Shown: in pieces, positions 1 to 64,000 of the stretch
Position numbering within the stretch: the stretch's first letter is position 1
How the letters are laid out: every line of letters begins with the position of its first letter
NCBI RefSeq assembly: GCF_000004075.3
Contig: NC_026655.2
Coordinates: forward strand, 6,200,001 to 6,264,000
DNA: 64,000 bases
Reading direction: 5' to 3'
Source of the DNA: Cucumis sativus
Taxonomy: Eukaryota > Streptophyta > Magnoliopsida > Cucurbitales > Cucurbitaceae
The notes under the pieces: model-generated
What the model saw: only the letters and a program-made list of their open reading frames with translations
Told to the model about the DNA's origin: nothing
The model's database searches: none
Translations under genes and position numbers: made by a program

Positions 1-896
1 TGAAGATTACCCAATTGAGCAAGTGAAACTGGAATTGAACCCTTGAGTTGGTTTCCCATTAGATTCAAATATAGAAGCTGACCGAGTTCCCCAAGCTCCA
101 CCGGAATCTCACCGGAGAGAGTGTTATTAGCGAGGTTCAGAATTTGGAGATTCTCGAGACGACCCAATTGCTTCGGTATTGATCCATTGAGACTGTTACC
201 AGCAGCAGTGAAGACAACAAGGCTCGAACAATTTCCAAGCTCACCCGGAACTGGACCTTCAAGTTGATTTTGCTGAAGAACCATATCCTCAACTCGGCTG
301 AGTTGTCCGAGTTCTGGAGGTATCAAACCGCTAAGACTACACGAAGCCAAACCAAGAGTAACCAAATTCACAAGATTTCCAAACGAAGAAGGAATGGGAC
401 CAGTAAGTCCGTTGTCACCGATTCGCATAACTCGTAAACTCGACATGGAGCCCAACTCAGTTGGAATCGAGCCATTGAGTTGGTTAGAGAAAAGTAACAA
501 AGATTCCAGCGAATGGAGTTGCGAGAGGTTTGTTGGAATGGGACCCATTAAGCCGTTGCTGGAAAGATCAAGGTGGAGCAGGTTATGTAACCTACCGAGT
601 GCCGGTGAAATAGACCCACCGAGTGACGAGTCAGAAAGGTTAAGTCCCACCACTGAAACAGAGCCACCGGCCGAGTCAGACACACAAGAAACCCCTCTCC
701 ACTTACAAAAATTCGGATTACTCTCAGACCAATCCTCCAAAACATTTTCCGGGTCATCCACAAATGACTTCCTTATCTCCAAAAGCACGTTTAAACTCAA
801 CCCATCATCGCAGAAAACAACCCCATACTGAACAGACCACACAAAAAAACAGAGCACAAGAACAAACGGTAAAAACAGAGCATAACAATCCGCCAT
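1..896 (-). CDS. GSO1: GSO1/GSO2-type LRR receptor-like kinase, N-terminal part
   Basis: The reading frame starts at the ATG complementary to 894-896 and stays open to the window edge (298 codons), so only the N-terminus is present. It begins with a signal peptide (about residues 1-29, ending VVFCDD), followed by an LRR N-cap with the paired cysteines of NFCKWRGVSC, then plant-type LRRs of the LxxLxLxxNxLxGxIPxxLG pattern. The order of motifs (ISPALGRLHNLLHLDLSSN, LESLLLFSNQL, RVMRIGDNGLTGPIPSSFG, LVTLGLASCSLSG, VFTAAGNSLNGSIP) matches the GASSHO1/GASSHO2 receptor kinases. In Arabidopsis these perceive CIF peptides and control embryo cuticle and Casparian strip integrity. The kinase domain would lie left of the window and is not seen. 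Assignment to GSO1 rather than GSO2 is tentative. Confidence 0.85.
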   Translation of the reverse strand, partial: MADCYALFLPFVLVLCFFVWSVQYGVVFCDDGLSLNVLLEIRKSFVDDPENVLEDWSESNPNFCKWRGVSCVSDSAGGSVSVVGLNLSDSSLGGSISPALGRLHNLLHLDLSSNGLMGPIPTNLSQLHSLESLLLFSNQLNGSIPTELGSMSSLRVMRIGDNGLTGPIPSSFGNLVNLVTLGLASCSLSGLIPPELGQLSRVEDMVLQQNQLEGPVPGELGNCSSLVVFTAAGNSLNGSIPKQLGRLENLQILNLANNTLSGEIPVELGELGQLLYLNLMGNQLKGSIPVSLAQLGNL

Positions 897-953
897 TCCA
901 CTACAAATGCAAGTAACACCCTGTTCTTAGAAACACATCAAAATACGAACAGA

Positions 954-963
954 GCTATATATC
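954..963 (-). promoter_or_regulatory. Candidate TATA box of the GSO-type gene
   Basis: On the minus strand AGATATATAG lies about 60 bases upstream of the start codon of the receptor kinase, at normal TATA spacing for a short 5' leader. This is inferred from motif and position only. Confidence 0.35.
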
Positions 964-3327
964 TTGAAAAGGAGTCAAAATTTGGGCGGTGCTTATGAAA
1001 GACGCGTGGTGAAAAATTGGAAGAGACAAAGAACGGCGCTGCTGCTGCATGGAGGAGGAGCTGTGTTTCTCGAAGACCATAATAATAGCTGCTGCATATG
1101 TAAATGGTTGTGAGAAAAATCGATCTCCTTGTCAGAGAAATGCCATAAATGAGCGGCGGATTTCTACTGTGCCATTAATAATTCTTCATTTTGAGCTGCT
1201 CAAATTCCAATAAAAGATCAGAATCAGATAAGTACATGCTATGTTTTCATAATTCCATAATAATAAATAGAATGAAGCCAAGGTCAAAAGGGTGAGTCAG
1301 AAAGGAAGAATATTATAAAATTAAACAACAACAAAAAAGGGTAAAGATATTTAAATTAATGTCATTATAATTTAGTACAGTGGTTGAGAGGAGGAAGATG
1401 GTGGGTTTGCTTCTTATAATGTGTTAGCTCAAAAAATGGAATGAAAAACAACTCTATAGAGAAAGTGAGCAGTTGAAATACTGAATATATTATATATTCA
1501 CAAGTCCTATAATTATAGTATTCTTTTGATAATATCTGAAAAGAAAATGTGATTGGGTTTGAAGTATGAATTTGAAAACAATGAAGCTTTTTGAAAAAGT
1601 CAAAGTTGTCCCATACAAAATTTCAATAATTCCCACACGTATGCAAAACCAATTCCATAGTTGAAAAAAATAAAAAACAATGCAAAGGGAGCAGCAAGAG
1701 AGAGTCCATGTCCATGCAATATTTATTTAGGGTTTTAAACACTTTTGTTGGCTTTATCTTACCAAATCTTCATGTCTTATTCTCATTTTATATTTTTTCT
1801 CAATTATAATATATATGCTCATCGTGGTACGTAAAAACCAAACCACAAATCATTCACTTTCACTCATTGTATTATTTCCCCATTCGCTTACCTTTCTCTT
1901 TTGACCTTCTTAAGTAACCCTATCTCCATAATCAATTTCTTTTTTTTATATTATTAGTACTTAACTTTTGGTCCAAGTATACTTTCAATAGATATGAATG
2001 AAATAAAATTGAGGTGTTTGGAGTACTAGTTAGAAGTTGGAATGAGTTATTATAATTCATCAATGATCAAATATATAAGTAATGTGTACCATTATTTATT
2101 ATATAACCTACAATTAAGTATAGAGACTAGATGTTTACTATTTCATTAGTTCATTTTGTCTTTTATTTTTCAATACAATATTTGGAAACCTATGAGGAAT
2201 GGGCAGGTGGCGTCCTTGTTTATCTCGAGGGAATTTTTCTCTATATCCCCTTTATCTTTTTAAACCAACCCCACAAGGAGAGGATATATATCCCTAAACC
2301 ATAGTAAAATTGAACATTTCTTTCAAGTATAACAAAATCAAACAAATTAATAAAATTTTAAATTCAATCAATCATTAACACTCATAAACATTTATGGACT
2401 TCTATCAGAGTGACGTTGATATGATATCAGTATCTATTGTTCATACAATCTGAAAATTTATTATATTTTGTAAGTATTTTGGACATTTTTGTCTTCTGTA
2501 AAGTTTTTCTTACATTTTATTAAACGACAATTTAATTTGAAAAAACATAATTTTCGTTTATTTCTAGCATGAATTAAAATGCAAGATTTTTTTAAATAAA
2601 AGAAAGATCTTTTGAAACACAAGTTTAACGTTATTGTATTGTTAACCAAACGAACAAGTCAAATGGTTGAAACACTCTCACAAATGGTTAAATTATATAT
2701 GTGAAAAATGTTGAAAGGGAAACTTATTTATGAATCAAATTAAATTTTAAATTACATCATTAATAAAATTATGAATCAAATTTTTTAGTCGTGTTTTCAA
2801 ATATAACAAAATGAACTATAATATTTATAAATATATAGAGTAAATTATGTCACTTTATCAATGATATATATTAATCGATAGACTATTATCATATGTACTC
2901 ACTAGTAGATAAATGTTTATAACATTTTGACATATTTATAAATATTTTTAGGAGTATAGTTTTGTGATTTAATATAAGTATCCAATTTTGTATGTTTAAT
3001 TATGAATTAATAAGTGAGATTACTAGATAGTATTATATTATGAAATCTTAAACTAGGGTTAATTAAAACTTGTGAATTAATAATGAATGAGACGTAAAGT
3101 TCCATTGGTAGCCGTAGCTTTTAATTGAAGCCATTTGATGTTGTACACAATCCAATGAGCACTCCATGGGGACTCTAAATCAAAGTGGAAAGATTATTAA
3201 AAGCTCTCAACAAACCCAAAGCTTCTTCATCAAAAATATATAACCTTGTGAAATTTGTAGATAAGGGTGGTTGTGAATTAATATCAATTCTCTTGTCAAG
3301 AAACAATAAAGTACTTATTGTTCATTT

Positions 3328-3353
3328 AAAAAAAAAAAAAAAAAAAAAAAAAA
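3328..3353. repeat. Poly(A) tract
   Basis: An uninterrupted run of about 26 A bases. It could be the tail remnant of a retroposon, but no recognisable retroposon body precedes it. Confidence 0.8.
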
Positions 3354-4052
3354 CTTTGTTGTGGTTGTTTTCTTGAGGAACAAAATTAAAGCTTTTTTCT
3401 CTCTAAATTTTGTGTCCAATTCCAATTTATTAATAGGTTTCAAAATACGATAGAGTTGAACTTTGAATTTAATTTCAATTTGATCTAAGAACTTTGGTTA
3501 TAATTAATTTAAAGAGTTTATATTTTTAACTTGAAAACTCCACGACATACTTACTTGCATAATTAGAAAAATTGTCAAAAATAAAATATTTCTATAAATA
3601 ATTTGTCTTTTTTTTTTTTTTTTTGAAAAAACCACTTCAATTTCATTGTTAATGTCTATTAATATTAATTTAAAACAATTATGAAGTGAAAACTTAAATT
3701 AATTTTTAAAGTGACTGAAAAAATAGTGAAATTAATTAAAATAAAATGATGATGGTGAAACTGCAAATCTAGGAACAAAATTCCAAGAAAAAAAAGTATT
3801 AACATTTTAAAATCCAGGAACAGAATAGAAACATTTGAAAATTAGAGACTAAATTAAAAGTTATTTTTATTTGTTAATTAGTAATGTAATAGAGAAGAAC
3901 AATAATTGTCAATTGGTTTCTTTTGATTTTGGTTCCATCAATTATTAGCCGTGATGTGAATACACACTTATATCATACTTTAACGAAGCCTCTCTCCCAC
4001 AAAATGAACACACATCTTGATTATAATTATTAGCATTTTTTTTAACATTTGT

Positions 4053-4147
4053 ATAACAATATTTTTAAATAAAGTGTAAATATAGCAAAATGTATCAATG
4101 TCAAACTTATAACTTTGGACAAATTTTGCTATATTTGTAATTTATTT
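4053..4147. repeat. Partial copy of palindromic MITE-like family
   Basis: It carries the two family signatures in opposite orientation: GTAAATATAGCAAAAT near the left and ATTTTGCTATATTTGTAA near the right. The copy is shorter than those near 6892 and 42653. Confidence 0.5.
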
Positions 4148-4773
4148 CAATGCAAAATCAATCCATTTCTCTATATACATTGAAGTTTTTTTCTTTTCTA
4201 TGTGAATTTTTTTAAAAAACTTTTATTCCTTACAATTGTTCATGTGTGTGTATATATATTATTGAAATATTTAAAATTGGGGTGTGTGATCCCTTATTTT
4301 GGTTGATTAGTGTAAAACTTGAGATTCACGAGAAAGCAAAAAAGAGAATAAGAATATTATGTCCTTTTGTCGGGTGGCTCCTCCTTAATATTTATTTTCT
4401 TGGGTTTTAATTGTTCAACAATATTCTCCTTTCCTTTACGAATATCTGTATTACTGTAGTGTGTATTCACATTTATTCCTCTTCAAATTCAAATTATAAT
4501 TCTAGAGTTTAGAATCCAACTATATATTAGTAAGGTTATGATCTCTATACTGATCATTGTAATTTTAATTTCACTTTCAACCTCAAATTTTTCACTCGTA
4601 TCCATGCCTATGGTCCTTAGCTTTCCAATTATAACCCAACAAAATCTAAACACAAATATATTCTTCCGTCATCTTAAGGGAGATTCACAAAACTCTGTGC
4701 TTATAATTTATCTATTTAATAATTTTTAAACTTAATTTACGGTCTGTTTTTAATATTTACTATATCCAATATG

Positions 4774-4775
<2 letters not shown>

Positions 4776-4805
<30 letters not shown>
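4776..4805. repeat. (TA)n microsatellite
   Basis: An uninterrupted TA dinucleotide run of about 30 bases. Confidence 0.9.
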
Positions 4806-4809
<4 letters not shown>

Positions 4810-6891
4810 TTGGTAAGTAATTTGTATAATGATCATTCTAATTCTTACCATGATTTTGGATTCAACAATATAATCAACATAAAATAGAGATGGAAGTAAT
4901 AAGAATTTGAGAAACAACAAGGTTCATGCCAAAAAGAACACCTTGAGACGCAAGTCTATCGAGTAGGGTTAGTTTGTGTCGATGTCCAAATCAATGAAGC
5001 CAAGATATAGCGTAGTGAAAAAATCTAACACGGTATGTCTCAAAACATCACACTAAGACTAAAATGGACTTGGAGAAGATGGTAAGTGTTTGAAAGCCTA
5101 GCGAATCGCAGTAACCTTAAACATATATAGCTAAACTCGAAACAAGACACACACATGCGTTCTTTAGCTTCGATAAGTTGAAATATTATTCTAAAGTACC
5201 TCGTGAAAATCCTATTTGAAACAAGTTAGGTAGGTGAATTATGCTTTTCACGTTCTTCTTCCTTTCAAATAAATTTGTCTAGTCAAAATTTAAAATCAAC
5301 GTGAATGTTCATTTACATTATTTGAATTTTGTTAATTAACAAAAAAAAAAAAAAATAGTTACCCCAATATAATACCTTAACATATCTTGGGTTTATACAT
5401 CATAAATAAAGCCAAGAAAAAAGACATATTGTTTTAGCAAAACTAAGTCAGTTCAAGACATATGTTATTTAATTTAATTTTAGAACAAATTAAAGGGTTA
5501 CAAATCTTATCTTTTGAGATGAGGACCACATAATTATATTCAATAACCTAACTATGAGAGAGCGAATTAATAATGGAATTTCCTTTTGAAGTTATAAGCA
5601 AAAGAGTAATATGGGTAACCTGAATCACTTCTTAATAATTTGCTTCACATATATATGGAATAATAATAATGCAAGGTCAAAGCAGCAGGTAGCTAAACCA
5701 AACAAATTGATTAACTTAAATTAAGCCATATATAGAAGCTTTTATAATAATAAATAAAAAAGATGCCTTGTCCAAATAGAGTATGACAAAAGACAATGTA
5801 AATTAATAATAGTTTTCTGCATTTCATTTTATTATCATCAACACACTTTGGGGATGGAATATCATTAATTTCTTCATAAGCTGGTTGGCTCAATTATTCA
5901 AACCACTTCCCACAATGGTTATATATATTGTTATTATCTCCTAATTAAATTATTTTGATATCAATTTATCCTCTTTTTTCAACATGAGTGTTCAAGTTAG
6001 CGAGAAATTATTTTTCAAAAATTTAAACTAAACAAGGGTAAGTTAATGTGCTTTGATCACCTCAACCACAAGAGGTGTGCCATTCTCATGCTGGATGATT
6101 AAGCCTATTTTCTTGTTCGAATCTAGAAACATACATTAACAGCAATTCATAAGAAAAATGATAATGAAAGACATGGTAATCTATATATTATCAATAATTA
6201 ACCTTCTTTACTCCTGTCACAGCAATATAACTTTTCACTCTCAGTACGTTGTATTCTTAATAAGTTTGTAAATTTAGAAATGATTTTTTAAAAACAAATT
6301 AATGACAAATGTGGGAAAGAAAGAAAAATGTGAATATTCAATTTTCTTATTGATGTGATGAGAGAATACATATGCCGGTGAGTCGGTGACTTAACTTACA
6401 TGGAGATAAAGAACAAAGAAGTAAAGGCTTGAAAGTATGGCTGAGACTTGACCTTTCATCAACACATAACGACCAAGTTTTCGTCAGATCCACACGTTCA
6501 ATAATTTATTTTCATTTAATACAATTAATAAAAAGAATAACTCTTTTATTTTTTGTTTTCATTTTACCTCTAAATTTACAAATATTACAATTTTAATCTT
6601 CAAAGTTTTTTAAAGATTAGATTTCTAGAGTTTTGTTTGAATTAGGTCTATGATTTACCTCTTTAATTGTAATTTTTCTACTAAATGTTCACTTAAGGCC
6701 TAAGTTAAATGATCTAAAAATTGAAGTATAAGGAAGGAAGTTGATACTAAAGCAAAAATATTGCTTGTATGCACTAAATTAAATGATCTAAAATTTGTGT
6801 TCAATTGAATTTGTATGTCTTGACGATTAAAATATATAGTTATTAAACCTTCATTTACCCTTGTTAGTTATATATAGTTTGATTCGAGAGA

Positions 6892-7120
6892 TAATGGTAA
6901 ATATATAGTAATTAGAATCAAAATATTTATATATATAACAACATTTTAAAAAAAATTGTAAATATAGCAAAATTTATAAATATTAAAACTATTGGTATAT
7001 TACTGATAGACAATAAAATTCTATCACAACTTTGACAAATTTTACTACATTTACAATATTTTTAAAAAATATGATTATACATTTAATTATTATTTATAAA
7101 ATTGCTACCTATTACAATTA
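6892..7120. mobile_element. MITE-like element with long terminal inverted repeats
   Basis: The left half (ATAACAACATTTTAAAAAAA followed by TTGTAAATATAGCAAAATTT) is mirrored by the right half (AAATTTTACTACATTTACAA and on). The outer ends also pair: TAATGGTAAATATATAGTAA on the left against the reverse complement of the segment ending ATTACAATTA on the right. It is about 229 bp, noncoding, and collinear end to end with the element at 42653-42905. No convincing target-site duplication was found, and the transposase superfamily cannot be told. Confidence 0.6.
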
Positions 7121-8581
7121 TTATTTTAAATTTGTGTTCCGCTTTTCATTTTTTTTAATTATTATTATCAATATTTTTTGTAGTTTTTCTAATTTAGGTT
7201 TTAATTATTGAAAAATTGTCAAAAATAGAATATTTGCCAAATATTTACCCTTAATAGAAAAATCAAGTGTAATAATTTATCAATTTTTTCTACTTTTGAA
7301 ACAATCCTTAATTGTTTTTTTTCTTAAATAGAAACTTGTATTCTAGGAAAACAAGGAGGCTCGTTAAATTGAAGTTGATATTAATAAATAGGATAAATTG
7401 TACTTTTGATTTATGTAGTTTGAAGTTCATGTCTATTTGAACTCTAAGATTTCGAAACATATATTTTAGTGTTCCACGTTTGTAAGATAATTCTAAATGG
7501 TCTCTTACTTAACTTTAAGTTAACATAATTCTTACTAGACCGTTACGTGATAATGTAGAAACTAATATATGTTTGATGACATGTTAATATTTTATTAACT
7601 GGAAAATCAATTGAAAACCAAAAAAAAATAATTTTGTAATTTTTTAAAAATATTTTGTAAATGCGACTACACAAAGAATTAATTAAGATATATACCTTTT
7701 ACCCATAAGTCAAAGTAAGTTTTACTTAGTGATATTCCTTTATTCGTACGTTCAAGTTTGAAATATTATGAAAGTGACTGGTGTGGTTTACAAATAAATA
7801 ACTATAATACTATATATATATTATGTGTTTAAAAAACATGTGTGAGCATAGAAAAATTTGGTCAATCAGAATTGATCATTGTGAGTTATCACAATGAAAT
7901 CAACCTCAAACACAAGATTGTAAATTTGTTTGGGCTGAACTCATCAATTTAAGTTCATGATAGAAATTGAGCTAAACAAGAGGTTGGATAACCCAAGCCA
8001 TATCCTAACTTCAATTGTTGGCCCATAAACAAAATCAACCTCAAACTAACTTAAGGTCTTCCAATTAAACTCTAGTTATTTGTCATATCCTTTACTTTCT
8101 TTTAGGAGATTGAAATTACTAAAGGCCGAAGCTCTCATAGTTACGAAGAACTAAGTTTTGAAGTTCTCAAATTTTCTGAAAACCCAAAGAATTAAAGCTT
8201 CGAAGCTCTCATAGTTTTGAATATCATTAGACAAAAAGCTCATACTCTTGTGAAGATTTGAAGACTAAAGTTGTTGGAAACTAAATTTTTTATTATCTTA
8301 CGTTCTTAAAGAGTAATTGAAGAGTTGGAAGCTGGATGTCCCCTGAAGGCTAGGAAGAAAAACTCCCTTCAATGTTTGAGAAACAAATATGTTACAACTA
8401 AATCGATTTAAAATTCCAAAATACAAATTTGAAAGTCAACACCCATTCTATAATTTCTTCATTGTTTCATTTGATGAATACAAGAAAGAAAAGATCATGC
8501 AAGACACTACAAAATTCTCCTCAACTAAATGCTCCCCACGTTTTTCAATCTCATTTCTCATCATCTCTTTCATCTTTCACT

Positions 8582-8587
8582 TATAAA
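8582..8587 (+). promoter_or_regulatory. TATA box of the 8657 gene
   Basis: TATAAA lies 70 bases upstream of the ATG at 8657, within a CT-rich leader. It also argues against the upstream in-frame ATG at 8429, which would lie ahead of the promoter. Confidence 0.5.
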
Positions 8588-8656
8588 GTCCCCATTACCA
8601 TCCATTTCCATTCACCTTCAATTCCTTCCTCTCATCACCCACATATTTCTCCGGCA

Positions 8657-9742
8657 ATGGCACCTGCATTGCCAACGTCCGGCAACTTCAACAATTCCAG
8701 GTCCATCTCCGGAAAGCTCGAGTTCATCGTTTCAACATATTCTCCCGATAATGCCGAATGCGCAGAGAAGGAAAAACAGATATCAGTAGATCCAATTTCA
8801 TTGAGAGAATCATCAGCTAGAGAGGACATAATGGTGGATCCTCTCACGGCTCCTGACGTCGCCGATCTTCATCTCCCGCCGCCACTCCCTCCGACCCAGT
8901 TCAAGTTCTTAAGCTACAGCCTACCGAATTCTGCCAATTCCTCCCCCCAAATCGGTTTAATAAAAAAGAAAGGAAAATTTGAAAATCAAGTATCATTACT
9001 TAAAGTCTCCAATTCCACAAAACTCAATTCTTCGGTTCACGATATACAGAGTACTCCGCAAGAAGATGCTCAATTTCGAAGGAGCAAATCGTGTGGCGAA
9101 GGCAGAGCAAGTGCTCCAGCTGACGATTTGGATTTGTGGTTAAACAAAGCAAAGTTGCCCGAAACGAAAAGCTACGACGATGGTTTCTCAAAGACTGAAT
9201 CGAACAAGAAATTAGAGGCTCCGGATGACGGATTTAACTGCGGAGCACTCTGTTTGTTCTTACCGGGATTCGGCAAAGGGAAATCGGTTAAGTCAATTAG
9301 AAAGGAAGAAGAAACAACAGAGGTAGAAAAAGTGAGAATATCGAAGACAGAGATTGGAAGTGTGATATCGAGGACGGTTTCTTTAGAGAAATTCGAATGT
9401 GGATCATGGGCTTCCTCTGTTTTGCCAAACGAACCCGGCGAAGACGAAGCGGGTAACAGCCTTTTCTATGATCTTCCATTAGAGTTAATGAGAAGTAGTG
9501 TGGATGCCAATGCACCAGTCAATGCAGCGTTCGTTTTTGATAAAGATCACAAGGGAGTAATGAAGAACAACTCGTCGACAAAAGTAGTTCAAAAATCGCA
9601 TGAATCGACTTCTCATCGTGCCCGATTTTCGGCATCGTCTCCTTCTTCAGGACCATCATCGCCAGCTTCTTGCATTACTCCTAAATTGCGAAAGGCAAGA
9701 GAGGAGTTTAATGCCTTCCTAGAAGCCCAAAGTAGTGCTTAA
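8657..9742 (+). CDS. Uncharacterised plant-specific protein, 361 aa
   Basis: An intronless frame of 361 codons. An ATG further upstream (8429) is in frame, but a TATAAA motif at 8582 and a low-complexity S/H/P-rich leader translation favour the start at 8657. The protein is hydrophilic, Ser-rich and lacks a signal peptide or membrane span. Visible blocks are a proline cluster (LPPPLPPTQFKFLSYSLP, about 72-90), a basic RRSKSCGEGR motif (141-150) followed by acidic DDLDLW, a short hydrophobic Cys block CGALCLFLPGFGKGK (195-209), YDLPLELM (271-278) and a conserved-looking C-terminus, SPASCITPKLRKAREEFNAF (about 335-354). I associate this block order with a family of functionally unassigned plant proteins. 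I cannot give it a function. Confidence 0.75.
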   Translation: MAPALPTSGNFNNSRSISGKLEFIVSTYSPDNAECAEKEKQISVDPISLRESSAREDIMVDPLTAPDVADLHLPPPLPPTQFKFLSYSLPNSANSSPQIGLIKKKGKFENQVSLLKVSNSTKLNSSVHDIQSTPQEDAQFRRSKSCGEGRASAPADDLDLWLNKAKLPETKSYDDGFSKTESNKKLEAPDDGFNCGALCLFLPGFGKGKSVKSIRKEEETTEVEKVRISKTEIGSVISRTVSLEKFECGSWASSVLPNEPGEDEAGNSLFYDLPLELMRSSVDANAPVNAAFVFDKDHKGVMKNNSSTKVVQKSHESTSHRARFSASSPSSGPSSPASCITPKLRKAREEFNAFLEAQSSA

Positions 9743-11420
9743 GAAATCAAAATTGATTACTTAGTTGATAACACATTTGTGATCATGAAAGCTAACTCAA
9801 ATGAATTGTTTTAAGCAAACAATTAATTATGTTTTGTAGTTGTTTATTCGTGTTTCGTAATCTTCATAAATTGTGGAGCTCACTAATAAATCTGTGCAGT
9901 CTAATTAAGGAACAAAGGAACAAAAGTACAATCTAATTGACCAATTAACCTACCTTTCAAGCATATGAATGTGTTTGCATTTAATTCTCATAAACACCTG
10001 CTCTAGGATTATAAACATATATATATATAGATGTTATGACAAAAATAAAAACCCCACAGGTGAAATATAGAGATTATTAGAACAAGAGGGAGAACAACAA
10101 ATAAATTTATTTGATTTGATTTAATAATAATGTGATAATTATATGTTCATGCAACGATGGAGAATAACAAAATATGCAAGTAATTAACCAATTTGAAGCA
10201 CTATAACACATTCAACACATGTACACTAACTATCATACATTTAAATCTTATTTTGATTCTTAAGCTCTATATCATGTTCTATATTTGGTTTCTAAACCTT
10301 TTAATAAAGTATATGTTTTAGTCACTAAATTAAAAAAAAATAACACATTTTAGTGGATGCCTTTATAGTTATGTTACTTCAAAAGAAATAGATATGGTAG
10401 ATTATATATTTGAATGATTGGATTATTGGAAAGATAATAACTCTTCAAAAATTTAAGTTTTGATAGTAAATTAATATTTCATATGTGATAACTTAATAAA
10501 AGAGAGTTGCATGAACACATAGGTATAGTCTATAGGTTACATTTAATCCCACTCATCCAATCAAACAACATTCCTCTTCAAAACATTATACAATGTTGAC
10601 CTAATTAAGAAGTAGGAAGAAGGTAAGTTTTAATTTTTGTTTCCAACCAAGTCAACAAATTTAAACTTTTTTCACTTACTGCATCCATATTTATCCCATA
10701 TTAAGATTCGATATTAAATTTTTGTCAACGTTTTTACATACATAAATAAATTTTATATCGAATATAAGATGATGAAATTGAACATTTTCATTTTATCGTT
10801 ACAAAATTTATAAAGAATAAAAATAAATAATAAAAGGTTAGTATCATGAATATATTATAAAGAATAAATCATTAAACTGTTTTAAAAAGGATAAGATGAG
10901 ATTATTTATTTAAACAATTTTAATTTTAATGCTCAAATTCAATTTATATTTGGAGTTTGACCAATTTTCTTTTTTGTTTAAGATTAGACATCTTTGTATG
11001 TCTTTTCTTAAAAAAAAAAAAACAGCTCAATTAAACTTTTCCATTTTCTTGTGATTAAACCAAAACTAATAAGAAAACACTGTTTTATTAATTTATTATT
11101 TATTTGTATTAAAGAATTAAGAGAACCCTACCTCTATAAATTGATAATTTGATAGCATAAAGTAAAGATGATGTCGGTTGAGTTATGTTGAAATATGTAT
11201 TTAGAAAAAATGAGATGAAGTATATACATATAAAAAAGATTAAAATTATTGTCAACGATGAGGAGAAAAAAAAAAATTAGAAAAGGAAAAAGAACATGCT
11301 AGCAAGTCCTCCACTCATTGTATTTGTAAACACAAACCTGATAGAGAGAGAGATTAAATAGGAAAGTGCGCATCACGTAGTTCCCATCCATACAATAATG
11401 CATCTCTCTATTTCCCTAAC
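9743..11420. other. AT-rich intergenic region
   Basis: This holds the 3' flank of the 8657 gene and the distal promoter of the peroxidase gene. No coding potential beyond short random frames and no RNA gene was seen. Confidence 0.6.
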
Positions 11421-11428
11421 TATATATA
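11421..11428 (+). promoter_or_regulatory. TATA box of the peroxidase gene
   Basis: TATATATA lies 97 bases upstream of the peroxidase start codon. The leader between them includes a (TTG)n run at about 11490-11504. Confidence 0.5.
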
Positions 11429-11524
11429 TGATTTATACATTTTGAAAATACTCAAGAAGGGCACAGCCAGAGAGTTGTTTTTAGATTATTGTTGTTGTTG
11501 TTGTTTTAAACAAACGAAGAAACA

Positions 11525-13350
11525 ATGAAATGGGGGGTTCTTCTTGTTCTTATTCTGGCCTCCGCCACCGCAGTGTCGTGGGCCGAGAAAGATTTTGAGG
11601 ATGACGGAGAAGAATACCCGAGCCTTGAGATTCCGCAGTTGAAGGATTTTTCAGCTTTTGGGGACTTTCTTACTTATGGGTTCTACCAGAAAAGTTGCCC
11701 CGGCGTCGAAGGCATTATTCACCGTAAAGTCAAGCAGTGGTTCGATAAAGACAACACCATTGCCGCTGGCCTCTTGAGATTGCACTTTCATGACTGCGTC
11801 GTCAGGGTAAATACAGCTCTCTCTCTACCATCTTTCTTTTCTACTCTTAATATTTTTGTCTGGCCTAAAATGAGGCCTAAAAAGCACTAAAATAGTTTTA
11901 CTAGAAAATAAATAAGAGAGTTAACTCATTGATACGCAAATAATAAATAAACAGTACTTAATATCTAAACTAAACATTAAGTAAAATAGAGGGAAAATTG
12001 GCACTAACATGCATGGGCTCCGGGCGGGGTTGTGCAATTGCAGGGCTGCGATGGTTCTATTCTTCTGGATTACGAGGGAAGTGAGAGACGGGCTCCGGCG
12101 AGCAAGACACTTAGAGGTTTCGAAGTGATCGACGATATCAAAGCTGAGTTAGAGAAAAAGTGCCCGAAAACAGTTTCTTGCGCTGATATTTTAACCGCTG
12201 CTGCGAGAGAAGCGACGGTCCTCATGGGAGGGCCTTATTGGATGGTACCATATGGAAGAAGAGATGGAGTTGATTCCATTGCCAAAGAAACAGAATTAGT
12301 GCCAATGGGTATTGAAGACATCACTTCTCTCATTGAATTATACCAATCTCTTGGCTTGAATGTCCTCGATTTGGTCGTTCTTTCAGGTATACATTCTTAC
12401 TATCTAACTCTTACGGTGTTACCTTTCAACTGATTTGTGTTAAGTACTTAACATTAAAACCTCTCGGTTATACCTTAATTTTGTCCCTAATCTTTAATTA
12501 AATTAAATTAGATAAAATGAGGTGTTATTTGTGCATTTCAGTCTTAGTAAGTTCCAAATTTGAAATCTTAACTCGCTTAGCTAGATTGTCTATGGATTTT
12601 ATCCAATTAGATTTCAAATGATTTTGATAAATTACTTATTTTTTTATAAATCAATATATAAACTTTATAATCAAAGTAAATTTAGGTCGGTATTAACATG
12701 ACTTATGTCTTTAGAGGGTGAAAGTTAAATTCTATACGCGTACTAAAAAAAAGATAGAAACCTTATACAATGAATGAAATTATCCAAAAATAATGACACT
12801 AATTATCATGATAATGGTTTATGGCTTAATTCCAACCCTAGATCTAAAAAAGCTCCATTTTCACTTGTTTGCATTTGTGTATACAAATCTTTAAATTTAC
12901 CGTCATTCATGAACTGGAAGAATGAATTGGAAATTTTGTGAAGGGGCACACACAATCGGAAGGGCAACGTGTGGAGTGGTACAAGAAAGACTTTACAATT
13001 ACAGCGCAACTGGAAAACCCGACCCATCATTGAATCCAAAATACTTAAACTTCTTGAGAAGGAAATGCCGATGGGCCACCGACTACGCGGACCTTGACGC
13101 TACAACTCCCAACAAATTCGACAACGCCTATTACTCCAATCTCCCAAAAAAGATGGGTCTTTTGTCCTCTGATGCCGCTCTCTATACCGATTCAAGAACT
13201 TCCCCTATTGTTAAAGCCTTGGCCTATCAGCCCTCCATTTTCCGCCACCAATTTGCTGTCTCCATGGCTAAGCTTGGGAACGTTCAAGTTCTTACTGACC
13301 TTTTCGAAGGCGAGATTCGAACCAAATGCAGTTGTAGGAATTCTCCTTGA
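11525..13350 (+). CDS. Class III secretory peroxidase, three exons
   Basis: Exons 11525-11806, 12044-12386 and 12944-13350 join with GT-AG borders into 343 residues. Class III peroxidases are secreted haem enzymes that oxidise phenolics with H2O2 in the wall or vacuole. A signal peptide (about 1-20) precedes an acidic stretch (about 21-50) and then the fold, starting YGFYQKSCPG. The distal site is RLHFHDCVVR (Arg85, His89), with GCDGSILLDYEGSERR after it. The haem-binding proximal His211 lies in LSGAHTIGRA and is created across the second splice junction. The eight cysteines of the family disulphides are visible (SCP, HDC, GCD, KKC, VSC, ATC, RKC, TKC). The motif FHDCVV replaces the commoner FHDCFV. 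It most resembles the PRX7-like group, but the subgroup is uncertain. Confidence 0.9.
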
Positions 13351-15148
13351 TATGTTATATATCCACTACTACTGGTTGATCTCTTCCATTTTTCTTTCAA
13401 CATTTTTGTTTTTGGTTGTTGGTAATTTTCTTCTTCTCTAATTTCATGTTAAGGATTGATGTATTATTGCAGTCTTGATCTTGGTTTTGGGATCAGATAC
13501 CTTTCAATGATTATGGTATTAATGATGCTTATTGTGGAGTTGCGTACGTAAGAGTTTTAGTCTATATATCTATATATTTTTTGTGCCGTTTCTTACGCTG
13601 TTTTGTGTGAGAAGTAATATAGTAAAAGTCTTATAATTAACACAGTTTAGCTACCACAATTAACATGGTAAGAGTAAGTTTAGGTCTGAGTTAATTGATA
13701 TGATTTTCAATTTTGAAATACGTTGGAAAGTTCTATCCTCCATCTCCAATATTGTTCTACTAATATAATAAAAATAAGAATACTACGACATTTGTTTTGT
13801 ATAAAATTTTTATTGAAGCACATTTGAAAATCATCCTACTATAGACCTAATAAAAATAAAATTGTGTTACTATTGGCCGTAATCTAAAATATATAACAAA
13901 ATTTAGATCTTTTTGTTATATTTGTAAATTTTTATAGGTTGATGATTATTTTAAAGAAAGGATCTGTAATTTAAATTAATTGATGATAGATTCTGTTATA
14001 CATAGTTTTTAAAAGTTGTTACACTCTTAGTTAAAAAGTGCTACTCAATATTGCAATAATCCATTTTTCAAATATGCCAAGTGTTATTGCTTGGGGCGTA
14101 TATCGTCTTTATCTATTTTAAAGAAAGAGAGCTATTGCTTCTGCTTTCTTTTCTCCCTCTACACCTATCTTCCTTTCTCCCATCACCTGCACATGTTGAG
14201 TTGGGAGTTTGGCAAGATGTGTGGTTGTTCCATATATTGATTATCGGTTTCTTTGTAGGAAGATGATCGGTTACTCTGTAGGAAGATGTGTGACTCCAAG
14301 CCTATGAGAGAAGCTCACCTCCTTTATTTACCAAATGTATTAGTTAGAAGCTCTTACGTCGAGAGTTTTTCAAGTAATTAATTATTGTGTTTTAAGTCTT
14401 TATTGTTTGTTTTTATAAAATTTTTCAACTTATTCATCAGGAAAGGTAAAATTGGGAGGCCTTGTCCCAACATTACATTTTTTCAATAAGAGTAATAAGG
14501 GTGCACCAACTTTTATGCATTTCAATTTTATCATATATACACAACAAAAATGAATTAAAAAAACTTCAGAAAGGAAGAAATAAAAATTACCATGTGACAA
14601 ATTATTATAAACTTAGGTACAAGTACATGTGTTGTGTCAATTGGAGATGCATCTAATTATTTTTCTCTCAATGTTTTAATATTCAAGATTTTATTACTTT
14701 TAAGATAATTCCAAATCACCTATGGATCATTATTCACATTTTTATCTTTTTGATGTTTTCTTGGTATTAATCATTCCCTAACAATATCATCTTTTGTGTG
14801 CATTAAGCCCATTATCTATTAATATATAATTAGTTAATTTTAACTTTTTAGAAGTACTTTTTATATAAACATTATTTACAATATTATATATCTAACCAAG
14901 AGACAAAGATTTGGCACTTTGAGAAACTATGATGATCAACATTTGCTTTTACTGCATTTGTTTGTGGTAATGTCAATTTCTATATGTAATGGAGAACTAA
15001 TTATGATCATCTACATATGTCTATAGTGGGTCAAGTAATTATAATTCATCCAATTTCATTTTTTTAAACAAAGCTATAACTTAGCCTCTAATTTTTATGT
15101 CTTGAAAGCTTACAACAATTTTTAGGAAAAAAAAAGCTTCAAGGAAGT
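13351..15148. other. Intergenic region between the peroxidase and the RLP array
   Basis: AT-rich, with no supported gene. A 23-base unit is repeated in tandem at 14243-14265 and 14266-14288 (ATCGGTTTCTTTGTAGGAAG and so on, with two differences). The slightly GC-richer block 14090-14350 around it may be an old transposon fragment, but I could not place it in a family. Confidence 0.5.
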
Positions 15149-15175
15149 TTATATATATATATATACATATATATG
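15149..15175 (+). promoter_or_regulatory. TATA region of RLP-A
   Basis: A TATATA-rich stretch lies about 50-75 bases before the RLP-A start codon. The following leader (GCAATCAGTTAGCAGG) matches the leaders of the other array genes only in its proximal part. Confidence 0.5.
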
Positions 15176-15222
15176 CAATCAGTTAGCAGGCTTTACAAAG
15201 CAATTTTGTTCTGTAAAAACAT

Positions 15223-18200
15223 ATGGATAAGCATTATTTCATAAATTGTTATGTCTCATTTGTATGGGTGTTTTGTGTAATATTGCTCTCAACTACAATT
15301 GTTGGTGATTATACTTCAAATAATTGTAGCGATATTGAGAGGGAAGCCTTGATTTCCTTCAAACAAGGCTTATTAGATCCTTCAGCTCGACTTTCTTCTT
15401 GGGTCGGCCATAATTGCTGTCAATGGCATGGCATAACTTGTAATCCCATTTCAGGAAAAGTCATTAAAATTGATCTACACAATTCATTAGGCTTTGCCAT
15501 TTCTCAATTTGTTGAGTATGGAGATCCAGGACGACCATGGATAGATCTCGAGGATTTCATACGAGAGTTCCAAAAGACTTGCTTGAGAGGGAAAATAAGT
15601 TACTCTCTACTTGAGCTCAAATATTTGTACTATTTGGACTTAAGTTTCAATGATTTTGAAGGTGCTTCAATTCCATATTTCTTTGGGATGCTCAAAAGTT
15701 TAAGGTACCTCAAGCTTTCTTCTGCAAATTTTAATGGACAGATTCCCATTTATCTTAGAAATTTGACTAATTTGAGCTATCTAGATCTTTCGGATGAACG
15801 AGGATTCATGTTACATGTTAAGAACTTGCAATGGCTCCCAAGTCTTTCTTCTCTTGAGTACCTTAATCTTGGAGGTGTGAATTTAATTAGTGTTGAAAGA
15901 AATTGGATGCATACAATCAATAGACTTTCTTCTTTGTCAGAGCTGCACTTAAGTAATTGTGGTATTTCAAGTTTCGATACTTCAATTGCTTTTTTAAACC
16001 TCACTTCACTTAGAGTCCTTGATTTATCAAGTAATTTGATAAATTCTTCCATACCTTTATGGCTATCGAATTTGACTAGTCTTTCAACACTTAATTTAAA
16101 TGACAATATTTTTCAAGGAACAATTCCTCATAATTTTGTGAAATTGAAAAATCTCCGAGTTCTTGAATTGAGTGGGAATAGTTTAAGTAATGATATTGGA
16201 GATCACAACCCACCAATCTTTTCACAAAGTCTTTGCAACTTACGATTTTTGCACCTTGCATACAATCATTATGATTTTAAACTTGAAATTTTTTTGGATA
16301 GTTTCTCAAATTGTTCGCGCAATAGGTTGGAATCCTTGGATTTGGAAGGTAATAGAATTGTGGGAGAGATACCAAATTCACTGGGGACGTTTAAGAATCT
16401 TCGATTCTTGAATCTTTCTGATAATTTCTTGTGGGGTTCACTTCCAAATTCAATAGGTAATTTGTCATTATTAGAGCATCTACATGTGTCGAGTAATGTC
16501 TTGAATGGAACTATACCTTCGAGTTTTGGTCAACTTTCAAAATTAGTTTATTACGAAGATTATGGGAATTCATGGAATACAACCATAACAGAAGTTCACT
16601 TAATGAATTTGACAGAATTGAAAATCCTTCAAGTGTGGACAAAAAATATACAAACTTTTGTTTTCAACATCACATACGATTGGATTCCTCCCTTTTGTCT
16701 CAAGATCCTTTTTTTGGAAAATTGTCTCATTGGCTCTCAATTTCCAACTTGGCTTCGAACTCAAACTCAACTAACTGAGATTGTTCTCTCTAATGTTGGG
16801 ATTTTTGGCTCTCTACCAAACGACTGGATTTCTAAGGTATCTTCTCAAGTCATTAGATTGGATTTGTCCAACAACTTATTCAATCTAAACCTGTCTCACA
16901 TATTCACTTCTCATCAGAAAAATGATAGTGGAGAAAATGATTCAATTATTCCCTTAAGATATCCTAATCTAATACACTTAGATCTTCGAAATAATCAACT
17001 GTTGGGCACTGTACCCTTAACCATCAACGATTCGATGCCCAATCTGTATAGATTAGATTTGTCAAAAAATAATCTCCACGGTACAATTCCATCATCCATT
17101 AAAACCATGAATCATCTTGAAGTACTTTCAATGTCACACAACCAACTTTCAGGGAAGCTCTTTGATGATTGGAGTAGACTCAAATCATTACTCGTTGTTG
17201 ATTTAGCCAAGAACAATCTTCACGGAAAAATCCCAACCACAATAGGTTTGTTGACATCCCTCAACAAATTGATGTTAAACAACAACAATCTCCATGGAGA
17301 AATTCCCAATTCTTTGCAGAATTGTTCACTCCTCACCAGCCTTGACCTCTCTGAAAACAGATTATTATCCGGAAAGCTACCGTCATGGTTAGGAGTAGCT
17401 GTGCCAAAGCTACAATTGTTAAACCTACGGTCGAACCGTTTCAGTGGAACCATCCCAAGACAATGGTGCAATCTTTCTGCCATCTGTGTGCTAGATCTAT
17501 CAAACAACCATCTTGATGGGGAGCTCCCAAATTGTTTATATAATTGGAAATATTTCGTGCAAGATTACTACAGGGATGGATTGAGATCTTATCAAACAAA
17601 TAGTGGAGCCTATTACAGCTATGAAGAAAATACAAGATTGGTTATGAAAGGAATGGAATCTGAATACAATACTATTCTTGACTCTGTTTTGACAATAGAT
17701 CTTTCAAGGAATAAATTGAATGGTGAAATTCCAAAGGAGATTACAAACCTTGTCCAACTTGATACCTTAAACTTATCGAACAACAACTTTGTTGGTATCA
17801 TACCAGAAAATATTGGAGCTATGAAGAAATTAGAGACACTGGATCTGTCCTACAACAATCTGCGTGGCAGAATTCCTGCCAGTCTAGCTTCACTAAATTT
17901 CTTGACGCATTTGAATATGTCATTCAACAATTTGACAGGAAAAATACCAATGGGTAATCAACTTCAAACGTTGGAAGATCCCTCCATCTATGAAGGGAAT
18001 CCTTCTTTATGTGGACCTCCTCTTCAAATCAAGTGTCCAGGGGATGAAAGCTCAAACAATGTTCTTATTTCAACAAGTGAAGAAGAAGAAGAAGAAGATG
18101 GGAATGAAAATGACTTGGAAATGATTGGCTTCTACATTAGTATGGCAATTGGTTTTCCAGTTGGAATCAACATATTGTTCTTCACCATTTTCACAAACGA

Positions 18201-18309
18201 AGCAAGAAGAATATTCTACTTTGGTTTTGTGGATGATGTCAATTACAAAATACTCCAAATAATTGATTTTCTTATAGTTGGTCTGAGGAGAATGATGAGA
18301 TGGAGATGA
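15223..18309 (+). CDS. EIX2-like LRR receptor-like protein, RLP-A
   Basis: A single-exon frame of 1028 residues. EIX-type receptor-like proteins sit in the plasma membrane, bind extracellular ligands and signal through SOBIR1/BAK1-type kinases. Signal peptide about 1-28. The LRR N-cap has the CCQWHGITC signature, followed by an extended row of plant LRRs. A non-LRR island (YEENTRLVMKGMESEY) precedes the last LRRs. The LRR C-cap is CGPPLQIKCPGD, then an acidic stretch rich in Glu before a membrane helix at about 967-990 (FYISMAIGFPVGINILFF, with a GxxxG pattern). The cytoplasmic tail is about 38 residues with no kinase and contains YKIL, a YxxPhi-type sorting signal. It is the most diverged of the four long copies. 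The ligand is unknown. Confidence 0.93.
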   Translation: MDKHYFINCYVSFVWVFCVILLSTTIVGDYTSNNCSDIEREALISFKQGLLDPSARLSSWVGHNCCQWHGITCNPISGKVIKIDLHNSLGFAISQFVEYGDPGRPWIDLEDFIREFQKTCLRGKISYSLLELKYLYYLDLSFNDFEGASIPYFFGMLKSLRYLKLSSANFNGQIPIYLRNLTNLSYLDLSDERGFMLHVKNLQWLPSLSSLEYLNLGGVNLISVERNWMHTINRLSSLSELHLSNCGISSFDTSIAFLNLTSLRVLDLSSNLINSSIPLWLSNLTSLSTLNLNDNIFQGTIPHNFVKLKNLRVLELSGNSLSNDIGDHNPPIFSQSLCNLRFLHLAYNHYDFKLEIFLDSFSNCSRNRLESLDLEGNRIVGEIPNSLGTFKNLRFLNLSDNFLWGSLPNSIGNLSLLEHLHVSSNVLNGTIPSSFGQLSKLVYYEDYGNSWNTTITEVHLMNLTELKILQVWTKNIQTFVFNITYDWIPPFCLKILFLENCLIGSQFPTWLRTQTQLTEIVLSNVGIFGSLPNDWISKVSSQVIRLDLSNNLFNLNLSHIFTSHQKNDSGENDSIIPLRYPNLIHLDLRNNQLLGTVPLTINDSMPNLYRLDLSKNNLHGTIPSSIKTMNHLEVLSMSHNQLSGKLFDDWSRLKSLLVVDLAKNNLHGKIPTTIGLLTSLNKLMLNNNNLHGEIPNSLQNCSLLTSLDLSENRLLSGKLPSWLGVAVPKLQLLNLRSNRFSGTIPRQWCNLSAICVLDLSNNHLDGELPNCLYNWKYFVQDYYRDGLRSYQTNSGAYYSYEENTRLVMKGMESEYNTILDSVLTIDLSRNKLNGEIPKEITNLVQLDTLNLSNNNFVGIIPENIGAMKKLETLDLSYNNLRGRIPASLASLNFLTHLNMSFNNLTGKIPMGNQLQTLEDPSIYEGNPSLCGPPLQIKCPGDESSNNVLISTSEEEEEEDGNENDLEMIGFYISMAIGFPVGINILFFTIFTNEARRIFYFGFVDDVNYKILQIIDFLIVGLRRMMRWR

Positions 18310-19919
18310 AGAAGCTACTAATCAAAGACTGCAGTTTCTTGGTTGGCCAGCTGCATGCAAATGGAAGTTTATATTTAAGAATGTTATGTTACTTTTCTTT
18401 TTGCATCTTTCTCAGTTTTTATGCATGATGTTATTATACGTTTGTAGACTGTTTTAGTTGATTATAATAAAATGTGAATGCATGAGTTTTGATTACTAAT
18501 TTGTTTTTGTTTTTTCATTATTCTATATTCGTTAGATGAAATGGTGAAGACTTAATTTATAGGGTAAATCACAATTTAGAAATTCTATTAGAATTTTGTT
18601 TTAAAATGATTAATACAAAATTTCCACACATGCAATATTAGAACATGCAACATATCTAAAATCAAATGGGATGTATAGATGTGATCTCTTAATGAACCGA
18701 AATCAAATAGAAGTGGTCTCCTGATTAATCGAAATCAAATTTTCATGGTAGAAAATGATGTGGAAACTTTCCTTCCTCGCTGTTTCAACATTTTAGACAG
18801 AAGAAAAAAATTTAGATTTTTTTTATGAAAAATTGTAAAAATAATAAATTTGACAAAATATTTACCATATATAATAAAATTTTAGATTTTATCAATGTGA
18901 TAAATTTCTATCATCATATCGATGATAATTTTGATAGATAGTGATGAAAGTCTATAAATTTCTATGATCAATAAAATCTAAAATTTTGTTACAGCTTGTA
19001 AATATTTTAATTTATTTTACTATATTTAAAAATATTTCTTGATTTTTTTCACTATATTTTTTATTACAAAGAGTTTACAAACATACTTAAATTTTATAGG
19101 GTGTTTGGGATTTTGATATGGCTAAAATTACTTTTGCTACGATCAAAATCATTTTTATATAAGAAATTCATGTTTGAAAATAAAATAAAATTTACGTCCG
19201 TTGCACATGTAAAGATTATAATGTTAACTTTTTACGTTTAAATATTACTAAACAAAATATTGTAGCTAAGAGAAACTGTTTTTTGTAATATAATTGAGTA
19301 GGGAGATTCAAACTATCGCTTGAAAAAAAAAATCTAAGATCACATATTCACATTAATTATAACAAAATATAATTCTAAATGTGATCTATAAATAAATTTT
19401 ATAAAAATGACTTCATAAAATTATCAAAGTCATGAGAGTTTGATTAATCAATATTATATTATATTATATAATAGAAATTATTATAAGAAAAGAGCATATA
19501 CATTTGTCATAGGAAAACTGATGTAACTTGTAAAAAAAATTCAAAATGTTGGTAAGAAAATGATGAAAGAGATGTATTTATATATAGTTGAAAAAAAATG
19601 ATTACAAAAATCTTTTGAAATTTCATCATTAAATATAAATTCATATTTTTTAAATAATAAATTATATAATATAATTAATAAACTTCTTTTAAAAAACTCA
19701 TATGGGGTATAAACGATTGGTTTTTTTTTATTTATTTGAAATCTCATCGTTAAATATAAATTCATAATTTTTAGAAATTAAATTAAAGATCACAGGGTAA
19801 TATTGATTTTATTTTTCATATTAAATAAATAGAAACAAATAATAAATCAATTATAGAAAAATATAATTCATAAACTTCTTTTAGAAAATAATATAAATGA
19901 CTTGTTTTCGTTTTTTTCC
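18310..19919. other. Spacer RLP-A to RLP-B
   Basis: Very AT-rich. It holds the RLP-A 3' flank with AATAAA-like signals near 18465, and a palindromic element at about 18825-19055. No coding sequence is supported; the minus-strand frame at 19541-19765 is low complexity. Confidence 0.6.
18825..19055. mobile_element. Palindromic MITE-like element, second family
   Basis: The segments AAAATATTTACC ... AAAATTTTAGATTTTATCAA on the left and the reverse complement of AAAATCTAAAATTTTGTTAC ... GTAAATATTTT on the right pair with each other. The centre holds several TCTATCATC/GATGATAGA-like mirrored words. Fragments with the same right-end signature, GTTATATTTATAAATATTTT, occur near 24528 and 33116. Confidence 0.5.
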
Positions 19920-20452
19920 CTAAAGTAGGAAACCCAATAATTTCATTCTTGCTGGACAGCACTAACTCTTGAACCTAAAGCTAATTTTTTTGTACATATA
20001 TCAAATCATAGTCCCATTTTTCAAATGGTTAGATGATTTTTGTGTAAGAAATGATATTGAAATGATATTACCACATTGATTATTGTTTCAACGACATGAT
20101 TTTGGATGCTTCACTGAATTTTCTTTTTAGCACAGTGATACTTTGAGTGTGTGTTGAAACTTATTTATTTTTGTTTTCTTATTTGCACAGTGACACTTTT
20201 GTTCTTTTTAAATATTGTACTATATTTGTAAATAGTTTATATATGTTCGAGAATGCTTTTTTTAGTTTTCTCATAAGGCTACAAATACTCATTTTAATTG
20301 GGTTCACTTCCAACGAGTTTTAGCTTCTCTCTCTAGTCAAAAGAAAAATAAGCCTTAAGAGTGTTTATATATATATATATATATATATGTCCAATAGATT
20401 AGCAAATTTTGCAAAACCATATTCTGTGTTCAGTGAAAATTATTGGTAGCAC
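19920..20452 (+). promoter_or_regulatory. Duplicated promoter block of RLP-B
   Basis: About 530 bases upstream of RLP-B align by eye with the regions upstream of RLP-C (27110-27519) and RLP-D (34140-34753). Shared words include AACCTAAAGCTAATTTTT, ATATCAAATCAT, GGTTAGATGATTT and the leader TTAGCAAATTTTGCAAAA. A TATATA run at 20365-20389 is the likely TATA region. Conservation of this block with the genes implies shared ancestral regulation. Confidence 0.6.
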
Positions 20453-23400
20453 ATGGCTGATAAGGATTTCATAAAGTGTTATGTCTCATTTGTATGGATG
20501 CTTTGTGTAATATTGCTCTCAACAACTATTGTTGGTGCTTATACTTTCAATAATAACTGTAGCTCTGTTGAGAGGGAAGCCTTGATTTCCTTCAAACAAG
20601 GCTTATCAGATCCTTCTGCTCGTCTTTCTTCCTGGGTGGGTCACAATTGTTGTCAATGGCATGGCATAACCTGTAATCTCATTTCTGGAAAAGTCACCAA
20701 AATTGATCTACACAACTCATTCAAATCTACCATTTCTACATCCCTTACCATTTCTGCATCATCTTCTACCATTTCTCCATCATCTCTTAGGATTATGATT
20801 ATTAGTGGGGGTTATGAACAACCATGGAAAGATTCCGAGGATTTTGTCCAAGTATTCCAAAAGACTTGTTTGAGAGGGAAAATGAGTTCTTCTCTACTTG
20901 AGCTCAAATATCTGAATTATCTGGACTTAAGTCTAAATAATTTTGAAGGTGCTCCAATTCCATATTTTTTTGGGATGCTCACGAGCCTAAGGTACCTCAA
21001 CCTTTCTTTTGCAAATTTTAGTGGACAAATTCCCGTTTATCTAGGAAATTTATCTAATTTGAATCATCTAGATCTTTCTACTTGGAAACTAGAGAATTTC
21101 GATTGGCCTAATTTGCATGTTGAAAACTTGCAATGGATTTCTGGTCTTTCTTCTCTTGAGTTCCTTAATCTTGGAGGGGTGAATTTAATTAGTGTCCAAG
21201 CTTCAAATTGGATGCACACAGTCAATGGACTTTCTTCTTTGTCAGAACTATATTTAAGTAATTGTGGTATTTCAAGTTTTGACACTTCAACTGATTTTTT
21301 AAATCTCACTTCACTCATAGTCCTTGATATCTCACGTAATAGGATAAATTCTTCCATACCTTTGTGGCTATCTAATCTTACTAGTATTTCAACGCTTGAT
21401 CTGAGTTACAATTATTTTCAAGGTACAATTCCTCATGATTTTATGAAATTGAAAAATCTCCAACACCTAGACTTCACCTCTAATAGCTTAAGTAATATTA
21501 TTGGAGATCACTCACGGCCAAGCTTTCCACAAAATCTTTGCAACTTACAACTTTTGCACCTTTCATACAATAGTTTTCAGGATAAACTTGAAGAGTTTTT
21601 GGATAGTTTCTCAAATTGTACCCTGAATAGTTTGGAATCCTTGGACTTGTCAAGCAATGGATTTGTGGGAGAGATACCAAATTCATTGGGAACATTTGAG
21701 AACCTAAGAACCTTAGATCTTTCCTTCAATAAATTGTGGGGTTCACTTCCAAATTCAATAGCTAATTTTTCATTGTTACAGTACTTAGATATCTCATTTA
21801 ACTCCTTAAATGGAACTATACCTTTAAGTTTTGGACAACTTTCAAACTTAGTCACGTTCAGAAATCACCAAAATTCATGGAAAAATATAACCAGAACAGA
21901 GACAGACTTAGTAAATTTGACAAAGTTGGAGATCTTTCACCTCTCGACAAAAAATACACAAGAATTTGTTTTCTCAACATCTCATGCGATTGGATTCCTC
22001 CATTCAAACTGAAGGTTCTTTATTTGGAAAATTGTTTCATTGGCCCACAGTTTCCAATTTGGCTTCGAACTCAAACTCACCTTATTGAGATCACTCTCAG
22101 GAATGTGGGGATCTCAGGCTCTATACCATATGAGTGGATTTCTAACATATCTTCTCAAGTCACTATATTGGATTTGTCCAACAACTTGCTCAATATGAGA
22201 TTGTCCCACATATTCATCATATCTGATCAAACTAATTTTGTTGGTGAAAGTCAAAAGCTCCTCAATGACTCAATTCCCCTTCTTTATCCCAATCTAGTAT
22301 ACTTGAATCTACGAAACAACAAACTGTGGGGCCCTATACCCTCAACTATCAATGATTCCATGCCCAAGTTGTTTGAATTAGATTTGTCTAAGAATTACCT
22401 TATTAATGGTGCAATTCCGTCGTCCATTAAAACAATGAATCACCTTGGAGTATTGTTAATGTCAGACAACCAACTTTCAGGAGAGCTTTTTGATGATTGG
22501 AGTAGACTCAAATCAATGTTTGTTGTTGATTTAGCCAACAATAATCTACACGGAAAAATTCCAAGCACAATAGGTCTATCAACATCGCTCAATGTATTAA
22601 AGTTAGAGAACAACAATTTGCATGGAGAAATTCCGGAATCCTTGCAGAATTGTTCGCTACTCACGAGCATTGATCTTTCAGGAAATAGATTCTTAAACGG
22701 AAACTTGCCTTCATGGATAGGAGTAGTTGTGTCAGAGCTACGATTGTTAAACCTGCGGTCTAATAATTTCAGCGGAACCATTCCAAGACAATGGTGCAAT
22801 CTTCTTTTTCTTCGTATATTTGATCTATCAAACAATCGTCTTGTTGGAGAAGTTCCAAGTTGTTTGTATAATTGGACATCTTTTGTCGAAGGCAACGATG
22901 ACATTATTGGATTGGGATATTATCATGAGGGTAAGAAAACGTGGTATTACTCGTTCGAAGAAAAGACAAGATTGGTTATGAAAGGTATAGAGTCTGAATA
23001 CTACAATAAAGTTCTCGAGCTTGTTCTGACAATAGATCTTTCAAGGAATGAATTGAGTGGTCAGATTCCAAATGAGATAACAAAGCTCATTCACTTGGTT
23101 ACTCTAAACTTGTCTTGGAACGCTCTTGTGGGTACCATTTCAGAAAGCATTGGGGCCATGAAAACTTTAGAAACACTGGATCTCTCCCACAACCATCTTT
23201 CTGGAAGGATTCCCGATAGCCTAACATCTTTAAATTTCTTGACACATTTGAATATGTCATTCAACAATTTGACAGGAAGAATACCGACGGGTAATCAGCT
23301 TCAAACACTGGAAGACCCATGGATCTATGAAGGCAATCATTATCTATGTGGGCCTCCTCTAATTCGGATCAAGTGTCCAGGTGATGAGAGTTCAAGCAAT

Positions 23401-23646
23401 CTACCAATTTCAACAAGTGAAGGAGAAGAAGATGGCAAAGAAAATGACTCGGCAATGGTTGGCTTCTATATCAGTATGGCAGTTGGTTTTCCATTTGGCA
23501 TCAGCATACTGTTGTTTACCATTTGCACAAATGAAGCGAGGAGAATATTCTACTTTGGCATTGTGGATCGTGTCAATTATAACATACTCCAAACAATTGC
23601 CTTTCTTACAATTGGTCTGAGGAGAATGATTATATGGAGACGATGA
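20453..23646 (+). pseudogene. EIX2-like RLP-B, frameshifted copy
   Basis: Homologous to its neighbours along the full length but split into two frames. The first runs from the ATG at 20453 to a stop at 22012 (519 residues: signal peptide, LRR N-cap, N-terminal LRRs). The second continues to 23646 and carries the remaining LRRs, island, C-cap, acidic stretch, membrane helix (FYISMAVGFPFGISILLF) and the tail with YNIL. Comparison with RLP-A and RLP-C (TTTTCAACATC, TTTTCAATATC) against TTTTCTCAACATC here shows two extra bases (TC) within 21972-21975. The total length, 3194, is two over a multiple of three. Apart from this the copy looks intact, so it is either a young pseudogene, a null allele or a sequence error. 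A Ser/Thr-rich expansion follows the N-cap. Confidence 0.85.
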
Positions 23647-26600
23647 AGCTACTAATTAAAAATGCAATTTCTTGGTGGGCAGCAAGTAATGGATCAACTT
23701 TATTTTTAAAATTGATAATTTTAACAAGTCTGTCAAGTTTAGACTCAACCACATACATTTCCATCATATTTACCATTTCACCCGATTAAGTTTATTTTTG
23801 AGCTCAATTAAACTTAGTTAAGTGAATAATATTTAAATAAACAAAAATAATTAATTTGATCCAACGATGATGATAAAAACACGTGACATTATTAGAATTG
23901 ATCAATTTATGTTTTCAATTTGAATTTGAGATACATATCAACTTTTTAATTAGTTCCAAATTCAATTATTTGCACTTTGTATCATTAATTTAATAAATGA
24001 TGTGACAATTTATGATTAATCTCAAAATTTCCTATTCAACAATTAGCTTTTTAATAAAAACAATTTTTTTTAATATATAATATAATTTGGTAATTTTCTA
24101 ATATATACTATAATTTGCCTTTGCTTCATTATACTTATTTCTTATTATATCAATGAAGTGGAGATAATGAGCATGTTAAAGGGTATCCACCTAGTGGAGA
24201 TGTCTTGATAGTAGTAGGGATGTCTTGATACACCTACTGACCCATCCGTATCATTTTAAAATATATACATACATAGTTTGGTAATTTTTTTATGAAAATC
24301 AATAAAAGAGTCAAGAACAATAGTCTAACATGAATACACAGTTAACAACAAAAGATATATAAATAGATGTGATAAGTAGAGATAGTAGTAACACATGACA
24401 TTATTAACCCAGTTCGATGACACAACATCTACGTTTTGGAAGGGTTATTGACCCAGAATCTGAGATTTATTACTTTGAAATATAAATCATAAGTGTAATC
24501 TATCAACATACATATATCAGTCATATTTTGTTATATTTATAAATATTTTGATTTATTTTACTAATATTTAAAAACACATTCAAAGAGATAAAAAAAATAT
24601 TATAATATCATATATTTGAAAGGGGTTAGGTATGAACTAAAAACATTCTTTTTAGAAAATAAAATTAAAATAAAAAAACACACACACACACAAAGAAAAA
24701 CGTTGTGTTTTTAATTGTTCCCCTTCTTCAAACTTTGTATAATTTCATTGACAAATACTACCAAAAAAAGGTAAAATCGCCGACATGAGCTTAGCTCAAC
24801 TGGCACATGTATGTTCCTGTGGACAATTTCATCTCAAAATCAATTGGAAATTAGATGAGTAACTCATCCTATCTTATATAAAAAGTCTGAGTGCTTATGA
24901 TTTTCTTTATTTTTTCTAAAGTAGGATTGTCAGTATCTAAACATACCACCACAAGATAATTCCACTTTGGGGTTCACCAATCTTAGATCGAATGTCTGTT
25001 TCTACTTAATAGTCTCTAATATCATATTTGATAAATATGAAGTTTTATCTTAAAACTAATTGACAACCTATTCTATTTTATAAAATGTTTGAGTCCTTTA
25101 GTTTTTCCAACTAGACATTCTCAACCTCTCAACAAATTTCTCATATATCTCCAAATATATATATATGAACAAATTTGGCCACACCTAAATTTCACGCTTC
25201 CATCTTCTTTACACAAAGGACGAATTTTTTTAAAAAAGAAAAAAAACACACCAATGTGACACCTTTGATCTTTTGGTGCTAATTGGTTTTTACAAAAGAT
25301 AGGATCATCCTATTTTTTTTTCTTTACTTTTATTGATTGTCGTTTTTGGTACTTTAAATTGGGTTGGATAAACAATAACATCCATCGATAATGCAATCAC
25401 TTCAACTTTAGGTGATTTCTATCAATTGTGTAGAAAAGAGAAAAAACAAACAAACATAAACCTTTTACAAACATACCTTCATTTCATTTTTTATTTTTGG
25501 TTAAAGTTAAGCATATATATTTCCTTTCTTCTTCTTCCTTTCTTACCATGGTTTGAAGATTCTAAAACCAAAAATAAGTTTTTGAAAACTCGTTTTTTTC
25601 TTCCTTTTTTTTCTTCAAATTTTTGGATTTTGAAAATTAAACATATTTTCTTTCATTTTTTACCATAGTTTTTGTATTATTCTAAAGTAGAGAAGTTGCA
25701 TTTTTTAAGAAATTTAAAAAACAAAAACAAATTTTTGAAAGGTATTTTGTTAGTTCTCAAATTTTGACTCGTTTTTGTAACATTTTCAAAATAAAAAAAC
25801 TGAAATAGTTATCCAATTCAGCCTTAATAACTAATATGTATCAAGGAGTAAAAATTTTAAATTAAAAATTTAGTTAATATATAAAAGCTTTTAAATTTTG
25901 TGTCTTTCTACTCAACCATTAAACTTATATTTAATGTGTGAGGGTTAAATTAAAACATGTAACTATTGTAACTATGACTTATTAATTTGGAAGTGCCTTA
26001 AATTTAAATGGGTCTTTTAAGTGACCGTAGATAGAAAAGTTTAGCGTAACTAAAAGCAAATTTAATATAATATCTAACAATAATAATTAAATTAGGATAG
26101 TTAAATTAGGACATTTAAAGGAGGGGCACTTGTAAATAATTAAATCCATGACACACCAACTTTATTATTTGTAAAAGTGGTAAAAACAAAGCCCAACTCA
26201 CACATTAAGATGTAAAATGTCACAAATGCCCTTGTTACTAATATATGTTTGATACACCTTATACACGTTTGATACACCTAATACTCCTTGGTACACCTGA
26301 TACTTCTTGATACACCCGATATATTTGATTGATAAACTTGATGCACCTGATACTTTTTTATACACTCGATACCTTTTAATACACACCTGAAACATTACTA
26401 ATATATGTTTGATGCACCTAATGCACTGCATATATATTTGGTATTCTTCACTTATATAATTGATTGATTAAAGACATTTGATATGCTTGAAATCCTACTT
26501 ATACACTTGATATACACTTGTAAACTTGATTCATATACTTAATAATAATACACTGAGTTACATTATTCATATATTTTATAATACTCTAATGAACTGTATA

Positions 26601-27109
26601 AAATTTAAAAAAACAAAAAAGTTACGTAGTAATTATATTAACCAACTAATACGTATAATATAAGTATATCGTAACACTGATATACAAGATTGAGACAAAG
26701 TAAAACTAAAACAAAAATAATGTAAAAAAATAAAACAAAATAATTTAGAATAAGATTCAACTCACAATACACATCGAAGAAAGTAAAAAGAAAAAAGAAA
26801 ATCACAAATGAAGTTAAATTACTCCGATTAGCAACCATTACATTTCATATTGAAATTATTGTACTATTGATATTCTAAAATTAAGATTAAGATAAAAAAT
26901 AAATAATTTTTCTAGTATAAGAATAAACAAATAATTATGACCTTAAAAAGTGGAAGAAAAATAAGTTATTAAAAGGTAGTTTAGGAATAATAACAAATTT
27001 AAGACGAAGAACTAAAAATTTTGTCATATTTGAAAAATTCTAAAACAATAGACTAAAATTGGTGTATAATATTCTGAAAATGTTATCCTATACCTAAATA
27101 GTTTTGAAG
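23647..27109. other. Spacer RLP-B to RLP-C
   Basis: About 3.5 kb with no gene. Parts match the spacer upstream of RLP-D: 24480-25000 resembles 33100-33580 and 25850-26000 resembles 33670-33840, so whole units with spacers were duplicated. It also holds a (CA)n run at about 24678-24692 and a GATACAC-rich repeat at 26190-26570. The tRNA-A-box-like word TAGCTCAACTGG near 24793 may be a SINE remnant. Confidence 0.55.
26190..26570. repeat. Degenerate GATACACNTGATAC tandem repeat
   Basis: Irregular iterations of about 10-20 bases built on TTGATACACC / CTGATACTTC / TTGATGCACC. The left neighbour (about 26140-26190) resembles 43340-43400, which precedes a second such repeat. The minus-strand frame across it is only a translation of the repeat. 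Confidence 0.65.
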
Positions 27110-27519
27110 TGGGCAAGTAGGAAACTTAATAATTTAATTGTTAGCTGGACAACACTAAGTCTAGAACCTAAAGCTAATTTTTCCTTTTTCGTACGTATAT
27201 CAAATCATGGTCATATTTTTCATATGGTTAGATGATTTATGTGTAAGAAATGATAATTTGCATATGTATTATTGTTTGAAAGACATGATTTTGGATGCTT
27301 CCGATAAAAAAAAGAATTATATACCCATAATTTGGAGGCCATGTGTCATAATTGTGTCCACTTCCAACGACTTTTAGCTTCTGATCTCTCTAGTTTTTTC
27401 TTATTAACAAAAAAGAAAAATACGTTTAAGAGTGTTTATATATGCATATATATTTGTCCAATCAATTAGCAAATTTTGCAAAAACATATTCTGTGTTCTG
27501 TGAAAATTATTGGAAGCTT
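27110..27519 (+). promoter_or_regulatory. Duplicated promoter block of RLP-C
   Basis: Aligns with the upstream blocks of RLP-B and RLP-D (AGCTGGACAACACTAAG, ATATCAAATCATGG, GGTTAGATGATTTATGTG, then TTAGCAAATTTTGCAAAA). The TATA-like stretch is at 27437-27451. The in-frame ATG at 27442 lies inside this TATA stretch, so it is unlikely to be transcribed. Confidence 0.6.
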
Positions 27520-30500
27520 ATGGCCTATAAGGATTTCATTAATTGTTCTCTCTCATATGTATGGCTGCTTTGCGTAATATTGCTCTCAACTACTATGGTT
27601 GGCGCTTATTCTTCCAATAGTAACTGTAGCTCTATTGAGAGGGAAGCCTTGATTTCCTTCAAGCAAGGCTTATTAGATCCTTCTGCTCGGCTTTCTTCCT
27701 GGGTGGGTCACAATTGTTGTCAATGGCATGGCATAACCTGTGATCTCGTTTCTGGAAAAGTCACCAAAATTGATCTACACAACTCATTAAGCTCTACCAT
27801 TTCTCCAACTTTTATGTATGGTTGGAATGTTTTACAACCGTGGAAAGTATACAAGGATTTTGTACAAGAATTCCAAAAGACTTGCTTGTGGGGGAAAATA
27901 AGTTCATCTCTGCTTGAGCTCAAACATTTGAATTCTTTAGACTTAAGTCTAAATAATTTTGAAGGTGCTCCAATTCCATATTTTTTCGGAATGCTCGCGA
28001 GCTTAAGGTACCTCAACCTTTCTTTTGCAAATTTTAGTGGACAAATTCCCATTTATCTAGGAAATTTATCTAATTTGAATTATCTAGACCTTTCTACTAA
28101 TTGGAATCAAGAGTACTTTTTCAAATGGAATAATTTGCATGTTGAAAACTTGCAATGGATTTCTGGTCTTTCTTCTCTTCAGTACCTTAATCTTGGAGGG
28201 GTGAATTTTAGTAGAGTCCAAGCTTCAAATTGGATGCATGCAGTCAATGGACTTTCTTCTTTGTTAGAACTACACTTAAGTCATTGTGATATTTCAAGTT
28301 TTGATACTTCAGCTGCTTTTTTAAATCTCACTTCACTTAGAGTCCTTGATCTCTCACGTAATTGGATAAATTCTTCTATACCTTTGTGGCTATCTAACCT
28401 TACTAGCATTTCAACGCTTTATCTGAGATATAATTATTTTCGAGGTATAATGCCTCATGATTTTGTGAAATTGAAAAATCTCCAACACCTAGACTTATCC
28501 TTTAATTTTGTTGGAGATCACCCACCAAGCTTTCCAAAAAATCCATGCAAGTTACGACTTTTGAACCTTGCAGTCAATAGTTTTCAGGTTAAACTTGAAG
28601 AGTTTATGGATAGTTTCTCAAATTGTACACGGAATAGTTTGGAATCCTTGGACTTGTCAAGAAATAGATTTGTGGGAGAGATACCAAATTCATTGGGAAC
28701 ATTTGAGAACCTAAGAACCTTAAATCTCTTCGGTAATCAATTGTGGGGTTCACTTCCAAATTCAATAGGTAATTTGATATTGTTAAAATATTTAGATATC
28801 TCATATAACTCTTTAAATGGAACTATACCTTTAAGTTTTGGACAACTTTCAAACTTAGTTGAGTTCAGAAATTACCAAAATTCATGGAAGAATATAACCA
28901 TAACAGAGACACACTTAGTAAATTTGACAAAGTTGGAGATGTTCACCTTCAAGACAAAAAATAAACAAGGATTTGTTTTCAATATCTCATGCGATTGGAT
29001 TCCTCCATTCAAACTGAAGGTTCTTTATTTGGAAAATTGTCTCATTGGTCCACAGTTTCCAATTTGGCTTCAAACTCAAACTCAACTTGTTGACATCACT
29101 CTCACCGATGTTGGGATCTCTGGCTCTATACCATACGAGTGGATTTCTAACATATGTTCACAAGTCACTACATTGGATTTATCCAACAACTTGCTCAATA
29201 TGAGCTTGTCCGACATATTCATCATATCTGATCAAACTAATTTTGTTGGTGAAAGTCAAAAGCTCCTCAACGACTCAATTCCCATCCTTTATCCAAATCT
29301 AATATACTTGAATCTACGAAACAATAAACTGTGGGGCCCTATACCCTCAACTATCAATGATTCCATGCCCAACTTGTTTGAATTAGATCTGTCAAAGAAT
29401 TACCTTATTAATGGTGCAATTCCGTCATCCATTAAAATAATGAATCACCTTGGAATATTGTTAATGTCAGACAACCAACTTTCAGGGGAGCTTTCTGATG
29501 ATTGGAGTAAACTCAAATCATTGCTTGTGATTGATTTAGCCAATAATAATCTATACGGAAAAATTCCAGCCACAATAGGTTTGTCCACATCCCTTAACAT
29601 ATTAAAGTTGAGGAACAACAATTTGCATGGAGAAATTCCGGAATCCTTGCAGACTTGTTCGCTACTCACAAGCATTGATCTTTCAGGAAATAGATTCTTA
29701 AACGGAAATCTTCCTTCATGGATAGGAGAAGCTGTGTCAGAGCTGCGATTGTTAAACTTGCGGTCTAATAATTTCAGCGGAACCATTCCAAGACAGTGGT
29801 GCAATCTTCCTTTCCTTCGTATATTAGATCTATCAAACAATCGTCTTTCTGGTGAACTTCCAAATTGTTTGTATAATTGGACAGCTTTGGTCAAGGGCTA
29901 CGGTGACACTATTGGATTGGGATACTATCATGATAGTATGAAATGGGTGTATTACTTGTACGAAGAAACGACAAGGTTGGTTATGAAAGGTATAGAGTCT
30001 GAATACAACAACACTACTGTTAAGCTGGTTTTGACAATAGATCTTTCACGAAATATATTAAGTGGTGAAATTCCAAATGAGATAACAAACCTCATTTATT
30101 TGATTACTCTAAACTTGTCATGGAATGCTCTTGTGGGTACCATTCCAGAAAATATTGGGGCCATGAAGACTTTAGATACACTGGATTTCTCCCACAACCA
30201 TCTTTCAGGAAGGATTCCCGACAGCCTAGCTTCTTTAAATTTCTTGGCACATTTGAATATGTCATTCAACAATTTGACAGGAAGAATACCGACGGGTTAT
30301 CAGCTTCAAACACTGGAAGACCCCTCGATCTATGAAGGCAATCCTTATCTATGTGGACCTCCTCTAATTCAGATGAAGTGTCCAGGTGATGAAAGTTCAA
30401 GCAATGTACCAATTTCTACAAGCGAAGTAGAAGAAGATGGCAAAGCTGAAAATGACTCGGAAATGGCTGGCTTCTATATTAGTATGGCAATTGGTTTTCC

Positions 30501-30663
30501 ATTTGGCATCAACATACTGTTCTTTACCATTTTCACAAATGAAGCAAGGAGAATATTCTACTTTCGAGTTGTGGATCGTGTCAATTATAACATACTCCAA
30601 ACAATTGCCTTTCTTACAATTGGTCTGAGGAGAATGATTATATGGAGACGACGAAGCTACTAA
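27520..30663 (+). CDS. EIX2-like LRR receptor-like protein, RLP-C
   Basis: A single-exon gene of 1047 residues from the ATG at 27520. The longer frame starting at 27442 begins within the TATA region, and the paralogue RLP-B has a stop in that leader, so the conserved MAYKDF start is preferred. It has a signal peptide (about 1-28), CCQWHGITC N-cap, an extended LRR row, a non-LRR island (YEETTRLVMKGIESEY), C-cap CGPPLIQMKCPGD, acidic stretch, membrane helix FYISMAIGFPFGINILFF with GxxxG, and a short tail with the YNIL sorting motif and no kinase. The usual TGA of the paralogues reads CGA here, extending the tail by RSY before TAA. Bases 28732-29149 are identical to RLP-D. Confidence 0.93.
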   Translation: MAYKDFINCSLSYVWLLCVILLSTTMVGAYSSNSNCSSIEREALISFKQGLLDPSARLSSWVGHNCCQWHGITCDLVSGKVTKIDLHNSLSSTISPTFMYGWNVLQPWKVYKDFVQEFQKTCLWGKISSSLLELKHLNSLDLSLNNFEGAPIPYFFGMLASLRYLNLSFANFSGQIPIYLGNLSNLNYLDLSTNWNQEYFFKWNNLHVENLQWISGLSSLQYLNLGGVNFSRVQASNWMHAVNGLSSLLELHLSHCDISSFDTSAAFLNLTSLRVLDLSRNWINSSIPLWLSNLTSISTLYLRYNYFRGIMPHDFVKLKNLQHLDLSFNFVGDHPPSFPKNPCKLRLLNLAVNSFQVKLEEFMDSFSNCTRNSLESLDLSRNRFVGEIPNSLGTFENLRTLNLFGNQLWGSLPNSIGNLILLKYLDISYNSLNGTIPLSFGQLSNLVEFRNYQNSWKNITITETHLVNLTKLEMFTFKTKNKQGFVFNISCDWIPPFKLKVLYLENCLIGPQFPIWLQTQTQLVDITLTDVGISGSIPYEWISNICSQVTTLDLSNNLLNMSLSDIFIISDQTNFVGESQKLLNDSIPILYPNLIYLNLRNNKLWGPIPSTINDSMPNLFELDLSKNYLINGAIPSSIKIMNHLGILLMSDNQLSGELSDDWSKLKSLLVIDLANNNLYGKIPATIGLSTSLNILKLRNNNLHGEIPESLQTCSLLTSIDLSGNRFLNGNLPSWIGEAVSELRLLNLRSNNFSGTIPRQWCNLPFLRILDLSNNRLSGELPNCLYNWTALVKGYGDTIGLGYYHDSMKWVYYLYEETTRLVMKGIESEYNNTTVKLVLTIDLSRNILSGEIPNEITNLIYLITLNLSWNALVGTIPENIGAMKTLDTLDFSHNHLSGRIPDSLASLNFLAHLNMSFNNLTGRIPTGYQLQTLEDPSIYEGNPYLCGPPLIQMKCPGDESSSNVPISTSEVEEDGKAENDSEMAGFYISMAIGFPFGINILFFTIFTNEARRIFYFRVVDRVNYNILQTIAFLTIGLRRMIIWRRRSY

Positions 30664-31393
30664 TTAAAAATGCCATTTCTTGGTGGGCAGCAAATGGATC
30701 AAATTTATTTTTAAGATTGATAATTTGAAGAAGTGTGTTGCTTATTTTATTTTACATCAAATTAACTTGTTATGCATGTATGTTATATATTATATGGTTG
30801 TGGATTGTTGTAATTTATTATAATAAGTCAACGGATAATGTTCATAAATTATTTTGTGTTTGTTTATATTGTTATTATCATCCAATAATCATATAGATAA
30901 AAGAATGAAGTGAGTTAATTAGTTAATTAATCAATAATCAACGGATAGAGATTTCTTTATGGGACAGTTCAATTCACTTAATTAGCAAATGAATAATTAT
31001 ACTTATTCATTAATTAGTTATTTCATTTGACACATTATTCTTTTTTTCACAATAAAGCTAAAGTCTCATATTGGCAAGGACTTTTTTAAATATTTATATT
31101 TGAAAAACAACTTTCTTCAAAGTCTTTGGTAAATCTCAATATTTAATCAGAAGGATTTTATTTTTATACAATAAAAATTGGCTACTAAAAAAGAAAAGAA
31201 AAAGAAAAGAAAAAACCCTTTCAAAGATTTCACAACTATCACATTTTGTAAGATTTTTGCATAAATTGGTATTTGTATTGTTTTTTTATTTTATATTATT
31301 TGATCAGTGTTTTAGAAACACCATTTTTGACTTGCTGAACAAGTTTATGCTCTCAAAATATCTTCTTTATACAAAATCACTAAACACACACAA
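30664..31393. other. 3' flank of RLP-C, duplicated
   Basis: No gene. It aligns with the region downstream of RLP-D: shared words include AATAAAGCTAA, GTCTCATATT and ATACAATAAAAATTGGCTAC. Its last part (ATTATTTGATCAGTGTTTTAG) reappears at about 43275, on the far side of the LINE. Confidence 0.6.
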
Positions 31394-32224
31394 AAGACAG
31401 TGGTGCAATCTTCCTTTCCTTCGTATATTAGATCTATCAAATAATCGTCTTTCTGGTGAAGTTCCAAATTGTTTGTATAATTGGACAGCTTTTGTGATCA
31501 ATGGCAACCATAGCAATGACTAGTTTGGGATATTATGGTGATAATAAGGGAACAAAGTTGGTTATGAAAGGTAAAGAGTCTGAATACTACTATAATATTC
31601 TCAAGCTTGTTCTGACAATAGATCTTTCAAGGAATAAATTGAGTGGTGAAATTCCAAATGAGATAAACAAAGCTCATTCACTTGGTTACTCTAAACTTGT
31701 CTTGGAATGCTCTCTTGTGTACCATTCCAGAAAATATTGGAGCCATAAAGAATTTACAAACATTGGATCTCTCCCACAACCATCTTATTGGAAGGATCCC
31801 TGTCAGCTTAGCATCTCTAACTTTGTTGATACATTTGAGTATGTCATTCAACAATTTGACAGGAAGAATACCGACGGGTAATCAGCTTCAAACACTGGAA
31901 CACCTTCCGATCTATGAAGGCAATCCTTATTTATGTGGGCCTCCTCTTCAAATCAAGTGTCCAGGTGATGAAAGTTCAAGCAATGTACCAATTTCAACAA
32001 GAGAAGAAGAAAAAGAAGATGGTGAAGCTGAAAATGACTCGGAAATGGTTAGGATGGCAATTGGTTTTCCGGTTGGTATCAACATACTGTTCTTTACCAT
32101 TTTCACAAACCAAGCAAGGAGAGTATTCTACTTTCGTTTCGTGGATCGTGTCAATTACAACATACTTCAAACAACTGATCACTTTCTTACGTTTGGTGTG
32201 AGGAGAATGATGATATGGAGATGA
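31394..32224 (+). pseudogene. Truncated EIX2-like RLP fragment (C-terminal part)
   Basis: Homology to RLP-C begins abruptly at AAGACAGTGGTGCAATC, equivalent to the codons for RQWCNLPFLRILDLSNN, and runs to the stop at 32224. The signal peptide, N-cap and most LRRs are missing. Two frame changes are visible: one near 31495-31510 (island region) and an extra A near 31665, where GATAAACAAAG replaces GATAACAAAG of RLP-B. The last piece still encodes C-cap CGPPLQIKCPGD, acidic stretch, membrane helix and tail, but has lost the residues corresponding to GFYIS before the helix. No promoter precedes it. It is a dead partial duplicate that may still donate sequence to neighbours. Confidence 0.88.
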
Positions 32225-34139
32225 AGTTACTAATTAAAACTGCAGTTTTTCTTGGTGGATCGAGTTTATTTTTTAGATCGATAATTTTAAGAAGCGTGTT
32301 GATAATTTTGATTATAATTATAGTTGCTTTGTTTTTCTTGATTATTATTCCATATTCATCCAATAATCATATAGAAGAAAGGATGAAGTGTGTTGGTTAA
32401 TTAATCAATAGGAAGTAAAATTGGATAGAGATTTCTCTATGCTACACGTCAATATTTTACTTAACTATTATAGTCCTTTTTTAAAAATTAAACATGTTTT
32501 CTTTCATTTCTTCGGATCGATCTTAAGTAGAAAAGTAAAATATAGATATCAAAGTAAAAAAATTAGATTTAGAAGTAAAAAAAAGGGTGTTAAACAAAAA
32601 GATACTGAACTTTAATAACTATGTAAAATATTAAAAAGAGTAATAATTTTAAATTACAAATTTAGTTCATAAAAACTTATAAATTTAATATATTATCTAA
32701 AAAATAAATTCACCCAGTTAAAAGATGGAAAATTATTTTTAAAAAAAGTTAATAAAATTAGATATTTATTAAAATTTGGTGACAACGATTGTATCAAGGG
32801 GTATACAATGTGTAGACTGAGTTTCGTTTTTACCATTTTTGCAAATTATAAAGTGTGTGCTATGAACTTAATTATTATAACTTATTTTGTCATTTGTGCA
32901 AGTGCTCCAATTCAAAATTACTTTTAAGTATTTAAAAAGTAATTTCAAAAGTTTGTAACCAAACAAAAAGTTTATCGTTAAAAAATCACTATTACAAAAT
33001 CAATGGGATATAAATCTCTTTTTTTCTAAAATCACTACTCCAAGTATCACTTACAAACGTATTTATAGTCTATCAAACTGATACACACTAATTAATATTT
33101 ACGAATGATATTTTGTTATATTTATAAATATTTTAGTTTATTTTACTATATTTAAAAACATGTAATTGTAAGAAAAAAGATAATCATATATTTGATGGGG
33201 TTGTTAGGTATGAACACGAACATTCTTTTATAGAAAATAAGTAAAAGAAAGAAAAACGTTCTGTATTTTATTTCTTTTCAAATGCACCAGTCTTTTGTTC
33301 CCTTTTTTCAAACTTTGTATAGTTTCGTTGACAAATATTATGAAAAAGAAAAAAAAAATCAAAATATGTATTATGTGGAAAATTAAGCATTAGTATTTTT
33401 TTTTGTTATTATTGAGTTGGTTAAACTAATCGAAATTTCACCTCAAAATCAAATTGACAATTCTAAAAGTAACTCATCTATTTGATTTTTTTTTTATTTG
33501 TTCAACGTAGGATTCTCAAGGTTCTTAACATGTTCTCTCGAGATGTTGTACCTTCTTAGGTTCATCAATCTTAGATCGAAATACAAAAATCGAAATGATT
33601 ATCATACGAAACCTTAATAACTAGGGTGGATTTAGAAAGACTTAGTTTATAAAGCTTTGCAAAAATATTAAAAGAAAAAGTAAAAAATTTAAATTGCAAA
33701 TTTAGTTCATAAAAACTTTTAAATTTTGTCTTTGTGTTGGACCATTGAACTTATATTTATTGTGAGGGTTAAAACATGTAACTATGACTTTGTTTTATAC
33801 TAATAAGTTAATTTAGAAGTGCCATAAATTAGGAAGTTCATTAATAACAAGGTCAACAATCTTGCTACCCCTAAATGCCAAGGCTGGCTAGCTGAGTTCC
33901 ACTCACTAGTAACTTCAAACTACAGACACAATGAGGAAGTGAAACATTGATAACAGGAAAAGGAAAGAAGCAATCAATTTTTTCACTTTCTTCTCTTAGC
34001 CGGTGGTTCAAGTGTTTCCATATGTATAAATAGTTTCAATCTTTTTCTTAAAAATTTAAATGTCTTTAAATCATCTACTCGTACAGAAAAATTTAATAGG
34101 TGAAGATAAATTTAATATACCTGTATCCTAATAAATAGT
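32225..34139. other. Spacer between RLP fragment and RLP-D
   Basis: No gene. It begins with the usual RLP 3' flank and then repeats the spacer type seen before RLP-C. An inverted remnant of the 26.1-kb repeat flank is at about 32805-32935. A palindromic-family fragment with GTTATATTTATAAATATTTT is near 33116. Confidence 0.55.
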
Positions 34140-34753
34140 TTTGAATTGCAAATGTGTAGGATTGAGTTTACAGCACCAACTTTTGAACCTAAACCTAATT
34201 TTTTCGTACATATATCAAATCATGGTCCCATATACATTTTTCAAATTGTTAGATGATTTATGTGCAAGAAATATTAATATTTCCATATGTATTATTGTTT
34301 CAACCGCATGATTTTGGATGCTTCCCTGAAGTTTCTTATTAGCACTTTCACACTTGAGTGTGTGTTCAAACTTATTTATTTTTGTTTTCTTCAAAGTAGT
34401 GTTTTTTGTTTGTTACCTTCTTCTTCTTTTTTTAATAATTTATTATAATTATAAATAGTTTCAATATTTTTCTGCAATCAAATAATGCTCTATTTTAGGA
34501 GTGTGTATCATTAATAGAATTAATAGAATACGTTTTCCAATTAAGATAATAATTATATATCCATATTTTGGAGGCATGCGTGAAAAATGAGTCTATGTGA
34601 CATAATTGGGTTCACTTCCACACGACTTTTAGCTTCTCTCACTAGTTAAAATTAAAACAAGCCTTAAAGAGTTTTTATATATATATGTCCAATTGATTAG
34701 CAAATTCTGCAAAAATATATTCTGTGTTCTGTGAAAATTATTGGAATTCGCAT
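34140..34753 (+). promoter_or_regulatory. Duplicated promoter block of RLP-D
   Basis: Aligns with the blocks before RLP-B and RLP-C, including ATATCAAATCATGGTCCC, TTAGATGATTTATGTG and the leader TTAGCAAATTCTGCAAAA. The TATA-like run is at 34675-34687. Compared with the other copies the block contains extra sequence around 34380-34560. Confidence 0.6.
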
Positions 34754-37700
34754 ATGGCCGATAAGCATTTCATAAATTGTTATGTCTCATTAGTATGGCT
34801 GCTTTTTGTAATATTGCCCTCAACTACTACTGTTGGTGATTATACTTCCAATAATAACTGTAGCTCTATTGAGAGGGAAGCCTTGATTTCCTTCAAACAA
34901 GGCTTATCAGATCCTTCTGCTCGTCTTTCTTCCTGGGTTGGCCATAATTGTTGTCAATGGCTTGGCATTACTTGTGATCTCATTTCTGGAAAAGTCATTG
35001 AAATTGATCTACACAACTCAGTGGGCTCTACCATTTCTCCATCATCTATTAGGTTTGGTGTGGATGAGAAACAACCATGGAAAGTTCCCGAGGATTTTGA
35101 ACAAGAATTCCTAAAGACTTGTTTGAGAGGGAAAATAAGTTCTTCCCTACTTGAGCTCAAACATTTGAATTATCTCGACTTAAGTTTAAATAATTTTGAA
35201 GGTGCTCCAATTCCATATTTTTTTGGGATGCTCACGAGCCTAAGGTACCTCAACCTTTCTTTTGCAAATTTTAGTGGACAAGTTCCCATTTATCTAGGAA
35301 ATTTATCTAATTTGAAATATCTGGATCTTTCTACTTGGAATCTAGCGTTTTTCGAATGGCCTAGTTTGCATGTTCAAAACTTGCAATGGATTTCTGGTTT
35401 TTCATCCCTTGAGTACCTTAATCTTGGAGGGGTGAATTTAAGTAGTGTCCAAGCTTCAAATTGGATGCATGCTTTTAATGGTGGACTCTCCTCTTTGTCA
35501 GAATTACGCTTAAGTCAGTGTGGTATTTCAAGTTTTGATTCTTCAGTTACCTTTTTAAATCTCAGTTCACTTAGAGTCCTTGATTTATCAGGTAACTGGA
35601 TAAATTCTTCCATACCTTTGTGGCTATCTAACCTTGCTAACATTTCAACGCTTTATCTGAGTGCCAATCATTTTCAAGGTACAATTCCTCATGATTTTAT
35701 AAAATTGAAAAATCTCCAACACCTAGACTTAGCATTGAATAGCGAAATTAGTGTTATTGGAGATCACCCACCAATCTCTCCACAAAATCTTTGCAAATTA
35801 CGACTTTTGGACCTTTCATACAGTAGTTTTAAGGTTAAACTTGAAGAGTTTTTGGATAGTTTCTCAAATTGTACCCGGAATAGTTTGGAATCCTTGGACT
35901 TGTCAAGAAATGAATTTGTGGGAGAGATACCAAATTCATTGGGAACATTTGAGAACCTAAGAACCTTGAATCTCTTAGGTAATCAATTGTGGGGTTCACT
36001 TCCAAATTCAATAGGTAATTTGATATTGTTAAAATATTTAGATATCTCATATAACTCTTTAAATGGAACTATACCTTTAAGTTTTGGACAACTTTCAAAC
36101 TTAGTTGAGTTCAGAAATTACCAAAATTCATGGAAGAATATAACCATAACAGAGACACACTTAGTAAATTTGACAAAGTTGGAGATGTTCACCTTCAAGA
36201 CAAAAAATAAACAAGGATTTGTTTTCAATATCTCATGCGATTGGATTCCTCCATTCAAACTGAAGGTTCTTTATTTGGAAAATTGTCTCATTGGTCCACA
36301 GTTTCCAATTTGGCTTCAAACTCAAACTCAACTTGTTGACATCACTCTCACCGATGTTGGGATCTCTGGCTCTATACCATACGAGTGGATTTCTAGCATA
36401 TCTTCTCAAGTCACTACATTGGATTTGTCCAACAACTTGCTCAATATGAGCTTGTCCCACTTATTCATCATACCTGATCATACTAATTTTGTTGGTGAAA
36501 GTCAAAAACTTCTCAATGACTCAACTCCCCTCCTTTATCCAAATCTAATACACTTGAATCTACGAAACAATAAACTGTGGGGCCCTATGCCCTTAACTAT
36601 CAATGATTCGATGCCCAACTTGTTTGAATTAGATTTGTCAAAGAATTACCTTATTAATGGTACAATTCCATCATCCATTAAAACAATGAATCACATTGGT
36701 ATATTGTTAATGTCAGACAACCAACTTTCAGGGGAGATTTTTGATGATTGGAGTAGACTCAAATTAGTGCTTCGTGTTGATTTAGCCAACAATAATCTAC
36801 ACGGAAACATTCCAACCACAATAGGTCTGTCAACATCGCTCAATGTATTAAAGTTAGAGAACAACAATTTGCATGGAGAAATTCCAGAATCCTTGCAGAA
36901 TTGTTCACTACTCAAGAGCATCGATCTTTCAGGAAATGGATTCTTAAACGGAAACCTGCCTTCATGGATAGGAGTAGCTGTGTCAAAAATACGATTGTTG
37001 AACTTGCGGTCTAATAATTTCAGCGGAACCATTCCAAGACAATGGTGCAATCTTCATTTTCTTCGTATATTAGATCTATCAAACAATCGTCTTTTTGGTG
37101 AACTTCCAAGTTGTTTGTATAATTGGTCAGCTTTTGTCCATGGCGATGATGATGACAATGTTGGATTAGGATTGAATTATTATAGCAAAGCAGCGATCAG
37201 TTACTCATATGAAGAAAATACAAGGTTGGTTACCAAAGGAAGAGAGTTTGAATACTACAACACTATTGTTAAGTTTGTTCTGACGATAGATCTTTCAAGG
37301 AATAAATTGAGTGGTGAAATTCCAAAGGAGATAACAAAGCTCATTCAATTGGTTACTCTAAACTTATCTTGGAATGCTCTGGTGGGTACCATTCCAGAAA
37401 ATATTGGGGCGATGAAGACTTTAGAAACACTAGATCTCTCCCTCAACTATCTTTCTGGAAGGATTCCCGACAGCCTAGCATCTTTAAATTTCTTGACACA
37501 TTTGAATATGTCATTCAACAATTTGACAGGAAGAATACCGATGGGTAATCAGCTTCAAACACTGGAAGACCCCTCGATCTATGAAGGTAATCCTTATCTA
37601 TGTGGGCCTCCTCTAAGTCGGATCAAGTGTCCAGGTGATGAAAGTTCAAGCAATGTACCAATTTCCACAAGCGAAGAAGAAGACGACAAAGCTGAAAATG

Positions 37701-37900
37701 ACTCGGAAATGGTTGGCTTCTATATCAGTATGGCAATTGGTTTTCCATTCGGCATCAACATACTGTTCTTTACCATTTCCACAAATGAAGCAAGGAGATT
37801 ATTTTACTTTCGAGTTGTGGATCGTGTCAATTATAACATACTCCAAACAATTGCCTTTCTTACAATTGGTCTGAGGAGAATGATTATATGGAGACGATGA
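34754..37900 (+). CDS. EIX2-like LRR receptor-like protein, RLP-D
   Basis: A single exon of 1048 residues from the conserved MADKHF start; ten more in-frame leader codons from 34724 are judged untranslated by comparison with RLP-B. Architecture: signal peptide (about 1-28), N-cap with CCQWLGITC, an extended LRR row, island (YEENTRLVTKGREFEY), C-cap CGPPLSRIKCPGD, acidic stretch, membrane helix FYISMAIGFPFGINILFF with GxxxG, and a 38-residue tail with YNIL and no kinase. It differs from RLP-C mainly in the first third and the island. Bases 35978-36395 are identical to RLP-C. The likely role is pattern recognition at the cell surface with a SOBIR1-type partner; the ligand is unknown. Confidence 0.93.
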   Translation: MADKHFINCYVSLVWLLFVILPSTTTVGDYTSNNNCSSIEREALISFKQGLSDPSARLSSWVGHNCCQWLGITCDLISGKVIEIDLHNSVGSTISPSSIRFGVDEKQPWKVPEDFEQEFLKTCLRGKISSSLLELKHLNYLDLSLNNFEGAPIPYFFGMLTSLRYLNLSFANFSGQVPIYLGNLSNLKYLDLSTWNLAFFEWPSLHVQNLQWISGFSSLEYLNLGGVNLSSVQASNWMHAFNGGLSSLSELRLSQCGISSFDSSVTFLNLSSLRVLDLSGNWINSSIPLWLSNLANISTLYLSANHFQGTIPHDFIKLKNLQHLDLALNSEISVIGDHPPISPQNLCKLRLLDLSYSSFKVKLEEFLDSFSNCTRNSLESLDLSRNEFVGEIPNSLGTFENLRTLNLLGNQLWGSLPNSIGNLILLKYLDISYNSLNGTIPLSFGQLSNLVEFRNYQNSWKNITITETHLVNLTKLEMFTFKTKNKQGFVFNISCDWIPPFKLKVLYLENCLIGPQFPIWLQTQTQLVDITLTDVGISGSIPYEWISSISSQVTTLDLSNNLLNMSLSHLFIIPDHTNFVGESQKLLNDSTPLLYPNLIHLNLRNNKLWGPMPLTINDSMPNLFELDLSKNYLINGTIPSSIKTMNHIGILLMSDNQLSGEIFDDWSRLKLVLRVDLANNNLHGNIPTTIGLSTSLNVLKLENNNLHGEIPESLQNCSLLKSIDLSGNGFLNGNLPSWIGVAVSKIRLLNLRSNNFSGTIPRQWCNLHFLRILDLSNNRLFGELPSCLYNWSAFVHGDDDDNVGLGLNYYSKAAISYSYEENTRLVTKGREFEYYNTIVKFVLTIDLSRNKLSGEIPKEITKLIQLVTLNLSWNALVGTIPENIGAMKTLETLDLSLNYLSGRIPDSLASLNFLTHLNMSFNNLTGRIPMGNQLQTLEDPSIYEGNPYLCGPPLSRIKCPGDESSSNVPISTSEEEDDKAENDSEMVGFYISMAIGFPFGINILFFTISTNEARRLFYFRVVDRVNYNILQTIAFLTIGLRRMIIWRR

Positions 37901-38516
37901 AGCTACTAACCAAAACTGTAATTTCTTGGTGGGGCAGCAAATGGATCAAATTTATTTTTAAGATTGAAAATTTTAAGAAATGTGTTGCTTTTTTTTTTTT
38001 TACATCAAATTTAGTTTTTATGCATGTATGTCATTATGGCTGTGGATTTTGATAATTGATTATAATAAATGAACGGACGATTTTAATTACTTTTTTTTTA
38101 TTGTTATTATTATCATCCATATTATAATCATGTTGATGAAAGGATGAAGTGAGTTGTTTAATTAATCAATAGGAAGTAAAATTGGATAGAGATTTCTTTA
38201 TCGTACATGTCATTATTTCACTTAACTAGCAAATGAATTATTATACTTGTACGTTTTAGTGAGTTATTTCATTTGACACATTTTTTTCATAATAAAGCTA
38301 AGGTCTCATATTTGTAAGGATTTTTTTAATTACTTATATTTGAAAAACATTTTTCTTCTTTACTCAATATTTAACGAGAATGATTTTTTCATACAATAAA
38401 AATTGGCTACTACATAAGAAAACAAAAAGGGAAAGAACGGTAAAAAACCAAAAAAAAACCTTCAAAGCTTCACATCTTTCACAGCTATTGCATAAATAAT
38501 TTTTCAAGTTCTTCTG
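37901..38516. other. 3' flank of RLP-D
   Basis: No gene. It is collinear with the RLP-C 3' flank up to about 38490 (TTGCATAAAT), where the LINE insertion interrupts the match. Confidence 0.6.
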
Positions 38517-38700
38517 TTTTTTTTTAAATATATATATACATATATATCATGGACCAGTAGGTATACCACTACATTTTCATTAGGCAGACACTCTTTTAAC
38601 ACTATCACCATTCTCGCTTCATTAATAATATGAGTTAAGTACAAGAAGCAAGGAAGTACAAAAAGACTAGAGAGAAGCCCAAGAGACCCGAAAACCAGAA

Positions 38701-41700
38701 TTAAAAAACATTGAGATTTAAAGCTATGCAACTGGTCGAGTAGTTTCTGAAAAGTGGAGATGGACCGATCCAAAAATCAGTTAAAGCTTGAACATCTTTC
38801 CATACAACAGAGAGAGATTTTTCTTCATCATTGAAAATCCTCTTGTTTATATTGACCAAAGGGAAACTGCAACAATGTTGAAGAAGATGACTTGCTTCTT
38901 TGCTTTAGATTTAGACTTGCAAATATATTTGCAAAGGGAGGCAATATTCTGATAATTGAAAGATCGATTTAACAAAGCTCGAGCTTTTTCCCAAACACCA
39001 TTTACAAAAGGGCAAGAGATAAAAAGGTGGTTCTTGTCTCCATCAGTTGATTTGCAAAGAACACACCAAGATGGTTTCAAACTCCACGATGGAAGTCTTC
39101 TCTGTAGATTTTCAGCGGTGTTGATGCATTCATAAAGGAGTGACCAAATGAAGAATTTGAATTTTTTTAGGATTGTAGACTTCTAGAGGTTGTGATATAT
39201 CACCCGGGTCAATGTTGTTCAAATCCCCTTGATTTTTGTCATGAATTACACATTTTTTATGGAGGCAATGGTGAAGCTCCCATTTGTACTCAAACTTCAA
39301 ATAGGAGAGTCCTTGCCACAAATTAGCACATGGGTATTGAGGGAGATTTTCATCTCATTCTAGAGTTGCAGTTCCACTCTTCTCAGAGATCTTCTTGGAA
39401 ATAAATCATATTCCAGATTATCAGTATTCCATCGATCTTTGATAGAGTTCCATTTTTTTGTTGTGAGAGCATATAGTCTAGGACTGTGTAGGAAAAGAGA
39501 ACTGTGATCATGGCAAAGACTATGGCAAAAGAAGAGCAATTCATCACTCTTGATTTTTCATTAATTTGAGGAATAAACCATTCAACACCTTTGATGATTG
39601 ATCTCCAAGGGGCTTTAAGGCTGTTGAATTTACCTTTGGTAGGAATATCACCTATATAAGATTGGTCATATATATTTTGCCAATACAATGCGTTTCTAAA
39701 GTGAATCTTTTTCATCTAAAAATCTCCAAAGTTATTTATACAGGAATGTAAAGTTTGTGTCCAAAACACGATTGATGTCGAGACCACCCTTGTCTTTAAG
39801 AGAAGTAATGATCGGCGATCTGATGAGGTGAATATTGTTCTTCTCCTTGGAACTTCTCCAGAGGAAGTTTCTCTAAGTTTTCTCAATATTTTTGTAGACA
39901 GATATGGGAGCTTTGAAGATCGATGAGTGGTAATTTGAAATGCTTGCAAGAGTAGAGTTAATAAGAGTGATTTTGTCACCCTTGGAGAGGGAGGAGTATT
40001 TCCAGTTATTGATTTTCTTGTGCATTTTATCAATAACATCAGCCCAGAAATTTCTTGACGGAGGATTACCCCTTAATGGAACTCCCAAATAGTAAATAGA
40101 CAGAAACTGTATGGAGATACCCCATTTAGCCGCCACAAAATTGGTTCTTTGGACGTCACAGTTGAAAGAAGAGATGGTAGATTTGCTAAGATTAACGTTG
40201 AGGCCCGAGGCAAATTCAAAGAGATGGATGGCATACCTCATATTCTCAATCAATTCTTCATCATCTTCAATAAAGAGTAAAATATCGTTTGCAAATAAAA
40301 GATGAGTGAGATTTGATCCCCATTAAATCTAACTCCCCTAATTTTATTTTGCACCTCCAGAAATTTGAGAAGATTACTCAGATAGTCCATGACAAGAACA
40401 AAGATGAATGGTGAAATGGGATCCCTTTGCCGAATCCAGTTTCTCCATTTGAGGGAGAAACTTTTTTTCAAAAGCATAAAATCAATGAAATTCCAATTGA
40501 TTTTATCAAATGTTTTCTCAATGTCAAGCTTCATAACAAACTCTTTAACTTTCTTTGTTTTTCAGAAGTCAACCGCTTCATTTACAATCAAAATGGCATC
40601 TGTAATTTGTCTTCCTCTAACAAAAAGGCCATTTGGTTCTCTGGTATCTGGAAGGGTTGTTTTGAGTCTTTCCGCAACGACTTTAGCAATGAGCTTGTAC
40701 AAGGCTGTTGTGAGACTAATAGGCCTGTAATCGGATGTCATAAAGCATTTCTCCTTCTTTGCAGTAAGGGCAATACAGGTGCTGTTCACAGCTTTGTTTG
40801 TGAAAATCTTTGAAAATCTCTAGAATATTTGCTTTAATAAAGTTCCAGGCAACTTTTAAAATTTTCATAGTGAATCCATCGGGTCCAGGGGATTTATTGT
40901 TTGAGAATGATTTAAGTGCACTATGCATCTCCTCTTCAGCAACAGGAATGCAAAGGTTTTCTTGAGTCTTCTTTGAAATGGGATTCCAGAGCATAAATTC
41001 TCAATGAGCCAAAGATCTCTTCTATTATCAATATAAATGTCTTTAAAGTGACCAAGGCTTTTTCGAACTCCTCATCTATTGTACAAAGAGCCCCAAAGGT
41101 TGTAGATATACTAGAGATGAAACTTCTTCTTCGTCTAGTCGAGCAGATCTTATGGAAGAAAGCTGTATTTTCATCCCCCTCTAAATTCCACAATCTTTTG
41201 CATTTTTTAGCCCAAATTTGTGCTTCTTTGAGAGCCAATTGGTTTAGGTCTGTTTTGATAGCAGTTATCGCATGATATGGAGTTCAGTAATACTATTTTC
41301 TTCTTCCATCTTGTCTATGGAATCAATTTCCTTTATCCATGCCTTCTTTTCCTCTTCATTTGCCTCTATGAGATTTTTGTTCCACTTTCTAATGGTGGAT
41401 GATACCTGCTTTAGTCTCCTCATGAAAGGAATAACCAGAATGGCCTTCTTGTGCAGTATTGTTATGTTCCACCAACTTTTCAATGTTCTGTTTAAAATTA
41501 GTAAATCTAAAGGGAGATGGGCCCCATTTTAAGTTGTTTGATTTAAGAAATCAATGGAAAAATGATCTAAAGTTACTCTAGAAAGAGTTCTTGAAAAGTG
41601 AGGCAAAGAAACTTCCCCAATCCAAAGTGTATAGAAATCTGTCAAGTCTTAATTGATATTGTGGGCTGATTTCTGAGATGCGACTAAGTATACTTAGAAT

Positions 41701-42160
41701 TGTTGAGGGGGGATCAATTAGATTGCAGCTGTTTATGAAAGCATTGAATTTTTTCATGTTAAATGTAGCTGAATTTTTTGCTGTGGTCTTCGAGTGCCAT
41801 CTAACAACATATATTGAAGTCTCCTCCCACAAGCCAATTTGGAAGGCATATTGATTTAAGCTCTTCAAGTTCAACCCAAAAACCATCTCTGTTCCTTTTG
41901 CCATTCGGCTCATATATAGCAATGAGCCACCAACTGTAATTATTTAAGTCATTTGGAAAAGAATTTTTAATGGAGACAGAGAAAATTTTCTCAATATGAT
42001 CATCCCACATGATTAATATACCACATGAATTCCCTAACAGCTTGAACATAATGTCATTTAATACTGATAGAACTCATAAAGATTTATTGATTTTTTTTTT
42101 ACAGTTTGAAGTTTGGTTTCAGCCAGAATAATCACAAAATCAGGAAGATAACAAAGCAAA
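38701..42160 (-). pseudogene. LINE ORF2 remnant (endonuclease, reverse transcriptase, zf-RVT)
   Basis: Broken into many frames by stops and frameshifts. Recognisable pieces are an endonuclease start (FVIILAETKLQT), GILIMWDD, the GGDFN motif and RLDRFLYT (41578-42049); reverse transcriptase blocks NKSPGPDGFTMKILK (about 40860), SDYRPISLTTALYKLIAKV (about 40700), KLDIEKTFDKINW (about 40500) and the catalytic box reading FANDILLF at about 40285, where the family has FADD; SGLNVNLSKS after it; and a zinc finger CVLCKSTDGDKNHLFISC at 39010-39070. Downstream, FNDEEKSLSVVWKDVQALTD precedes the terminal TAA at 38701-38703. Loss of a catalytic Asp and many disruptions mean it is inactive. Confidence 0.85.
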
Positions 42161-42652
42161 ATTTTTATTTGAGCACTTTTACTTTTAATTTTGAGGGAGA
42201 GTTTAATCCTCTAGTGTTTCCAGCATATAACTTTCATGGGGACCAATTTGCCCCATTTGATACAGACCCATATCAATTGAGTTCAAAACATTGCTTACAA
42301 TCATATCATTGTTATCACATTCAACGTTAACATTTAAAGCTAGTTTAGCCATATCACAAGTTTCTTCTTTGTCACTAATCATCATGGGGCCAACACTGTC
42401 TTTCACTATATCCGATTGAGTTGTTGATGGAGGAAAGTGTATGGGAGAGAAATGTTCTGGGCTTGAGATTACATCGTCTGTGATAGGAAAGAGGGAGCCT
42501 AAATCATCTGTAAAATTTATCCCTACCATGTCAAAGACTTCATTATTGATTGTACTTTATTTCCACTATCCTTGCGTGCGTTTTCCTTCATCACTTCAAC
42601 CAGCTTAATTGGATTCTTAACCCGATAAATTTGCTTTCCTCTTTTCTTCAAG

Positions 42653-42905
42653 GTAGTTGTAAATTTAGTTATTAGATTCAAAATAATTAAATATATAGCA
42701 ATATTTTAAAAATTTTGTAAATATAGTAAAATTTGTCAAATTCTATCAATGATAGAAGTCTATCACCAATAGACCATGTTGTAAATATTGATCTATCTAT
42801 GAGTGATACAAGTTTATCGGCGATAATTTTGCTACATTTGCAATTTTTTTAAAATGTTGTTATATCCTTAATTATTATTTCTAAAATAATTATCCATTCC
42901 AATTA
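42653..42905. mobile_element. MITE-like element nested in the LINE
   Basis: A 253-bp insert between two exact 14-bp direct repeats, CTCTTTTCTTCAAG at 42639-42652 and 42906-42919, the likely target-site duplication. The ends are inverted repeats of 60 bases or more: AATAATTAAATATATAGCAA ... GTAAATATAGTAAAATT on the left mirrors AATTTTGCTACATTTGCAAT ... TATATCCTTAATTATT on the right. It is noncoding and collinear with the copy at 6892-7120. A 14-base duplication is longer than the 8-11 usual for hAT or Mutator elements, so the superfamily is left open. Confidence 0.75.
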
Positions 42906-43185
42906 CTCTTTTCTTCAAGTTGTTTGGGCTTGTCGGATGATCTTTTTGGAGATTCTCCTCGGGGCTTTTAATTCTGATGGGCTTGAGAGAGACACACTTC
43001 TTGGGTCAAAGAAATAAATTTTGTTTTTTGGGATGGTGTTAATGTGACTTTCTTCTCTCGGGCTTCTAATTTCTTTAGTGTTTCTTAAGATCGTGACTAA
43101 AGTTAAGTTAGAAATGTAAAATTTTGAAATATCCATCGTGTTTAAGTTTATTAATAGTATGTTATCTTTATTTACTTTTAAGCCT

Positions 43186-43275
43186 CAAATTATTGTATTG
43201 CTTTTCTTCTAAGGTTTTCTTTTATTTTTTAAATTATTGTATTGTTTTTCTTATAAGGATTTCTTTTATTTTTTA
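43186..43275. repeat. Short tandem duplication, about 44-base unit
   Basis: AAATTATTGTATTG followed by CTTTTCTTCTAAGG and TTTTCTTTTATTTTTT occurs twice in a row with a few differences. It lies at the right border of the LINE, where the RLP flank homology resumes. Confidence 0.7.
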
Positions 43276-43394
43276 TTATTTGGATCAGTGTATTAGAAAC
43301 ACCACCTTGACTTGGTCAATAAGTTTATCACGGGCACTTGCAAAAAAAAAAAAGTGAAACAAGTTATAAAAGTTAAATTCATAGAAATAACAAA

Positions 43395-43740
43395 AACAAA
43401 ATCCAACTCATCTATAAAGTTAATATACATTTGACACTTCTTGATGACCTTTAAATCTTGATACACTTGAGGCACTATGATATACTCTTTGATGTACTCA
43501 ATACATCTCTGATACACTTCATACTTCTGGTTATATTTGATTTTTTCTTAATACACTTAATATTCTTTAGGTCTTGATATTCTTAAAGGCTTCACCGATG
43601 AGTTTGATACACTTGATGCACTGCTAATAAACTTGTTATGATTCATTGGTACACTCAACAAATTTTATACTATTGACACACGTGATATATTTGATACACT
43701 TGAAGTACTACAAATACACTTAGTATTTTTCACTTATACA
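43395..43740. repeat. Second GATACAC-rich degenerate tandem repeat
   Basis: Irregular iterations of TTGATACACTTGA, TTGATGTACTCAATACA and related words. The left flank (ACAAAATCCAACTCATC) corresponds to ACAAAGCCCAACTCACA before the repeat at 26190. The two are copies of one repeat family. Confidence 0.65.
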
Positions 43741-43741
43741 C

Positions 43742-44170
43742 TGTAAGATCAAGCATCTCAAAATCAAATTGACACCAAATTCGAATTAATCAAATTAACT
43801 CAAAATCTAAATAATTAACCTTGACATAAATGTTGCTTAAATTCTCCATAATTATTTTGTCTTGAATGAAAAATATGACTCTCCCTCATTTTTCTTTTCT
43901 GACCTCCACAAATTTATTCTTTCCCTCACAAAATTTATTCTTTCCATGTTTGTAGCTTATTCACATTTGTGTAAAAATATTAATTATCTGTTTATCAATA
44001 AAATTATCACAAATATCATTCTCTTTTGATCGTGTGTTTAGTTTATTCATGGTATTAGAGCAACTGCTATTCTAGTAGAAAAAACTCTCACAATCCCATC
44101 TTTCCATCTGTCAACTAGTCTCATTTCAATCAAACTCAACACTCAAAATTAGCAAGTGCTACCATATATT
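43742..44170 (+). mobile_element. Fossil Ty1-copia-like LTR with primer-binding site
   Basis: A 308-base segment that begins TG and ends CA (43742-44049) is followed at once by TGGTATTAGAGC, which is close to the initiator-Met tRNA primer-binding site TGGTATCAGAGC used by plant copia elements. A short stretch of internal leader follows. No second LTR, protease, integrase or reverse transcriptase is visible, so only a broken, old 5' part remains. Confidence 0.55.
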
Positions 44171-45016
44171 TCTCATGCGTCCAAACATATAACAAAATCA
44201 TATTTAAGGAGTGAACGGAACCAAAGATTACATAGAAATAAATTCAAGTTCGGATGAATTCATAGAAATAAATGGAGAATCTAAGAAACTTAAAGCTAGA
44301 AAAGACTCTCATCCATATGTCGGACAATGAAGAGTTATTCGAGATTAAAAAGTGGATTAAAGAATTAGTGTTTTCGTTATGGAAGGCATTCTATCTAAAT
44401 AGGATACTTAACAAATAATAAATATTTGATGAATCAAGGAGGCGAAGTGAGTTTTAAGATCTTCAGTATGAAAGAGAAGAGTGAGAGAGATAAGAAAGAA
44501 GAAGGCAAGGAAGAAAAGGAATCAATCGCTCAAGAGGCGCAAAGCGACCACCTAAGGAATCAGACAGTGTTAGAATTCCTAGATGAGGAGGTAAATAGGG
44601 AGAAAATAGGTGGAAGTCCTTTGGATTTCCGAATGAATGCGGCTAGCAGCAAAAAGAAGGTACGGCACCGCGACGCTCAATGCTATGCCTGCGCCAGACA
44701 TCTGCTTCAAGTTCGGAGTGTCACGGCACCCAAGAGCAACGTCGTGACGCTTGGCCAATTATGCAAAGACAAAGGCATTTTGCCTTTTCGGCGTCGTGGC
44801 ATCGAAGCTTCATAGTGTCAACTTCATATTTTTGCTCACTATTGCCTTGGTTTGACGCTGTTTGACTCCAAAATATACATATTATTGTTTTAAACACTTC
44901 CACAATACTTTTTAACGGTTTAAAATTGGACATATTAGAATCAATTTAATTGACGAAATTTGTGATTTAACCATTTTTCAATAATAAAATCAAGGAGTGG
45001 TTTGATTTGGGAAAAA
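44171..45016. other. Unassigned region with a GC-richer patch
   Basis: A 129-codon frame (44426-44815) is Lys/Glu-rich and then low-complexity, with no family I recognise. Its second half (44640-44815) has frequent CG dinucleotides (CACCGCGACGCTC, GTCGTGACGC, GCGTCGTGGC), unlike the surroundings. This looks like transposon-derived sequence, probably a fossil LTR-element fragment, rather than a gene. Confidence 0.4.
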
Positions 45017-45017
45017 A

Positions 45018-45025
45018 TATATAAG
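45018..45025 (+). promoter_or_regulatory. TATA box of the PPR gene
   Basis: TATATAAG lies about 60 bases ahead of the PPR start codon. The leader carries the word AGGAGCAGAGTC twice. Confidence 0.5.
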
Positions 45026-45084
45026 GAGCAGAGTCTTTGAATGAGACTTTGCAAGGAGCAGAGTCGAGTTGAGTCTGAGAGGAA

Positions 45085-45861
45085 ATGAAGAGAATACGGC
45101 AACAGCTTCTTACCCTACAACGTCTTCCACTCTCACCAGAGCTCCTCCGCTTTCAAATTCCCGCCATTCTTTCTCCATTTTCTTCTTCTTCCTCCTTCAT
45201 TTCCGATTCTCCATCAGCTTCCATAGCCACCAAACCCAATACCACTCTGACCCACGACGAGCTCACAAGGATCAATCTCCTTCTTCCTCGTCTCTGTCTC
45301 CACAACCACCTTTCTACTGCTATCTCTCTTCTCCACGCCACTCTCCTCACCAATCCTTCACTTCACTCTCTTTCCCTTTCAGTTCTCTCCCACTCACTTG
45401 CTTCCCAGTCCGATTTTGCCCTCACAATGTCCCTCCTCACTCGTCTTAAGCACCATCCCAATGCCCTTCTCTATTCAACCCCTATCGTCACTATGCTTAT
45501 TTCCTCTTATTGCAAACGCCGGAAATCCAAGGAGGCGTTGAAGCTTTTCCATTGGATGCTGAGACCGGGGTCGCCATGTAAGCCGGAAGAGAGGGTTTAT
45601 AAAACCCTAATTGCGGGACTTTATAGGAAGGGTATGACATTTGATGCTTTGAAGGTTCTCAGGAATATGATTGATTCGAATTTGGTTCCGGATTGCGATT
45701 TGAGAAATTGGGTTTTTAGGTCTTTGCTGAAAGAAGCGATGATCCCCGAAGCCATGGAGTTTAATGATGCTTTGAATTTCGTTGGCGATCAGAATACAAT
45801 TGACCATCTTCGAAGGGTGTCGGAATTGTTGAATCGTATCATCACCAATTGGATAGACTAG
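45085..45861 (+). CDS. Short pentatricopeptide-repeat (PPR) protein, 258 aa
   Basis: One exon of 258 codons, with the start at the first ATG after the TATA box. The N-terminus is rich in Arg, Ser and Leu with few acidic residues (MKRIRQQLLTLQRLPLSPEL), suiting a mitochondrial or plastid targeting peptide. Helical repeats follow: LYSTPIVTMLISSYCKRRKS with EALKLFHWML (about 131-161), ERVYKTLIAGLYRKGMTFDA with LKVLRNMIDSNLVPD (about 170-205) and a weaker DLRNWVFRSLLKEAMIPEAM (about 207-226). PPR proteins bind organellar RNA and guide its processing, editing or translation. This one is short for the family and has no E, DYW or SMR domain, so it belongs with small P-class proteins. A splice donor just past the stop suggests a 3' UTR intron. 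Confidence 0.8.
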   Translation: MKRIRQQLLTLQRLPLSPELLRFQIPAILSPFSSSSSFISDSPSASIATKPNTTLTHDELTRINLLLPRLCLHNHLSTAISLLHATLLTNPSLHSLSLSVLSHSLASQSDFALTMSLLTRLKHHPNALLYSTPIVTMLISSYCKRRKSKEALKLFHWMLRPGSPCKPEERVYKTLIAGLYRKGMTFDALKVLRNMIDSNLVPDCDLRNWVFRSLLKEAMIPEAMEFNDALNFVGDQNTIDHLRRVSELLNRIITNWID

Positions 45862-45874
45862 AGAAGATCTTCTG

Positions 45875-46670
45875 GTAAGCCATTTGCTCTCTGTCATTCT
45901 ATTAATTTTTCACCATCTCTAGACTCTAATTTTGACGATATTTAGAATATAGCGGATGATTGAGTCAAGCAATTTGTTGATCATAAGCAGACAGACCTTA
46001 CAATGCATTTATAAGGATTCAGCAACTTTATCACGGGATAGTCTACTGCATGATCTATTAAAGTGCATATAAAATTGGGAAGCTTGGTATCAATTATCTG
46101 ATTGGTAATATTGAATTCTTTTTACTTCTTTGTATTGTGTTGTATAGTTAATTAGCAGAGTAGTTTTGTGACATTTGCTGCCATTTCATTTCAAAAGCTA
46201 GACCACATAAAGTAATTCCACACAAAAGGATTAGCATTTAAGCTAGTTAAACTATAAGCTAAAAATAAAGGGCAAGCTTCTAAACCATGTCATTCTCCCT
46301 CAACAAAGTGTAATTTCTGCATCCTTCTTGCAACTTGAATTGATATAATTGAAAGCTTAAAGCTTAGATAGCATGTAGCTAGAAGGAGAAGAGAAAGAAG
46401 AATAACAAAAACAGATATTATGGATTGTTTATGTTTAAGTGAGCATGGATAAGACAGGTTAAAGTTGATGGATTATGATAAATTTGATAGATAAGTAGTG
46501 ACATTTTCTCTTGTTCAGCTTCAACAAATTTTCAAGTTTACAATGGAGGGAAAATATTTCATAACTCATCAACTTATGCGTATAACATGATTAGCGATTC
46601 AATAGCTTTTAAATTTTAGTTACTTTTCTTATATAGCTGGGTGCTAATCTAAGAGTTCAAAATCTTGCAG
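45875..46670 (+). other. Candidate 3' UTR intron of the PPR gene
   Basis: TTCTG|GTAAGCC stands 13 bases after the stop codon, and AAAATCTTGCAG|TATCAGG ends at 46670. The following 46671-46810 is less AT-rich than the presumed intron and has no long frame. This is inferred from splice-site shape only. Confidence 0.35.
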
Positions 46671-46810
46671 TATCAGGTTCCTTTCCTGGAGAAGGAAGAG
46701 AAACTTGGTCGTTACCGGTGTATTCAATTTCCAGGGAGAGGAAAGGCAGTGATGCAGGACCCCATAGTTTTCACAAATCTTCAAAGTAGAAAGGCTTGAG
46801 CATCAAGTTC

Positions 46811-47740
46811 ACATCAAATGTTACAAACTGGGATAAACAGCTGCAGAAATTGAGGGTATAATGTAACATAATGGTGGTTAAATGTCCCTGCAACCCAAGT
46901 GGAGGTTAACTACATAATTTTTTCTCTGTTTAGTATCATCATTTTGGACATGGGGTTTCAATAGAATCTTCGCAAAGTTCTCTCAGTTGGTGGTGGGTAC
47001 TAAGCATTACCTAATTCAAACTCGTTAAGACACAAGTAGGTGGGCGTTCCAACTTGAAGTCTCACTCGTTCGAGTTTAGGGAAGAAAAACATCAAACTCC
47101 AGTCAAAAGTTTGAATGTACTCGTCAGCAATTTTGAACTTGATAAAAAACACTGTCTTGTTTTATTTTTAATGTGAATATTGTATCGGTTAACTTCGAGA
47201 CATTTTTATGTTCCGTATGAAATTTAAATTCGAATACATATTTCAATCATATTTCTAATTATTAACTTATTTCAATCTGATAAACTAAACAACTTAACAT
47301 CCATTATCAAAACCATTTTTTACATTTGAAGAGAGAAAATTATATATAGAAAGAGGTGTTGAATATTACAAAAAAGAAAGGAAAATTAATCACATAAGTC
47401 TTGATTTTAAGCCCTCGTCGAGTACTTGAGTGTTAAAAATCGGAAGATAGGATCGTTATCGAATTTAGATTTGTTGCACACATATTAGAGAAAGAAATTA
47501 CATAAATTAAATAAATAACTATTGAAAACTTATCTTTGAAGTAAACTAAGTATTGAAAATTTATGTTTGAAATGAATAACTATTGAAATTTATGTTCAGA
47601 AACATATTTAAACAGATTGTGAAGTGAAACATTAGATTACACTGTGCCGTTCTTTGAAAAATGAGAGGGAACACGAAAGCAGAGAGGTGAAGTGGATAAC
47701 GTTTTGCTCTGCTCTGCACTTGATCGGAACGGTACCTAAA
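46811..47740. other. Intergenic region, PPR to PTAC14
   Basis: No coding sequence supported. The last 150 bases are the likely promoter and 5' leader of PTAC14. Confidence 0.6.
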
Positions 47741-50700
47741 ATGGCGAATTCCATCTCCTTCCATCAACCCACTCACCGCTTCATTTCCTGCCCACAGGTT
47801 CTTTCTTCCTTTCTCCCCATCTCAATAAACCTTCCTCCTTCCTCTCTCATCTTTTCTTTTTCTCTATTTTGAATACAGGTCAAGGATTTCCGGTCTTTTC
47901 CGTCACCAAGATTCACCAACAATTCTTCCATTTCCCCTAAAGCCAGACTCCGGCCGATTAAAGCTGCAACTGGAATCCCTGCATTTCCTCTTCTTCAACC
48001 TCCCAAAGCGGACGAATCTCCTTCTGAGGTGAAATTCCTCTACACCCACCATTTATTTTTCGTCTTCCACGAATGATTTTGTACAATGCTTTGACATCCT
48101 CTTGCGTTGGGTTAATTTTGAATCTTAATGACTATTGAACTTCCGTAGTTGGAACCAGCAGACCCTGATTTCTATAAGATAGGATATGTTAGAAGTATGC
48201 GAGCTTATGGAATTGAATTCAAAGAAGGACCTGATGGATTTGGTGTTTATGCTTCCAAAGATGTTGAACCTCTTCGTCGTGCTAGGGTCAGTTTTATGCA
48301 TTCCTTCTAAAGTTCTCAGTTCTGCTCAAATACATGGAGTATAACATGCTACTTGGTTGTGATAACTAAGAATGGTGTTTTCTTTATGTATTGCTTCACA
48401 GGTAATCATGGAAATTCCTTTAGAATTAATGTTAACCATAAGCCAGAAACTCCCGTGGATGTTTTTCCCCGATATAATTCCACTGGGTCATCCAATATTT
48501 GATATTATTAACTCGACAAATCCAGAGGTAAACCAATTTTACATAAGATTGAAGATAATATTTCTTAGCTAAGCTTTGCTTTTGCTTTTGATTTTGTTAT
48601 TTTAACTGAAATATTCATTTTATTATTTTATTTTGGTTTAGCTGATTTGATCAATGTCTCTAGCTTAGCTCCTACCTGGTTCCCTGATATTTTATCCTAT
48701 TCAGTTTGAATAAGTTTCCAGTTATCATTTAGCATATTATTTAGATGATTATTTGTTATTAGTTTTATTGATTCTGTTCTTTTGTTTAAAAATGACTCAT
48801 ATAAGGCATATCTTCTGATGGCAGACAGATTGGGATTTAAGGTTAGCGTGTCTTCTGTTGTATGCATTTGATCGAGATGACAACTTTTGGCAGCTCTATG
48901 GTGATTTTCTACCAAGTATTGACGAATGTACAAGCTTGCTTCTAGCCTCTGAGGTATAAATAAACAGTGAAATTATTCTACTGATGATTATGTGATGAAA
49001 ATATCTTTTGTGCCAACTATGGAGAATGGAGATATAATACAATTTAATGAATCAACCTATGGTTCATTTCAAGTAAAAGAAAGTAGGAAGCGTTGGAATG
49101 CAACTTAATTAGAGTACTAATGAAGTATATTGGAATTTTTGTTCTCCAGTGGTTGCTCCAAATACTTGTTTTATTTTTAAAGATTCTGTTATTTCTTATT
49201 TTAAAGTCAATTATTCGTTTCCTTTGGTCAATCCATTTCTTATTAGTTTCACGGTTCTTTAATGATTAACTTGCATTACATAAAATCTCTAATGCATTTT
49301 AGGAAGAACTTTTGGAGCTGCAGGATCAAAATCTTGCTTCAACCATCAGAGATCAGCAACGTCGTGCTTTAGAGTTCTGGGAAAGGAACTGGGTAAATGT
49401 TCTCGGTTACATGAATGTAGTGTGCTTTTTATTTTCCATTATACTAATGTGCCCGCTGCTCTTTTATGGCCTTGTTTCTTTTATACTACAGCATAGTGGT
49501 GTACCTCTTAAAATTAAGAGGCTTGCTCGAGATCCTAAAAGATTCATTTGGGCTCTGAGTATAGCACAATCGCGATGCATAAACATGGAAACAAGAATTG
49601 GAGCCCTAGTACAAAATGCAAATATGCTAATTCCTTATGCTGGTAAACTTTCTGCTGAGTATTATGTATTAGGATTTAAAAGCTAAGATGCCTCAGAATG
49701 CATCACAGGATTAGTTTGTTATGTTAATTTTTTTATGTCATAAAATGTGTAATTTTTAACCATGTTATGCAGATATGCTGAACCATTCTTTTCAACCCAA
49801 TTGCTTTTTTCACTGGCGTTTTAAGGATCGGATGCTTGAGGTGATGATAAATGCTGGGCAGCAGATCAAAAAAGGGCAAGAGGTTTTTCATTGTCTTATT
49901 ATATTCAAATTTAGCAATGTCCCTGCACAACTAAAACGATTTTTTTCTTGGAAATCTTATATGAAAGGATATTGGTTGTGTCATTGCAAGAAGTTCATTG
50001 ATTAGAGGAAAATTTACAATCCAGCATTTAACACTCAAAGGGAACATAAAAAACTGTGTAGTGTGGCAGCTTATAGTTTTATCAACTGGAGGTGGTGTGC
50101 TATACTTCCTTCCAAAAGCTACAAAAATTTGTGTTTCCCTTTGAAAATTCTATTGTTCTTCGTATCAAAGTTTACCAAAAGATATCTCTAGTAACAGTTT
50201 TCCAAAGAGTCTTAGTTTTTCCTATAGGCCACCATCCCAAAAAGACCAAATTTAGTTCTGCATGCAGACAGCTAAACTTATTGCATAATTTGACCAACTC
50301 TCCACATCCAAAGAACAGGAAAAATAAAAGATGGTTGATGGTTTTACTCTTCCTAATGTTCATACATACTTGTGAAAGGGGGATGATATGAGAATTTTTC
50401 TTTTGGGCTTTGTCTTGGTTGTTCATGCTTTTGTAAGCAAGAGACGAAAGGAATCACTCTTTTTGGGATTTTAAGTTGACATTGTCTATTTTCTTGAAGT
50501 ATCAATTTGTGTTACTTATAAAAGATATTTTGGCCCAAGTAAATAAAACCTGATACAATTTGCAACTTCATCTTGCCAGAACTATACAATAAACCTATTA
50601 ACATTAACATTTAATGCTAGAAGCCTAGAACTCAATTTTCGTGATAATTGCTTCTGTGCCTACCTGTAAATGTAATAGTCTACACTATCTCTTGTTTAAC

Positions 50701-51834
50701 TCGCAGATGACCGTTAATTACATGAATGGGCAACAGAACAACATGTTTCTGCAGAGATATGGTTTTTCATCTCCTGTGGTAATTTGATCTCAAGCACTTT
50801 CTAAATATAATTGAGTTAATGATGCAATTTATTTCAAGTCATGTGCAGAAGAAGATTGTGTTCCCTAGAAAATAGTGTGTTTACTGCTTAAGTAGCGCTC
50901 TGAATAAAAACACGTGTGCTAGATCTATTTCATTGCAAGTTTGAAATTTTCATTCAATTTCGTACTCTATCATCATTGACATGGATTTGGTATTTGTAGC
51001 GTATGGTTTTAACATCTAACTTGGGAAACTGCAGAACCCTTGGGATATGATCGAGTTCTCCAGCAATGCATGTATTCACCTAGATTCATTCTTATCTGTT
51101 TTCAATATAGCTGGGCTTCCTGAAAATTACTACTACAACGGTATGGTTGATGAGAATTTTCTTTTTGTTTATCTCTTTTATAAGGGGAAAAGGCTATTAG
51201 TAATTAAACAAAGTACTGAACAAACTGACAAAATAACGATAGCAGGTCGCTTATCTAGCAAGGAAGATACATTTGTTGACGGAGCAGTAATTGCAGCGGC
51301 AAGATCTCTGCCTTCATGGTCCGATGGGGATATCCCGCCAAGCCCAAGCAGGGAGAGGAAAGCAGTTAAAGAGCTACAAGAAGAGTGCCAACGGATGCTC
51401 GCAGCATTTCCGACCACATCAGATAAAGACCAAAAAATGCTAGGTACGCCCTGCAGTCCTTGCCTTTCCCATAGTTAAAGGCCTCTCTAGTGAACGGCCA
51501 AAAACCCAAACTGACTTGACTTCTAAAACCATTGGAAATAAAATCTCAAGATCTTATATTCGAAGATATTAATACCTTGTTGTGTTGCTGCTGGAAACAA
51601 CTAACAGATTCAATGTCACAAGCTACCAGGACGCTAGAAGCCTCGATCAAGTACACATTATCTTCTTTCTTCTTAAGCTAATTATCGATTCTAACAATGA
51701 TTCGTCAGGGTCCCATTTGTTTTGTGGCTAACAATGGAGCTCTTACCCCCTGCAGATATAGATTGCATCGAAAGTTGTTCATAGAGAAAGTCATCAAGGC
51801 ATTGGATGTTTATCAAGAGCGGATACTCTTCTAG
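47741..51834 (+). CDS. PTAC14: PTAC14 / PAP7, SET-domain protein of the plastid RNA polymerase complex
   Basis: Thirteen exons: 47741-47797, 47879-48028, 48149-48286, 48402-48527, 48825-48953, 49303-49392, 49492-49642, 49773-49882, 50707-50778, 51035-51140, 51246-51443, 51608-51650, 51756-51834. All have GT-AG borders and join to 482 residues, about the length of Arabidopsis pTAC14. A plastid transit peptide (MANSISFHQPTHRFISCPQ and on) precedes YKIGYVRSMRAYGIEFKEGP, the start of a Rubisco-LSMT-like SET fold. The SET signature ADMLNHSFQPNC is at 280-291 and MTVNYMNGQQNN at 318-329, with a C-terminal substrate-domain-like helical part. PAP7 is needed for assembly of the plastid-encoded RNA polymerase and for chloroplast greening. 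Intron 10 (51141-51245) is 105 bases with no stop in frame. Confidence 0.93.
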
Positions 51835-52844
51835 TTTTGAAAATTTTCTATTGCAATTTGATGTTAGGAGATATTATTGGTAGCTGCATGAAATTGTGTT
51901 CAGTTCATGTAAAGATTTTGCTGTAGCTTAAGTAAATTCACTTAATAGTCATAGATGTTTTATTAATTGTAGCATCAATTCGAAGAAAATTTTTATATAT
52001 ATTACGCATGCGTCAAAGCGTTTATTTATTTATTTATTTATTTATATATTACATGTGAGCTCACACTTTCTTTTTTTTCTTATTAAAGTCACTTTTCTTA
52101 TGTTGAGTCAATTTTTTTATTAAATTCAATTCTTATTTTGAGTTAATTTTAAGATATCAAAATATCATAATTTATGAATAACTTCATAACTTTCTCGGTG
52201 TATATATATATGTATATATGTTTGTTTATATTACTTATAACTTTTATCTAAACAAATTAATCATTTTCCTGTATTTCAAAATATCTAAAAAAAATATATT
52301 CAATGGAGTAGTAGGATTAAGTTAATAAAATACAATAAATTTCTCATACTAATGATATAAATAAGTTTCGTAGTTAGGTTTTCTAAATTTAATTTGCAAT
52401 CAAATCACAATTTTCATTTCTAAGCTTTAAATTATTTCATGATTCTTGTATTTTTTTTTTCATAAACATTAAAAAAATTATTCATTTACCAATTAGCCTG
52501 GTTGATGTTTAGTGAATTCTTATGAAAATTATCTTGCTTATAAAGGAAATTATACCAACATAACAATTAGTTTAAAAGTATTTACTATTTAGCATAAACA
52601 TGCACATTCTGTGTATCAATGATTCAAGCCCATTATATTAGGAAACAGAAAGTTTATCCTTAATTAACTTTATCATATTTATAATTTTTTAAAAATATTA
52701 CCATATACTTCACAGACGATGGCGTTGCATTTTTTTCAAATAAAAATTGTTGGGTTCGGTTTAGACAAACCTAAGAAAACCAAACCAAACCAAGATTTAC
52801 TGAAGAAAGGGGTTTTAAGAAAAAATATCGACTCTATCCTCCGC
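51835..52844. other. Intergenic region, PTAC14 to mS33
   Basis: AT-rich, with no gene. It contains a (TTTA)n microsatellite at 52021-52044 and several short TA-rich runs, such as the one near 52201-52220. Confidence 0.6.
52021..52044. repeat. (TTTA)n microsatellite
   Basis: Six uninterrupted TTTA-type units. Confidence 0.9.
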
Positions 52845-52925
52845 TTATGATCTCTGGACGGCGGCGGCGATTACCTCCCCCTCCGATCTTGTTAGTTTCA
52901 AACTTTCAGTTTCTCTCTGTCACTG

Positions 52926-53889
52926 GTATGTATTTCATTTACTATTGTTTCTATTCCATATTTTCTTCAAGTAAACGAAATGAAAACAAGTCAACCTAAA
53001 CCTCTTCCTTCGCTCACTTCCGCATTCTCAATCTTCTGCCGTTGCAGCTCCCAAATCCGACCAATTTTGGATGGGGTTCTAATTTTTTTTTAATCAAAAC
53101 AAGATTTCAAATCATTTTGGTCTTATTCGATATTGAACTATTTCTAAAATAGGGTCCCTCAAGGATTCGAAGATGAATTTGAGGGATTCGGCATTGTGAT
53201 GTGAATTACTGCTCAGTGAATTTTGCTTCTTGACTAAGCTTTGCACTTGTGAAAACCTGCATATACATCTAATTTACGTTCTATTCTTGTTATAGTGATA
53301 ATTATCGCATGTCAGGTTTATTTCTTATTTCTAGGATTATCTCTAGTAAGAACAGATTTGTGGGCTTGAAGCAGTCATTTTAATTTTTTTGCAAATTCTT
53401 ATTGGTAATGGGAATACTTTGGCTTCAATTCTTGTTCTATTCTCGTAAGCTTCTTACAATTACCAACTATTAATTATCATACTGTGTGTAGAGCAATTGA
53501 GAATGACCGGTTTTGATATGGATGCACTCTCAAGGAGTGTGAAGTGTTTGGTTTATGAGCTTTTAAGTTTCATTGTCGATCGAGTCCAATTTTCATATGA
53601 TTCTTCATTGAATTGTTTCATATTTCTGGATACTTTATACTTACAGGAAATTATTATTGCAGGTGAGACTTTCTATTTGAAGGTTGAACAAAAGGCTCAT
53701 TTACATTCTTTCTCCTTGAAAATCGTTTGTTTGTTATTAAAAAAAAAAAAGCTCATTCACATTCTTGGTTATCTTTATCTGATGAAGTAGTTTCTGTAAA
53801 TTTGGTGTTGGAAAGTATTAATTCATCAGCTGAAGCTTCTAATGAACGACATGTTTTTGCATTATTTTCTTTGAAATTAAAATCCTCAG
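52926..53889 (+). other. Candidate 5' UTR intron of the mS33 gene
   Basis: A GC-richer leader (about 52845-52925, GGCGGCGGCGATTACC and on) ends in CACTG|GTATG. An acceptor AATCCTCAG|GTGC is at 53889, 42 bases before the mS33 start codon. A first intron in the leader is common in plant ribosomal-protein genes. The frames inside it (53497-53790, 53727-53945) are then intronic. Confidence 0.45.
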
Positions 53890-53931
53890 GTGCTTCTTTG
53901 TTGATATACGTAGGGAAAGCCAGAAGAGAGA

Positions 53932-54892
53932 ATGGCTACAAATAGCCTGAAGAGTATGATTGCCGCAGCAGTCAATAAGGGAGTGACAGAAGCAAGGGCA
54001 AGGATATTTGGTCACATACTTAACCCAACAGGTCAACGATCTACCCACAAGCTTCTGCGCAAAAAACTCATTGGTGACAAAGTATCCCAGTGGTATCCAT
54101 ATGACATCAAGAAGGATGATCCTCTTGTCATGGCTCGCCTAGAACAAGAGTATGCTCTCTTTCTATTTCTGACTCTGCCATGCGCTAGACATATCATTTG
54201 AATAAATTTCTTGTGCATCAGCTGTTGATTTTCTCCGTCAATATACTGAGTGATATTAGGACAAGCAGTGATTTGTAGAAAGGCCATATTTGTCCATGCA
54301 TGAGTGTTCTTGCATGTTCTGAAATTACCAATTTAACACTCTAGAAACGTTGGCTTCATGTGGGAAATGGGAACTTGAGATATATACATACTACTGTCTA
54401 CTAGTGAATTTTCTAGTTAGCAAAAGTAGGTTTCAATCAGCAGTGCATTGTTTAAAAAACCAAATCTGGGGTGTGGATTGAGACTTCCAAGCTTAAGGGA
54501 AATGTGCTTCTTTACCTTAATATCAGGATCTTAATGTTGTTTGGAGAAGGAAATCAACATGACGGAGCAGTTCAGTAACTGAGTTTCAAATGTTTCTAGA
54601 GACATATTACATTCTCTAACAAGCACAAAACTCATCTGGGTTTTTAGTTGCATATCGATTACCAAAGCTTTTAAACATTATGAGCCGGTGTTTAATTTTA
54701 TGTCTTTTCATTCAATTTTCTTCTGTTTTTGCCCCGCATTTTTATCTTTCTGTGCATAGATTTGTCCCAATATTCTGATTATCTTCCATCTACTTTGCTA
54801 GGCGCTTGTCCAAGCTTGAAATGCTAAAGCGTCGTGGTAAGGGACCACCTAAGAAGGGCCAAGGCAGGCGTGCGGCCAAGCGCAACAAGTAG
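53932..54892 (+). CDS. Mitochondrial small ribosomal subunit protein mS33
   Basis: Two coding exons, 53932-54149 and 54802-54892, join within a Glu codon (GA|G) to 102 residues. The sequence MATNSLKSMIAAAVNKGVTE, then ARARIFGHILNPTGQRSTHK and LLRKKLIGDKVSQWYPYDIK, is the MRP-S33 family pattern. The end KRRGKGPPKKGQGRRAAKRN is strongly basic, as expected for an rRNA-binding tail. The length fits the family (about 100 residues). The protein is a structural part of the mitoribosome small subunit. Only the spliced form gives the basic tail; reading through the intron adds about 16 unrelated residues and a stop. Confidence 0.9.
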
Positions 54893-55336
54893 AGTCAATG
54901 ACAGTGGACTTGTTCCTGTCAGTTATTTTTGTTGTTTTTTCTTAACAAAGTTTAGGTTATGGGCCAGTTTCCTCACGGTTGTAATGACTTCTATTCATCA
55001 TTATGATCAATGTTTTCAACAAATGTATTTGGTTCCAGCAAATTAATACGTACTATACATGGAAAATTCCAGAAATAAATCGCATAAAACACGTAATCTG
55101 TGAATGAAAAGCATTACTAGAACTGATACTTCTATGTGGGAAAGAACCAATAGGCAGTGACTAGAATTCATTACCAGGTTTAGGATCAAACCAACTGGAT
55201 ATTGATACATAATTTTCTTCAGTAGAGCTTTGTTTAATGAAAAAGAAAACTATATGATTACAAATATCAGGTTGAAGTATGATAAGTTGATTGCCTTGGA
55301 ACTGAAATCCAGTTTATTTTCCACCATGTTCTGAAT
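54893..55336. other. 3' flanks of mS33 and of the amino acid transporter
   Basis: Convergent gene ends (plus strand mS33, minus strand transporter) separated by about 440 bases. No other feature was seen. Confidence 0.6.
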
Positions 55337-57133
55337 CTAAGGAACTGCACTGGGCGGGGTTTCCTCCTTAACCTGCTTTTGGGTAACTAACTTATCTTGT
55401 TGATGAGCCATATCGTAGGTTGCATGAAGACCAAAGAAAACATAATAGATAAGCATCACCAATGTGCAGATTCCAAATCTTTCGAAAGCCTCACGACCTA
55501 AAGATCCCATGAGAAAGATGTTTGTCGCAATCGACAAACTTGGCAGCCATGGTACCAATGGCACACCCCAAACTTTCGGCTTTCTTTGCATTGGCAGAAG
55601 CAAAGCAATCCCCAAAGTCCCCAGAAACCAAACCGGGACAGTCACAACGTATCCTATCCAACCGTTTGGATAAAGTCCCCAGTATGCAGAAGTAGCCATG
55701 GAGGAACCAATGATGAGTATCAAGAGAATGAAAAGCTTCAACTGATCTAGCCGTGGAGTGACCCCTCTTGCATAATATCTCCTTACCAGAAGTGCCACAG
55801 CCATCATCATGAAGACGAAGAGCGTGCTGACCGACAACAAGCTTGCTAGAACATCCAAGCTAGAGAAGAAAGCAATGCAGCCACTTGTTATGGCAATCAG
55901 AAGTGTAGCATTGATGGGAGTTCCAGTCTTTGGATGGACAAGAGCAAACCAAGGAGGAATCATGTGAGCTCGAGCAATGTGAGTCGTATACCGAGCTTGC
56001 CCGAGCGCCCCAACCAAAAGAACAGTAGTCATCCCCTTCAAAGCACCAAGAGCCACCAAATACTTGGCCCATTTCATTCCAACCCTCTCAAAAGCAACAG
56101 AGTAAGCTGCGTCTGGGTTTATATCAGTATATTTCTGCATCATACTAAGCGACAGTGCCATCAAACAATATATCACAGTGATAATCGACATCGATCCCAA
56201 CAATCCCAAAGGTATGTCTTTTGATGGATTTTTAGTTTCTTCAGCCATTGTAGCAATGTTATCAAAACCTCCATAAGCAAAGTAAACAATTGCGGCAGCT
56301 TGGAAAATGCCTTTAACTCCAAAAGGCGTAAAAGGAGTCAAATTTGATTTATCAGCATGAATAAAACCTGCAATTATAACAAATAGAATCACAACTGTAT
56401 TAATAGCTGAAGCAATCCAATTCAAATATGAAGTTTTCCTCGTGCTTGTCATCGCTATAGTTGCAGCAATCGCCAATACCGCAACGGCTATAGGGTCAAG
56501 AAGATTGTATCCATCTTTGAGATTCGTGTGGATAAGCAAAGATTTGTCGGGTCGGTCCAGAAGTGAGGTGAAGTAAGAAGTCCATGATCGAGCAACAGCA
56601 GCGGTACCAACAATACTCTCGAGGAGAATGTTGCCTGCAGTAATGAAAGCTGCGAAGTCCCCCAATTCAATTCTTAAGTATGCAAAAGATCCCCCAGCAA
56701 CTGGGATTTCAATAGCGAACTCTGTATAGCAAAAAACAGAGAGCATTGCAGAAATGCCGGAAGCTACGTAAGAAAGAACAATGGCTGGTCCAGCATGTTC
56801 ATTAGCTTCTTGGCCTGTGAGAACAAAAATTCCTGCACCAATAACAGCACCAAATCCAAACCAAGTAAGATCCCACCAAGTAAGGCAACGTTTCATTTCA
56901 TTCTCGCTTCGTTTTCTTAGCTCTCCTATTTCATTTTCATCAAATGATCTGCTTTGAAGACGATCGATGAATCGAAACCATGTCTGTGACAGAGCTGTTC
57001 TGTAATTGCTCCAACTTTGAAAGGATTCTTCTGGTAAGAAATCTTGTTTGCTCCATCTCCACCAATAGCTTCTTTGCTGATGAACAATAACTTCCTCCCC
57101 CATTTTGCTTCCTACAATTGAATTTTCTGTCAT
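55337..57133 (-). CDS. Cationic amino acid transporter (CAT1/5/8 type), intronless
   Basis: A minus-strand frame of 598 codons. It belongs to the APC superfamily, plant CAT group: proton-coupled import of Arg, Lys, His and related amino acids. The cytosolic N-terminus (RSYWWRWSKQDFLPEESFQS) is typical of the CAT1/5/8 clade. It is followed by about 14 membrane spans, starting LTWWDLTWFGFGAVIGAGIF with the substrate-binding unwound helix motif GAVIGAGIF. Further landmarks are IPVAGGSFAYLRIELGDFAA, FAYGGFDNIATMAEETKNPS and GALKGMTTVLLVGALGQARY. The C-terminus ends GLHATYDMAHQQDKLVTQKQ plus a short hydrophilic tail. The second Met (57103) may be the real start, because TTGTAG just before it could be a splice acceptor. 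Paralogue choice within the clade is uncertain. Confidence 0.92.
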   Translation of the reverse strand: MTENSIVGSKMGEEVIVHQQRSYWWRWSKQDFLPEESFQSWSNYRTALSQTWFRFIDRLQSRSFDENEIGELRKRSENEMKRCLTWWDLTWFGFGAVIGAGIFVLTGQEANEHAGPAIVLSYVASGISAMLSVFCYTEFAIEIPVAGGSFAYLRIELGDFAAFITAGNILLESIVGTAAVARSWTSYFTSLLDRPDKSLLIHTNLKDGYNLLDPIAVAVLAIAATIAMTSTRKTSYLNWIASAINTVVILFVIIAGFIHADKSNLTPFTPFGVKGIFQAAAIVYFAYGGFDNIATMAEETKNPSKDIPLGLLGSMSIITVIYCLMALSLSMMQKYTDINPDAAYSVAFERVGMKWAKYLVALGALKGMTTVLLVGALGQARYTTHIARAHMIPPWFALVHPKTGTPINATLLIAITSGCIAFFSSLDVLASLLSVSTLFVFMMMAVALLVRRYYARGVTPRLDQLKLFILLILIIGSSMATSAYWGLYPNGWIGYVVTVPVWFLGTLGIALLLPMQRKPKVWGVPLVPWLPSLSIATNIFLMGSLGREAFERFGICTLVMLIYYVFFGLHATYDMAHQQDKLVTQKQVKEETPPSAVP

Positions 57134-60100
57134 TCATGAATAGTTTTAACAGATTATAAAGATGGGTTTTGAAGATACCGACGGTGGGTTCTGGATTGGC
57201 CCACAAAGGTTTGAAATTGATGTGTTTGTCTGTATCTTCAAGCCATAATATTAATGGCCGTCTTGCAGAGAAGTTTGGATGTTGATTAGAGGATGTCATT
57301 TTCGGTTAATTCAATACATGAGCATTTGACGTCTTTCATTGGCGTTAGGATCAAAGACTTAGTCAACTAAGTAGGATATTACTGTGACTTTGAGTGTGAC
57401 CGTGGATCTTTTCATACTATACGAATACTTCCATTCAATTTTCAATTCTATTATTCGTTTGCTGTATAGTTTAATGAATTGAATTTTCTAATTATCGTAA
57501 TGTTTAGTGTTTAGCTCGTTGTCTACCAGCTCAGCTGGTTCCTTCCATACGATGACAGTTTGTTTAACTATCAAAATATCTCTTTCAAGTGTACTCTGTC
57601 TTAATCCTTCAGTTTTTTAACTTCAAAATTAGTTTGGCTAAAAGAATATCGCACAGTGCACTTGTGGGTTTAGAAATTTGAAATTGGTTTGGGACAAATT
57701 TCATGGTTTAAAGTGTTCATTTCTAAAATTCAGAGATCAAATAAACAACTCCTCCAAATTTTAGATATCCAAAAATGTATTTTGACAAAAAGATATTTTA
57801 GTTATGTTATTTGTTATAGTTGAATTTGAACTTATATACTTCGAAAGTGTTCAACTTTAGTCTCCCTTCAAATAAATTGTAAGAAGAAGACTTCAATATC
57901 AATTTGGAGTTAGAAATATGGCTGAAATACCACACTACACTTTTGATCTATCTACTTTTAAATTTGTTCTATTTTAATTTATATATTTCCAAACGATTCT
58001 CGAGGGTTAGATTTAAGTTTATGAGGAGGTATATTATTGTGTTTGAATGTAATTTTGAACTTGTCAAATAAGAATCTCATTTCATTTCTTTATAAAGTTC
58101 TAGCTAGTCTGATCGATGTAGTTTGAGAATTGGTCAAAAATTTTAATTAAGAAAACGGTCACATATTAGAGACATATATGAAAGAATCAAACTCATCCAT
58201 TGAAAGAGTTGTTTTTGTTTGAACTATAAACGATCCATGAGGAGTCAAGGATGTGGGTGAGGCCGATCCCACACAAGATCAACCTCTTAGGCCTCGATTG
58301 ACTGGAGTGGGTTGACCCTCTAGGTCTATGGCCACCACAATGGGCCCAACCATCTACTTAGCCCACGCCATTAGTCTCATCTTTAGGCTTTGACGTTGGT
58401 ATGTATTCATACCTCATGCCTATGCGTCAGCCTTTATGGCTTATTGCCTCATACCTCCTCATGTGATCATCCCCCGGCCCACGTCTTTATGTCTCGGCTT
58501 TAAGGCTTCACCACCTAGGCTAGTCTTAGAGTTCAACTCTTTAATTTAGATCTACCACCTTAATTTGTCTCAATCATTTGTCTCTGGATACTTTCACCCA
58601 CAATACTTTTGGAAGTACAAGTAAAATCTTATATTGACTAAGGAGGAAAGTGATTAAGAGTATATAAGTTAGACAATTATCTTCAATAATATGTCTTACA
58701 CACCACCTCATATTACCCCTACTTAAATTAGGACAAGAATGTGAAGACAATAGACCTCAAGCATACAACGAAGCCTACAATACGTCAAAACTTTTCTTAT
58801 CTGATGACATAGATTATCTCCCTAACCATACACATTTAATGGCTAGCTAAATGCACAAAAAAGGGACAATACACATGGTGTAAATTGTGTGAGATACTCC
58901 ACAACTAAGTAATCTTGGTTGAGACTCCAGAACAATCTGGTAGAAGAAATAACTAAGAAAGAATGAACTAAAAGACCTTAAAATTAAAAGAGGTAAGTTT
59001 AATAATAAAACAACTTTAACAAATATCATTCAAATTAAATAAAAGTTCAAAAAGTTGTAGACTACAAAATCAAAATTAATTAGACGAAGTTAAACAATAT
59101 TATTCAAAGATTAAAGAATTGATAGAATTAACTTTTGATGAATAAAACATAAGCATTTGAAAATTAACCATTGAAGCTGATTTTATTGTTGTATTGACAT
59201 AAAAGATGATATCGCTACAATTAATAGACTAATGACATGAAATCATTTATACTATCGGAACACATTCTCGTAGTGTATTGAAAAACGTAAGCACATCATT
59301 TATACCTTAACAACACAATCACTTTCATTACGTCACAATCGTTCCAATTTATCCTATCCTTTATGAGACCAACTTCAAGAAACAAAAAAAAAAATGAAAG
59401 AAGAATCTCTTCAATTGATATCTTCCTTTCTCTTTAAACTTTTGTCTTCATGACCCTCTGAAAGTTTATATCTTTCTTCTAAATTGTTTTTCTTTTGTTT
59501 TGTCCACATCTCAATCCTCACATGCACCACACACTACACACCAAACCAAACCAAGCCAAGCCAAACGAAGCCACCTCAAAATATAATTTCATATATTTTT
59601 TTATGTTTCTAAAATATATAGTATATAATAATTGTGGGGATAGAGATTCTTTGGAAGAGATTTTGGTGATATTGTTTTTTAAATATTTTCAACTTTTTGA
59701 TATAATTTTTTTTAAAAATAAACTAATTTTAAGAAATATTGTAAGGGATAAAATTGTGGAAATTTTAGTAACTAAAATTTAGATTCTAAGAATACAAGTG
59801 TCTAAGAATATCACGGGACATTTTTTTTTTAATTTTTAAGACTAAAAACTTTGGACTTTGTCAAAAGAAAATTAAAAGGAAATTCCAAAAGAGTAAAATA
59901 ATATGACCCAAAATAGAACAAAAAACTTGAAAGTAGATCTCCAAACTTAGATAAAATTACAATCACTCCAATCCCCATAGGAAGAAGAAGAGTAAAAACA
60001 AGAGAAATTAACATATTCATATTGCTACGTTGCGTCTTTTTTCACATGAGAAAAGCAGAAACACACACACAAGCTGCAGAGATCAAATATAATAACTACA

Positions 60101-60164
60101 AACATATAGTAGAAAGAGAGAGAGATCAGCAACGCCACGACCCAACAGCGATGGTACGTGGCGG
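57134..60164. other. Intergenic region, transporter to GDSL gene
   Basis: Three kb without a supported gene. The first few hundred bases upstream of the transporter contain a 119-codon minus-strand frame (57299-56940) that overlaps the transporter start in another frame. A GC-richer block at 58230-58520 (words such as GGGCCCAACCATC, CCCCCGGCCCACG) differs in composition from the flanks and may be an old transposon piece. The pyrimidine- and CA-rich patch at 59515-59575 is low complexity. Confidence 0.5.
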
Positions 60165-62075
60165 TCAGATGAGGGCCAACTGTTGGACATTGATGGGGTA
60201 GGAGTCGGAGGGCGGACCTCGGAAAGCTCGGCCGGCGAGAATGTAGGAGGCCGCTTCAGTTGGATGAAAGGCATCCCAAAAGACATACTCGTTTCGGTTA
60301 AGGCATGGAAATTGGAGAGGTAAACATGTGATTTGGCCTCTGTTTAAACCTACTCCACAGCATGCTGTGTCCACTACGCTAAACCCTGCATGCACATTTT
60401 CATTTTATTAACTTCTTCCCTAACCTAAATAATAATTAGTCATACCAAATTCAACAATCAAAATTAAAGTTACATTTTCTAAGTATTGCCCAAATAAATT
60501 GGGCCTTGTCCATTAATTTATTCAACATGTGTGTGTGTGTATACATAATATATATGAGAATGTCTCACCGTATGTCTCAGGGTTGTTCAAGATGTCGCCA
60601 AAAATGCCATAGATATTAGTATACACAAATTTGGTATCAGGATACTGGCTATTTAGCTGAGTTACTAGCGATTTCAACCCTTCATTAAAGGCTCCCAACA
60701 TCTCGTTCACCTTATCGGCGCACCGCCCCGGAAGGGTAACCCCGGTCGCCCTCTGGTTAGGAATACAACCCAACGGTCCCAATCCGGCTATCACAAGCTT
60801 TTTCACCCCTACGCTTTGCAGTGCCTATACATGCATTCGCACGATGTATATGTATGGTTGTATTATTTTTTGATAGTAACTAATAGTTTTGCACGGTTAG
60901 ATATATGAAAGAGAAACTTACGAGAAGCTGTCGAGAATAACGATTAAGAAGAAGGTTGGCGAATTGGTTAGAGTTGTATCTGAATCTTGTAGTGTATAGA
61001 TTGGGCATTAAGTAGTTGTTTATGTAATCGTTGCTTCCAAACGCTAAAAAGGCTATGGATTTTGATAAGTAACGAGTGAGATTCCAACTTCCCATTGATC
61101 TCCTTAAGTCATTTAGAGTGCTTTCGAAATTCACCACTTGTTGGCTTAGAGTGTACCTATCTCCCTGTATTATGCAATATACCAATGCATTATACTTTCT
61201 TTAAGACATAATTATGATTAGGTGTAGCTATTAATTTCATACATATTAATCTTAATAATACTGCTATAAATCATTTATGTAATACTATTTTACTGATGAA
61301 AGTGTGTATATATAAACCAGTTTGACAACTACTTTGTTACTTTTTCTTAACGAAGCCTACACACTAAATTTTACCTTTTAGGAATATTTTCCAAAACCTA
61401 AACTAAAATTTTAAAACTAAAATGAAGTAAATTAGATTTAACGGAAACTAATTTTACTATAAATACAAACATCCTATTCAATTGATAAATAAGATCATCA
61501 TAATTTTTTAAAATCCATTTTTAATTATATCTAAAACATACTTTTAATCCATCAAAAATTACTTCAAACTTTTATAAATAAAAGAATACATACGTAGTGT
61601 CGGCCGGTCTCGTCGAGGATGCCGGCAGCCGCCGAAGCGTAGTTGACGCCGTTCAGTATTCTGTCTCCGGAAGTGTCCGGATTTGAAAATTCTGGAGCGT
61701 TTGGAATTCCAAGCATGTCCACTGCATCATATATATCACCACTTCTTAATCACCAAAATGTTTTTCTTTTTTCTTTAATGAAAAAAATTTAGTTAATAAT
61801 ATTATATTTGTACCAAACATATCTATAACTGTTCTTCCATTAGAGAATCTCCCAGTAGGACCATCAGTAAAATCAACGCCATAAGGATAATAATTGGCTC
61901 TTGCAGCTGAATGCAGAAAATTATTGTTCCCAACATCCACAAGAGAGTCTCCAAACACAAAAATCGCCGAAACCCCATTTTCTGCCTCAACCATTTGATA
62001 AGAACTTTTGAGGAATACGAGCACGACGACCCCCGCAGCGGCCGCCATGAAACGATGTAGTCGGTTGGATATCAT
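60165..62075 (-). CDS. GDSL esterase/lipase, five exons
   Basis: Minus-strand exons 62075-61814, 61721-61594, 61164-60922, 60824-60569 and 60385-60165 (GT-AG borders) join to 369 residues, the usual size and exon number for plant GDSL lipases. A signal peptide (hydrophobic [12 protein letters not shown], about 11-22) indicates secretion. The SGNH blocks are complete: [15 protein letters not shown] with nucleophile Ser44, [10 protein letters not shown] (block II Gly), [10 protein letters not shown] with Asn175, and DAFHPTEAA with Asp334 and His337. Also visible are GPLGCIPNQ and DTACCGVG, typical of the family. These enzymes hydrolyse acyl esters of cutin, wax or phenolic conjugates in the wall; the substrate is not predictable here. 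Confidence 0.93.
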
Positions 62076-62132
62076 GATCAGAACTATGGAAATGTAATGG
62101 GATTAATTATATTGAGGGGAGGTTGTGTGGGT

Positions 62133-62144
62133 TTATATATAAAA
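62133..62144 (-). promoter_or_regulatory. TATA box of the GDSL gene
   Basis: On the minus strand TTTTATATATAAAC lies about 60 bases before the start codon, the expected spacing for a short leader. Confidence 0.55.
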
Positions 62145-64000
62145 GGGAATGTGATATTAATTACAAGGGTAAAAGTTTTAAAACGGAAAAGTTTGTCAGT
62201 TATTTTGATGGCGTAGGTCAGCTTTTTGGCTCATGCTTCTTGCTTGATCACTCATGAATGAAATGGAAACGTTCATGTATATCGTTTTGAAGACAGGTGT
62301 TCTTCATGCATAAATCCCTATACATGTTTTGTAACTGTCTTTTCTTTTTGGTACGTAATATAAACAAATATGATTACTCCTAAACAATAATGTTCATATC
62401 GGTCAAAAGTTGTTCAAGTAGAGAGTTCAAAGTGTAACGGATAGCTTTGTAATTGTATGAAGAGAGAATAGGTAGTCAAAGTAGGCTTGACTAATTAGTG
62501 ATGTTAATCTATCTTTTGATATCATCTTTTCTCATCATTTTTCAAGAGGTAGTTGTTGTATTAAAAAAGTTGCCAAACTATCTTTAAATTTACAAGAATT
62601 TCTCAATTTTTTTTATCAATATTTAAGAGCTACTATGTCACAACACCGACTATTGTATTTGAGTTATTTTATAATTGATCGTTTGGTTTATGTTGATGCC
62701 TCTATTTATATTTTCATAATTTCCTTTTTTGGTCTTTTGAGTTATTATATTTTCAGAATTTCTTGTAAATAACAAAAGCAAAAAACAAAAATAAATTATT
62801 TTTTTACACATATGTTTGTATAGACTCTAGAGATGGGTAGAAAGTTGAATTGAAAGAACATCATTTTTAATAGTTTAAAATGTAATAGATTTTGAATTTA
62901 AATTTCAAAATGCAAAGTTATTAAATTAAATAAAGATAAAACGTGTCATGTTATAAAACTTAATTTTTTTAATTAAAAATATATAGATAACTATGTTATT
63001 TATAATAAAGTATATAATATTACAAAATAATAATTACTTTAATTAAAAAATTAGAAACTTCAACTATTTGTATAGTTTATAAATAAGTATGGAACATAAT
63101 TGTTTAAATTAAAATTTAACTTTTAAATTCGTTGTCAAATAAATATTTAAAAACATGAAATACACTTTTAGATAAAATACACTTTTAAACTCTAAAATTT
63201 AATATTATTGTCTATTTGATTTTTGAGGTTTTAAGAGTACACTTCAGTTTCATGGATTTGAAAAATAGTTATAAATGGTCTATATCTATTAAAGTTAACT
63301 ATTAGTTTACTAACCAAAAAATGACAAGACGGTGTAATAACAATTATTCTAGTTTTTACATCATTCTTCATTTGGTCGTTAATGCAGGTGAAATAAAGGT
63401 TTGGTATCTTTTTTTTAGTTCATGATCACAGTTTTTTTTCCTGTGGGTGGTGGAAATCCTCTGTTTTCCATCACCTATAGGTATATGGGGTTTCCTTTCT
63501 TTTTCTCTATTTGTTTATTTTGATTCCAAGAATCTGATTTCTTGGAATTTCTTTTCTTTTGGAGAATGAGATTTGGTTTGTTTTGATTGGGAATTTTTGC
63601 GTTAGGATTCATTAGTGAGAATTGGAATGAAATTCAAGCAACCAAACAACGGAGCTTAGAACAGCTTTTCATTCTTCTTCTTTTATTTTGGCCAGTTTTC
63701 TTCAATAAAAATTGACAATCGTGGACAAAAATTGAGATTTCTCTATCTGGGTTCTTGGGAAAACGAAGAAAAAAGTTCAATTTGGAGATTGAAATTGAAA
63801 AAAAAAAAAAGAGGAGAAAATATGTTGATATTGATGCCGAAATCAAACAGAGCACTGCTGAAACTACGGAGACAAGTTTGCTAAAAAAGAAGATGAAAAA
63901 GCATAATTGTTATTTTAGTGCTACATCATTCTTTAGTTAGTCAAGTGACCGTCAATTTTTTCATATGGACCATTTATAATTTTAAAAAAAAAAACTTTAG
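62145..64000. other. Right-end intergenic region
   Basis: AT-rich, no supported gene. Short frames at 63634-63855 and 63755-63940 overlap on opposite strands, are low in complexity (Lys/Arg or Phe/Ile/Ser runs) and show no family motif. The slightly less AT-rich end, about 63440-63900, could be a leader or promoter of a gene beyond the window. Confidence 0.5.

Follow-up and report, generated by a model that had tools for sequence, protein, structure and literature searches.

Tandem genes of the tomato Cf-4/9 locus reportedly exchange sequence with one another; Parniske et al. are said to have described this in 1997, in a paper whose title cites novel resistance specificities. For Arabidopsis, passages of a review tie conversion among NBS-LRR, RLK and RLP genes to similarity, proximity, orientation and recombination rate (PMC3924838). 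The same passages regard conversion as perhaps not the primary force in R-gene evolution and cite a maize cluster without conversion (PMC3924838). Intergenic conversion among paralogous immune receptor genes that affects the LRR is described for RPP8 of Arabidopsis; according to excerpts of that study, these are NLR genes accompanied by population data, and their tandem copies exchange little, the exchange being mostly with a copy 2 Mb away (PMC6771003). Conversion in LRR receptor families is already published, and the tract described here, shared by two tandem genes for LRR receptor-like proteins, is a clean new instance.

Four tandem genes for LRR receptor-like proteins, A, B, C and D, lie in a single orientation in the window, by which we mean the whole 64-kb stretch of DNA that was analysed (Table 1). 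Outside the tract, RLP-A has a DNA identity of ~79% to B, C and D. In RLP-B, a 2-base insertion at ~21972-21973, which repeats a TC, breaks the frame within the homologue of the tract of C and D. RLP-C has a second in-frame ATG at position 27520, aligned with the starts of A and B, and an in-frame ATG of RLP-D at 34754 is aligned with the other copies. As tandem copies of an LRR receptor-like protein gene, C and D are old. In A, C and D, Pfam recognizes the N-terminal LRR cap (PF08263) and LRR families, and no kinase family was found by Pfam in these three proteins. The match of the truncated fragment between C and D in the protein search reads through stop codons. At the left edge of the window (1-587, minus strand), there is a further LRR receptor match, with an open frame of 1163 aa that runs past the window, and an open frame of 437 aa at 8429-9742 is without a Pfam match at E 0.001. 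The window that holds the receptor cluster also contains a PPR-repeat open frame (45085-45861, plus strand) and an amino acid permease (55337-57133, minus strand).

Table 1. Positions within the window of the receptor genes, the gene fragment and the tract shared by RLP-C and RLP-D
Feature	Position	Strand	Description
RLP-A	15223..18309	+	intact, 1028 aa; most diverged copy
RLP-B	20453..23646	+	frame broken, two overlapping open reading frames
RLP-C	27442..30663	+	intact single open frame, 1073 aa; LRRNT_2 and LRR families
Probable left extension of the exchanged block	28723..28731	+	bases shared by C and D and absent from B; one mismatch
Exact tract in RLP-C	28732..29149	+	418 bases, 139 codons and one base; maximal exact match to 35978-36395
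5'-truncated RLP fragment between C and D	31394..32258	+	matches 3' parts of A, B, C and D
RLP-D	34724..37900	+	intact open frame, 1058 aa from GTG
Exact tract in RLP-D	35978..36395	+	maximal exact match to the RLP-C tract

An earlier note on this DNA had claimed that the tract is identical in C and D and that B differs across it. Both claims are borne out: C and D agree at all 418 bases, the very next base on either side is a mismatch, and B differs from both at 42 of the 418 aligned sites, in addition to its 2-base insertion. The peptide limits given in that note, from GNQLWGSLPNSIG to ISGSIPYEWIS, are likewise correct, and the tract codes for residues 431-569 of RLP-C and the first base of codon 570. 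Its two copies lie on the same chromosome, in the same orientation and 7246 bases apart. The next longest exact repeat in the window measures 95 bases, and the other longest identical runs between C and D comprise 93 and 54 bases. Outside the tract, C and D are identical at 2602 of 2918 aligned sites; the 316 differences amount to about one base in nine, or to 316 in 3336 aligned sites when the tract is included.

The description of the block as sharp-edged holds in part. Both flanks are diverged, with 17 differences between C and D in the nearest 200 sites on the left and 16 in 200 on the right. However, the left edge is softer than was described, and the left flank is relatively similar (4 differences in the nearest 100 sites, vs. 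8 in 100 on the right). C and D have the same base at positions 28723, 28728 and 28730, in each case different from B and at the latter two also from A, so that the real start of the block is probably near 28723. There are C-D mismatches at 28731, where none of the other three copies has the base of D, and at 28722, where D matches A while C matches B. On the right, a base private to D at 29150 is followed by bases private to C at 29156, 29160 and 29181. Judged from these site patterns, the exchanged block probably spans ~28723-29149, and D would have acquired a single change afterwards, at 28731. To the left of the tract, 54 bases are identical in B, C and D (21661-21714, 28668-28721 and 35914-35967), and A differs from them at ten sites; this may possibly reflect an older shared exchange, or chance.

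Chance as the cause of the tract itself is excluded. For one placement, the probability of a 418-base identity is (1-0.1083)^418, or ~1.6e-21, and when the 316 differences were placed randomly over the 3336 sites, the longest run in 20,000 trials was 186 bases. The earlier note had proposed a GENECONV-type check; our own implementation of a permutation test in the manner of that program, with 20,000 permutations of the four-copy alignment, gave a C-D run of 111 polymorphic columns, whereas no permuted run exceeded 38; both the pairwise and the global P were at the floor of 5e-5. In the three-copy alignment of B, C and D, this run covers 42 columns vs. a permutation maximum of 15, and at third codon positions the figures are 49 vs. 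38 for the four copies and 17 vs. 15 for the three. Synonymous divergence gives the same contrast between tract and flanks, where the earlier note had made its reading depend on the flanks being less similar than the tract: between C and D, dS is 0 in the tract (91.8 synonymous sites) vs. 0.186 in the flanks (616.4 sites). The sole nonsynonymous C-D difference in the tract count is base 29150, within the codon that straddles the last base of the tract. The tract and flank values of dS are 0.151 and 0.161, respectively, for B and C, 0.151 and 0.155 for B and D, and 0.450 and 0.511 for A and C. Since the divergence of B from C and D, and of A from C, is about the same in the tract as elsewhere, this stretch is not slow-evolving, and the C-D comparison alone has been reset.

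Recent interlocus gene conversion between the tandem genes C and D is the best reading of these data, and we hold it to be highly likely. Internal identity with both flanks diverged, in two copies of the same orientation that are 7246 bases apart, is the pattern that this process leaves; the block is longer than expected, and its identity includes silent sites. Most experimental estimates for interlocus tracts range from 50 to several hundred bases, as given in passages of a review for yeast and rodents rather than plants (PMC3924818), and we count the length of 418 bases, which falls into this range, in favor of conversion. In mechanistic terms, either C or D would recently have been broken within the mid-LRR coding region, and the broken copy would have been repaired by copying ~420-430 bases from the other copy, with no exchange of the flanks. 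The repair event itself, and its non-reciprocal nature, we infer from the pattern that it would have left. With A as the outgroup, the site patterns favor neither C nor D as the donor: sites at which C and D agree against A and B, the latter two being alike, make up 3.6% of the tract, while such sites together with those private to C account for 4.7% of the left flank and 3.5% of the right, and together with those private to D for 4.2% and 3.6%, respectively. With 418 bases free of differences, the divergence of the tract has a 95% upper bound, uncorrected for multiple hits, of 0.7% for all sites. This equals 7% of the divergence between C and D in the flanks, and the corresponding ratio for synonymous sites is 20%. 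If a simple clock is assumed, the exchange would be no older than 7% of the C-D separation time when all sites are used, and no older than 20% when synonymous sites are used.

No other robust conversion tract was detected in the array when the main tract was removed, the best global P in seven runs ranging from 0.011 to 0.10. The loosest four-copy scoring yielded P values of 0.011 for B-C and 0.015 for B-D, both for stretches that span the removed tract. Clear of it, a second and weak similarity between C and D is present near the 3' end (30121-30742 and 37370-37989; global P 0.012 in one scoring), which is possibly an older exchange; in the runs limited to B, C and D, the best C-D stretch lies inside or overlaps 30121-30742, with P values of 0.035 to 0.053. 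As the signals apart from the tract are marginal, frequent conversion in the array is without support.

A very unlikely alternative is that assembly or polishing wrote the sequence of one paralogue into the other copy. The length of the tract is close to the insert sizes of short reads, which counts for such an artefact. However, the window contains no N, and with a flank divergence of ~11%, reads that reach the edges of the tract should separate C from D. Furthermore, a comparable tract is present in a second RLP pair elsewhere in the assembly, although a single cause could lie behind both.

This second pair emerged from a comparison of exact matches between 26 of the 36 RLP-type loci, in which 320 non-overlapping pairs were compared on both strands; some of the 26 loci overlap one another, so that the pairs are not independent. 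In 32 of these 320 pairs, at least 30 exact bases are held in common, and two pairs exceed 95 bases, namely C-D with 418 and L029-L030, neighbouring RLP-type loci on contig C3 at ~28.77 Mb, with 564. L029 and L030 are ~95% alike over 2403 aligned bases, with several windows of 100% identity beside windows of 74-86%. When their 125 differences were scattered at random over 2398 columns, no run in 20,000 trials was longer than 293, and for the first 2000 columns, which exclude the diverged right part, P was 0.00015. Going by its sequence, this patchwork also appears conversion-like, and its 564-base tract means that the C-D tract is not the only one of its kind. When the 226.6-Mb assembly was searched at the DNA level with the C-D tract, five matches were listed: the tracts of C and D themselves (100%), B (91%), A (78%) and a copy on contig C3 (70%); among the matches listed, there is no further exact copy and no other donor.

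Unequal exchange, which the earlier note had named beside gene conversion, fares less well than conversion, for which the permutation results, the dS of 0 and the normal divergence of B speak. A single unequal crossover is disfavored: it would carry the identity outward to the end of the unit on one side, and both sides are diverged. A double crossover between misaligned tandem copies, or a succession of unequal ones, is a very unlikely origin of the internal block, as two exchanges within ~420 bases would be required; the truncated RLP fragment between C and D does point to other rearrangements in the past of the array. Strong purifying selection, or a mutation rate that is locally low, is hardly conceivable as the cause of the identity: parts of the encoded protein, for example around DWIPPF, resemble a solved relative (PDB 7drb), but A and B differ from C and D in the tract about as much as elsewhere, synonymous sites included, and the B-C and A-C values of dS given above refute it.

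The closest solved protein by sequence is this same 7drb (E 5.2e-137), labelled 'Membrane-localized LRR receptor-like protein', which we take to be RXEG1; its loopouts differ in sequence from those of C and D. The mapping onto 7drb was made by sequence alignment. Our structure model, computed from three sequences, has a mean pLDDT of 59, and in view of this low confidence we used it only for placing strands. Within the tract, it has strands at 450-452, 474-480, 500-505, 527-531 and 551-555, which, judged by their spacing, we take to be predicted inner-face strands, as well as short strands at 433-436 and 511-513; a helix is predicted at 1006-1031, with low confidence there. The island region carries a Y-x8-KG motif, recognized by eye as YEETTRLVMKG in C and YEENTRLVTKG in D, the motif being taken from passages of PMC12686451. 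Four LRR motif hits follow the island in C, in which this count was made, after overlapping and membrane-region hits had been dropped by eye. According to the same passages, RXEG1 and its ligand interact primarily via both loopouts, and the inner LRR surface wraps the ligand (PMC12686451).

The view that the exchange reshaped the ligand-facing solenoid, as put forward in the earlier note, is not supported by these data. The tract covers mid-LRR strands and lies outside both the island region (~residues 815-860) and the region aligned with the N-terminal loopout, each placed by eye, and its exchange made C and D alike, with no visible sign of a new specificity. At inner-face positions outside the tract, dN between C and D (0.111) is below dS (0.201), and no excess of dN over dS, as a mark of positive selection, was found at these positions; for this count, seven of 32 automatic motif hits had been dropped by eye beforehand. 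B and C differ at 24 of the 139 tract residues, with one gap in B left uncounted. In the flanks, C and D differ at 160 of 902 residues, a rate at which ~25 differences would be expected in the tract, and the exchange would in this way have erased some two dozen amino acid differences between the two proteins. That selection spread the block, bringing one favorable mid-LRR module into two working receptors and mattering for recognition by both, is unlikely; this idea draws on the frame of the converted block, which is intact in C and D and broken in B.

The C-D tract provides a clean, recent and well-bounded example of the way in which tandem immune-receptor genes share coding sequence. This cluster could be typed with the tract as a marker, and phylogenies of these paralogues are better built with that stretch left out; existing knowledge of the conversion process is left unchanged. 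At the tomato Cf-4/9 locus, too, tandemly repeated genes are reported to have exchanged sequence; the novel specificities of that title belong to Cf-4/9. Arabidopsis families (Mondragon-Palomino and Gaut, 2005, as cited in passages of PMC3924838) likewise exhibit conversion between similar, clustered LRR genes, RLPs included, and compared with them the C-D case is a single, very clear and recent tract. In contrast to RPP8, it is the tandem neighbours themselves that exchanged sequence in C and D.
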